From: Hypomesus transpacificus | Taxonomy: Eukaryota; Chordata; Actinopteri; Osmeriformes; Osmeridae | NCBI RefSeq assembly: GCF_021917145.1 | Contig: NC_061076.1 | Location: forward strand, 394,501 to 458,500 | Reading direction: 5' to 3' | Length of the DNA stretch: 64,000 nucleotides | In this document: positions 1 through 64,000 of the stretch, one piece after another | Layout of the letters: every line of letters starts with the position of its first letter | Position numbering within the stretch: the first letter of the stretch is position 1 | Notes under the pieces: model-generated | The model's input: only the letters and a program-made list of their open reading frames with translations | Database searches by the model: none | What the model was told of the DNA's origin: nothing | Translations under genes and position numbers: made by a program

Positions 1-92
1 TCATATGGGAAGGGTCCTGCTTTATCAATGAGTCATATGGGAAGTGAGTCATATGGGAAGTGAGTCATATGGGAAGGGTCCTGCTTTATCTT
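1..92. repeat. short tandem repeat at left edge
   Basis: The motif gagtcatatgggaag recurs four times, with the longer form that adds gtcctgctttatc at both ends. It is incomplete at the window edge and no function is visible. Confidence 0.7.
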
Positions 93-1074
93 TTGACAAT
101 TTGTGTTGTTGGATGTGGAGATCTGCAAAGCACACGTCATGCAAGCCCTCCAACACTTCCTGAAAGGGGCGTGCTTAAACTGAAGATGTCCCCCCTTGCA
201 TCAGTGATCTCCCCCTGGAAGTCTGGCTTGAGAGAGAGAGAGAGGTCTGGGTACCAGATTAGGGTTACCCTAACTGAAGTACAGTATTTTTTTATATTAG
301 AAATAATAGACATCACGGTAATCGGTTACTGAATATGTACTAGGACTAGGTTTGAGGGAGATGTTTCTGCTATCAGCACAAGGGTGAGTCAGCATAGTGG
401 TCAGATTTGAGGACAAGGATTTCAATCGAGATCAATAGGAGCGCTACGATAACAAATGTTTACACTGGCAGATACAGAAGCTCTGTCTATAATCCAAAAA
501 TCTTACACACACATGCTAACAACACACAGCTGAAACAGACAAAGAACCACATGCCTACATAGGAACACTGTTCAAATCAACACTCTTCTGCAGACATAAA
601 CTGTACACTTAGTTTGCTGTATGTACACTTGTGAATGAAGAGAAGGATGGATTGGAGAGGGGGAGGACTAGGGTGGAGACAAAAAGGAACCACTGAAAAT
701 GTCTCTCTGTGAATAAGAAATAAAGCCATGTTGGTTTTTATAATTCAAAAATATTTTTTTCATTTCTTAGTCACCAGTCAATGTTTTTAATCTGAAAAAT
801 AAATATATTAACCTACACAAAGACCAGACACAGCACAATCATCCTTTAAATTAACAGCTGAATTTGTATTTTTGTACATTTGACTTTAAAATATTATTTT
901 CATGAAGAAGCCCTCTTTAATTATTGGATGTTATTTTCTACATTATGGGAACATTTAAGTGAAAGGTCAGTTGTGTTCCAGATTTCTTCTATTTAACTGT
1001 CTAAACTCTGTTGGTTCATACCTTTCTTAGTCTGTTTTCAACTCTTTCCTCCAAACGCCGGGCTCTCCTCTCAG
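93..1074 (+). other. probable last intron of the reticulocalbin gene
   Basis: This is AT-rich sequence without a credible exon on either strand. The next plus-strand exon starts at 1075 in mid-gene, so the stretch is most simply intronic. The 90-residue open frame at 60-332 runs through the tandem repeat and a ga-rich simple repeat and has no recognisable content. Confidence 0.5.
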
Positions 1075-1182
1075 GACGGCCTCCTTGCTCTGTCCGAGAT
1101 CATAGACAAGATGGACTTTATTAAGACCAGCTGCATGACGGACTATGGAGGCTTGGTGGTGGATGGGCATGATGAACTGTGA
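1075..1182 (+). CDS. rcn3: reticulocalbin family (CREC) protein, terminal exon only
   Basis: A pyrimidine-rich acceptor (ctctcctctcag) precedes an open exon of 35 codons plus stop. It reads DGLLALSEIIDK at its start and ends in VVDGHDEL. DG-x-L-x-x-x-E is the second half of an EF-hand loop, and the final HDEL is the ER-lumen retention signal of reticulocalbins. The spacing F..S..T.YG..HDEL matches the RCN1/RCN3 tail. Reticulocalbins are calcium-binding proteins of the early secretory pathway. The choice of rcn3 over rcn1 rests on position: in human, RCN3 and NOSIP are convergent neighbours, exactly as here. The rest of the gene lies left of the window. An alternative acceptor at 1029-1030 keeps the same frame with 14 more codons, but would place the poor sequence FPPNAGLSS before the loop. 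Confidence 0.68.
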   Translation, partial: DGLLALSEIIDKMDFIKTSCMTDYGGLVVDGHDEL

Positions 1183-1423
1183 CCTTTCATTAGGTGACCC
1201 TACCACATCTGACCTTCTTACACCAAATGCCAAAATGATGCGTACTTCCTGTAGTGAGGTTCCAGCCTGACTTGACTACAGCCGGATCGACTGGGTGAGA
1301 CGAGCTTACATCCATTTACTAACGTCACCTCGAAACAGAGAATGATCAAGTAAGTCAAGGTTAAACATAAGAGTTTAGTTAATGTTAAAGTTAGCAGTAA
1401 CTTCTCAGGCCCTAAGCATTTGC

Positions 1424-1429
1424 AATAAA
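1424..1429 (+). terminator. polyadenylation signal, reticulocalbin gene
   Basis: AATAAA lies 242 bases downstream of the HDEL stop codon, on the same strand. It is the first canonical hexamer after the stop. Confidence 0.5.
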
Positions 1430-1475
1430 ATGATCAGAAAACAAAAACAGGATACTTGTCTATGACTCAATCAAC

Positions 1476-1481
1476 TTTATT
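1476..1481 (-). terminator. polyadenylation signal, nosip
   Basis: AATAAA on the minus strand lies 221 bases past the nosip stop. It sits only 47 bases beyond the plus-strand signal of the convergent gene, so the two 3' ends may overlap. Confidence 0.5.
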
Positions 1482-1701
1482 TTTCATCAAATTGAGGACA
1501 GACACCATGTTGCCAAAACAGAGTGATGTTACACTATGTGGATGTGTGTGTGTGTGTGTAAATGAAATAGCTACAGTTATAAACCAACAAATGAGAAATG
1601 ACCCAACAGTTGGCTTTACCCAATCAATATCTACAAGACTCCACCCTCCTCCATCCCACTTCCTCCTCCAACTCTCCCTGCACCACCTATCTCCATGCCT
1701 T

Positions 1702-4700
1702 CTACACCTGCATTACTGGCCTTGATTCTTTGGCTTTGAGTCCCACTCCAGAGCCCGCAAACCCAGTTCCTCCCTGGAAAACAAGACAGAAGAAAAGAAA
1801 TGGAGAGAAAAAGAAATACAAATTCAATTTTACACCTCGCAAGCTGTGACCACACACACACACAACTGTTAGGTGTCACACACAGTATGTATACGTGTAC
1901 ACACACACCCGCTGTAGTGGTATGATGTCCTTCTCTTTGAGTTTGTCTCCAGTCACAGGGTCAATCATGTCCTTCCTGATCAGCTTCTCCACACACTCCT
2001 GTGTCACCACAGCTCCACTGGTGACAGAGTTCAACCATGTAGGAGGCCAGGGGGCGGGGGGGAGGGTGTAGGAGGCCAGGGGGCGGGGGGGGAGGGTGTA
2101 GGAGGCCAGGGGGCGGGGGGGAGGGTGTAGGAGGCCAGGGGGCGGGGGGGAGGGTGTAGGAGGCCAGGGGGCGGGGGGGAGGGAAAGGGACATGTCACAT
2201 TCAGTACACTTACAGGGAGCTGAGAAGGGTTCTGGAATGTCTTAGTACACAACAAAACCCAGAGCAGGACAGGTGTACTAGATGGAAGATGGAGGCTCTG
2301 CCTGTCATTCACTGAGTCACGTCATGTTTGGTCCTTAATGTCTTGTGACTGATTTGCTATGTGGATTAAGACATGAGAAGATGAGAGGTCACTAATCTTA
2401 AAAAGCACAAACTTTTGTTTCTCATATGGGAAATCATGTATTTATACTGTATATCAATGATATAATAATGACACTGTGTGCCAACTAAGTTGCATCGATG
2501 TAAATTAAAATGTCAACGTTGGAATTTGTTCTTTTGACAGCGATTCCATATAAGTGGTGAGGTAGTAAACCATCTAATCAAACTGAGATCCAGTCGTGGT
2601 ACTCACGAAGGTCGCAGGACGGAGCAGGGGGTGCTGTTTCCCAGGGTGTCTTTGGTCACTGCACACACATACCTCTCCTAAGGACACATTATAGAGACAT
2701 GTTTACAACATACATCTGTGTTTGCATGTACATGTGTCGTTGTTCTATGTTTGAATGAGTTCCACCATAAGGCTTGAAGAGGTCGGTCCTTAACAATGTA
2801 ATACGTCTTCAGGCTGAACTCATGAGGGTGGTAAATGACACGGTTAGCATGTTAGCATGTTAGCATGTTGCTGACCTGCCGTGTGAGAAGGGCCACTCGG
2901 TCCAGGCTGGGGTCCAGGGCTTTGAAGCGCACAGGGATGAGCTCATTCATCTTCAGGGGCCTCCCCGACATCGGACACAGCACCGTCTTACTCTGACAGG
3001 GTGGGAGAAGAGGAACAAACCTTTGATCATGGCTCAGACAAAAACAAGCAAGTAACTACCTCACAATTCTCATTTAAGCCACTGGCATGTCCCCTATTGC
3101 CAATATATATTGCATAAGAGCTATTGCATTAGCACCTCAAATACAGTGATAACGGTTCACAAACAAAGAGCACGTTGACATGAACATTTTGACCTAGCTG
3201 ACAGAAGAGGCAACAAACTTGTTATGGAACGCTACCTCAGACAACGACCCTGGTTCAGGACTAACCTGGCCCCACAGTGGGGTTGAGGAAAGGATAAATG
3301 GTTTTAGGGTATCACAAAACTAATATGTCAAACTGGAGCATCTGTTCCAGCTGACTTCTAAACTGTTACTACTTTTTACTCTTATGTCCCTTTGTCCAGG
3401 CAGTATAAAACATACACGAGCAATGGAAGACATTTGTTGCCTAAAAATATATATTTATATGCTTTGAAAATACTGAAAAATATGTTGATGTTTTCATTCA
3501 AATCTAACAGAAAAATTGGAAGAAAAACAAGGCAGTCAAATTACTGGTTTCTTTAGTAAGGTGGGTTTGGCTTCAGGCGTTAGCATGGGGATCCAGAAGC
3601 TGGGTAGGCTCTGGGTAGAGCCAGGCGCAGAGGAGGAGGAGGAGCTGGAGCCAGGAGCAGAGGAGGAGGAGTCTGTCATGGAAGAACTGGCTGAGATGCT
3701 GGCGCTGCTCTGACCGTCTGTCCTAACCGTCTGGCCGTCCTTGGTCAAGCCTGGTGAGACACGGGACATCAGCTCACATTCTTAAGGCCGATTTATACTT
3801 CTGCTTTTTACGCACACGCACACGGGGACCGCCCTCTCCGTCAAGAAACGCCCTCTGCGTGTCCTCTCCGAGCCCCTCGCAGAGCTCTGTGTGCACCTCT
3901 TGATTTTCCTGACTATCCGTCCGTGCATCCATCATTTTACGGATACCCCTTGGCTGTGATTGGTCCGTATTAAGAACCGCTTGCATCAGGGGTGGGGGCG
4001 GGCGGGGTTGCCGTGACCAACAAGAGACCAGAATCCTTTGACCGCCATTGTTGTAAGTTTTTACAACTCTTATTTCAGCTAAACAGTACATGTAAATCAG
4101 CATCTGAATTAAAATGTGACGAGAAATGGGCAGTGTAGTTGCTGAAAATTTGCTTATTTTATTGATGAAACGGCTCCTTTGTAAATTTGCTCCGACTTTT
4201 CGATAACCTAGCTAGCATTGCAGTGCTTTCTACTGTTCTGGCAGTGAATTGCTTTCAGCACGCAGAGCCATCGGAGTAGTATAAATTCAACCAATCCGTC
4301 CAACTCCGTCCGACTCTGTGCGTGCGTCTGTCCGTTAACGGAGACGCAGAAGTATAAATCGGTCTTTACTCAAATCTTCGATTCCGTTGATACAGGGTTG
4401 CACACTTGACCAAATGCTGCTCACACAACTGCACAGCTACACAATGACACTTTCTCTCTGTGTCTTACCTGAGGTGAAGGGGTTGATGGGCTTGGACACA
4501 ATACTGTTCTCCCTGGTCTTGAATCTCTCAGCCCTCTCCCTCTCCTCTGACTTTGACTCAAGTCGACTGTCACTCTTCTGAGTCTGTTTCTGCTTTTCGT
4601 AGGCCTGACGGGAAGAGGGAAACCATGACAGTAGGAGGAAGAGAGACACCAAGATGGAGGGGACAAGTCCTCTTATTCAAGGTGAAAACTTGTATTCTCT

Positions 4701-5622
4701 CTAAGAAGGGTACAGGTCACACAAAGATGCACAACAAACTTGACTGATTTGAGAAGATTTCATTGGTTCACTTATTGCTTGGACTGAGAGCAGTAAGCCA
4801 ATTTCATCCAATTCAGTTTATCCACAACAGATGCAAAATGTCAATACCTTATCCTGTCACTTGCAACCAATGTAAAGCTAGAGCACATACACCACTGAGA
4901 TCAAGAATTCCTTCAATGAGTCAAACTTGCCTTCATTTTCTTTGCAATATCTGTCTTCTGGTGAAGCATGTACTCCAGGATGGCCTGCTTCTCATACAAG
5001 TATCCATCTAGACTAAAGATGAAAAAGTGGAATCTTGTGGGCATTCACAAACAAGGTCACAGTGATGAATGTATATTATGACAATACATCTTCAGTCCTC
5101 GGGTACAACTCGCGGTTCACGATGTGTGATGTTGTATCCATAAGCCTTGACATACGTTACAACAGGGTCCCTGCACGGCTGTAGAGAAAGGCAACAGCAG
5201 TCAAAGTCCTTAATTGCATCCTTGCCCAAACGCACACTTTGTGTCCCATAACCAGATGCCGCTGAAAAGAAAAGAGGGGTGGTATTTAAAGTCTTTCCAA
5301 TTAATTTCTTGAGGACAGGGATATAAGCTTCAGGATAGAAACTAAATGGGCGCAATTGTTGTGATGGTCAGGCTTCATTAATACCCAGTGGATAAAGAAG
5401 TTAGAGCTAGGCTAACTTTGTGCTTCCTACAGTAGCTGTTGGTTTACACTAGTAGCCTGATGTTCGTTTCAGTACTACGACTAGGCAAAAGTGCTACAAA
5501 AATAATCTTACAAGGGCTAAAAAACCAACACGAGCAGTACATATTTACTCACCCGTGTCTTTTCTCTTCTCGTGGTAAGTGTATACGGCCCCCGCTGTAC
5601 AATTTTTCCCATGTCGCGTCAT
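1702..5622 (-). CDS. nosip: nitric oxide synthase-interacting protein (E3 ubiquitin ligase)
   Basis: Nine coding exons join in frame to 322 residues (human 301): 5553-5622, 5156-5261, 4931-5012, 4469-4604, 3545-3750, 2876-2992, 2607-2677, 1909-2017, 1702-1773. The start MTRHGKNCTAGAVYTYHEK is the family N-terminus. A Cys-rich half RING/U-box follows (DFDCCCLSLQPCRDPVV), then a charged helical stretch, a Ser/Glu low-complexity linker, the LPSFWIP motif, and a C-terminal U-box-like half (CPMSGRP, CAVTKDTLG, SGAVV..ECVEKLIRKD), ending GGTGFAGSGV. NOSIP binds nitric oxide synthases and acts as a ubiquitin ligase in nucleus and cytoplasm; this is family knowledge. Intron 3 starts with GC, not GT. 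The linker in exon 5 (PGSSSSSSSAPGS) is expanded relative to my memory of mammals. Intron 4 holds a MITE and intron 7 a G-rich minisatellite. Confidence 0.95.
2039..2184. repeat. G-rich minisatellite, 29-30 bases x 5, in nosip intron 7
   Basis: Five near-identical units of gtaggaggccag followed by long G runs. The plus strand has four or more G-runs per two units, so quadruplex formation is plausible; the nosip transcript carries the C-rich strand. The array ends about 20 bases from the acceptor of exon 8 (exon starts 2017). Confidence 0.92.
3785..4365. mobile_element. PIF/Harbinger-like MITE in nosip intron 4
   Basis: A 20-base terminal inverted repeat opens with AGGCCGATTTATACTTCTGC at 3785. 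It closes with its complement ending at 4365, with one mismatch (GGCC against GACC). The 581-base element is flanked by the 3-base direct repeat TTA (3782-3784 and 4366-4368), the target duplication expected of PIF/Harbinger transposases. It contains no transposase frame, so it is non-autonomous. Confidence 0.8.
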
Positions 5623-6010
5623 TTTTAGGAAAGTTCTGTAGCTAGCTAATCAGTTCCTTGTTTCGATAGCCTACTAGTAGCTCTAGTAACTAGCCGGAAA
5701 GCACAACACTACGCTTACTACCCACTCAGTCAGCTAGCTAGCCAACAAGGGTATTTGATTTGCGTCGAGTAAACAGACTACGCGTCAAGTTAAAGACCCC
5801 AAAACCTTATTAGCAATTCGAATTTAAATGTAACGTTAATATTTGAGTGTGGCTAGCATTAGAGCTAGGTAGGCTAATACGATAAAATAAGTACACTACG
5901 CGTATTTACACCGGAACCCACTTCGTGTGCTTGCTATGGATTTCAAAATAAAAGATGAACTACATGATTTAAATTAACGCCTACATGTATGGCACGCCGA
6001 GTTAGTCAAA

Positions 6011-6060
6011 ATTAAATAAATAAATAAATAGGTAAATAAATAGATAAATACATACATACA
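6011..6060. repeat. (AAAT)n-type simple repeat
   Basis: Runs of aaat, then agat and atac tetramers, form a degenerate microsatellite upstream of nosip. Confidence 0.8.
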
Positions 6061-6969
6061 TAAGCCTATGAAATAAACTCTGAAACAAAACAAAGATGGC
6101 AATAAATATATAAAGATAGCATTATATAAGTATAAAACTGAATCCATTTACCGACATCAATAAATAAATAAATGTATTTAATTCAAAATGACGTTTTTGT
6201 AAAGACAACATTTATTCATTTCATGGGACTTTTATTTCCTAATGCCAAATGTATTTATCTTTTGACAGTTTTACACACCAAATATATTTCTGTGCTGTAT
6301 TTATTTCCGATCTTACATGCAAACGAGAGGGGCGTGGTTATCTTCAGACCAACGCAGCTCCACACAAGATAGAAGGCAGATAGGACACCTAGATTCGGTA
6401 GATTATGGAAGACATTAGTCATGTCAGAGATCGCATGCTGGCCTAATAGATCAAATTGATCAGCATGGCTTGTCAGGATGTATTATTTTGGCACACATTG
6501 TAGATTTTGTAGAGGTACTTGGGCAGATAAGTGCTGTAAGGTTTTGTATAGGCGGAGCCAAAACCCGACCGATCTACGTCACAGTGACCTATCTATGTCA
6601 GATCTCAGACGGCTGTTACTCCGTTGGTACGATGCAAAGACAAAGTAATTAATACATAAACACTCAGAGACTGCATGTAAGTCTGTTCTGATATCTGCAA
6701 TTGATTTAGCTGTTGCTGTTGTTGCTAAATTCAATAAATTCGATGGGGCGGAGATTCAGCTCCTTCAGGCGACACGCCTGGTCCTAAAATTGCCCCCGCA
6801 GAGAAGACCGATGATTTTCTCACAATTTCAAAGCCAAATTGAACATACTTGTCTGTGAGTTTTAGACCTCCATTCATTCTGCACTCGACCGTTAGCGCCC
6901 TCATATGGAACTTGAGTAGAACTGCAACCAGCTCAGAACCCGGAAGTTTCTCGAGAGTGGCAGTTCCCC

Positions 6970-7005
6970 CCATAGATATATATAAACTGCCTTTTATATC
7001 TATGG
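6970..7005. repeat. short hairpin, 11-base perfect arms
   Basis: CCATAGATATA at 6970 is the exact reverse complement of TATATCTATGG ending at 7005, with a 14-base loop. It could be the end of a small DNA element, but no second copy exists in the window. Confidence 0.5.
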
Positions 7006-7920
7006 TTCTCTCTTCTCTTTAGACATTCTCTGACATAGGTGCGTTCTTCTTTCGCTTTTAATTGTAGATTGCAACCTGATTGCAACCAACGTTAATGAGG
7101 TGCGTTACCGCCACCTACTGTTCAGGAGTGTGAGCCGGCTCCGCTCCTAAACTGCTACGGTGAGGAATCACTCTTCGGGTATCTGTGATTTGTTTTTACA
7201 GTCTATGTCTGTGATCATGAAACACGTGACTACTACAGTTACTTTATAACTTGATTACAGTGTTGTCAGTGATTGCTAAAAATATGTAAATGACATTTTA
7301 CAGAAATCACTCAATGGATTTAAAACAAAGTACAAACTGTTGAATGCCGATGAAGGCATCAGTGTTCAGTTATTCTAGTTACTGTCCACATTAAAGGAAC
7401 CTCAAAGTACCTCAGTCTATGGTTATGACTTAACAAGCTTAATCTAAACATGTTTACCTTTAAATACAATGTTAATGTTGCTAGACTCGGGACTGGTTAA
7501 CCTTGAGGTCCCATAGATGAATTCAGCCTTCAAACTATGACATTTTGATGTGGGTGTGTTTTTATTTCTGAGGGACAGCACAGTTTGAATGGCTACCAAC
7601 ACAATGTTCTTTGGTCAGCATTTTTATTACATTGGCATGGTATTACATTTTTATTCAATTTTGTTACATTTCAATTGTTGCACACTACCAGTCCAAGCTA
7701 ACAAGTAGAGGTCAAGTACGCCCCACCACTCACAACAGTCGCTCAGCTACTTAGGGTTAGTCTAAGATGATTGTCTAGGATCATAGTAATTGGCATACAC
7801 CATGTACAGGGTTATAGGTTGCATAAAGAAATAATGGGCATTACACCTTTCAACATTACGGGCAGAGCCGGGATACTGTTAACGTGTGCAACATGGTGGC
7901 TGGGCTATACGGCTCATCCT

Positions 7921-8036
7921 GCTGAATGAGGCTGAGCCTGCTGTATGAGGCTGAGCCTGCTGTATGAGGCTGAGCCTGCTGTATGAGGCTGAGCCTGCCG
8001 TATGAAGCTGAGCCTGCTGTATGAGGCTGAGCCTGC
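7921..8036. repeat. 19-base minisatellite x 6
   Basis: The unit gctgtatgaggctgagcct is repeated about six times with few substitutions, in the jpt2/nosip intergenic region. Confidence 0.9.
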
Positions 8037-8925
8037 TCTGTTGGCCTGTCATGCTATCTTCCAGAGTTCACTTGTGTGCCACAGTTTTAATTTAAAACAT
8101 AAATTAAAGGCCTCCCCAAACTGATTTACCATTCTTAGAGCAAACAGTGTCTGAACCAAACCAGAAACACGATACATTCAGTATTTGCCCCAGTGGACAA
8201 GATCAAAATTGAAGGAAAATAAACTTTGGGTCAAGGCAATTGGCTGACGTAGCTCTTTGTGTATTAGATTTTTTTTGTTGGCTTTTTTTCCCTGAACAAA
8301 GTTTTATAAATGTATAGTATATGATAACATAAGCTTAAGCAAAAACATAAGCAAGACAGAAATGCAAAAGAAATATGGTTAATTGGCAAAACGTAAGCAA
8401 ACTGATGACATTACCCATTTGCATTAGTGGTTAGAACAACAAGCAAGATGAACAGACAGTAAAAGGTCTATAGAATGTAGAACAGTAAACGGAACTGAGT
8501 TTGGTGGATGAACATTGAGGGTGCCTGAAACACAGTAGACCTATTTTACTCACCAGCCTTTCATCACAATCCATTACCAAGTCAAAGATGAACATTTACA
8601 GTGAGTAATTACATGATTACACACGTCACCTCAACACAGTAACAGGACAGTAGTGATTGCAAGCGTTTCATCCAGAAAACAACAACACAAAGAGGTCCTC
8701 AGGAACGGTCTTAAAGTGCAGAAGAATGCAGACCAGGGATGTGATATGAAATGTGACAAATAAATCAAACATGAATCATTGAGATGTGACTATTTCCTTT
8801 ATAAGGGAATAGAGGATCATTTTTAACAACAAATCATCCCTGGAGGACAGTGAGAAAGGGTGGAATGAGGGAGGATAAAACAAACAAAAAGAATGTGTAC
8901 AGAAAGAAGAGAGATGGGAAGTTGG

Positions 8926-11925
8926 TCAATAGAAGACCACGCTGGACTTTCCTCCAGGGGGGTTGAGGACCTTGTTGTGGGAGCGAGGCCGAGCCCCCAG
9001 ACGGGGCTCGTGGTCCTTCTCCAGGAGCCTGGAGGGAGCGGAGGGCTCTGCCTCAGACTGGAGCTGTTCCACCTTTACAGGTGGAGGACAAATCACTGGT
9101 ATTTGAGTTTCCTTTGGCTGAGAAGCTGAAAGGGACATGGAGAGTTGAGTAAGGTGAGAGGTGCAGCACCCCAGTTTTGAGAGGTTTCCCTACATAATAA
9201 CCAACTCCTCTGGAAATAACCATCCCCTCGCTATAGAATAACCAACTGTCTCAGTGAGACTTTCCTATGGTACATTTTTATAAAGGAACTTTTGAAAAGT
9301 CTTCTTCTGGTTTTCCCTTTCATGACGTGTCTGGGCACTGTTACAGACCGATTGTGTCTAAGATGAGAGTGCCAATTTAAAACATTTGAAAATAAACTTA
9401 TAGGTTTCATTTGTTTTAACAATATTTGGCACCCTTTTTTGTAATACACAGTGACACATTATACATAATGGGGAGTCCAGACGGCATTATAAAAGTGTTA
9501 TATTATCTACAGGTTATATACATATTGCATTATTAAACCTGTTTGTCTTTTAAACAAGGTTTGGATTTGAGGGTTTTAGGTCCTAAAGCTTAGAGCTAGT
9601 CCAGTCATTCTGTAGCAGAGCATGTCAACATACTTGTAATACTACTTACAGTGCGTAAGAGCCCAGGAAGGGTTTGTATTATACAAGACATAGTGCAACA
9701 ACAGAATCACAACAGGTGCTAACTGTAAGCATCGTCCACTTGGTTCAATTGGAGGGATTTTTATGGGGGCCTAAAAAAGGTAAAGAACCTTCATTTTGGG
9801 TTTGAGTAAACAGGCTGTGTAGGCAAATAACTCACTTGGAGGCTCTTGTTCAGGAGTGGCACTTGAAGACATGTTTATGTTATCCTGGAAATGACAGAAT
9901 ATATCACCCACCCACCAACAAAGAAGACAACCATTCCATATTCACACAATGGATTCAAAGCACTTAGTGAAAACAGTCCTGTAACAGACGATGTAACATA
10001 GTATTTTTCTAATTGTTTCCACATTAATCAATACTCACAGAAGTGAATAATGTAAAATAATATTTTCTTTAATAGGGATCTCTATAATTTAGAAATATGT
10101 TTGTGTTTTGCTGCTGTTCTATCAATGACTTTGTTCTCACTGTCTCCGTTGCCTACTTGGACCACAAGTGACAGGTGTCAGTACTTCAAACTCTGGGTTA
10201 CTAGGTGTTTGGTTTGATGGCTTCCAAATATTGCTGCAATAACTTGCCTTTGGTTTATTAGGGTGGCTCCGGGTAGTGGCAGGGGGCACGGAGCGCTCTG
10301 CTTCCCCAAAGATGCTGCTGGTCGGCCCACCTGGAGGAGCCGGTCTGTGCTGCTGTGAGGGAGCCTTGGGTTCGTCAAATATCCCACTGCTCCTCCCCCC
10401 TATATGAGAACAAAAGAGATCAACTACCCGTCACCAATGACAGCTTGTGTAAAATATGAACAATAACGGCTCAAATACGAATGTTTATTAAATCACAAGA
10501 TAAATCTATCAAGTAAATGTTAGACACCAAAGATACTAAATCATGGTCTTTTAAAATCCCACAATTTTACCCAGAACTTGTGTCAAAGCTTCATCACCAA
10601 ATGGTCTATGCCAAACCTGACTTTTCTTTGTGGTTGTAACTTTACTCATGGGCCTTTTCTGACCATTTCTCTGCATTTGCTGCCTACACAAGTTCTGCGC
10701 TGGTGAGTGTTTTCCCTACTGGATAGACAGTTGGAGTAGGAGGTGAATAATGCAATTTCTTATTTTTCAAACATAATGATGTGACAGATTTTTGGCTGGA
10801 TCTTTGAAGTATATCTGAACTTGCCCGTGCTTCATGCACCTCTGACCTGGGGGGTTAGATCGCCTGGGGGATCCACTGGAATCCTCTACTGGCTCAAAAA
10901 TAGTGGAGGCCATTTTATGAGGCCTCCTGGAGGCAGACGCGTCTTCTTCATAACCACCAAACAAGTTACTGGAGCCACCTCCAGGAGGACGCAGCACTCT
11001 GTTACATACACACAAAGAAACAGTCTAATATACAAGTCCACATCAGCAAAAATGTGGACAAAAAAGAACGGAAATGTATGAAACAATAAATATATTGATT
11101 ATCTGCAGGCCTATAAGTGACATAGGACGTTATGCAATTAGCCCACCAACCCCTGAATATTATTGTTGTTGTTGTTAGATCTTCAAAACATTCAGTATGC
11201 TATATTGAGGTTCATAAGATTAGGCAAAAAAAATAACTCGTTTAAGTAGTTACATAATAGTTGGTTGGTCAATTTCACAAACAGTTAGCCACCTTAACAG
11301 ATAGTAGGCTAGGTAATATTACCGATGTGAAGTGGCAGTCTTCTTGCTGGTTAACCGCTAGCAAGCTTGCTAAGATGCAGTTAATTAGCTACCTAGATAA
11401 TTAGCAAAACCTAACCGAATAACGTTCGATTTGGAACAAGGACATTAAACAAATGTCAGAGTCAAGTAGGTTTCAGCCAGCCAATGACTAACAACCTCGC
11501 TTCAGTAGCTAGAGCGAGTTTAGATAGTCAAAATAGTGCACACTAACATCGCAACATTGTTAGCCTAGCTTGATGGAACAGCTAAGCTAACAAGTAACAA
11601 AGCAACAATATATTTGGAATGTATTTAGCCTAAATGGCAGCACATATGAAAAAATTTACAATCGTTCACGGTATTTGTTATGTTAGAATAATAAAAATGC
11701 ATGGCTAATAAACAAGACCGCTAGCGTTCACTTTGCATTCTACCGCGTTAGCATGCGGACAAAAAAAGAACATGATGTTGAATAAGCACATCCTAGCTCA
11801 CAACCAGTTAATTTTGTTTATACCTTTCTGATGTTAGTAAAGATTAGTTCAATGTTTTGGCTCATGTCTTACCTTGAACTTGGCTTCGCGCCATCAAGCC
11901 CTTGAAACATGTTTGTAGAAGTCAT
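8926..11925 (-). CDS. jpt2: Jupiter microtubule-associated homolog 2 (HN1-like)
   Basis: Five coding exons join in frame to 201 residues (human JPT2 190): 11873-11925, 10847-10998, 10248-10399, 9836-9884, 8926-9125. Start context is caATGACTTC, giving [12 protein letters not shown]. The family's repeated PPGG signature is present: [18 protein letters not shown], then SNPPGG..SSGIFD, then [11 protein letters not shown]. The highly conserved tail is [21 protein letters not shown] then KSSVVFY, the JPT2 ending. JPT2 is a small, largely disordered cytoplasmic/nuclear protein reported to bind NAADP and link it to calcium release; this is family knowledge. Intron 3 begins GC (AAAG then GCAAGT), and the next exon resumes DNIN where human has KPK followed by DH. 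The neighbour cramp1 is also the neighbour in human 16p13.3. Confidence 0.95.
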
Positions 11926-13855
11926 TGTGAATAGCTATCCTGTGTGCTTTATTAATTTGGCAGTAAGGACAGTGGCGTCACATTTGGTGAAAAGTTTGAA
12001 ACTGAAAGAGTAGGTGGAGCTGAAGTAAGACTTCGATCATGTTCCAAGTTGCTGACGTTGCAATAAAGCTACTTGCGATACGTAAGCTCGTAAACTCGCT
12101 ACAGCGTCATACGCTGACAAGAACAGAGGAAGTTGATGTTACATTCGAAACAAGACCCACATGGCTCAAAGCGTTTTATTTTTTTCAAAATGTTTTTTCA
12201 AACAAAGACTTTGGGAATGTAATAATACAAATAATCTGTCTTTCTGTGTGGTTTTGGGGGAGTTTAGGGAAACGAGTGTCCAACGATTGGCTTATCTCGG
12301 GAAACCGGGCTCTGTACAAAGTGGTACATTTGCAAGTGTACATTTCCGACCTCAGTGATCAAGTATAAGCAACATTTCTGATGAAAGGTCCCTCACAGAT
12401 GACGCGCATGTCCTCGTTTCCCTTGATCTGACCAATCATAAGTTTTGTTTTTGCGTTGGAAGTGGGCGTGGCGTACTCAAACAGGACTGTTGCTGCAGCT
12501 GAAGCGTTTGACTGTGGTTAGCTTCCTAGCTAGTTGGACATGCTAATGTTTTTAATGTGGGCTAGCTACTATTCCGTTTTAAGACTGCAACGTTTTTCCA
12601 TGATTTGACCTTTCAAGTAAAGGTAATAAGACGTACTAATGTATTCTCACTTAATTTTCTGTTATTATTTATTCATGTGAAAACGAACAAGTTTAGGATT
12701 GCTCCTGCCTGCTAGCTACAAGGTTACTTGGTCCCCGGCGAATTTAGGAAGGTACAATGCTAGCTAGTTAGGCAGTTTCAATTAGGTAGTTTTTGGTTAC
12801 TTACGCTTTTAAGGGATGAACCGGAACACCAGGGTACTGATTATCAGCATTAATATAATTGTATGCAAGCAAGATTAAAACCATGTATTTGCAAACATGA
12901 TATCGAACTTTATGGCTTACTTTTCCGTATTTTCTCAATGTAATAAGTAGGTTAACGATGTAGTAGCGTATCCAGCGACAGTATCCTTATAATGTACATT
13001 CAGTAAAATAACAACTCAAGCAGTGAGAGAGATCATCGACATGGTATCCAATCAGAGCATTTTAAAGAGAAATGTAAGTATTAGGCAACCATAATTTCTC
13101 TTCAAACCTATTTGTGTTGCAAATGTATGAACCAAAGCTTTGAAAACATGCATGAATTTATTCATTCATGGCTTGGTTACCCTCTAGCTTTGAGTTGGAA
13201 AATGTGAATGACGTGCCTAATTTGAGTGGCCTACTAGCATTATGTTTTTCCATAGGGGTTGGGGAATTTCAGAATCACATTTGCCTAATTTAGGTGATTT
13301 AAAGCGAGTTTCTGCCTGCTCAGTAGTTGCATCAGTTACCTAAAATGTGTTGGTAATTTTCATGGATTGGTTATCCTCTAGCTTTGTGTTTGAAAATGTG
13401 AAAGACGTGCCCTATTTTTGTGCAACACATTTTCCCAGAGGAAAGGTATATTTTTGAATCGCATCAACCCAATTGAGGTGATATAAAGCGATTGTCTGCC
13501 TGCTATAATTTTTCGAAAATGAGTTGGTCATGTAAAAATGTAAACATGCTCTTTTAGTAGACGATGACGTAGTGATAAACTCCAAGAGAAGTAAAGCATT
13601 CTCTTTACTTTGCAGATGAATCTGGTCACTTTTAATAACGTTTTTATATATCAGTCTTAATTAACGACAATTGCTGTTTTTAATGGACCATTGGTCGTAA
13701 TGTAATGAATATGATTTCAGAATACAGACAACATAATCAACTGCGCAGAGTTTGGCCAGCTCAGACGGAGCAGGAGTGTAGTCGTAGCAAGGATCCGTTC
13801 GTGCATTTAATATGCGTAATTCGATCAATTATTGCTTGTTAAACTCGTCGGATCC
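11926..13855. promoter_or_regulatory. divergent jpt2/cramp1 intergenic region
   Basis: About 1.9 kb separates the jpt2 start codon from the most upstream possible cramp1 start codon, so the two promoters lie here. A CCAAT-type motif (gaccaatca) is near 12430. I see no TATA box in a convincing position. It may contain non-coding first exons of cramp1. The frames at 12039-12368 overlap in two registers and look random. Confidence 0.5.
13166..13504 (+). repeat. diverged direct duplication, about 150 bases x 2
   Basis: 13166-13320 and 13360-13504 share blocks in the same order: catgg.ttggtta, cctctagcttt, gaaaatgtgaa, gacgtgcc, then aggtgat and taaagcga and a shared tctgcctgct end. About 40 unrelated bases separate the copies. 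The duplication is old and lies just upstream of cramp1 exon 1. Confidence 0.7.
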
Positions 13856-16800
13856 ATGGTGAAGAGAAGGAAAACATCAGCTGCCACCGAAGACCATGAA
13901 AATGGGTAACATTGTCTCAATAAAGAAACAGTTAAATTAGAGGTCGAATGCGCCGAAAGATTTGTCGTTGTCGTTGCTGTAGGGCGCTTAACTGAGGGCG
14001 CTTGCATTTGAATTTCACTGACAATACTAGAATGTATACTGGAAATATAAGTTGAAGTAACAAAGACAGTTGGTCCATTTTCTGTTGTGAAAATGTATTC
14101 TATGGAATTAAAATGTAGACATTTAGCATTAAAGACAAATTGCATGTTTAGTTGGGACGATGAGAGCGGATTTGAAACAAACAGTGGCGGCCATGTTGAG
14201 AGACAGGGAACGTCGTCTTTCTAAGTTGTTTTTGTACTGTGTTTTTGTTAAAACTCAAACAGTTGCTTCTCTTGTATTTTGTCAGGATGACAGTGGGCTC
14301 GAGGGACGGCATCGGTGTCCATGGAGTGAATAATTCGTTCAGAAAGCATGAAGGTTGTGACGAAGAGGAGAGCGGTGATCAGGGGAGCGAGGAGCGTAGT
14401 ACAAAGAGAGACGGAATGGAAATACTTGATCCATCAACTACGGGCAGCACCAGTTTAGCACTGGTGCTTCCGACCCCTGTACCAAACCAGTCAGGATCTG
14501 GTTTAACCCAACGTCCCCAGACATCGTCAGTACCATTTCTTCAAAACCACGATCAACATCATTTTCTGAGATCCAGTGTTCGACCTCCGAGCAAACGGAT
14601 CCGTAAAGATTCCATCGCCACAACTATCAATGGTCACGGCCATTCGAAATTGAAAGGTAAGTCTCTACCGCAGTACCGTTTGCTTCGCAAACGAATTGTG
14701 GATTGTTCGTAGAGGTGCAGGGACTACATATGTCACTAGAGAGCACACGCAGTTTTTTGTGCTGGGCCTTCGGGTCTATTAACCCCAGACCCACAAACTG
14801 GGGTGCCCACGGCTCTGATGACAGAACTGACTCGTCAAATTGGTGCTAACACTACATTGAACTGTAGCTTGAATTCGGTCTCAATTGTCAGTCAGACTTG
14901 GTAAGACATGGTCATGTCCATTTTGATCAGAGTGCTAGAACTATGGCTTTAAGACCAAGATCAGGGATGACATCAAATCAAACTTTATTTACACAGTGCA
15001 TTTCATATCAGGATGCAACACAATGCTCTTCACACAGAGGGAAAGGGGGGACTGCAAACACACGTTCCTTTGTCTTGTTTTCCATAAGTTAGCTCTGCTA
15101 CAACACCTTTGTTGCAAACAAAAGTCTCATCACTTTCTTGCAGGAATGCAAATACAAGTTGTCCTGACATATTTCACAACAGACATCTTCATATGGTTAA
15201 ACTGACATCTTCACATGGTTAAACTCTATGCAAGTCTGCCTCTACATGCTGGCCAATGCATTTGTAACATTGCTATGACATGCTACTCACCATTGGTCAA
15301 ATGTGGAATTTAACGTAATAAATGAATTGAGTTTTAATTAAGAAAGCCAGCTAGCCTTCAGTTCTAAATGATGTGAAGGTTCTCCTGTTGGCAGAAATTC
15401 TCCTCTACTATATCACTACCTGTCTGTCACACTTCAATCTTCCGAACTCAATTCACCATTTTTTTTGCGCAGTATTCATGCAATGTCAAATTCATACACA
15501 TTCACATACAAACAGAATGTTTTCTCACTTGTCGTCACTGTTTGAAACAGGGTCTGAGAATGGGCCCTCTGCTCAGGTGGCTAGCGGGCAGCCTGGCCCA
15601 GTGTCCGGGCCAGGGGGGGCCAAGGCAGCCTCCAGGAGCCAGGGCCCTAGCGACAAGGAGGAGCTGGGGGGCATTCAGAAGAGGGCTCGTCGGCAGTGGG
15701 AGTCCTGGAGCGCAGACGATAAAAACAGCTTCTTTGAGGGTCTCTATGAGGTAGAAGTCTTCTTCAGTTGTAGGTCACATTCAGTCTTATGAACAGCATT
15801 GTTGTTATGTAGGAAAAACACTCAAAAGTAGTTGATTTTATCAGTAGATGTTAGTTTACTAGACACGTATAACACAAACATGGCTTTAAGAGTAAACACT
15901 TGTCATTCAAGGGTTAGAAAAGGGCTTCAAATGTCAGAATTGATTTCTGCCCCTAAAGCAAACAATCCTCTCCTCCTTTAGCATGGGAAGGATTTTGAAG
16001 CCATCCAGACCAACATAGCGCTGAAGTATAGGAAGAAGGGAAAGCCAGCCAGCATGGTTAAGAACAAGGAGCAGGTCCGCCATTTCTACTACCGCACCTG
16101 GCACAAGATCTCCAAGCACATCGACTTCGCCAACGGTGAGTTTTACACAAGGAAAGAGCCATATCAAAAAGTCTCATTTTTTAGAAATGTTCCCCTGATC
16201 TCCCAGAGCAGCCTAGCTGAACAACAGTGTTTGCTGCCATTCCAGTCAGGCCGTGTGGTAACCTGTTCCTCCTCCTCAGTGTACTCCCGCGTGCTCAAGA
16301 GGTCCTCTCAGGAGCTGTACGGGCTCATCTGCTATGCTGAGCTCAGGAAGAAGGTTGGAGGATGTGAGTGAAGTACAATGACAGTTTGTGTTTCAGTGCA
16401 TGCACTGGGGGTCCTGACAGCTTCTCAGTTTTGGATATCAGCTGTTTCAGTGCTTGTTGAGCATGCAAAAGCTATTCATGCAGGGTTTCCCGCAGCACTT
16501 TTCAGTTAAGGCAGCCGCCTAAGCAACACACGCCTGCCGCCTTAACTACATCGTCCAAATAAAAATAAAAACTTTCGTTGTCGTCGTCATCTGTCGCTTA
16601 TCCGGGGGTCGGGTCGCGGGGGCAGCGACCTAAGCAGGGAGACCTAGACTTCCCTCTCCCCGGCCACTTCCACCAGCTCTTCCTGGGGGACCCCGAGGCG
16701 TTCCCAGGCCAGCCGAGAGACATAGTCCCTCCAGCGTGTACTGGGTTTTCCCCGGGGCCTCTTCCCTGTAGGACGTGCCCAGAACACCTCACCAGGGAGG

Positions 16801-19800
16801 CGTCCAGGAGGCATCCTGGTCAGATGCCCGAGCCACCTCAGCTGGCTCCTCTCTCAGCGATATCTGCCGTTGTCCTGTTTTCTCCCTTCCATTCCAAACC
16901 GTGACCAACGCCAGTCTCCCTTCTCTGCAGAACGCATTAGTCTATCGCACAAACTAGCCCCCCCACCCCCGGTCTGACAGCAAACCCCACACTTCCACTT
17001 TAACTTAAACATTTTCTGCGGGAAACCCTGTCATGTACTGCTTTGCTCAACTTAACTCACTTCTTTATCTTCTGTTGAGCATGATCCAGTGAGACCTGTG
17101 CAATTTAATGTCTTATTGTTCTTTTGACATGAGAACCATTCCACCCTCCAGTTCTGCAGCTGCCATAACGCGTGGCAGTGTGTCTGTGTGCATGTCTCAG
17201 TTTGTCAAAGCATTGGTGTCATCCCTTCTGTGATTTTGAAAAGAAATACTGGCTACAATGTAGCTTTGTTTGTGCACCTGCTAGTGCTTGTCACAAGGGA
17301 GGTGATTAAGTGTTAAGTACGTTGGAGTCATGGGGGAAATCGGAGAATGATTGTGCATGTCTGTTGTTGGAATCTTGTTATTAATAGCAGCTGTTTGTTT
17401 CCCATTCATGGCAGTAATGGACGACAAGAATGTAGCAAAGCTGAATGAACTCATCCAACAGGGGTAAGAGACGACACAGAGTACCTTGCATTTGGAACCA
17501 ATTGGATGATGATAAAACAAGATGTAAAATAATAATGAATTTTGTAAATCTTTAATGCGGTGTTTGTGTACATGCATGCATCTAATGTCTACCAAGTCAG
17601 TTGTAGTCATGGTCTGCTGTGTCCGTTCAGGGCCACTACGGTGCGTTCCAAAGGCAGGAACCTGAGGATCAAAGCGCCCATGTGTCGAGCCATCAAGAGA
17701 CTCTGCGACCCAGACGGTGAGCACAGAGGACTGCTTCCACATTCTGGAGCACTGTCATAATAATATCCCATTTCTATGTTTGTTAGGTGTCCATTTTAGT
17801 GTATGAATTCCTCAATTCCATCTGTGTTTTATACATGTCAAGTGTTTCTGAACAGTGGTGAGTAATGACTGGCGCTGTGTGGTTTCCTGTCCTCCAGGTG
17901 TGAGTGATGAGGAGGACCAGAAGCCCGTGCGACTGCCCTTAAAGGTGGCGCTGGAGCTGCAGCCACGAACCAACCATTCCTGGGCTCGTGTCCAGAGCCT
18001 GGCCCACAACCCCCGCCTCAGGTCTGACCCCGCCCACAACCCCCGCCTCAGGTCTGACCCCGCCCACAACCCCTGCCTCAGGTCTGGCCCTCACAGCACT
18101 CTGAGGCCAGACGGCACTCTGAGGCCAGACGGCACTCTGAGGCCAGACGGCACTCTGAGGCCAGACGGCACTCTGAGGCCAGGCGGCACTCTGCAGCTGG
18201 ACCTATCCAGATGGTTTTCTCAAACTGGACAGAAAAAGACCTGTGCTGCCTTGCCTGCACAGGAAAAATAACTAATATAGAACTCAGTTAATACTACTGT
18301 TGACCTAAGAACAATTCAATGTATAGACATCATATTCCTTATGTATTCCCACCTTCTCTTGATTTGACCAACGCACACGCTAACTTGAACATGTTGCTAG
18401 GTTACCTGTCTCAGGTGCCCTACACTCTCTGCCTGCAGGCCTACCTGAGGAGTCAGCCATATAACAATGACCGTTAAGATATTGGCTGCTGTTGGAAACA
18501 TGTATTTCCAAGTCAGTCATCCCCTTTAAAGGCCCTTGTTTGGGTCCCAACTTGTTAGCTAGGCTGCCTCCATGTGGACCATTGTGTTTGAGGGTCATGT
18601 TGTCTTGCTGTTCCTCCCCTGGACCTCACCTCATGTTGCCAGGGTTTGATATTCACACATCCCTCCGTGTGAACTCCCCACCCTTCTTACTGCTGTACGC
18701 ATGGTTAAGCAGGTCATGGCAAGTGTTGTTTCTTCTCATAACGTAGGATGGTGGTTGAGCTTCACAGGAAGGTCTCCAGCCTCATCGAGTTCCTGAAACA
18801 GAAGTGGGCGGTCCAGGACCAACGCATCGTATCCTTGAGACAGAAACTTCTGACTAAGGTTACACATTCTACAGGAGTTGAATAGGGCTTCAGGAATACA
18901 ACGTGTGCAAAGTTTCAACCTTAATTTCTGATGACTGGTCTATTTTCGGTACAAAATGAAAAGATTTGTATCAAACTTCTCTATTGAGGTAAAAGGAAGG
19001 GCACTTTATGTATGCATTTACGTGGTGGTAGTTCCATGAACATGACTGTGTCTGTATTGGTTCAAAAGACTTGCTGCATGTATCTGACTAGTGTTCTCAA
19101 GCTTTTGGATCGGATACCCTACCCCACAGTCATCAAACTTTGGTGTATATAAACATAGTATCCATGATTCATGTTCAGATCTAACACATAGTGGTGCTGC
19201 AAAGGTAATCTGCCCATGTCTATCAATATACAAACTGTACATTCTGTTCTTCATTCTGATGGGCTCTCTCCTTTGGTTTTTGAAACCAACCAAAGCCATT
19301 TTCCCTGATGGTTTCTAAATCACTGTCCTTAACCCAACTGCCCAGCTGAAGAGTTTGCAGGAGAGTGAAGCCCTTGGCTCCCAGCAGGCCCTCCCCGCTC
19401 CGTGTAAGCCTGAGATGGAGGAGCTGTTCCTCTACCCGGCACAGACCAGCCCCCTGGCCACCCTGCCGGGCGTGGCACGTGTCGTGCACTCCAAAGCTTC
19501 CTGCACCGTGCACTGGCAGGAGAGCGGCAGGTGTCGCCCTGGTGCCAAGGAGCTGCCGGGGGTGCAGATCCTGGGGATCCATGGTGCGGCGGTCCTCAGG
19601 GGGCCTGCCAGGACGGCCAGGGGAGCTGCTGCAGTGGCCCCAGCCCCCCAGCCAGCAGACGTACCACCCGCTCCGGGGCCGGAGGAGAAGAGCACAGGAC
19701 CCCCGCCTGCTCCACCTCCCACAACACAGAGACCGCTTGCTAGAAGACATGAGGCCGGCGGGGGGAGTGGGGACCGGGGGAGGGGCTTCTCAGAGGGCAG

Positions 19801-22800
19801 GGAAGGGTGCGGGGAGCCAGTCGCCAAGGAGGGTGAGAGGGATTTGAACATGCAGGGGAGCTCAGCGGACAAATGCGGAGAGGAGTGCCTGGCAGGGGTC
19901 AGCACGACCTCTCCAGGGATCAGCACAACCTCCCCAGGGGTCAGCACGACCTCTCCAGGGGTCAGCACGACCTCCCCAGGGGTCAGCACGACCTCTCCAG
20001 GGGTCAGCACGACCTCTCCAGGGGTCAGCACGACCTCCCCAGGGGTCAGCACGACCTCTCCAGGGGTCAGCACGACCTCTCCAGAGTCACACCTTGCTTC
20101 AGAGGAGCCGGTGCTGGAGCCAGGAAGCACAGTGCACCCTGGGAAGGAGGAGTCTGGGGAGGCCCCCTCAGCCCCTGGGGGGAGGTCAGCACAGCAGACC
20201 CCTGGGGGGGGGAGGTCAGCACAGCAGATCCGGGAGGAGGGCTGGAGTGCCGGTGGCTCTGTGACGCTAGCGGAGCTGTACCTCATGTTGGGCAAGCCAG
20301 GGAAACTGCAGCTGGAGTACGAGTGGCAGCCGGCCGTGCCCAGCGCGGGGCAGGACACGGGTCAGCCCTCGAGCCTGCACCCTGCCCCCCCGGCCAGCAC
20401 ACACCGCGTCCTGCACTGCCTGCTCAGGCTGGTAGCCTCCCAGATCAACCCCAAGCCAGTAAGTTTCTTTTAGTTGGACAGGAACAATAAGGAACACCGA
20501 AAAATATAGGACCTTTTTAAAAATGAAACGTGTCCATAGATGTGCATGCATGGTCTTTTGGTTTACATTCCTTACCGTGCTCACATTTGGCTCCGGTCAC
20601 TCTTGGAAGCTTTGGTTTCTCTGTATTAAAACATAACTTCTACATGAGAGAGTTACACAATACTTTAATATTACATTTGATCCCAGGTACTTCTTCAGTA
20701 CATTGCTTATACTTTTCATTTTACACTTACAAAAATGTGTAATTAGTTGATTGAAACATCTAGCTGATTATTTTCTCATTCACTTGGGCTCAGAGGATTT
20801 CAACTAGCACACTTAATACTTAAACATTTGTAAATAGTTTGGTGTTCATTTTATTGACCTCAACACTTTTTCAAAAGTGAAAACCAGCAAATCGTTTCTA
20901 CAGTTGGTCAACACAGTTAAACGGCTTTACTGTCTGCTCCGACCAGTTCTCTTTACTGTGGTGATAACGTGATCTCTCCTAGGCTCCAGAGCTGTGCTCC
21001 ACCGCCACATCCCCCCTCAAGCCCCCCCAGGAGGAACAGCCCCCCGCCCCCCCAGGGAGGAGCCCTGCGGGGGGGGGCCGCAGCCCCAACTGCAGCCGCC
21101 AGCAGGCTTCCTTGCGGGGGGCAAAGGTGTTCCTGCCCAGTGCTGGAACATCAGGTACGACACACACAAACATGTTGGTTAAGTGATATGATAAAGGGCT
21201 ACATCAATGTCCAGACGTTGTTGTTGGGTGAGGATTTAACAGAGAACTAATATAAGACATTTTGATCAACATAACATAAGCATTTGATCAATGTAGGAAA
21301 CAGCAGACAATTGTAGGCTACATGAAGGATGTACATGCATGAATGTACCCGTTTTCCCCTTTTGAGTTCATGTGAAATAAACACCTTTTTTCACTTTGAA
21401 GCCTGAAGTTTTCAAAAAGACTGTAACACAGTTCTTTATTTAACACAAGAGTACACTACCTTTTTGATATTGGGTAAAATCATAGGACTCATAGGAATCA
21501 TAGGTAAGCAACACAAGCCTCCAAAAGTTCCCTCCTGGGCTGCTTCCTGTCCTGCCCTGTGATCTCTCCTTGGGCTGCTTCCTGTCCTGCCCTGTGATCT
21601 CTCCCTGGGCTGCTTCCTGTCCTGCCCTGTGATCTCTCCCTGGGCTGCTTCCTGTCCTGCCCTGTGATCTCTCCTTGGGCTGCTTCCTGTCCTGCCCTGT
21701 GAACTCTCCCCTTGTCCCTGCAGGTGTGCGGAACCTGCCCAGGTCTCTGCTGGTGTCGGGCGGTGATGCTGAAGGGGGAGTCTTTGCTGTGCCGACCACG
21801 CTGCCCCCCAACAGCTCCCGCCACTCTCGCATGTTCTCCCCAAACAAGGAGGCAGAGCTGGCCTTCCGGCAGCAGCTAGACTCCATCAGCGTAAGGCCTT
21901 TTATAAATGTACAGTACCACTTGAAGCTCTATTTGGAATTCATCAATTAACGTTTCTTCTATATGCAATTTTGTATTATGGATGCAGTCAGACATTTTCC
22001 TGTCAAAGCAGAGGAAGTTCCGGAGCCGACAGCTTCGGAAGCCCCTCGTTGTGCAGGTAACTAACGCTTCACTTGATGGCCCTTTAGACATGTAGTGTTA
22101 ACATGAACTTAGCTAGTCTCTGTCTGTCTCCTGCTGCCCAGCGGACTCTGCTGCCACGCACCACAGGAGACGCCCCTCAGCATGTGTGCTCCTTCTCCAT
22201 CCTCTCCAACTCAGCTGCCACAGGTACTCCCACACCCCACCTCCTCCCACACCCCACCTCCTCCCACACCCCACCTCCTCCCACACCCCACCTCCCACAC
22301 CCCACCTCCTCCCACACCCCACCTCCTCCCACACCCCACCTCCCACACCCCACACCCCACACCCCACCTCCTCCCACACCCCACCTCCTCCCACACCCCA
22401 CCTCCTCCCACACCCCACCACCTCCCACACCCCACCTCCCACACCCCACCTCCCACACCCCACCTCCCACACCCCACCTCCCACACCCCACCTCCCACAC
22501 CCCACCTCCCACACCCCACCACCTCCCACACCCCTCCTCCCACACCCCACCTCCTCCCACACCCCACCTCCTCCCACACCCCACCTCCCACACCCCTCCT
22601 CCCACACCCCTCCTCCCACACCCCACCTCCCACACCCCACCACCTCCCACACCCCACCTCCCACACCCCACACCCCTGGCTGCCATATATGTCATAATTA
22701 GGTCTTTACGTTTGAACTCAATCTTATCTACTATCTACCCCTACAACACTGACTGGACACTCCAATATATGAAAACAAATACATTTCATAAGTTGAAGAT

Positions 22801-25800
22801 CTCACCAGCACATCTGTCACAGTATTTTACCTCCCTTGTTCCTTTCTCCTCCCTCAGGAACTGGCTCCTTCCGGCCGATCCAAACCCGGCTGCCCACGTG
22901 CTCCCGCCCCCCCCTCACCAAGTCTTCGATTATGTCTGGTCCTGTGACTTCCTCGAAGCTTTCCAGTAAGTTTCTCTATTTATGAAAATAAGAATATTAA
23001 TTAATGAAATTGGTGGTTTAATGATTTAATAAAATTTCTTATTTTGGGGTTTTGTGTGAAATACATTTGTCAGATAAGAAAAACTAAAATTAATGTTATT
23101 TTCTTGAATGTGCATGCACGTTATACATTAATAACAGAAGCAAATCCACTATCAAAATGAAAAGTACAGATTTTTACTGTTCAGTTGTAAAGATTGCAAG
23201 TACATTATGTACATACTAAAACATGGCTTAACTTTTTCAGGTGCAATAGGTCTGGCTGCCAAGTCAGCAGGCATCATCCCAGGCAGTCCCTGCAGAGAGC
23301 TGGAGGCTGGGGGGCCCTGCAGAGAGCTGGAGGCTGGGGGGCCCTGCAGAGAGCTGGAGGCTGGGGGCCCCTGCAGAGAGCTGGGGGCTGGGGGCCCCTG
23401 CAGAGAGCTGGGGGCTGGGGGCCCCTGCAGAGAGCTGGGGGCTGGGGGCCCCTGCAGCCTCCTGGACCCAGAGCCAGCAGCTCATGCTGGGCCACAAACA
23501 CAGTTTCTACAGGAGGGCGGAACTGGGGTGAGTTCTGAGAGAGACACAACTATTTCTATTTGAGTGTTTCTTTAACAGAATGATTTACATGTAGTTACGT
23601 GTAGTTGGCTTCTAAAGGTCCATCTTGGCCTCCATAGAACATGTGCATGTTTTACCAGTCAAGCACCAGGTCCCCTGGGAGTCACCTTCCTCCCCACATC
23701 ACTGAGCAGCTAAACACGGCTTCCCATCATGCATCTCTCCAGACCGGCCCGTCTCCTGGAGGTCAGTGCGGAGGAGACTCTCTCCTCTCCCCGCCCAGTG
23801 TTGCCTCTCTCCTGGACATCTCCCTCCCAGGCCCCCCTGAAGAGGCCCTGGCCCCCGGAGAGACCCAGACACACATCAGTGACTCCATCATCGAGCTGGC
23901 CATCAACTCAGCCCACTATGGTGACTGACATTCCAACCCTAGTGTTCTCCTACAGGAAGTGTTCCACTGTGTTGTCCCTGTGTATGTATCTGACACCTCC
24001 TCATACCTGGTGTCTCTCCCAGGTGACGAGGCCTCGCTCTGCCCAGCCAAGCTGAACGGCAGTGAGGGCTCCAAGCTGCTGCCCTCCTCCCCCTCTGTCA
24101 GTCCCTCCAGGGGCTGGAGTCCTTCACCCTGCCATGACCCCCAGTGGTACCCCAACGACTCAACAGATTCCTCTCTGGGCTGCCTCCTGTGTGAGTTATA
24201 TGCACGCGCACACAGAAAACATTAATTTCATTTGATTTAACACTAGAGCGCCATCAACAACTCTGCCTCTTGTGTTAGTAAAGATACTGAATATTACTGA
24301 CAACTGTCATGTATAGGGATGCAACAATTATAGATTTTGATGGTCCAATTAAAGTCTGAGGAATAATCACGGTTTAACGATTATCGATTAATTATTGCAT
24401 TAATTGATTTAACAGTTTTAGGGATGTGTAAAATCACAAGAAAATTCTTAAATTAGAGGATTTATTGTACAACATTTCTTTGATGGCTTTTGTTAACAGT
24501 TGCTGCCTTTCAAAACTGAAATCCTACTTACCAAATAATTCAGTACCAAATAAATAAAACATAGTGGTAACCGTATATTAATGAATGAAACTACTTTTCT
24601 AGGTACGCATCTAAGGAGTAAGTCTTAACTGAGATGAGTAGCCTAAAATAATAAGCTGTATTAAAGGTGAAATAAAAAAATAAAAGCTAGGCTACTTATT
24701 GTTACAGTGTGTCGTGTTTGTGCCTGCAACAAAACTTAAGGTTGTGTTAAAAACAACACACAATAATATTATTTACAATAAACCAAAATATAAACGACCG
24801 TTCGAGCAAGAGAATCCTCCTGAAGAACTAGGCATTTTCAGTTCTAATTCACAATTGATATGCACGCGTCACTTCCTCATATTGCGTAAACCAGGTTCAC
24901 AACTTCCGGTAGCTAGCAGTTACGTTAGTTCTCTTGCACAAAATGGATTTTTTTTTTTTTACGAGGCGTTCGGGTGATTATCCCAAAATGACAATTAACA
25001 ATGTACAAAGAATTCTATGTTGCTACCCTTCAAGAAAGAGGGAAAAGGGGTTCAGTTTGTACATTTCCAGCTACATCGACTATTACGAAGGTAAGGTTTG
25101 TTTAACAGTAAAAACGCTGAAAAAAGCGAGTGCAATAGTAGCTTAGAGTGCAATAGCTAAGGGTTACCATAACCTGTTCTGTTTATTAAAAGTCACAGCA
25201 GAGGGGGGTCAGATGGCTGAGCGGTTAGGGAGTCGGGCTATTAATCAGAAGGTTGTTGGTTCAATTCCTTGCCGTGCCAAATGACATTGTGTCCTTGGGC
25301 AAGGCGCTTCACCCTACTTGCCTCTGGGAGAATTTCCCTATACTTACTGTAAGTCGCTCTGGATAAGAGTGTCTGCTAAATGAATAATTTAACTAACTAA
25401 CAAACAACAAGAAATGTACGTTATGCTGATGGAAAGTAGGTAGGCCTACACTAACACATGCAATGATAAATCACATACCATCAGCTCAAGATAGCAACAG
25501 GAGAAAACTTCATGATTTTGCGCAGGCGCGCTGAAGGGGAAACAGGGAAACGGTTTGCAAACTCCGGCAGTGTTTGTTGAATAATCCTCACAGTGCAGCG
25601 GTTGTTCATAGAACACTGATGAACCATGATGTCCCTTTATTGAGTGACAACAGAAACACTGGGTGTAGCTGAGCCTTTATGTGAGGGCTAACCCTTACGT
25701 TACAAAACCGAGACGTTTTCAATCTCGGTTAATAGTAAAATTGGTTAATTGCTGCATCCCTAGCCATGTATAGTAACACTGTCTCACACACACTCCCATT

Positions 25801-26532
25801 TGTTGACCTGTGAGATGCCTGCAGCGAGCCTGGTGTCTCCTGATAAGGGCAGGCGGACGCTGGCACGCTCCGGGCCCTCCAGCGGTACAGCTCTCCTGGG
25901 CCCCAGCCTTCTGGACTGCAACTCCCATGATTCCTTCCAGTCCCGCGGGCTGCCAGACGTTGCAGAGGTGAGAGGCCCTAACCCTGTCTTAACCCCCCTC
26001 CAGAAGGTTCTGACATGACAAAATTGGCAGCTGTGGTGATATGTTAGACCCCCCCCCATTTAAAATGACTCAAAGAACAGCACATTGTTCTTCATATCCA
26101 GGCACGAGATCCTAACTTGAAGGAGAAGTCTTACTCCACTCCCCATTCTGTTTGAGGGAAACATATGAATGCAAATGGATAGTTGTTAGTTTCCTAAGCT
26201 CAATTTTCGATTAGTCGGTAACACCCCATGTCTTGTCTAAGTCCTGCCACACAGAAGTGCATCATGTTGTTCAGTCTGTCAAAACGTTTGGGCAAGTATA
26301 TCTACGCAAAGTGTTCTCTGGTCATGTCAAACAGCCTAGAAGGCACCAGGGTCAGGGGTTGTAAAAGAGTAACAGTATGTGGTGTCCCTCCTGTCTGTGG
26401 CTGCTCCTGCAGGTGGACACACAGCTGGCCTGTATGATGAGCGAGAGCAGCGTGGATTACATCGCTCGATTCAACGACCTGGCGCAGGAACTGTCTGTCA
26501 CAGAGTCGCCCCTTCCACCTCCGGGGGTTTGA
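13856..26532 (+). CDS. cramp1: protein cramped-like (CRAMP1)
   Basis: Twenty exons join in frame to 1,296 residues (human about 1,269): 13856-13905, 14286-14656, 15551-15750, 15982-16135, 16280-16363, 17415-17463, 17631-17716, 17898-18021, 18747-18828, 19346-20458, 20983-21154, 21724-21890, 21988-22056, 22142-22223, 22858-22965, 23241-23527, 23659-23920, 24023-24190, 25825-25967, 26413-26532. Landmarks are QHHFLRSSVRP, a SANT-like domain (RRQWESWSADDKNSFFEGLY to HFYYRTWHKI), NLRIKAPMCR, LPGVARVVHSKA, LLDISLPGPPEEAL with THISDSIIE, DPQWYP and the C-terminal SVDYIARFNDLAQEL. CRAMP1 is a nuclear chromatin factor; fly cramped behaves as a Polycomb-group gene and regulates histone H1 genes. The start is uncertain: 14287 (MTVG) matches the human N-terminus, but MVKRRKTSA at 13856 is open and in frame. 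Exon 17 might instead start at 23638. Exons 10 and 16 contain coding minisatellites. Confidence 0.93.
16481..17030. mobile_element. TIR element with nested GC-rich repeat, cramp1 intron 5
   Basis: CAGGGTTTCCCGCAG at 16481 and its perfect complement ending at 17030 form 15-base terminal inverted repeats. Both ends are flanked by TCATG (16476-16480 and 17031-17035). The CAGGG..CCCTG ends look hAT-like, although hAT normally makes 8-base duplications. From about 16590 to 16860 the interior switches to a GC-rich block (cgcttatccgggggtcgg onward) of a kind I recall as dispersed in fish genomes, probably an inserted LINE fragment. Confidence 0.65.
18005..18094 (+). repeat. 30-base minisatellite x 3 duplicating the cramp1 exon 8 splice donor
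   Basis: Three 30-base units, each containing CGCCTCAGGTCTG or a near variant, place GT donors at 18022, 18052 and 18082. Use of the first gives the conserved junction NPRLR followed by MVVELHRK. Use of the second or third adds 10 or 20 codons (RSDPAHNPRL type) without a stop or frame change. Confidence 0.9.
18097..18186. repeat. 18-base minisatellite x 5, cramp1 intron 8
   Basis: Five units of cactctgaggccagacgg, the last with one change, follow the donor-copying array almost directly. Confidence 0.93.
19898..20086 (+). repeat. coding minisatellite, 21 bases x 9, cramp1 exon 10
   Basis: Nine in-frame 21-base units encode the heptapeptide VSTTSPG (unit 2 has Ile; the last ends in Glu). Silent tct/tcc alternation shows that the units homogenise in blocks. 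The serine/threonine-proline motifs would be candidate phosphorylation sites. The region is a variable linker in the human protein. Confidence 0.95.
21537..21711 (+). repeat. 35-base minisatellite x 5 abutting cramp1 exon 12 acceptor
   Basis: Units begin gggctgcttcctgtcctgcc and recur every 35 bases exactly (21537, 21572, 21607, 21642, 21677). They are pyrimidine-rich, and the last one runs into the polypyrimidine tract and cag acceptor of exon 12 (exon starts 21724). Confidence 0.93.
22231..22677. repeat. C/A-rich satellite-like array, cramp1 intron 14
   Basis: About 450 bases of mixed 15- and 18-base units (cacaccccacctccc and the same with an extra tcc) start 8 bases after the exon 14 donor. 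The complementary strand is almost pure G/T/A with regular GGG runs. Because units are multiples of three, long open frames appear on both strands; they are artefacts. Confidence 0.95.
23288..23449 (+). repeat. coding minisatellite, 27 bases x 6, cramp1 exon 16
   Basis: Six in-frame units encode PCRELEAGG (three copies) and then PCRELGAGG (three copies). Each unit carries one cysteine, so the block adds six regularly spaced cysteines absent from the human protein as I remember it. Confidence 0.94.
24314..25762. mobile_element. hAT-like non-autonomous element, cramp1 intron 18
   Basis: TAGGGATGCAACAATTA at 24314 and the complement of TAGGGATGCAGCAATTA ending at 25762 form terminal inverted repeats with one mismatch. 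Flanks are gtcatgta and gccatgta, an 8-base target duplication with one substitution, as hAT transposases make. The 1,449-base body has no transposase frame and hosts a SINE. Confidence 0.75.
25203..25382 (+). mobile_element. tRNA-derived SINE
   Basis: A tRNA-like head has an A box (tggctgagcggttaggg) and a B box (ggttcaattcc). A body follows with tccttgggcaaggcgcttca, then the tail gtaagtcgctctggataaga with gtctgctaaatg, common to many teleost SINEs. It is inserted in the hAT-like element and is not a functional tRNA. Confidence 0.85.
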
Positions 26533-26569
26533 CTGGAACGGCGTTATTGTCTTCTCACTGAATCACTCC

Positions 26570-26575
26570 AATAAA
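26570..26575 (+). terminator. polyadenylation signal, cramp1
   Basis: AATAAA lies only 38 bases after the cramp1 stop, implying a very short 3' UTR if used. Confidence 0.55.
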
Positions 26576-27155
26576 ATGATGGTCTGATCGCCACCCTATT
26601 GGTGGCAGAAAGATGAACCCCTAACCCACACCTAGTACACGTGATGAAAGTGCAATAATACCTGCTCTAACCCACACCTAGTACCTGCTCTGTCTAGGGG
26701 AGTGTGGATAACCTGCTCTATAGAGGGGAGTGTCTTTGGACTGGTCCCAGCAATTTCTGGTTGGTTTTACTTAGTTTTCCCTTGATGCTTTGCAGCTGTT
26801 ATGCCCACTGAATGAGCCTTAAAAACACTAAGTGAGTATGTTTACAAAACAACCTCATAAAGAAAGAGAACTCCATGCCACATCCTGACAGGGTCTGTCT
26901 CTGTCTCTCCTGGGCACTCCTTCACTCTTGAAAAGTGTAAATATAATGCAACTCCAAAATGAAGCCAAATCAGGAGAGGGCTCTCTTGGTCCTGCCGCAG
27001 ATGGAAGTGTGAGGAGTAAGTGCTGCTTTGGTGGTCAGGGTCATCCAGCATGTTTACCTAATGGAGGATTTCTTGGTTTTGTAGTTACCATGTGACACAA
27101 GATGTCAATGTACAAGAATAGGCTATGGGTTAGTGTGCTGACAAAGGCTGGGCAT

Positions 27156-27546
27156 TGACACCTGCAGCAGTGAGGCCCTGACACCTGCAGCAGTGAGGCC
27201 CTGACACCTGCAGCAGTGAGGCCCTGACACCTGCAGTAGTGAGGCCCTGACACCTGCAGTAGTGAGGCCCTGACACCTGCAGTAGTGAGGCCCTGACACC
27301 TGCAGCAGTGAGGCCCTGACACCTGCAGCAGTGAGGCCCTGACACCTGCAGCAGTGAGGCCCTGACACCTGCAGTAGTGAGGCCCTGACACCTGCAGCAG
27401 TGAGGCCCTGACACCTGCAGTAGTGATGCCCTGACACCTGCAGCAGTGAGGCCCTGACACCTGCAGTAGTGAGGCCCTGACACCTGCAGCAGTGAGGCCC
27501 TGACACCTGCAGCAGTGAGGCCCTGACACCTGCAGCAGTGAGGCCC
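27156..27546. repeat. 23-base minisatellite x 17
   Basis: The unit tgacacctgcagcagtgaggccc alternates between gcagcag and gcagtag variants. Open frames on the minus strand arise because the unit lacks stops in those frames. Confidence 0.95.
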
Positions 27547-28869
27547 CGAGTCTGGGTTTATGTAGGATAGAGGGATGTAATTGGAAGAAAGTTGTAATAT
27601 GATATTAGAAAGACTCAAATTCTGATGAAAACAGCATAGATATGACTAATCTTATACTTAAGTTGGCCATCTCCATATTGGAGAACTCTCCGACGCATGG
27701 AGTGCAGCTGCAATTATTTCATTGGGTCTTTTAGTATTTTATTTACAATAGTTTTTTGTCTGTGCAAGGGGGCATTGTCTCTGGTAGAAGTCTTGACCTC
27801 ATTCCTTCAAAGTCTTCATATGTTGAGTTGCTCCTTTCTAACAGTTGACTGGTCATCTGTTTATTGAAAGTCAAATCTCTGGAGCCTTGAGGATGTTATT
27901 GAGGATGTTATTGAGGATGTTATTGAAGCATGAGGGCCAGGTGTTGGTATGAGATGGATGTGATTCAACCTACAAGGAGGCCTGTGGTGATTCTCTCTCA
28001 GTATATATGAGGGATGGATCTTTAATAATTAAATGTGACTCAAAATACATTGTTAAATGTACTTCTGAAGTTACAGATGACTATGCTACACAGGAATGTC
28101 CTAGGAGGTCTCATTTCACTGGATCTTCTACTGTAACTTGTACTCACATTACAGAACCTTGGGTATTGTGTGGTTCCCCATGACCATATACAAACTTTAA
28201 TATGAAAAATGAGTGAATCCTCAAGACAGGTTCAAGTGAAACATTGTTGAACACTTGGATGCAGTAGGCGTTGTCATAGGAACAAGGCTTCCGCTCTTTA
28301 TATCAGTATTCTGCTGTTTTGTAAAATACTGTAGTTATTGTTATTGGGTGTATTTATTGTCATGGACAAGGTGGTTATGTCAAACTTAATCTAAAACCGA
28401 AAAAACTGCTGTTTTAAGATTTGTTACAATTTGTAAGGTGTTTTTACTCAGCTGTATAAATGGTGTTGAAAATACAAGTGTATTATTGAACATCTTTACA
28501 GATCATATAGAAACTACAACCCCCGCTTTCAGCAACATGCACAAGTTAGACGTCCATATATGTAGATCTGTAGATTCTACTAAAACCTTTCATTAATACC
28601 CTTTCCATTTCCACACCTTTCCTATGCATAATTTTGAATATTCTGTACTGTAGTGCACAACAAATATTAGGTGTATATAACGATGATATGAACCAAACAT
28701 CAGACTAATTATTAAGTTACACAATTACCGTTATTAAAGTAGTGAAAATAATCATATTTTATCAACTTTTAGGGGCAATAATGGACAATTGGCTACCTGC
28801 TTTTATCTTAAATTTGATTGACAAAATGTAAATTTATCAACATGGTTATTGAGCTCAATGCTTATCTGG

Positions 28870-29247
28870 CCCTGTATGTAGTGTCTACCCACCAAACCCT
28901 GTATGTAGTGTCTACCCACCAAGTCCTGAATGCAGTGTCTACCCACCAAGCCCTGTATGTAGTGTTTACCCACCAAGCCCTGAATGCAGTGTCTACCCAC
29001 CAAGCCCTGTATGTAGTGTCTACTCACCAAGCCCTGAATGCAGTGTCTACCCACCAAGCCCTGAATGCAGTGTCTACCCACCAAGCCCTGAATGCAGTGT
29101 CTACCCACCAAGCCCTGTATGTAGTGTCTACTCACCAAGCCCTGAACGCAGTGTCTACCCACCAAGCCCTGAATGCAGTGTCTACCCACCAAGCCCTGAA
29201 TGCAGTGTCTACCCACCAAGCCCTGAATGCAGTGTCTACCCACCAAG
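28870..29247. repeat. 27-base minisatellite x 14
   Basis: The unit (start aagccctgaatgcagtgtct) occurs in two alternating variants, tgtatgtagtg and tgaatgcagtg. Being nine codons long with no stop, it gives open frames of 150-200 residues on both strands, which I do not regard as genes. Confidence 0.95.
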
Positions 29248-29353
29248 CCCTGTGTGGTTTTCTGGCCCAAAGAACAATTTGTTCCATCCTAACACAATAC
29301 AAGCTAAAATCAAGATGGATGAGCACCCAACATGGTGATTTCCTTAAGTCCTT

Positions 29354-29359
29354 TTTATT
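29354..29359 (-). terminator. polyadenylation signal, dhrs7b
   Basis: AATAAA on the minus strand lies about 20 bases past the dhrs7b stop, so a very short 3' UTR is implied if it is used. Confidence 0.5.
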
Positions 29360-29379
29360 TTTTACAGCTTCTTTTTCTC

Positions 29380-31595
29380 TCAATTCTCTTTGCATTTGCG
29401 TTCCTTTCCAGCACGAGAAGCCATAAGTTTGAAAAAGAGAGATGGCCACATGGTACGAATGTAGACAGCCAGAGTGGGCAGGGCTCCAGCCAACATGACA
29501 TCTTTAGTCTTGTGACAAACAGCCTTCAGAACCACCTGGGCCACGTCTCTTGGGTCCCGGCCTGTTGCTGTGGTCTTGTCCAGAACTGGAACCAAAGTAT
29601 TTAAAGGTAGAAGACGTTGCACAATATGGGCAATTTCATGGAATACTTCAATTTCAATTATTTTCAAATAATACCTTTTTTGTACTTGTATTGAAACATG
29701 TCATTGTCTCATATTGTCTTACCCCCATATTTGGAGCCGTCCCCAGTGACGGCGTTGACAGACAGGTTGGTTCTGATGTAGCCAGGGCTGACTACTGTCA
29801 CCTGGACGTTATGACAGTCCACCTCTGCTCTAAGACAGTCAAAGTAGGCCTGGGTGGCGTGCTTGGAGGCAGCGTCTGCTCAAACAGGACATGATGAACA
29901 AGCCCTGTTTCTGTTTAGCATTGTACAGTGCAGACTGTGTTCTAACCCTAAATTTACCAACAAATACGATGCCTGTCAAGACAGATTTTTCAAACTTACA
30001 TGCAGACCTGTACGGAATTGCAATTTTTCCCTGGATACTGCTGATGACGACAATGTGTCCACTGTGCTGACAAACCATTGAAGGCAAGATGGCTTTACAT
30101 AATTACAAGGTGGGGTGGTGGGAGGGAGAGAATGTTTTTTGAAGATTAAATGCTGAATAGTCACACAAATAGCACAAATATCTAAAGATAAATAAACAAA
30201 ATATTGTTAAACTTTAGAGATGGGTAGGTGATTCATTATAAAATTATGAAAATAATTCAACATTATCATTAAAATATATATATACAAATGAGAGACTGAT
30301 GATAAGCTAAGAAAAAGCACATTTATTTTAACAGCGAAACAGCAGCTGTCTAAATATGTGGAGTGCTGCACTGACTGATTGTTAATTATTGTGTTAAAAT
30401 TTTCATAAATTATTCACAGAAATGTAATAATAACACTGACCTTGAGTTAAGGCAATGGGCCCAAAGTAATTAGTCTCCATGACATCCCGCTGGATGGAAA
30501 TGTCAGTCTCCAGAATGTTACCTCGGTAACTGATGCCAGCGTTGTTGATTAAGACATCAACTTTATCATAGCACTTTAGGATCTCCTCTCCTGCCCTGGA
30601 AACCTCCTCCGTACTGGAAAGGTTAAATGTCACCGTCCTGGGAGGGTAGGTCTGGTCACAGATTTCAAGATGGTGGTAAGATTCTGAGAATGACCACAAC
30701 ATTTAGCTTCAACACTTCCTACCAAGGGTCAAACTGCCTCTGACTCATAGCTGCTGTTCCAATCCACTGGGCTGGAGAACACTAATTGCATCACTGTCAG
30801 AATATTTATGACCTGCACTTTATTCTACACGACGGATTAAAGTCAAGTTATGTACTCTCAAAATGCTTGGAGAATTAAGGTAACCTGTCCTGGGTGAGTT
30901 AAGGTTACCTGTCCTGGGTGTGTTAAGGTTACTTGTCTTGGGTGAGTTAAGGTTACCTGTCCTGGGTGAGTTAAGGTTACATGTCCTGGGTGAGTTAAGG
31001 TTACCTGTCTTGGGCTGTCTGCTGCTTTTGCTGTGAGCTCCTGGGCCACCTTCTGCAGCCTTGCTTCATCTCGCCCACACAAGATGAGCCGTGCACCTGC
31101 AACATGGAATACCTCCGCACACTCTGCAGAACCAACATCCATCCATGTTCATCAGGGGTACAACATGCATCCTCCAACTCATCAACTACAAGTTGATCAG
31201 ATATCACAATGCAGAGGTACATCTAAACAGAACAGGTACGTTGTGTTGTTTCCTCAGGGTTTCCTCAATCAATATATTTGACCCTCACTTGATGTGCAAG
31301 CATGTGTATGTACATTTTAATATCAGATATTTACTAATGACATTAATGTATGGTGAACATGATCATGTTATGTATGAGGATGCTATTTGTGCAAAAATGT
31401 TTTAAGGAGAATCCCTTTCATTTGACTTAATTCCCAGTTCCCACCTCTGCCCAAGCCAGAGCTGGCTCCAGTAATGACCACCACCAGCCCCTGCACGGAG
31501 ACTGCCCGTCTCAGCCTCCGCACCGCCCGGCACAGCAGCAGGAGTCCCAGGCTGCCCAGAACAAGAGGCACCGCACTCCTCATCACATGCTCCAT
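29380..31595 (-). CDS. dhrs7b: dehydrogenase/reductase SDR family member 7B
   Basis: Six coding exons join in frame to 310 residues (human 325): 31445-31595, 31005-31123, 30441-30651, 30000-30092, 29723-29875, 29380-29585. The N-terminus [20 protein letters not shown] is a membrane anchor. The Rossmann cofactor motif TGASSGLGR is at residues 42-50. NNAGISYRG, the catalytic serine segment ISSIQGK and the YAASK active-site Tyr/Lys at about residue 192 are all present, then [10 protein letters not shown] and a basic tail. An upstream in-frame ATG at 31652 would add 19 residues, but MEHVM aligns better with the human start. DHRS7B (PexRAP) is reported as the acyl/alkyl-DHAP reductase of ether-lipid synthesis at peroxisome/ER membranes; that is family knowledge. 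The donor of exon 2 is copied in a minisatellite. Confidence 0.95.
30880..31010 (-). repeat. 24-base minisatellite duplicating the dhrs7b exon 2 splice donor
   Basis: On the minus strand the donor CAG/GTAACC at 31004-31003 recurs every 24 bases, with GT (or its variant) at 30980, 30956, 30932, 30908 and 30884. Each further donor would add eight codons (VTLTHPGQ type) in frame with no stop. Confidence 0.9.
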
Positions 31596-32665
31596 GACAG
31601 CAGACCTAAACTCAGCACGCCTGGAGAGAACTAAACCAGGGATGGGTTTCAAACACAGGAAAGTTCTTAGAACCCAAGTTACAATATCTTAAATTGGCTG
31701 ATGCTAGATATTCTTTTGACAATGGCTGAGACTGGAGAGTGACCCTCCAAAACAAGTTATAACTAATCTGCTTGTTGAGCAGTAAATTATTAGAATCAGC
31801 TGAGTGGTGGAACAACAACCTAACTACCAGACATACAACATACATGGGCTCCAAAATCAGGCGCCCTTGACTTGCAATGCTTGAACAATACTTAAAAACG
31901 GACACACTCCACAAAAGAAATAAATAGCAGCAGATAGGCTGGTAGGTAGGCTACCAATACCGAGATTGGATAGGATGAGATCAGGCAAGCCGGAAGGAAA
32001 CAATTACAAAAGATTGTAAAAAAGAACAATTACTCGGTTTTATTAGCAACGACGTCGGATCATGCCATCAGTCCATGACAGAGTGATAGCATGAGTGAGA
32101 AACGTGTCTCTCAGAAGGCCATTATATACATGAGCTGGACCATACAGATATAGTAACCACCAAAACGTGCTCTTAAACGGTACACATTCCACGACTTAAT
32201 GCACAGGAGAAACAGCACACAGGTGATGCGTCACAACTCATTGTTTGTACTATTCTCTGCATCTTGCTCTTTTCCAAAGGTTGAACAGAGCACATTCCCT
32301 GAATCTATGTGTATTGTCAAAGGTCCGCTGCGTGACCTCTTGACCACAGCAAGAGACAACCTCACATATGTATAGAAAATCTGCATATCAGTGATGATAA
32401 CACAACTTGCCTGTTTCTTCCAAAAATGCTGCTGTCAATGGTAAACAGCAGTAGGTGAAAATCCATACTACCGGAAGAGGACAAGCCAGTGCCGCTGACT
32501 GCCTTCCAAAATAAAGGTACTGTCATTCAAAAGTAGAAAACGAGGATACCTTTCAAAATAAAGGTTCCACAAGTGTAATTATAATATCATCGCTTGCTCA
32601 TGTTTTCACCTTTGTTTTGGTGGAATATTAAGTAGTGATACATAATTTAGTATTCACAAATATAC

Positions 32666-32923
32666 TTAACCCTTGTGTTATCTTCAGGTCATTCTGATCC
32701 TTCAGTCGTTGTGACCCACAATGTATTGCGACAACTTTACTGCATACAAAAACAAAGTGAAGCATTTTCTTTTAACCGTTGGGCTGTCTCAGACCCCCCA
32801 CATAGCGAAGGTTAAAAGAAAATTATTTTTATTTGTTTTTGTATTGGGTAAAATTGGGTAAGCACAACGATGGTTCGTTATGAACCTTTGGGTCATGTGA
32901 CCCGAAGGCAGCACAAGGGTTAA
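32666..32923. mobile_element. piggyBac-like MITE, copy 1
   Basis: TTAA then CCCTTGTG on the left and CACAAGGG then TTAA on the right: exact TTAA target duplication with 8-base inverted termini. The interior shows further self-complementarity (accgttgggctgtctcagac, gaaggttaaaag) and no transposase. Confidence 0.82.
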
Positions 32924-33310
32924 GTAATGGACTATCTATATAGAGCGGGACCTCACAGTGCGCCACCCAACGCGCTGTACAGTTGCCTAATTATCACACA
33001 CACCAACGGCAAAGAGATATACATAGAGAGTAAGTGAAGTAAATTGGTGTTTCTCAGATGTTATGTATAATGTCTCCTGTCAAGCCTTACTCTGTCAAAA
33101 ATAAAACATTTTTGTTTCCTTGAAGGTAAAGAATGTTTAATGTATACAACCAATCTTGATTCATCATCCTGTGATCCAAAATACCTGTAGAGTAACAACT
33201 TCATTACTATGACTTACTTAGGGGAGAAGTCTACATTTGTTTTTTGTTTTGTACTTACCCAAACATTAATTGCATGTATTGAATTCCTAGAGTCTGGACT
33301 CTCTGACTTA

Positions 33311-33770
33311 CTACCTGCTATACCAGGACATACCATGCTTACTACCTGCTATACCAGGACATACCATGCTTACTACCTGCTATACCAGGACATACCATAC
33401 TTACTACCTGCTATACCAGGACATACCATACTTACTACCTGCTATACCAGGACAGTATACCATGCTTACTACCTGCTATACCAGGACATACCATGCTTAC
33501 TACTTACTATACCAGGACAGTATACCATGCTTACTACCTGCTGTACCAGGACAGTATACCATGCTTACTACCTGCTGTACCAGGACAGTATACCATGCTT
33601 ACTACCTGCTATACCAGGACATACCATGCTTACTACTTACTATACCAGGACAGTATAGCATGCTTACTACCTGTTGTACCAGGACAGTATAGCATACTTA
33701 CTACCTGCTGTACCAGGACAGTATAGCATACTTACTACCTGCTGTACCAGAACAGTATAGCATACTTACT
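33311..33770. repeat. minisatellite, 28-32-base units
   Basis: About 15 units of tgcttactacctgctatacc plus aggacata or aggacagtatacca. The length alternates because of an inserted gt-a block, so the open frames here shift register and are not genes. Confidence 0.92.
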
Positions 33771-34293
33771 TGGCTGCCTGGAGAAACCACTGCTATAGTG
33801 AGTTAGTGATCCATATTTAACACAGTTGCAGTAGTAGAAGTAGTGGAATGGTTTCTTCTGGTTTGCTGCCTCAAACATAAGTAGCATGTCATGTCCTAAA
33901 CATGACTACTGGACTGTAGATGTACTCAGCACATTTTCTATAAATCAGCAAATGTTTTTTTATTTACTTTGTCAATATACAACATATGTAGACGTGTAGG
34001 AAAGAATGGTTGAAAAATGTCAATTGTTTCAATAGTTATGTTTTCCAAGTCATTGTAAAGAACCATGAGAACAATAACAGATAGAAGCTTTAGTGCTTTT
34101 TGGAAGGTTCCTTTCCAATCCTGCTCAGACCTTCCTGTAGGCTATCACTCCAGTCCCAGTTGTAACAAACATGATTCCGCTTGTCAATCAGCTCATTAGT
34201 AGAATGAGGAGTGCTGAGTTAGGGTTGGAATGAAAACCTACAGGATGGTAGCTCTTCAGGAGAAGGGTTGGGCAGCCCTGGAATACAAAGAGT

Positions 34294-34556
34294 TTAACCC
34301 TTGAGTTATCTTCAGGTCATTCTGACCCATCAGTTATTGTGACCCACCATCGTGTTGTGACAACTTTACCACATACAAAAACAGTGAAGATTTTATTTTA
34401 ACCGTCGGGCTGTCTCTGGCCCCGGCCCCCCACATTGCGAAGGTTAAAATACAATTATTTTTTATTTGTTTTTGTATTGGGTTAAATTGGGTAAACACAA
34501 CGATGGTTCGTTATGAACCTTTGTGTCCTGTGACCCGAAGGCAGCACAAAGGTTAA
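34294..34556. mobile_element. piggyBac-like MITE, copy 2
   Basis: This copy matches copy 1 along its length, again flanked by TTAA. The termini have decayed (CCCTTGAG and CACAAAGG), and one central stretch has gained ccccggccc. Confidence 0.82.
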
Positions 34557-36116
34557 ATATAGTCTCACACATTACCTGAAACCAAGATGTGCCCAACCTC
34601 CAGAATTCTGTTTGTGTTGCTAAACCCTGCAGGATTAACAGTGTGATAACACACTGGACACAGCTAAAGTAGATTTCTATTGTCAAGCCAAAAGTATTTG
34701 TACATGCTGACAATTCAGAAGAATGCTAATTTATAAGAAGTACTTTATTTATACAGCTTTCATCTAAATGCTAGGACTAACAATCTGTAGTTCATTGCAA
34801 CAATGAAAGCAATATCGGATATCTTTCTATTGGAGAGATAATTTCTAAAAACCATGTTTGAAGGCAACTGTATAGTTTGAGGATGGCAAGCTTTCACTTG
34901 GGATGCAAACTACTCAGCCTCAGTCAATGAGCCATGTTTCTGAGTCAACTAGATGCTACACATTCAACATGCTACAATTGATTGTATTTGCTAATATGGA
35001 TCAGCATTTTCCACCTTCCTGGGTCCACTTGACGTTGTCCGATTCAGATATTTGAAGAGGCAAGCTTTTGTTGTGTCCACTGATTGACTGTCTCTTTTAG
35101 TGGCTAGAATTTGGCGAATCACATGTGTCTTTGTTTCCCCATGTCATTTCAGTTGTGGGGAGCATATTACATATTACATTTACATTATAGGCAAGTATTA
35201 CTCAATGGCGAAAGTCTCTGCCATATTAAATTAGAACAAATCTATGTATATGGTAAAGCTCAAGTACAGTAAAGTGTTAACATGGTAGTGAAAGGCTGAG
35301 AAAAGCATGGTGCTCATGTTTGGCTCAAAATCTATAAGTAAAACATGGATTTTCAACAATGACCTTTTATAGTCAGTCAACATCACAGACTTGGAGAATA
35401 TTAGTACACCCAAAAAGACTAGTACAAACCCCATTAAAGAAACATTTAATATTTGAACAGCAATTAAATCTCTTAATCATGTTGTAGTATCCCTCAAAGA
35501 TATACCCATCAGAGTAGGAGAGGAAAAATTGTCAAACAAAAATAAAGTAAGAAGTTACCTTATATTAGCAGGGGGAACGCGTGAGCAATCAATGTCAGGC
35601 ATGATGATGTCACTGGAATCATTTCTCACTTCTCTCTTGCTCTTCTTAAGTTTGAAAACACGGTCACTATAGAGCCATATTTGAAAATAAGTTGCTGCTA
35701 TTGGCTCAGAAAATCATTAAATAATGCAAGATTGTTTTAATGAAACAAAGGTCAAATATAATACAGGAAATTATGTTTGAGATATCCTAATGTTTAATGA
35801 AAGTGTGAAATAAGGATCAGCATGAAAGGGGTACAGTAAAAACTACAGGGAAGGAACAAAAAAGTTGGGAATACTTCAAATATTGTCCGTTTCAACTGCA
35901 ATAATGCAGTCCAGAGTGACTTGCCTCTACCTTTGGGCACTAAGTGTGTATGTAGGCAAATACTTATAGGTCAGGAGAGGAGGAGCCAGGGTACCATGGA
36001 GATAAATGCACTACTGATGTTACTTACAAATAAAGAAATTGAAAAGGGAGAAACATTTTTACTATATCCCTCAATATATCCATCAAACAGTCCGGGAGTA
36101 AGGGTCCGGCCTGTGG

Positions 36117-36216
36117 GGCTTCCACGGGGGGCTTCCACGGGGGGGCTTCCACGGGGGGGCTTCCACGGGGGGGCTTCCACGGGGGGCTTCCACGGGGGGC
36201 TTCCACGGGGGGCTTC
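36117..36216. repeat. 13-15-base G-rich minisatellite, tmem11 3' UTR side
   Basis: About eight units of gcttccacggggggg vary in G-run length. It lies 70-170 bases past the tmem11 stop, so the transcript would carry the C-rich strand. Confidence 0.9.
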
Positions 36217-36284
36217 GTTTTGGAGGTGGGCTGAGTGTTACTTTCTTTAAATTTGACTTTTTATGAATCCTCTTCAGAGTGCGC

Positions 36285-38332
36285 TCATACGGCATAAAGT
36301 TCGTAGATCTTCTTTGCACAATAGGCGAGAGCAGCGAGCGCTATTGTGTTATGGAGTCTCTTTCTGTGGACATCGTCCCTGCGCACCAGAACCACAGGTG
36401 TGGAGGACGTCAGCGTGTGAAGGGGCAGCCGGGAGAGTTTTTGGCTGTCGTACTCCACCTGGTACTTGCAGCAGGGATCAAACTGCCAGGATATGCCATA
36501 GAGGGCTGCACAGGCCATGCTGAGGGCACCAGCAGGCAGGGCTACATAGCGGGAGTATTCAGGTGGCAGTGAGAGTGGCGTCAGAAGGCAAGCGGTACCC
36601 GATAACACTGCCGACTTGTGCAGGCAGTTGCCCACAGCAATCCAGCGGGCTGTTTCATCACCAATGCGTGTGGGCTCAATGACAATGTATTTATACTGGG
36701 CCTCCAGTGCCTGCTCCAGCTCATACTCAAACTGGTCCTGGGCATTCTCACCATTGTAGATCTCATGCACAATGTAGCAGTCTGTTGCTGCCATCACTCC
36801 CCTGTGCAGAGAGGGCAAGAAGTAAAACAAAATTAAGGATCAGAAGCAAAACAATTAGCAATTGAACAGTTAAAACCTCCAGTGAGAGTGCAACTGTGTA
36901 TCCAAGTCTGTGTGAATAATACGCAAATGTTAAACAGATTACATAGCTAAGACTTGATTAGAAGCACATTTACAAAACCCCAGGGAAAAAGATAAAGGAA
37001 GATATATAAGATGGCTTTTTGTTGTATAAAAAATAAAGAAAAAAAGCTCCAACAGGTCAAAGTCTACAGTAAATCCTTAAACATTGTTTGAACATTACTG
37101 ATTCAGTCAAAATCCATATTTAATACAAAATACAACCAACACCCAAAGTGTTTATGATTTTGTCAGTTCAGCAGTCAGTGCTATTTCCCTTCACTGTTTA
37201 TTTAAGTGATACCTGTCATTCAATGACTATTGATAAATTCTACAACTGTGTATTGGTTGCATCCCTTTATGCGCCTGATGTCGCAAAACCCAATTTTCAC
37301 CACAACTTTAAAATAAAAACATAGGGATACATTATGTAGAGTACTCATGTAAAGGGAGTGTTTTTCATCCTAAACAAATCATGAAAGTCCTATAAAACAA
37401 GTTTAAAACTTATTGTATTTATAAATAAATAAATATTAGATAACATGTGCACTTATATTATAAAGCTAACCTACCCAATTTCGTCTATTTAAAGACTATG
37501 TGTGTATATCTTGCCAACAAACTCGTTGAGCTGTCCTGGGGCAAACTTGATTTAACAAGTCTTGCTGTGTCTGGTCAACGTTTGGTGAAATGGTTGGAGA
37601 ACAAGGATGTATAGCTTCCAGGGTTCAAAGCTAGCTATAGCTAATTGTTAGTTACCAGCTAAAGACTTATGCGAGATAGGGCAAAACAGCTGTCAATGAT
37701 CCACTACTAACAAGGTTTATAACCTTAGCCCGCAGAATTTATTTATTTACGCAAACGATTAAGTTACTTACATGTCAACTAAAAGATAGCGACACTAAGT
37801 ATTTAGCCGTCTACTAGCTAGTATTAAACTAAGCAGCCTACGCCAACGCCATGCTAGTACTAGCAGTTACTGCAAGGAGCGATGTCCAAGTTATTCTATC
37901 CATCGAGCAAAGCTGAATGTTAGTCGTGAAGCCATAGTTCTGGTTATTGCACTCCAGTGCTAGCTAGCTAGCTGGTTATAATAAAAAAAATTACATTGAT
38001 TGCAACCATGACTTGATCCCGTGCTGTGCCACTACGTGCTAGGTAGTCCTGCTAGCTGTTTAACGCGTTAGCTTTCTACTGTTGGTGGTGGTGTGTGTGT
38101 GGCTAATGTGGAAACATCACATGAGCTTGAGCTAATCAAGGATGGAATTTCGTCCACTGTCAGTGGTATTTTAAGGGGCAATAACTCGCAATTCTACAGA
38201 TTAATAAATGGTAACTAAAGTTATAGTCATGACAGTTAATTAAATTAGAAATCTTGGTTTTGTGACATCGATAAGTATAACTGACCTCTCTCTGTTAACT
38301 GGGACACCGCGCCTCCTTCCCAACGACGCCAT
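36285..38332 (-). CDS. tmem11: transmembrane protein 11, mitochondrial
   Basis: Two exons (38286-38332 and 36285-36801) join in phase to 187 residues (human 192). Exon 1 encodes MASLGRRRGVPVNRER, a short basic N-terminus. Exon 2 carries the nearly invariant ATDCYIVHEIYNGENAQDQ, the EPTRIGDETARWIAVGNCLH block, two hydrophobic segments (around AVLSGTACLLTPLSL and YVALPAGALSMACAALYGI), then QFDPCCKYQVEYD, LTSSTPVVLVRRDD and a last hydrophobic stretch IALAALAYC ending YELYAV. TMEM11 (fly PMI) is a mitochondrial membrane protein needed for cristae shape and tied to MICOS; this is family knowledge. The single 1.5-kb intron is AT-rich with nothing notable. Head-to-head with natd1. Confidence 0.96.
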
Positions 38333-39209
38333 CTTGGAGAAACAACTTACTTTCGCTGTAGACGTAAACTACCGCGGTGCATTGTAGGTACTGTAGTATA
38401 CATATTATTATAATCAATAGAAGATGTTCACCATGTATCCCCAACAAACTCTTTCCCCCATAATGCAATGATACTACATTTAAATAAAATTATTTTTTAT
38501 TGAAAGACTAGAATGATCAAATAGCCTACTTATACATACAGTGGTCAGCTGTATGTAGACGGATATTAAAGGAAAATGTATGCAACCACATTTCTGTGAA
38601 CCGCATATTTATTTACAATAAAGAAGACGCAGTGGAGGGGTTATATTTTGTAATATCCGCAATGGCCAATCACACGCAAGGACAGCACTGTAAAGTAAGA
38701 CGAGCCATTTCTAACATTGACCCACGAACGGTCCTGTAATTGCCTCAAGAATATTAAATTCGTTATTCCATATCTTTCGTAGCACTACGTAAATTGTCGA
38801 CACAGCATGTTAAATAGTCAGTGACTTCTGAAATACTTACCCATATTGTGCCGTATTGTATCTTCTGAAGTTCCGGACCCTCTTTTGCGTCACTTGCGCC
38901 GGTGGGATGTGTTTTGTAATCAGAGCGCTAGCTAGCTAGGCTAACGATAAGCCAATTTACTTGGTGCTATCCCCGTCAGGGGGTGCAGGAAGTATCTTGA
39001 CAGCTATCGCTACATTGAATTCTATTGCCATCGACCCGATGGCTATCATCGGTTTGTATAAATACATGTGATCTCACAGCCGATTTTGTCGTATAGATGT
39101 ATATTTATTGGAAATTGGAAAAGTAGTCTATTGAACTACTGTAGACAGTCTAGTTGTAGTTACCACGGTTGCAGCTGTTCCTAGACCTGCAAGAAAGTAA
39201 TCTCGAATC
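38333..39209. promoter_or_regulatory. bidirectional tmem11/natd1 promoter region
   Basis: The two start codons lie 877 bases apart on opposite strands. The tmem11 ATG lies in an AAGATGGC context, the YY1-like motif common at such starts. No TATA box is evident for either gene. Confidence 0.6.
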
Positions 39210-40168
39210 ATGGCATATTCGGCACAAACGAACGGTCTCGAGATCAGCACCCCAGTTAACGTGGACCACGATAAAAAGCGGCGACAGTTTACAATAACAC
39301 TAAATGGTACTTAAAACGAGTAATTAACTAGGTACCAAATAGTCCCATGCATGTCATGGATGGGGCCTTGTAGCAAGAGTGTAATTCAGCAGAGCTTTCC
39401 TATGATTTCGCCTGTGGGCATCAGTTTTTGATAGTTATTGACTCAAGTAATGATTTACTAAGATTTTAATAATGCTAGAGCTAGTCATGTAAACTTTAGG
39501 AAACGCAGAACTTAACATAGTCCCGGTTGTCAAAGTTCAAGCATCAAAGCTGTTTAAAAGAAGCCGAGGAAAACTGGCAAAATATGCTAAATGTAATATG
39601 CATGATTATATTTAAAACACATAGGTATTTAGGTAGAAAATACATGGATTGGTTAGATAAAACATTGTTTAGTACATTTCCAGCATGTTTTTTCCCTCCA
39701 TGTTTTCTACGGTTATATAAATAGCTAAACTTGCTTTCTTTGTCTGCAGGCTCAAAGGATCGAGCTGTTTTGTTGTACAAGTTTGTTGGGATAAAAACGG
39801 TGGACTTGCAGCACACAGAGGTTCCAGAAGCTTACAGAGGGAGAGGCATCGCCAAGCACCTGGTGAAGGTAAAGAATGATTCTGTGTAGGAGAGGCGTTG
39901 CCCCCCACCCCCCAATTATAGCAATATTTCATAGCTGCAATCAAGATATATTCATTCTTTTGTCACGTTTGCCAGTATTGTGGTGTGACATTACTCGTTT
40001 GTAGCACGTTTGTCTATGCATCCCCATCTTCAAATATATAACTAGATTTCTTTCCAGGCAGCCATGGATTTTGTGGTGGAAGAAGACCTGAAAGCCCACC
40101 TTACCTGCTGGTATATCCAAAAATATGTGAAAGATAATCCCCAGTACCAGGAGCATATTCAACATTGA
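39210..40168 (+). CDS. natd1: N-acetyltransferase domain-containing protein 1
   Basis: Three exons (39210-39306, 39750-39868, 40058-40168) join in frame to 108 residues (human 113). The N-terminus [20 protein letters not shown] leads into [12 protein letters not shown]. Exon 2 has [31 protein letters not shown] with the acetyl-CoA-binding R-G-x-G-x-A loop. Exon 3 has [20 protein letters not shown] and KYVKDNPQY. This is the compact GNAT-like (YjdJ-type) fold; the substrate is unknown. In human the gene lies with TMEM11 and DHRS7B on 17p11.2, as here. Confidence 0.95.
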
Positions 40169-40511
40169 TTTAAAGACTTGATCGATCAAGACTGAACAGT
40201 GAGTTCACAGCATTATTGGTTCCTTAGTACGTTACCACAAAATATGACATTGAGCTCTTTCAGGATCTTCCGTGAATCATACATTGGCCAAGAATGAAAA
40301 CCGGTTTGGTGGTTATACAGTCCTAACCCCATCCAACCCTAACCCAAACCAATTTGGTGGTTATACAGCCCTAACCCAAACCAGTTTGGTGGTTATACAT
40401 AAGTCTCCACTACTTGGTCCCAGACCTGAAATGTAAGCATGTTAGAAGTTTTGGATCCATTTTTCTCGCACTTATTTTGGTAAAAGGTTATTTACATTTA
40501 TAATGAACCCA

Positions 40512-40517
40512 AATAAA
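40512..40517 (+). terminator. polyadenylation signal, natd1
   Basis: AATAAA lies 343 bases after the natd1 stop. Confidence 0.5.
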
Positions 40518-41440
40518 CATGAGATTGTTAATACATGAGGTGTTATGGCATTTCTTTCTATATATATCTTACTTCCCTTTTCAATCTAAGTGTTTATAGC
40601 TTGTAAAGCCACCGAAGTTTAGCCCTAATCCTGTATAACTGTCATGGATTGGGTCAATTTGGTTTGGGATTAAAGTGCTGGAGTGTTTGCATTTCCGTTT
40701 TAGGATTTGATGTGTCTTGTGTGTATAGACTGGTTGGTTCTTATTTGAATTGAGGCTCTCGAGACATCTTGCATCTTTTAGTCGTGTTATGATGACAATA
40801 CATTCCCTCTGTAGAATCGTTTTTTTTCTCCAGTGAATAATTGTGGAATTCTCGAAGGTTGTGGAGAAATAACATCATGTTCAGCAAACAGAAGTAAGTC
40901 ATTTGAAGACATGCGACTGAACAGTTTTCAACATTTTAAGTAACGTCCCACAAATTAGATTATTCTAAATGTAACTATAGTTTTGTTACTCTGGTAATGT
41001 GTTTTTACAGTGGATTCTTGTTGAATTCTTTGTTGTTTTAAAGAAATAAATGCCCACATGGTGATTCCGAGGTCATAATACTGTATAAAGTGTGCATATT
41101 TTAGGGAATTGAAGAATGTCAGCTTTTTTTGTAGGGATTTCTTTTATTACTGTATTCATATTGCTAAACGTCATGGTTATGGCTGGTTATGGCTGTGCCA
41201 GAGGCGTTTTGAATCACTTAGCAAATCAGCTTGTCATGTAGTAAATGTTTTTTATTATGTCCGACTAAGAATGTAGAAATCACTAGTTCAAAGCAGGTTT
41301 AAACATGCGTAAACATGCTTTCTAATTGTAGCTCAACATATCACTGTTATTTAACCGTGATGTGCTTACGTTCCAACACTAATGTCTAGAATGCTAAAAC
41401 AGTAATGCCTTTTTTAAAGCCCTAAATCCTATACATCTCT

Positions 41441-41533
41441 TAAAGCTCTTGTACCTATCATCTTAGAGCTCTTGTACCTATCATCTTAGCGCTCTTGTAC
41501 CTATCATCTTAGAGCTCTTGTACCTATCATCTT
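41441..41533. repeat. 23-base minisatellite x 4
   Basis: Four units of cttagagctcttgtacctat plus cat, one with gcgct for gagct. Confidence 0.88.
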
Positions 41534-41573
41534 TCGGGGTATCATCAGTTTTCTGTGTTGTCCGTTTTCCTTT

Positions 41574-41788
41574 TTGTGGAGTAACCCTTTATGTGGAGTA
41601 ATCCTAACACTTAATGTGGAGTAACCCTAACCCTTTATGTGGAGTAACCCTTACCCTTTATGTGGAGTAACCCTTTATGTGGAGTAACCCTAACCCTTTA
41701 TGTGGAGTAACCCTTACCCTTTATGTGGAGTAACCCTTTATGTGGAGTAACCCTTACCCTTTATGTGGAGTAACCCTTACCCTTTACG
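41574..41788. repeat. variable repeat of tttatgtggagtaaccc
   Basis: Units of about 17 bases, some with an added taaccc or ttaccc hexamer, run to within 20 bases of the first recognisable mprip exon. The taaccc additions resemble telomeric repeats. Confidence 0.88.
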
Positions 41789-41808
41789 CGCGTAGGGGCC
41801 AGAAGGCC

Positions 41809-44800
41809 ATGTTCCATCCAAAGACCAACAGGCAGAACCAAAAGAGAAGAAGGTGTGTGGACCCACCTGTGTCTCAGGTACAGACCCTGACTGGCGCACA
41901 GTGTCAAATAGAAATGCTTGATGCTCTTTATTTATCAAGGATAGGAGATTCACACAGCATGAGATTTTAAGATCTGTCGTGTTTCAACATTTAGCAGACT
42001 CATGGATTTTCTGGCCGCATATTCAAAATATATTTGACCTGTTTATGTGATGCACCCACAGATTTAGGGACCCACACAGTAATTGTGTCAGCAGTTGGTA
42101 AGGCTGCAGCTCTAAGGATTTCGGTTCCTGCTAGTGCATCTCTCCAGAATGGCTCCCTGGCCGCTGTCCCGCTCTCAAGGGTGATTAATCTGTGGTTGGA
42201 TTGCTGAGTGTGGGTGGGGATAGCTAAGTGTAGCATGTGTGTGTGGTTATGGATGTGCGCGTGCGTGCTTGTACGCCAAGTGTGATTACAGCAATGGTCA
42301 GATGGCACTAACCAAGATGGCACTCATCCAAATTAGCCGCAGTGAGGATTTAAGGGTACTCTGCCAAACTGATAGGATTATGTGCATGCAAGTAAGGATG
42401 CTATTCCTCTAGACATTTAACTGTTTAGGAGGAACTGGGGTCAAGAACATTACTATGTCCAGACCAAGCAGAAAGGTAGCCTTTTATTGCTTTTCTAAAT
42501 ACTAATTTTTTGTGTTTTTCAACTAATCTACCTATATTGTCTGTATGTTCATTCAGTAAGTTCATTATTATTTAATTTATACTTTTGTCATACACTATTA
42601 CCTGATTTCATCCTTTCTTATTTAGTACCTGAAATATCCTCATTTTGTTTATCTTTCCAGGACTGTGGTTCAGCGAAAATGGCAGTGACTGGAGGAGGTG
42701 AGCAGTCTGGCAGCAGTAGCAGGAAAAGTAGCAGCTGTAGCAGCAGCACTGGCTGTCTTGGAATGAGTGACCGCAGAAGCAGCACTGTGGCCAGGCTGGA
42801 CAAGACACCAGCTCCAGCTGGGCGGAACCAGAAGGGCCAGCAGCATGTGAGGGAAGGACGTCTCCTCTCCAGCAGATGGGACCCTCCTGCAGTCAGCACC
42901 TTCCATCTTCCTGCCCACTCTGGAACCTCTTGCTCCTCTGTCAGCCATCTTGACCAATGCTCTACCCCAGATGGTAAGGACAGTCCTGCTGTTTGCTCTA
43001 AGTCTACGCATGTTTTTTTGGTGCTTCTTTTGCCTGTTTTTTATTACCTTTATTGACGATGTTTGATGTCGGAGAGAAAGTGTGGTTGTGTCTGGTGTGG
43101 GCCTTGCGTCCTAATGCAGACCTTAACACTGGAAAATAAAGATTTATTTTTGTAATTATGAAAGCACTACTGTCAGGTTTTGCATAAAATTGTTTACCAA
43201 AGTAGTTATAAGTATTTCAAACAAGATAACTTATATTTACAGACATGGCAAGCCACACACTACCCACATTTTACCCTTGCCTTTCCCATTATTCAGTACT
43301 GAACTGAGTTTGTGTTTTTAATTTGTATGCGCAAATTTTAGTGCATGCATGTGCATAGAATCTGTGTGTAGGATATTGTGACACTCTCACTTTGTGTGTT
43401 TCTCTCCTGTCTCCAATTCAAACATTGTAAAGCAGATTGTCTGGACTCACGGACAGTAGAACGTGGTTCCTCGTCCCTTGAGAACACAGCTCCAGACGTT
43501 CAGCAGAGATCTCCCCACTCCAGTGGTCTTGGAGACATGTTTAGGTTTGTTTACATTTTGTAGTCCTTTCCTCTTCAAATCTTACTTTTCCATTCATCCT
43601 ATAACTTAATTAAAGTCAGATTTTTTCCAGTCTAAGAAAATAAACGTGTCTGATCCTGTGGGTGTAACATTTACATGTAGTCATTTAGCAGACGCTCTTA
43701 TCCAGAACCACTTACAGTAAGTACAGGGACATTCCCCCTGAGGCAAGTAGGGTGAAGGATTACTAGCCCAATTCCCTCACCGCTCAGCCACCTGACTCCC
43801 CGTATAAGTGAGAGATATAGCAATTTCCAATTGTTCCAGATGAATCTTCTAGCCAGCAAGGTGACATCTTTAATGGGTGTAAGGAGGGAAGGCAATGAGG
43901 GTGAGACCCATCCACTCATTACGACCATGTCTTTCACAAACAGAAGATCCATGTACACATTCTAAAATATCAGCCAAAACAGTTAGCTTTTTTAACCGGC
44001 CGCATCAGAATCAAAACTTAGTTTTCAATACATCACTGTTGGTAAGGGTGTAACATGGGGATTAGACTAAATTATATCAAACATGGCATTTAAACCTGTT
44101 CAAAACTATATTTACAGAAACAATTAATTCTGAGTCTTCATCAGGTCACATTCCTCTCCAATTATTTATATTATCCATCAGAAGGCGTGGGCCAGTCAGT
44201 GTAAAAAGGGCCAATTTTTCCAATTGTTCCAAAGAGGGAGAATTGTGAGCATGTGGTATCAAGTTGAACAGGATGCAAATAATCCAATTTTAATTGTGTA
44301 TTTATTTGTGTGCAGCAGGACAGAGCAGTGTGAAGGAGATGAGACCAACCTCTCCTCAGAGCTGACATCTTCTTCTGCTCCCCCTGCCAACACAACACGG
44401 CAAACTTGCTACAACAGACTTCCCCACAGCAAGAAACAAGTAACTGACATAAGCTTGTCTTATTTGCGAAACTCGCTTTATGGAATAGGCCTCTGTTCAT
44501 GAAAGAATGGTTTTCCATAAAAAGGCTTGTGAATATTTAGCAGTGAAACCCTCACCTGTTCTAATTATTTGTATTTATTGTTCCCCTAAGACATCATCAA
44601 ACCTTAGCCTGCCTCTTATGTGAGACACTAAACAAGCACTCACACTGTTGCCATTATTCAACCTCCATCTGTCCTGTCCACCTTGTACAAGAGACAAACA
44701 TCTGCTTGTTGTTGCCCATGTTTCTGTTCTACACAAGGACTGTTGGTGCCTTGTGATGAGTCGTTCCTGAGCGATTAGTTCCATTTAGATTAAATCTTTT

Positions 44801-47800
44801 AATATGAACCTAATAAACAAGTAATCATGATTCATAGTTTATTTTTGACTTTTTCTGTTACTCTTTTTGATCCAAAAACAGCCTGAACTACTTAGCTTCA
44901 AAAAGGGATGGATGACAAGATTGTATGAAGATGGGCAGGTGAGTATGTACATACTTGCCTTGACCTACACAGAGTAAACACATACCATCATGACCTCATC
45001 CTCTATTGATGTTATAACTTTAAATGCTCTGGTATTTTTCTTATAGTGGAGGAAACACTGGTTTGTCCTGACTGACCAAATCCTGAGATTTTACAGAGAC
45101 TCTGTCGCCGAAGAGGTGCCTGGTTGTTTATCTGTTTGTCACATATTTGTAAATCTGCAGGGTTCTAAAGTCACCCATATTACAAAAAACATTGTCAATT
45201 TTATGAGGATGGATGGGGAAATGCAAGACAGCCCACACAGTGGTAACCCTGTATTGCTAGCGTCTGTGTACAATGTGACCTGCAACCCATTGCCACGCAT
45301 TACATTTTCAAAGAAAATTACAGTTCCACCATCTGAATGGGTATGGGTCAGGAATACTTAGCACCAAGTACTGGACACCACAAGGCTCAGGGCTGATGTG
45401 GTTGCCTTTCAAAGCTTTCTTTAAGCATTTATTTATTTTATAAATATTTTAATATGCTTCTATGAGAAATAACCTTCTACAATGATTATTGTGTGTGAAA
45501 TGCATATAATTTTCAGTGTTTTGTGTGTTCACAACAGGCAGCAGATATGGATGGCGAGATAAATTTGTCCTCTTGTTATGACATCACGGACTACCCAGCT
45601 CAGAGAAATTATGGGTTCCAGATCCATGTGAGTTCCTTTGATGCAGACTGATTATGGTGGTACAAATGAATTGCTTACAATAATATGTAGTGTAACTTTA
45701 TGCTAAAAGTAAAAATTTACATATAATGTGTGCTTGCAATCATCATTTGTACCTTTTTCTTCATATTATTTTACTTAAATTATTATTGCTATATGAGCAT
45801 CTTTAATACTAGATTATAAATATACTATTGTAGTTATACTGTCACTCTCCCTCCCAGACTGAAGAGGGAGTGTGCACGTTGTGTGCACTAACAGCTGGGA
45901 TACGACGCAGCTGGGTGCAAGCGGTGATGAAGACTGTGAGGCCCTTTGTCAACCCAGATGTTACCAGGTGAAGGAAAATGTATTTGTTATAAAAATTAAG
46001 ACCAAGTTACTTTGTACAGAATATATGAAAAACACTTTCATATATAAAAAGTACGAAATATATTATTGATTAAAAACATTTTGCTTCATTCGTACGAATA
46101 ACTTGCTTTGCGTTTGGTGTGAACACAGCATAAGAACAAATACTTCAGGATTCTATCGCACACATGGAAACCACATGACTAACTGGACTAACAGTGTTGA
46201 CTGTTTTCCTCAGCTCTAACCCAGACCAAAGTGCTCCACTGCGATCACAAGTTCCGAAATACAAAGGGCCGCAACCAGTGGAGGGAGCTGAGAAAACTGT
46301 GCAGCCGAAGAGCTGTGGTTTAGACTGTTGCCCAGAGAGGAGGTTGAAACCCTTTGACGGGACAGAGACGAGCCTCAAACAGGTCCAGCGGGAGGACCTG
46401 AGCAGAGGGAGACGAGGGACCTCTGGGGCCGGCGGCTCACCACCCTGCCCTGTGTCTTCACAAGGATTCTCCTCCACCAGCTCATCATTTCAGTGTCTCA
46501 GAGATATTGCATTGCTAGAGGCTTCACCTATTACCAAGTCTACAGAGACAGGTAATTATTATTATTAGTTATTATTTGTAACTGTAAAATTATTTTTATT
46601 TATTATTTGTAACTATTAAATACCATTAGTCATCATTAAAACAACACATACACTGATATGCTGACTTGAGTGTTTCGACATGGTTTTGACACGCAAACCC
46701 TTGTCTAAGAAAGGTCCCACTCCTCACAGTGCATTTCAAGGAATTTATTAAGTTGAGAGAGCAAAACTCTGTTAACATACCTTATAGAACTTTAATGTCT
46801 GTTTAGATGCTTACTTATGTGCTGTTGATCTATTCTGCTTTAGGTGTGACAGAAACACTTAAATATGGCGGTACTGAAAAAAAGGTTGAGGTTGATAGCT
46901 TTGAATCTACACCAGAGCTATCCAATGACAATCCCCCCGGAGTTCAGCTGGAGATGGAGGTAGAGACTACGCCCTTGAGAGAAGAGAGACCTGAACCGGT
47001 GGAGGAGAGAGCAAATCGATCCTCTAAACAGCTAGTCAAAGAGGTGTGTTTCTGTGTGATTGGTTCTTTAAATCCAACCCATTCATGTATTCATCCATTC
47101 ATGTCAGCAGTTCATCAGAACTGTGGACTCCCAAGTCAATTCATTCAGAGCAATATACATGTTCAACCCTTTATGTTATTATTACCCACCCTAACCCTTT
47201 ATATTATAACTAACCATAACCCGATATTATAAAGACAGTGGAGCAGCCAGAGTGGTAGTGTTGATGTTAAAGAAGGGTGCACCAACCTAATATTCAACAT
47301 AGCCAGTGAGACAACATGCTCGGAACACTCAAGATCTTTAAAATCTTATTTTCAAGGGTTTCAAATTTCGGCAATTAATTCATTTCATTCTAGATTCATG
47401 CATTAAACCTTCCTGACATTGCCACAGAATGCAGTAAAAATTAGCTTTTTGGAAAAATTGGGAAATAAGCAACTTACTGTTATGTAGTCCAAAAAACCTC
47501 GAATTTACATTTACATGTATTCATTTAGCAGACGCTTTTATCCAAAGCGACTTCCAAGAGAGAGCTTTACAAAGTGCATAGGTCACTGATAATAACAACA
47601 AGATAGCCCCACAGCATTGCGGGTAGTCAAAAACAAGAAGTACATATTGTGAACAACCAAAAAAATAGTGCTAAAGGGAAGAAACCATAAGAGCATGTAG
47701 TTAAACAAGTTAAATTACACAACATTAATCTTTAAGTGCAGGTGTACCTGTAGGAAAGCAATACAAATAGAATGAACTAAAATAGAATACAACAGTTTAA

Positions 47801-50800
47801 ACCAGCTACCACTAACCAACAAGAGCAACAGTCTAAGCAAGAGTCATTGTGATCCTTGAGGAAACTAGCGTTGGGTTCAGCAAACCATTCCTAAGTACCA
47901 TTGTACTCCCGGAACAAGTGCGTCTCGAGCCTTCTCTTGAAGGTGGAGAGACAGTCCGTGTCTCTGATGGAGGTGGGGAGTTGATTCCACCACTGGGGTG
48001 CCAGGCAGGAGAAGAGCTTGTGCTGGGACCGGGCGGTCTTGAGAGGTGGGACCACCAGGCGGTTGTCTGAAGAAGACCGTAGGTGGCGGGTGGGGGTGTA
48101 AGGCTGCAGGAGAGACTTGATGTAGTCGGGCGCAGTCCCGTTCACTGCTCGGAAGGTCAGTACCAGGGTCTTGAATCTGATGCGGGCCGTTATGGGTAGC
48201 CAGTGGAGGGAGATGAGGAGCGGGGTAACGTGGGAGCGTCTGGGTAGATTGTAGACCAGGCGGGCCGCTGCCTTCTGAATCCTCTGAAGAGGGCGGGTTG
48301 CGCATGATGGGAGACCGGCGAGCAGCGAGTTGCAGTAGTCCAACTTGGAGAGGACAAGTGCTTGGACAAGCAGCTGGGTGGAGTGCTCAGACAGGTATCT
48401 CCTGATCTTCCGGATGTTGTAGAGGGTGAATCTACACGACCGGGAGACCGCAGCAATGTGGGCCGTGAGGGAGAGCTCGTCATCCATGGTAACCCCAAGG
48501 TTCTTGGCAGAGGATGAGGGGGTCACCGTCGCAGATCCCAGGGTGATTGAGAAGTCATGGGAGATGGACGGTTTGGCCGGGATGATGAGAAGTTCCGTTT
48601 TGGCAAGGTTCAGCTGGAGGTGGTGCTCAGTCATCCAGGCGGAGATGTCTGCGAGGCAGGCCTCAATCCTAGCTGAGATCCCCGGATCGAATTTGTAATC
48701 TTGTCAAAATAGTAAAAGAAGTGAATTTTGTCAAAATAAGTGATAACGTTTTTAGTATATGGAATTGAATGTATTCCTTTGGGTGTCCACAATCATGAAT
48801 TAATCAGTAATGTAGAATACTTGAACATGGCTTTGGGCTTATGTATTAGTGTATAAGGTGTTGGATTAATAGTGGTACCGTACAATAATTGATCCTTCTA
48901 CTGTAATGACGTGTTTTGATCATGTTTATTTACAGTTGGAGAAGACACAGCTGGAGTTGACCAGAGTTCAACAGAGGAATCATAACTTGCAAGAACAAAT
49001 ACAAGAAGAGAGAGGACGCTATTTTAGGGAGGTACACCTTCTGCAGGTAAACACTGCATTGTGTTCACATGATACACTAATTTATCTGACTCCCTTTGCT
49101 TTGCCTTTCATGAGTCTTACTGTTTCTAATAAAATGTCTACAGAAAACCTATTTTTACTGTCCCTTAGAATGGCCTGCTGTCATCTCCCAATTCACCCTC
49201 TTCAGCACAAGCTAGTGCCTTTCAGCGGCTACAGAAACTGAACCAAGATTTGCGGTTTGAGCTGGAGGCTCAGAGGCGATGTCAGGAGGACGCGTGTGAG
49301 GCGGAGCTAAGAACAAGGGCTGAGTTGTTAGCTCTGCAGGCACAGGTGTTGAGTAGCAGTGAGGCTTCAGCGCTCGCATGCTGCGCCAAGGTGGAGCAGG
49401 AACATCAGAGCTCTCAGGAACAGTGGCAGGAGATGGAGGGCTGTGGAACTTCACTGCAAATGCAGCAGGTCAATAGTGAGAAACTCAGTGCGGCACCTCA
49501 TGCCCTCCAGCAGGAGGCGCTGTGTCTTAGGGAACAACTGCGAGAGGCGTCAACAAAACTGTGTGCCAATGAGAAGGCACAGGCGGAGAAGGAGGAGCAT
49601 CTACAGAAACACCTCAGATTACTGCAGGAGAGCCAGGATAGGGAGAGGAGAATCCTAGCTGCTGGTTTGGCACAGGCTGAGTGTCGTGCTCAACACCTGC
49701 AGGAGCAGCTGGATAGGGCGGAGCAGCAGGTGGAGATCTTCAGGAAGGGACATACGTCGGTCATGGGAGTTGTAGAAGTAGAACAACAGCTTCAAGAGGA
49801 GCTAACCCGCACAGTAGTTGCAGTGGGCGTGCTACAGGAGGAGAGGGCTCAGCTCAAGCAACACTGCCAAAAGTTACAGAAGCAGCTTTCCGAGGCTGAT
49901 AGACAGGTGAGCAAGCTGCAGAGCCGTCTGGAGACAGAGGAGACGGACTACTACAACCTGGAGCACTCTTACGAAAGGGCCTGTGAGGAGCTTCAGATAG
50001 CCGAGGGGCAGGCACGAGACAGGGAAGCTGTGGCATGTGATGTCAGGGAAGGCTACGAGAGCATTCTGGACAGGAAAGAACGAGAGCTAAGCGAAATTCT
50101 AGTTAAGATGGCAGCCTTAGGTAACAGCCTTGAAGAGACGGAAAGGAAGCTAAGTGAGGTAATGGAAGGATGCAGCTGTGCCTCCTCTGTAGTGGACACA
50201 AAGTCTTTAGAGCAGAAGGGTAAAAAACAACAAGTAACAGGGTCTCTGTTTAGAGTGACTGATAACAGACTGATCACATCCAGCAGTCTGAGAGCGTGGG
50301 AAACCCAGACGTCTCCCCACATCAACTGTCCTGATGAAGAACATGTAGATGGCAGCAAGTCTGGCATCGAGTGCTCCAGAGATCCTCCCTCTCCCGTTGA
50401 CCAGCACATTGTTGCTGCAGGGGACGACCCAGATAGTTTCATGTCTGTCATAAAGGGCCTTGAGAACAAGCTATATATGACAGAGGAGAAGCTGAGAGAT
50501 TTAACCCAAAGACTGAAGGAGCCGCAGGGCAGATGGAGCAGTACCGACCCCCACCTGCAGTCCCAGCTCACCCAGAGCCAGGCCACGGCCCAGCGTCTCA
50601 GCCTTCTGCTCCACAACCAGGCCAAGCAAAGCCGGACCTTTGCTCTGGAAACAGAGAGACGCACCAGGATGCTTGAAGGCCAGTTACAGGCAGCACTTGC
50701 AAGCGTACAAACCTGCCAAGAAACACTTACATCTCTGCTAAGAAACTGTGGCAAAAGTAACACAAAAACTGACAGTGCACTCTATGAATTTGAGATGCAG

Positions 50801-53800
50801 TTAGTTGCTGCTGCTGTCTGCCTCCGGCAGGGGGGGGTAGTGACTGAGGATCAACAGCGTGAGTGCTGTCGTTTTTACAAGGAGAGAGAAGAACTGATCG
50901 ACTATAAAATTTCACCGGAAGGTAATGGTTTGGGAAGTGGACCATACAAGTTTCCCCACAGTTTGCTCTCGGAGGATGGAATGGAACCGTTTGGTCAACT
51001 GTTAACCTTGGAAGCATCAATAATGGAAAGAATGGTGTCAATCCTACAAAGTCAAAATATCTCCCATGGTTTGGCTGACCTTTTGCTCACTGTGGATGAG
51101 GCTGATGTTGCACAAATGTACAAAAGTGTGCTTTTAAGAAGAAACGCAATAGAAGAAGAGGAAAGAATTCAGATCAGAGAATCAGAGCAGGAAATGATTG
51201 AAAGTTCTATTCATAGGGTCTGTACTAGAGCAGAATTGACATATTTAGCTTTAAAATTATTGCGTCGTTATGAGGACGGACTCAAAGGAGACCTGAAAGC
51301 TGATGACTCGAGCACTGCTCATCTACAGCAAGACTTCGAATCCTGTAGTGTAAGTGATGAGCTTCCCTCTACTCACATGAGTCCGGCTGACATCAGTCCA
51401 CCTGAGCTGGCCCCGTACGAGGAACACATGCAGCTCAAGGCCTCAAGCTTGGAAGAGGACGTACGGGAGAAGCTGCAGAATAGGGACACAGCTATCTTCT
51501 GTAAGGGCAAAGCAGAGAAACAACATGGCTGGGTGGAGAGTCTTGCAGCCCAGCTGCAGAGGAGAGCCACAGTCCTCCAGCAACTTTGCCAGAAAATCTC
51601 TAAACCAAAGATTAGTAATGTAGAACATGCCAGTGTGGATGACTCAGTCACAATCTCATACCCTCTGGAGCAGGTGTTAGTTCAGCTGCATATAACTTAT
51701 GTGGTTTTCAGGTTGTTCACGGATTATGAAATAGAGTTGCAACATTGCAAAACAGAAAATAAAAACCTGCAGTCCCTGTTCCATGAGGAGCAGCTTGCTC
51801 TTCAGGAGGAGCGGCAGAACTTCAGCTACTGTTTGTCTTGTCTTCAGATGGATAACAACACTCTGAGAGAAAGTTTGGAGTTGGCTAACATAAAGAGAAT
51901 GGCTGTAGAAAGCGAGACCCAGCAGAAAATAACTGTTCTTCTTGCAGATATTGACTCCATAGAGGACCGCCATGAGAGCCAAGTGCAAAAGCTAGAAGAG
52001 GTGTTCCAAAGAAAGCTGCGTGAACTGCAGCAGATCCACGAGGACGAAATGAAAGGACTACACAGACAACATTCCCAGTCTGGACTCAGTCCAGGCTCAG
52101 CCCTGCATGCAGATAAACTGGAAGTGGAAGGACATCAGTTGTTGGTGTCAACAATGAAGCAGCAAATCTCTGATTTTGAGACTCAAGTAAACACAATAAC
52201 AAAGAAGCTACAATGCAATTACTTAGAAGGAGATGAAGTTGCCATGAGAGAGGCTTGTGAGAAATACTTGGAAACAGTGAAGGTATGGAATATAACACCC
52301 TGACTATAATTATGAACTCTTAAAGAAATATACCAATTCAATGAAAGATTACAGCCATAACTGTCTTTTAACTCAAGTAGTCTAGATACATTAGTATTTT
52401 TTAGTGAGGACTTTCCATCTTCCAAGCATAATCAAGGATTAGGGTTTTCTTTGATTCTTGGGAATACCTTTTAATAAAGGAAAGTATATGTAAATTATAT
52501 ATTGGTATCAATTATATATAAATGACATGCCAAACTCTTAAGACTTTTTTTCATTGTACAGGCATCCTGTGAACAAGGATATACTGCCATGGTGGAGGTT
52601 TATCAAAGGATAGTGGGTGACCTGCAGTGGCGGCACCAGTTGGAGGTGGCTACAATCCTGAAAGAAAGAGACAGACTCTTGAAAGAGGAGACTTCTGCCA
52701 CTGTTGCTGGTAAAACAAGCCCATTGTCACCACTGGTTGGTGAGATATCCCCCCCGTTTCAGATGCTTGCCCTGCTGCTAGTTAGCCCTGCTGCTAGTTA
52801 GCCCTGCTGCTAGTTAGCCCTGCTGCTAGTTAGCCCTGCTGCTAGTTAGCCCTGCTTCCTGTTAGCCCTGCTGCTAGTTAGCCCTGCTGCTAGTTAGCCC
52901 TGCTGCTAGTTAGCCCTGCTGCTAGTTAGCACTGCTGCTTGTTAGCAAATCCCATATAGGTGCCTCTCCATACCCTGTTTGAACCCCTAATTAGTTTAGG
53001 TTGTCATAGTGTTCCTTTGAGAGTTATCTTTGGGTTTGCACCAAATTTGACCACACCAAATGTTTTAGAGAAAATAAAATACATTACATATCGAAGAGTT
53101 TTATGCATTTCTATATCTAGCGAAGTTAGCTATTGTAAACTACAAGTCTGCTAAAACTGTTATCAACTGGACATTCCTTTCTCTTCTTTGTATTGTTGAT
53201 AGCAATTGAAGCAATGAAGAAAGCGCACAAGGAGGATATAAGGAGGAGTCATCAATCTCCAAACAGCAGCGTCAGCTCAGACATAAGGACTCTGCGTGCT
53301 CAGTATGAGTAAGTGGCAGGGTTAGGGTTAGTGGGTTAGGGTTAGTGGGTTAGGGTTAGTGGGTTAGGGTTAGTGGGTTAGTGGGTTAGGGTTAGGGTTA
53401 GGGTCAGGGTTAGGGTTAGGGTTAGTGGGTTAGGGTTAGTGGGTTAGGGTTAGTGGGTTAGGGTTAGGGTTAGTGGGTTAGGGTTAGTGGGTTAGAGTTA
53501 GTGGGTTAGGGTTAGTGGGTTAGGGTTAGTGGGTTAGGGTTAGTGGGTTAGGGTTAGGGTTAGGGTTAGTGGGTTAGGGTTAGTGGGTTAGAGTTAGTGG
53601 GTTAGGGTTAGTGGGTTAGGGTTAGTGGGTTAGGGTTAGTGGGTTAGGGTTAGTGGCAGACGTGGGCATCTTGCTGGACTAAACCTGAATGAATTTGAAA
53701 GAATTTTTAAAAACTAAAATAATCTCTTCAGGTATCTACAGTTTTTTCAATTCTGTAATATGTTTCTAGGAATAAGTAGGCCCAATTCCTTATAGACTGA

Positions 53801-55562
53801 GACTGGGCCCTGAATCTGCTGGCGCTTTTGAAGAAGTCACTCACAAAATATTCTTTTGGCAATGCAGAGAGGAGCTTCAGTTGCTGCAGAGAGAGCTGGA
53901 GGTCTTATCTGAGCAGTACTCTCAGAAGTGCCTGGAAAACTCTCAGATAAGCCAGGCCCTGGAATCGGAGAGAGAAGCCCTACTGCTGCTGAGAGACAAC
54001 CAAGAACTCAGATCCCAGAAGCAGGTAAGCAAGTAAAAAATGAATTGAATACACTAAATATAGGATTGAGGCTAATACTTCTATAACATATTGTGCAGTA
54101 CATCTCTTTCAGGCATGGGGGACATGATGGGATAAAGGGGCACAGTGTTACTGGGGTCCCTAACCTGGTACCTGGGTTTATATTATGTAATATGTTGTAT
54201 TATTATAATACAGTAAATGAGGTGTCCATGTAGCTGTCTGCTGTGTAACCCATCCTCCTATTTCATCAGGCGCTGAATCAAAGACCGAAGACAAAGACAG
54301 AACAGGAGGTGAGTGGGGAGCAGACTGGCACAGAATACCAGGTACATGCAATTTAATTTAGTTCATTGATCACAAAGGGTTAGGGATGTTTACAACCTGA
54401 AGGCAATAACATTATTTGTAAAGCAGGTGACATTCTACTACCTTAGCTTACAAAAAAGAAAGAAGCACAACATATTTACATGTTTAATGTATGTTTCTGT
54501 TAAGGGCAGTTAAACAAAACTGCAATAGGTAACATTGTAAAATATATTCTAAAATGAGAAACAGCACCCCCAAATCTCTACAATAGAAATGTACTTGTAA
54601 ACAGCATAACAATATTTAAGGAATTCAAAATAATTTTTAATATGGCCTCTCTTTGAATTTTTTTGTTTATTACTTCCTTTGCAGCTTAATTAAAATCTCT
54701 TAAATACCGCCATTGTTGCCGGTCACGCAGTATTCACATAGCCCTAGGTTTCAAGTAAGCTCCCGATCTTACTTGGTTTTAAGGGGTGTATACCCCCTCG
54801 TCTTAGCCCTACCCCGAGCTCCAAAAGAGTATTGGGACACCACTAGCTCCCACGGGAACGCGCAAAATTAAGGGGAAGGGGTAACGGGGAGTATTGGGAT
54901 TCGGCCTAAATCTGTTTTTGTCATATTCTGTGCAGGACAAGGCATATGTTACAGACAAGCTCAAAGCTCTTTACAATGAGCTGAGTGATACACCAGGCCT
55001 CACCCCAGGCCTCACTCCAGGCCTCACCCCAGGCCTCACCCCAGGCCTCACTCCAGGCCTCACTCTAAGGGGCGTCAGTACAGGAAGAGGAGTGAGCCTG
55101 GAGGAGACTCAGGTCAGACCCACTGCTGCTCCAGAATATGGTAAGATATGTTAAACAATCATCAGCAGATTTGTTCAGGTAAGAGGACAATGAGTTGTAT
55201 TAATAATAGTAATATACAAAATGTGTTTTTACTGAAGTAAATATGCTAATGTGATTTTTTCTTCCTGGGTATGCTATATGTATACGCTCATTCCCATGTC
55301 TTAATTCAATGGGATTCCAGACACGGGGACTTCCAAAAGCAATTCAGATTTTCTGGAAAAAGAAAACACCTTAAGCAGACAAATTAGTGGGGTGAGAAAA
55401 GTAGGTTAAAATTATATGTGTTTGTACATGGATTAACAGGACATCAGTCTGAGTCTGAATCTTTTTCATGCTTCTGGCCTTTTTGTCTTCTTTCAATTTC
55501 AGAGTCTGAAAGAGGGTCTCTCTCCCCGAGAAAGCGTGCAGCTGTTTGAGTCTCTGGAGTAG
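41809..55562 (+). CDS. mprip: myosin phosphatase Rho-interacting protein, N-terminally truncated form
   Basis: Nineteen exons stay in frame to 1,829 residues: 41809-41877, 42661-42973, 43433-43544, 44319-44439, 44882-44938, 45047-45115, 45538-45627, 45858-45967, 46214-46551, 46844-47043, 48936-49046, 49169-52282, 52562-52709, 53203-53308, 53868-54024, 54270-54308, 54936-55140, 55321-55391, 55503-55562. Exon 1 (HPKTNRQNQKRRR) matches the end of the first PH region of MPRIP. A second PH domain follows at about residues 206-313 (FKKGWMTRLYEDGQ, WRKHWFVLTDQILRFYRD, DGEINLSSCYDIT, NYGFQIH), then VETTPLREE, then long coiled coils including ELEVLSEQYSQKCLEN and KSNSDFLEKE. MPRIP tethers myosin phosphatase and RhoA to actin. 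TRIOBP is the nearest alternative, but YEDGQ and ETTPLREE favour MPRIP. Exons for the first PH domain are absent, so the true start is unknown; 41809 is the first usable ATG. Confidence 0.85.
43672..43801 (-). mobile_element. tRNA-derived SINE, reverse orientation
   Basis: Read on the minus strand it has the head ggtggctgagcggtgaggga, then the cttcaccctacttgcctcag body and the agcgtctgctaaatg-type tail. It is the same family as the copy at 25203, with a deletion around the B box. It lies in mprip intron 3. Confidence 0.8.
47508..48686 (-). mobile_element. 5'-truncated L2-type LINE in mprip intron 10
   Basis: A minus-strand frame (47891-48634, continuing open upstream) encodes the C-terminal part of a reverse transcriptase: MTEHHLQLNLAKTELL, then KNLGVTMDD, ALVLSKLDYCNSLLAGLP, LHWLPI and WWNQLPTSIRD, the order typical of L2/CR1-group elements. 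The 3' tail carries the atttagcagacgcttttatc motif shared with fish SINEs. TCGAATTT flanks both ends (47500-47507 and 48687-48694), a perfect 8-base target duplication. It is antisense to mprip, and endonuclease and most RT sequence is missing. Confidence 0.88.
49169..52282 (+). other. mprip: giant cassette exon 12 of mprip (3,114 bases)
   Basis: One uninterrupted 1,038-codon exon, preceded by tcccttag and followed by GTATGG, is phase 0 at both ends. It encodes almost pure coiled coil rich in Glu/Gln/Leu (for example AELRTRAELLALQAQVLSS) in several segments separated by polar linkers. Exon 11 ends EVHLLQ and exon 13 begins ASCEQGYTAM. The familiar human MPRIP reads VLQATCERGF across that point, so the giant exon is an optional insertion in the canonical short protein (791 residues here without it). 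Confidence 0.85.
52770..52946. repeat. 15-base minisatellite x 12, mprip intron 13
   Basis: The unit cctgctgctagttag is repeated about 12 times. It begins 60 bases after the exon 13 donor and contains an in-frame tag in each unit, so it cannot be read through. Confidence 0.93.
53315..53656 (+). repeat. telomere-like TTAGGG array, mprip intron 14
   Basis: About 340 bases are built of ttaggg and ttagtggg units, with runs of pure ttaggg. The G-rich strand is plus. It starts within about 10 bases of the exon 14 donor, whose own sequence gtaagtgg resembles the gttagtgg unit. Confidence 0.93.
54993..55064 (+). repeat. coding minisatellite, 12 bases x 6, mprip exon 17
   Basis: Six in-frame units of ccaggcctcacc (or actc) encode PGLT repeats between LYNELSDT and LRGVSTGRG. 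Confidence 0.92.
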
Positions 55563-56998
55563 ATCTACTGTTGTTTGTAGAGGTTGTAAGTGTGAGTTAG
55601 TGTGCCTGCCTCTGATTCTGTCTCTCTGTGTGTTAGTGTCAGTGCTTGTTCAAATATGGTTTTGTGAATTGGTTAATGTTGAATGTTTTTCTCGATAAAT
55701 TGAGTAGTAAATTGTAACATGGAATGAGCATGTCTGTGTAGGGGGTTAAATATTGGCCAAGCAACCAACACGAATTCCCCTGTGGTTTAAAGGAAGATGG
55801 GAAACTGAACAGTGTATTAGCATGAACCAAATAATGCCAATACCAATAGAATTCCAGGTATTTAACAATGGGTTAAATCAGAGCAAGAATGGTCAAAGTA
55901 AGGTTAAATGAAACACACATTTAATATCATTGCAAATGAATGAAATCAATTACAAGGCAAACATGTTACAAAATGAAGGTTTTAAATCTTACCCACTCTA
56001 CCGTGATCATTGTAAATCAGAGAGAAAGCAAGAGGTGAGCAAGGAGTAGGACAGTAGGACAAGGGAGAACTGAGGAGAAGGTCTCAGGAGATGAAGAATC
56101 CAAATAACAATGCATTACAATTCCCTTTATACACAAGAACAACCAATCAGACCACATCTTGAATGGGGTGTGAGAGCCATCAAGTTGAGACCGTCCAGAA
56201 ACTCCAGACTTTAGCATATGAGAGGTGGGGGCAGGTTTGACACCCAGCCTTACATCTGTAACAATAATGTAATGTCACATGTTACTTGTAATTAATATTA
56301 CCAAAACACAGGACACACAAAACATCTTTGGATTTGTAAATGATGAGGAAGAATTTAAAGCATCTGTAAAAAATGGTCTGATAATGTGGTCGTGTATGTG
56401 CGCTAAAGAATGAGAAAAGCATAGTTAAATTAAATGTTAAATGTTGCTTTTAGTGACCGTAAATCCCTTGTAATCTTTTTGTCATATGGCTTTTTATTTT
56501 TTTATTAAAGTTTAAGTTTTTATGCTATTACTTCCATTTCCCCAAACAACTTTATAGCAGACAATCTACGTGAGTGTGCTAACAGATGTTGTGGATTTCA
56601 ATTCTTGCAATAATCACATAATTGTGGGCATTTAAACTTATTTACATTAAAGTCAAATAATATGTTATTGTAACATAATTGTTATACTTACATATCTAAG
56701 AAATACAATCTGATGCTGTTATCCATGTACATTTGTCATGGAGATGGAGGAATTACTATTTAGTTTGAGATCTGTATTTCATTCATGTCTCATCTGAGCT
56801 CGTGAGCTGTTAGGCCAACCCTGACCACTAGACTTCGCCCTTCTCTACATTTACAGCACACAGCTTTTTTACACTTTTAAAGAGCAAAGAAAAACCAACT
56901 GATTCTCAACAGTATCCACACAGACGTGACAACACAAAACTTGGGTACAGCTGCTCGCCAATCGATGCATGACTTGCTTCCATCTCGTAAACCAGAAT

Positions 56999-57325
56999 GC
57001 AACCTTAACTAACTAACCTAACCCTAACCCTAACCCAGAATGGAACCCTAACTAACTAACTAACCTAACCCTAACTAACCTAACCCTAACTAACCTAACC
57101 CTAACTAACTAACCTAACCCTAACCCAGAATGGAACCCTAACTAACTAACCTAACCCTAACTAACTAACTAACTAACCTAACCCTAACTAACCTAACCCT
57201 AACTAACCAAACCCTAACTAACTAACCTAACCCTAACTAACTAACTAACCTAACCCTAACTAACTAACTAACCTAACCCTAACTAACTAACTAACTAACC
57301 TAACCTAACCCTAACTAACCTAACC
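56999..57325 (-). repeat. degenerate CCCTAA/CTAACTAA array
   Basis: Units of ctaaccctaac and ctaactaac are interspersed with cagaatggaaccc. The C-rich strand is plus, opposite to the array at 53.3 kb. It has more taac tetramers than true telomeric units. Confidence 0.9.
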
Positions 57326-58890
57326 CAGAATGGCAAATTTGACCAGGAGGAACAACATCAGCCTGGGCTGCAGGAGTTTAAGACCGATGACTGGTAGCAC
57401 TAGACTGATGAATTTAAAACAACGAATGATGTGGAGCTACATTATCTGGAGTAGGTGTGTCCATGTCCCCATACTATACATGTTCTCAGGCCTCCCTTTG
57501 TGTGGGTCTCTCCTGGCTCTGTGCACTAGGTGGGTTTAAGAGTCTCTGCAGTGCTTCTCCACTAACTTTCACATTCATCACCCTTGATAAGCACTGCAGT
57601 GTTGGGCCACTGGCTACCAGGTGCACCTGCTCTGGAAGTAAAAATAAATGGCACACTTAAGCCATGCAGAGATCAATTACTGCTGGTTGTAGATGCAAGG
57701 AGAGCTACATGCTGTTGAATGGGAGAGTTTGTGTGTAAACAACCAGAAATGGAACCTGATGTTGTCATTTTTAGTTTCCTCTGTTTTCCTCGTTCAGTTG
57801 TGTGGGTGAGAGCACAGTGTGTAATGTGTCATGTCGCTGCTTATCTTTGTTAGAGTAACAACACTGAGAAATGCACTGATTGTTAAAAGAGTATACTACA
57901 TTTTAAGTTAAAAAGTTAAATAATTAAATAATTATTAAAAATGTAATAATAGTAAAAAAAAAAATACACCTTAATCATTTTATTGGTGTGTGTCTGTTGT
58001 TCTGGAATCAGAAGCAATTATTCACATGTGCTTATCTGTTCCTCTTTACCAAACCTTTATCAATTCATTTTAATGCAACTTCAGGGTTAGAACTAATGTG
58101 CATTTCAGCTCTTATTCTGCTCTTTTTTTTACTACATAACTAGGTGAGTCCTTTTATTATGATAGATAAAGCCCAGGTTGGAAAACTAGTTCCTCTGTGG
58201 AAAAAGTCCATCGCTGCACATTCCAGGTCACTCACTTTATTTTCACTTTGTTGCCTACTAGTTCAGAAAGACTTTCAGCTTTGCACTCAGCATTTCTAAA
58301 TATCCACACATTTCTATAAAGATGTGATGTGTTGTGTACATTAAGCTGCAAATCTCTCGTGACCTTCATGCATGCTGGTTCTCTAACCCTGTAGTGTGCC
58401 ATCATTAACCCTAACCCTGTAGTGTGCATGTACACACAGCATTAAGGTTTAAATCCCCTATCATCCCAAGTAACTGCGGTTCCATCCTGCGTTGCTGTAC
58501 AGGCTGAACATTGTATCATGGGTTTGGGTCACACACTCTCTCTCTCACACTCACACACTCCGTGCAGATACTGTGCACTGTAAACTGCTTTGGATTCAAA
58601 TTTCTGTTAAATGAATACAAAAAATGTACCATTGATGCAGAATCTGATGATTCCATTCAGGTGAGGTGAGGCTGACCGTCATGTTCTTCCACACTTAACT
58701 CTGTATGAACTGCATTTTCATGGACAGTTTATGGGAGCTGTTGCTCATGGTTATATGCCCTTCAATTCCACTGAAGTCAATCTTAATGCTAATATTTAGA
58801 ATTACATTGTAGATAATTCTGTGCTCTCCTGTTTTGGCTTAATAAATTAGCGAGGCAAAGCGCGGAGTTTTCTCAGAGGCAGACACTGAG

Positions 58891-58922
58891 CAGGTGTCCA
58901 CATACTTTTGGTCATACAGTGT
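58891..58922. mobile_element. possible DNA-transposon end remnant
   Basis: The string caggtgtccacatacttttg followed by gtcatacagtgt resembles the terminal repeat of a widespread fish DNA transposon as I remember it. Only one end is present, so family and limits are unproven. Confidence 0.3.
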
Positions 58923-60020
58923 AAATGGCAGCTATGCATAGCCATTTTTGACAAGTCATACCCCAATCATCCATAATTTATTGGATTAAGCTCTGGGGAG
59001 AAGGCATGGCTCCAGTTCTCCAGCGCGCGCAACCAGCCCAGAAACACTGCAACAGAGAACATGTAGTATACTTAGATTGCCATCACACAGGCTTAAATCT
59101 GTGGTGCTGAATGTGGTGCACATTCAGCTTACCATCAGATACTCTTTACGCACATCATAAATTAATGCGATAGGGGACGCACCAAGGGTATTCCTGTTAG
59201 AGTCTGGGAGTTGATTTTTGTTGTTGTGAGGTTGTGAATATTCTTGTGTTCTGCTGTATGAATTTGTGTGGATGAATTGACAAAGGGTGTCTGACCTCAG
59301 GAAAACACCAGTGCCGGCAGGTCAGAGGACGGCTGGCAGATGGAGGCGTTAAGTTTTCTATTGGGACCAACAGAGCCTGGAGCCTTGCTGCTGCCACCAT
59401 CCCAGTGAGTTATTTAAAGACTAGCCAATGTGCCAGGATAAAGTGGGCCAGGCGGAACCAAGAACTGAGCTACACAATCATTCATTAGCAGGACAGTGGA
59501 ACCAAATTAAGCACTGTTGATAGTGATCAATGCTGTTTTGTGTAATTCAATTTTACTCTGTAAATTAGTTTACTGTAATTATACTATGTTTCACATACAA
59601 GAGGAAAACAAGGGTCAGTTGCTTGCTTTCATGGTGTGGAATGGACAAACTGGTGGAGTAAGATGACACAAGTCCTCATGGCTCATTAGGATGCAAATAG
59701 GCCAGCTAGCCAATGCATACGTAAGTATCACTGTACTGCCATCTGTAGATTAGCCGTCACATAGTTGCAGCAAAACTTAATTTCAAGACTGTAACACAAG
59801 CACTTTCATGACATGAAAGTGTTGAAAGTGTTCATATTACTCAAACATTATTTTGGGCATTTTCTGTTTCTTTTATATGATGACAGAACACGGGCTAGTC
59901 TATATTCAATGGTGTAATTACAAAAATGATTGGTTAAACATCAACTTTTACTGAGCTGTTTCTCTCAATGATTGTAGGTCACAAGATACACGGTCACACC
60001 TATATTAACCCCGTAAACCC

Positions 60021-60134
60021 AGGTTTCACCAAGGTGAGAATGGAGGATTTGTTAACCTAGGTTTTACCACAATGAAAATGGAGGATTTGTAATCCTAGAG
60101 TTTATTACAATAAGATTGGAGGATTTGCTAATCT
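60021..60134. repeat. 38-base unit x 3, diverged
   Basis: Three consecutive 38-base units share tggaggatttg near their 3' part and aggttt..acca near their start. They have about 75-85% mutual identity by eye. Confidence 0.75.
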
Positions 60135-62851
60135 GTGTGCACGTATCACGATGACGTCTTTCTATGCTAATGAAGAGGAGAGGAAGGGACAGGAGCAGAT
60201 TGGAGGGGGTAATGAGCAACAGGGAGAAAGGGAGAGAGACAACTGCAGCATAACTGGATCTGAGAAAGGGTGAGTGAGACTTGCAGAGCGGCCAAGGCTC
60301 TTATTCTCTGAGGTGCACATCTATTTCTATCTGTGTGGATCCGTCGGATTGAAAGACATCGAGTTTCCAATGGCGACATTGCTTTGAAAAGGGTAATATC
60401 AGCCTTGGATAAGGATACAGTTGCCATATTTGGACAGATATCTTCAGTTATCTATCTGCCATCTTTTGGTCTAGATTTTTTGGAAACCTCAAAAACCTTG
60501 AAAAAGAATAAGGTGATTGATATTGGCTATTATGAGAAAGTAAAAGACCAGTTAAAGCTGTAAAGGCAATGAAGATGAAGAAATTCAGTGTGTCTTCACA
60601 GTTCTGTCTCACCCGGGTGGAATGGTTCTACCCATAAGAGGACTACGCCAGACCCAGCAGATAAACATGACATCTGGGTCTTTTTCATAGCAGCTGGAGA
60701 AAGTTAACTCAAGAAAGCACAGTTTGCTGGCATTAAAACAGACGGCACAAGGTAAGGGCAGATTTGGGAAGGTTTTAATCCTTATATCTGTATTAACACC
60801 CAGATGCTGTCTAGGAAATTTCACATGAATGTAACAAACTGATTTTGTACAAAAGTCATGTACCTTATAGAATGTGGCTGTGTCACATGTTTCATAACAT
60901 TTTCCTGAGAGGATTGTATGGCAGTCTTGCAGAGTGAAAGATATTAATATCTCTTGTACAATTTGCTGCCGGCTGGCATCCTAGCAACTAGAGCTCTGGG
61001 TGTTAGAAACCAGGAGCTGTTTTGTACATGCTGAGGCATTCGGTCTAAGGTATTTTCCTCCAACACCAGGATTCAACAACTAATCCAAATATTAGGGTTG
61101 TCGAGTAGTTCCAATTTGCTAATTATATAAATGTTATAGTCTCTGGGATATACTGTATATTTAAGCATAAACATTGTTAAATGTTTAGTGAATTGTCATA
61201 TCTAGGAAGAGGTTCTTCTAAAACTTGTATTGGTAAAGAATTTAAAGAAAGTCACAGTTTTTAATATTTTTTTGATTTAGAGGTATAATTAGATTTCAAT
61301 GTTAGACCCTTGAGTTTACAAGCCTAGTCTTATTTCATTTTATCGGTGACAAGAACAAGGATAAGAAACATAAAAATACCATGTTTTGATCATATTTCAA
61401 ATACTTGCATGTATTTAGGCTTTGTAGGACATTTAAGATATTCTTTATGAATAAACAGTGTCACCATCATAATATACTTATAAATGCAATAAACAAATCT
61501 TTCATTTATACATAGGATTTTTTCCATCTATATTTGACCATGTATGTTTGCAGTTTTAGTCACTATACATTTTGTTATTATTTATTTCAAAAGCAACTTA
61601 AAAAAAGTTTGTTTCAAACTAAATGTGACAAGGGGTTTTGGAATGTTGATTAAACAATATGTGTAACATATGTATTAACTATTAGTGTTCCCTTATATTA
61701 TATTTATATATTTATTCAGAAAGTGTACAAATATATCCAAAGATATCCAAAGGTTTTGTAGTAGGTTGCTTTCTACAAAGAGTGACGCTTGTATCACAAC
61801 ACAACAGTATGTTGTCCTGTTTTCTAACCCTGACATTTACAACAACAAAAAATTAACGACTAAACATTACCTATACATTAGAGTTGATTCCAAAACGTTT
61901 CAGTTAGCTCCAGAAGCCCTCTTGTCATTCAAGATTGCATCCAGCGTAATGGTGAGACATGGAAATAGCCCTAACTATTATGCATACAAAAATGTCATTG
62001 TAATGCCTACAGACATGCCTACAAAATGGTAGTCAGAATCACACAGCCCTCATGTGCAAACTTTTTTCCAAAGCTGCCAGTTTCTAATACCATTGAGCCA
62101 TTTTTAGAACTATAAAATCACAAGACTTGGAGAAAACACCTCTAAATGAACCAATCACGTTTCAGAGCTCATGGTAGGAAATGCAATCAATTACATTATG
62201 TTTACAAACTGAATTAGGAGTATTGAGCATCTGCTGGACTGGGCATGATAAAGGGCTGCAGAGACCTGTGGTTTTATCACACAAACATTGTGGAGTAATT
62301 TTACCATCAAGCTATAACTACTTCTGTGTTCTTAGTCTGATTAATTTGATATTAATGACAAAGCTGTTATGAAATAGGTACTCTCGCACTGTGACTGAGC
62401 ACTATGACTACCATGGTGATTTGAGCTGCATTTGCCCCGATGATGTTCTCTCAATGTTGGTCATGCAATTGACCAAGCACACAGATTATTTTTGGTTGCC
62501 TTGGTAATGATTGGAGAGAGCCATTTTGAGGATGGGCATGATGATGTCTGCTTTTGACCCGTCATCACATCCCCCATGTGGCCCCTGTGTGTCCTCTTGT
62601 TGTTGAGGGGTTTTAACATCCAAATGACAGCTGTCACATCTTATTTATCACAAGTAAATTTAAGATGACAACAATTCTAAATAGACAGATTGGAAATAGC
62701 TAGTGTATGTCTTTGTCAATATAGGTAGCCTATCACCCTAAAATCATAAACATTTTCTCTATCATCTTTGTTTTGCATCCTGTTTTATTACCTATGTAAG
62801 TGTGTCTCTGTCAGTGGGACCCATGTTTTATATTACCTTTTGTCAAATGAG

Positions 62852-62951
62852 GTCTGCCCCACCTGCCCCACCTGCCCCACATGCCCCACCTGCCCCACAT
62901 GCCCCACCTGCCCCACCTACCCCTCCTGCCCCACATGCCCCACCTGCTTCA
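62852..62951. repeat. C-rich minisatellite, 9-15-base units
   Basis: Repeats of tgccccacc and tgccccaca give a pyrimidine-rich tract of about 100 bases. The frames reading CPTCPT or APPAPH are artefacts. Confidence 0.9.
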
Positions 62952-64000
62952 CTTTCTGTTATTGTCCTAGACTTGATGATGGGGATCAAAATGATCACTG
63001 GATACAATTGTACAATTTATCATCCAGTGCAGTGCCACCAATGACCACCACAATCCTAATTATACCGATGCACAAACTAGGTGTTTTATGATGTAGTATG
63101 TTTGGTGCACAGTAGCTCCTAAAAATCCTTGATTTGTGAAGTGCTCTGTATGATTCAAGAAGCTTCATGCTTTGTAACATTTCAACATGATAGGTGTGTG
63201 TAATGGATGTGACAACCAGTCATCATGTCAGTCAGCAGTGGGTGAGGGTAACGGTCATGTCCCAACAAACTGCTTTCATCATCTTGCTGTGAACATACCA
63301 CTGAGACGTACTTGGCGTCTGTCTGGTTCTGTGTGGCCAAGCCCATTGAAGGTAGTCTCAAATTCAATCAATAAAATTCAATCAAAAGTTTTCTAAGAAA
63401 AAGATTCAGAAAGAAACATTTGAATTGCTTAGCCAATTAATAGTTTTTCAAGCTCTGCCAGGTTCAGACCTGTGTGTACTCTATTTTTTGTCTATTCCAG
63501 CAGCAGTGGGTACTGCTGCTGGCTGACGTACGTTCTATTAATGACCCTCACATGACCCTGCAGTCATCTGGCAGTAGTTGAAGGTCTGTATTTAGCCACA
63601 TGTGACACGTTCACTGCATTTTACTCATCGTACACTGAAAGATGAGATGAGGAGTATTTGAAAGGTTGAAGACTTGAGTAACGGCAGAGCAATTTCCTTG
63701 TAAAAAGCTGCTGGTATAATATGACAGTTTCTTTGGCTCATTTTTGACACAGTCTTAACATTTTCTAACAGTAAGTGCATTGTCACAACAGTTTTATGGG
63801 ACATTATTATTCTATTGCATGTCAGCAAAATGTAAAAACTCACCCAAAACATTTCATTCATGCTTCCAAACCCAGTACTTGTGTCAGAAAATTGGCCAAT
63901 GGTGGCATTTATGTTAATGTTATTATTACAGTAATTATTACAGCGTTTATCATTGTATTGCATAAAACAGCAATTGATTTAGGCACTAAAATAGCACATG

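Follow-up and report, generated by a model that had tools for sequence, protein, structure and literature searches.

A 30-nt minisatellite in the cramp1-like gene of Hypomesus transpacificus has copied the donor of coding exon 7 so that three 5' splice sites lie in register and in frame, and we read this array, with a probability of roughly 0.6, as repeat growth that was tolerated, with the first donor dominant and its copies giving rise to minor in-frame isoforms. It is probably such tolerated growth, rather than a purpose-built switch, that we see here, and arrays of the same kind recur at the ends of other exons of this genome. The array lies within a window of 64,000 nt, the whole stretch of DNA that was analysed (positions 394,501-458,500 of contig NC_061076.1 in assembly GCF_021917145.1). 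The assembly examined comprises 437 Mb in 376 contigs and provides the sequence of one individual.

The gene spans positions 14287-26532 (+) of the window in a model of 19 coding exons, in which all 18 introns have GT-AG borders and the 1289-aa product is free of internal stops. We take it to be cramp1-like (Cramped-like). A putative SANT/Myb domain upstream of exon 7 is weakly matched by Pfam Myb_DNA-bind_7 (E 3.1e-4, 20.9 bits, below the cut-off of 31), and the protein gave no matches against NCBIfam. A search of the assembly with exons 7 and 8 as the query returned a single locus and no paralogue usable as an outgroup. Coding exon 7 (17898..18021, +; phase 1 to 2) ends in NPRLR at donor 1, and coding exon 8 (MVVELHRK..., 18747..18858, +) contributes the acceptor that partners donors 1, 2 and 3. 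The first-pass annotation had numbered the donor-bearing exon as 8; it is coding exon 7 in the gene model, and the other number would require an additional non-coding exon upstream. The NPRLR-M junction is presumably conserved in cramp1 proteins, and no cramp1 relatives for comparison of this junction were found. At the start of exon 7 (CAG/GTGTGAGT, 17898-17906, with the slash marking the splice junction), donor-like sites at 17898 and 17900 outscore the real donor in a small matrix of 18 donors and resemble a recursive splice site arrangement.

The minisatellite itself (18002..18090, +; 3.0 copies by TRF, score 164, 96% matches, 89 nt) has a unit composed of 20 nt of exon end and 10 nt of intron start. 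The best TRF score in 500 dinucleotide shuffles of 17600-18600 was 63, and the highest real score in this interval, 189, belongs to a neighbouring 18-nt array of 5.4 copies (18096..18193, +; TRF) that is intronic and adjoins the 30-nt array. As in the human ABCA7 array discussed below, the repeat copies contain the exon's own donor, here three times in register at 30 nt: donor 1 (CAG/GTCTGA, 18022..18023, +) at the original position according to the gene model, donor 2 (CAG/GTCTGA, 18052..18053, +) 30 nt further on, in frame and adding 10 aa, and donor 3 (CAG/GTCTGG, 18082..18083, +) at +60 nt, again in frame and adding 20 aa. An in-frame, threefold copying of the donor by a tandem repeat was what the first-pass annotation had proposed, and the TRF array and its GTs at 18022, 18052 and 18082 bear this out. 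Its further claim that each donor would give an intact protein, differing by 10 or 20 residues, holds for the reading frame as well, given that splicing from donors 1, 2 and 3 to 18747 leaves the frame of the gene model open, without a stop, for products of 1289, 1299 and 1309 aa.

Copies 1 and 2 are identical from 20 nt before the donor to 22 nt past it. The exact match of copy 3 is limited to positions -7 to +5 around its donor, with one base changing an Arg codon to Cys and another falling on donor position +6. The frame of exon 7 runs uninterrupted through the 18-nt array as far as 18268. Overlap of a donor by an array is not improbable in itself, because an 89-nt array placed at random in the gene, with wholly exonic positions excluded, would cover a donor in 16% of cases and any junction in 31%.

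Other repeats lie nearby. The cramp1-like gene contains two in-frame coding minisatellites, one at 19893-20084 (21 nt x 9.1, GVSTTSP) and one at 23288-23457 (27 nt x 6.3), as well as two intronic arrays (21534-21710 and 22227-22671), one of which ends 13 nt before an acceptor and one of which starts 3 nt past a donor. A general tendency of arrays to hug splice sites within this gene was considered and rejected (P 0.31-0.67, depending on the threshold, when arrays may span exons); with arrays kept intronic, single-array proximity gave P values of 0.02, 0.06 and 0.28. Elsewhere in the window, an exon-like stretch at 1854-2183 (-), which we assume to be NOSIP-like, lies between a 22-nt repeat and a 29-nt array and has a Pfam U-box match at E 0.056.

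Minisatellites, defined by a period of at least 9 and at least 2.5 copies, make up 14.8% of a 200-kb sample of the genome (89 arrays) compared with 7.1% of the window (24 arrays). This sample consists of twenty 10-kb stretches (bases 2,000,001-2,010,000 of contigs C1-C20), two of which are mostly repeat (63% of L017 and 98% of L019). A scan for arrays that have a repeated donor in their first unit, preceded by an open stretch resembling an exon, produced 28 array/strand candidates; 13 of them were submitted to Pfam, and the window's own was assessed by gene model and Pfam. At least 4 further donor-copying arrays with homology were found in the 200-kb sample, a minimum given that 14 of the 28 candidates were followed: an NCBP1 exon end with a 26-nt array of nine identical CAG/GTGGGT donors (L007:3165-3403; PDB E 2e-12), an MCT10-like exon with a 31-nt array of six donors (L012:7052-7249; E 8e-20), an AGAP2-like PH-domain exon with a 29-nt array of six donors (L016:8707-8883; E 1e-13), and a CUB-domain exon with a 29-nt array of three diverged donors in register (L010:7714-7798, -; Pfam E 5e-4, just below the cut-off). 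Every unit of these arrays joins an exon end to an intron start. The corresponding scan at acceptors listed 24 array/strand candidates, and none of the 9 peptides submitted to Pfam matched; one more was too short.

A genome-wide search for three CAGGTRAG motifs at a spacing of 26-32 nt gave at least 928 matches, compared with at least 54 for the backward control, a 17-fold apparent enrichment in which the counts are lower bounds, refer to matches rather than arrays, and give heavy weight to long arrays. The matched motif CAGGTYAG, a poor donor, gave at least 1140 matches (at least 202 for its own backward control) and is about as common as CAGGTRAG in single copy (29 versus 24 loci in 264 kb). 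Since CAGGTYAG is equally common in tandem, tandem arrays show no preference for donors, which are not favoured seeds for them, and a special seeding of minisatellites at donors is not supported by these counts. Strict CAGGTAAGT triples produced at least 7 matches, fewer than the at least 22 of their backward control, and two arrays from this search (L027 and L031) were not located at exon ends.

The CAGGTRAG matches listed (contigs C1-C5) correspond to 18 arrays, and the stretch preceding each of them was examined. Among these listed matches, homology-supported exon ends precede 4 of the 18 arrays, namely those of a DNAH5-like gene (L136; 15-nt unit, E 2e-12), a LYPLAL1-like gene (L139; 30-nt unit, E 6e-15), a TTL-family gene (L145; 26-nt unit, Pfam 1.3e-9) and a RALGAPA2-like gene (L148; 27- and 29-nt units mixed, E 1e-19). 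Another two stand after stretches that look exon-like (L141 and, without a Pfam match, L143), and three lie beside an exon-like stretch on the opposite strand (L137, with Pfam dynein below the cut-off; and, judged by eye, L142 and L149). The sequence of L134 is wholly inside its array, and nothing clear was seen at the other 8.

How often donors are copied in this way was assessed independently at 100 exon ends taken from kinase-domain matches, some of them without a clear donor. None of the 100 carries a donor array of at least 2.5 copies, which bounds the rate at less than 3.6% of donors. At L033, L035 and L130, arrays start about 28, 3 and 7 nt past the presumed donor of a kinase exon, and at another kinase exon (L038, 66-101, reverse strand) a two-copy 18-nt duplication starts at the donor and does not include the exon end. 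Extrapolating from 4 arrays per 200 kb gives about 8,700 places genome-wide, an uncertain number with an interval of 2,400-22,000, and the result at the kinase exons argues for the low end of this interval or below. Under assumed donor densities, 0.6-1.65 donor-spanning units would be expected in 200 kb versus the 4 cases seen, and a mild excess over expectation is possible. In the first five cases the units are of similar length, between 26 and 31 nt (P=0.001, post hoc), a pattern on which the motif search, with its fixed spacing, offers no test. Neither this clustering nor the 4 cases against 0.6-1.65 is well explained by simple random seeding.

Nine donor-copying arrays have homology or model support (cramp1-like, NCBP1, MCT10-like, AGAP-like, CUB, DNAH5-like, LYPLAL1-like, TTL-like and RALGAPA2-like), and 4 of them have a unit length that is a multiple of three if the mixed 27/29-nt RALGAPA2-like array is counted (chance 1/3, P=0.35). 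In-frame units are therefore at chance level, so that the in-frame unit of cramp1 needs no selection, which suggests a one-in-three accident; more generally, a unit divisible by three is weak functional evidence in a genome this rich in minisatellites. At the other five arrays, splicing one copy further on would change the reading frame. This includes the next donors of the NCBP1, MCT10-like and AGAP-like arrays. In all three of these the fourth copy restores the frame, but in two it adds a stop; at NCBP1, the fourth and seventh copies are in frame without a stop. These arrays suggest that the first donor normally suffices where units are not divisible by three. Provided that genes like NCBP1 are required and present in no further intact copy, most splicing there must rely on the first donor, given the frameshift that the second would cause. 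In cramp1 every donor is in frame, so that coding requirements leave the choice of donor undecided.

For the cramp1-like gene, we infer that donor 1 dominates, that the copies are used to a minor extent, and that the array arose neutrally. Tandem duplication in a minisatellite-rich genome would have copied 30 nt that straddle the exon 7 donor, and the duplication could have been nearly neutral because the first donor would have stayed in place with the extra copies falling on its intron side, so that splicing at donor 1 would still give an unchanged protein. Donors 2 and 3 would act as weak, redundant sites in a minority of transcripts and yield in-frame forms with 10 or 20 additional residues; by analogy with human ABCA7, such low-level use of the copies is likely. 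A point against the dominance of donor 1 is that donors 1 and 2 score alike: in a leave-one-out matrix built from the gene's 18 donors, and therefore small, both reach -0.11, the fourth weakest value of the 18, and donor 3 reaches -1.97. In experiments with duplicated donors it is often the intron-proximal copy that is preferred, and splicing at donors 2 or 3 would then be expected. Better-scoring GTs exist nearby, for example at 18415, past the stop that closes the open frame of exon 7.

The first-pass annotation had instead seen a length-polymorphic isoform switch, in which all three donors would be substantially used, the number of units would vary between individuals, and the 10-aa insert would tune a linker beside a conserved block. 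We consider such a working switch unlikely. Its structural part stands, with three in-frame donors and no stop; donors 1 and 2 are moreover identical and weak, and the two other in-frame coding arrays of the gene fit a switch as well. The functional part is not supported. Among donor-copying arrays, in-frame units occur no more often than expected at random, and retention of a repeat unit in ABCA7 is about 2% and unaltered by VNTR length (PMC5954066).

Less probable still is a main donor at the intron-proximal end, with U1 at equal sites favouring the one nearest the acceptor and the exon effectively longer by 10 or 20 residues (an exon extension, or one-sided intron sliding). The outcome of the duplicated-donor experiments mentioned above speaks for this explanation, but donor 3 scores below donors 1 and 2, and where the unit length is no multiple of three, the last copy would mostly break the frame. 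Intron sliding in Drosophila also has shifts by in-frame multiples of three among its listed properties (PMC2891723), which would fit.

Control of donor choice by RNA pairing is very improbable: donors 1 and 2 would hide each other, donor 3 would pair with the 18-nt array, and copy numbers would set which donor is open. Folding does predict these pairings, with probabilities above 0.9 at most positions of donors 1-2 and at donor 3, but in 45, 115 and 22 of 200 trials, respectively, shuffled flanks close donors 1, 2 and 3 to at least the same degree; we therefore gave the predicted pairing no weight and rejected masking by hairpins. An assembly error at a true locus of one or two units is similarly improbable, for although tandem repeats are generally error-prone in assembly, this array is just 89 nt long and copy 3 carries its own differences.

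At the cramp1-like locus itself we see repeat growth, probably tolerated, with a possible minor in-frame isoform; its main interest lies in its belonging to a recurrent group. It is possible, if somewhat doubtful, that minisatellites spanning 5' splice sites are a recurrent class in this genome, with some introns offering 3 to 9 identical donors from which the spliceosome reliably takes the 5'-most. If true, this would amount to a donor rule based on order that a simple proximity rule does not predict. Splice-site choice among equal competitors has mostly been studied with artificial constructs, and the arrays of identical donors (nine at NCBP1, six each in the MCT10-like and AGAP-like genes) are natural tests of such a choice. 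It is the contrast between the proximal preference in experiments and the first-donor dominance proposed here that makes these natural arrays worth testing.

Several known systems share features with the cramp1-like array. Tandem alternative donors of the GYNGYN type (PMC1779574; PMC2423196) likewise involve neighbouring, competing 5' splice sites and small insertions, but these sites are separated by a few nt and do not stem from a minisatellite, whereas the donors here are spaced at 30 nt and their context is copied with them. Intron gain or sliding by tandem duplication (PMC2891723; Zhuo 2007 cited therein) also copies AG/GT motifs and shifts junctions in multiples of three; unlike in those cases, the original donor is kept here. 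Internal tandem repeats that change human gene structure (PMC2812944) resemble our array in altering exons and introns through units of about 30 bp, typically with about 4 repeats and minisatellites as the main agents, but belong to recent primate paralogues in segmental duplications, and the cramp1-like locus is single in the assembly. The closest parallel is the VNTR in intron 18 of human ABCA7 (PMC5954066), where the canonical exon 18 donor is formed by the first two bases of a 25-bp unit. There, the donor one unit further on is reported to be used with retention of one unit, frameshifting events amount to 14 and 2% of transcripts (we read the 2% as single-unit retention), and retention does not change with VNTR length. 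The ABCA7 unit starts at the GT and its 25 nt are out of frame, whereas the cramp1-like unit takes in the last 20 nt of the exon and keeps the frame; the VNTR is long and of proven polymorphism, whereas the cramp1-like array has three copies and is known from one assembly. In both genes, minisatellite copies include the donor of the preceding exon, and a donor-containing minisatellite is thus of an already known kind, the ABCA7 type.
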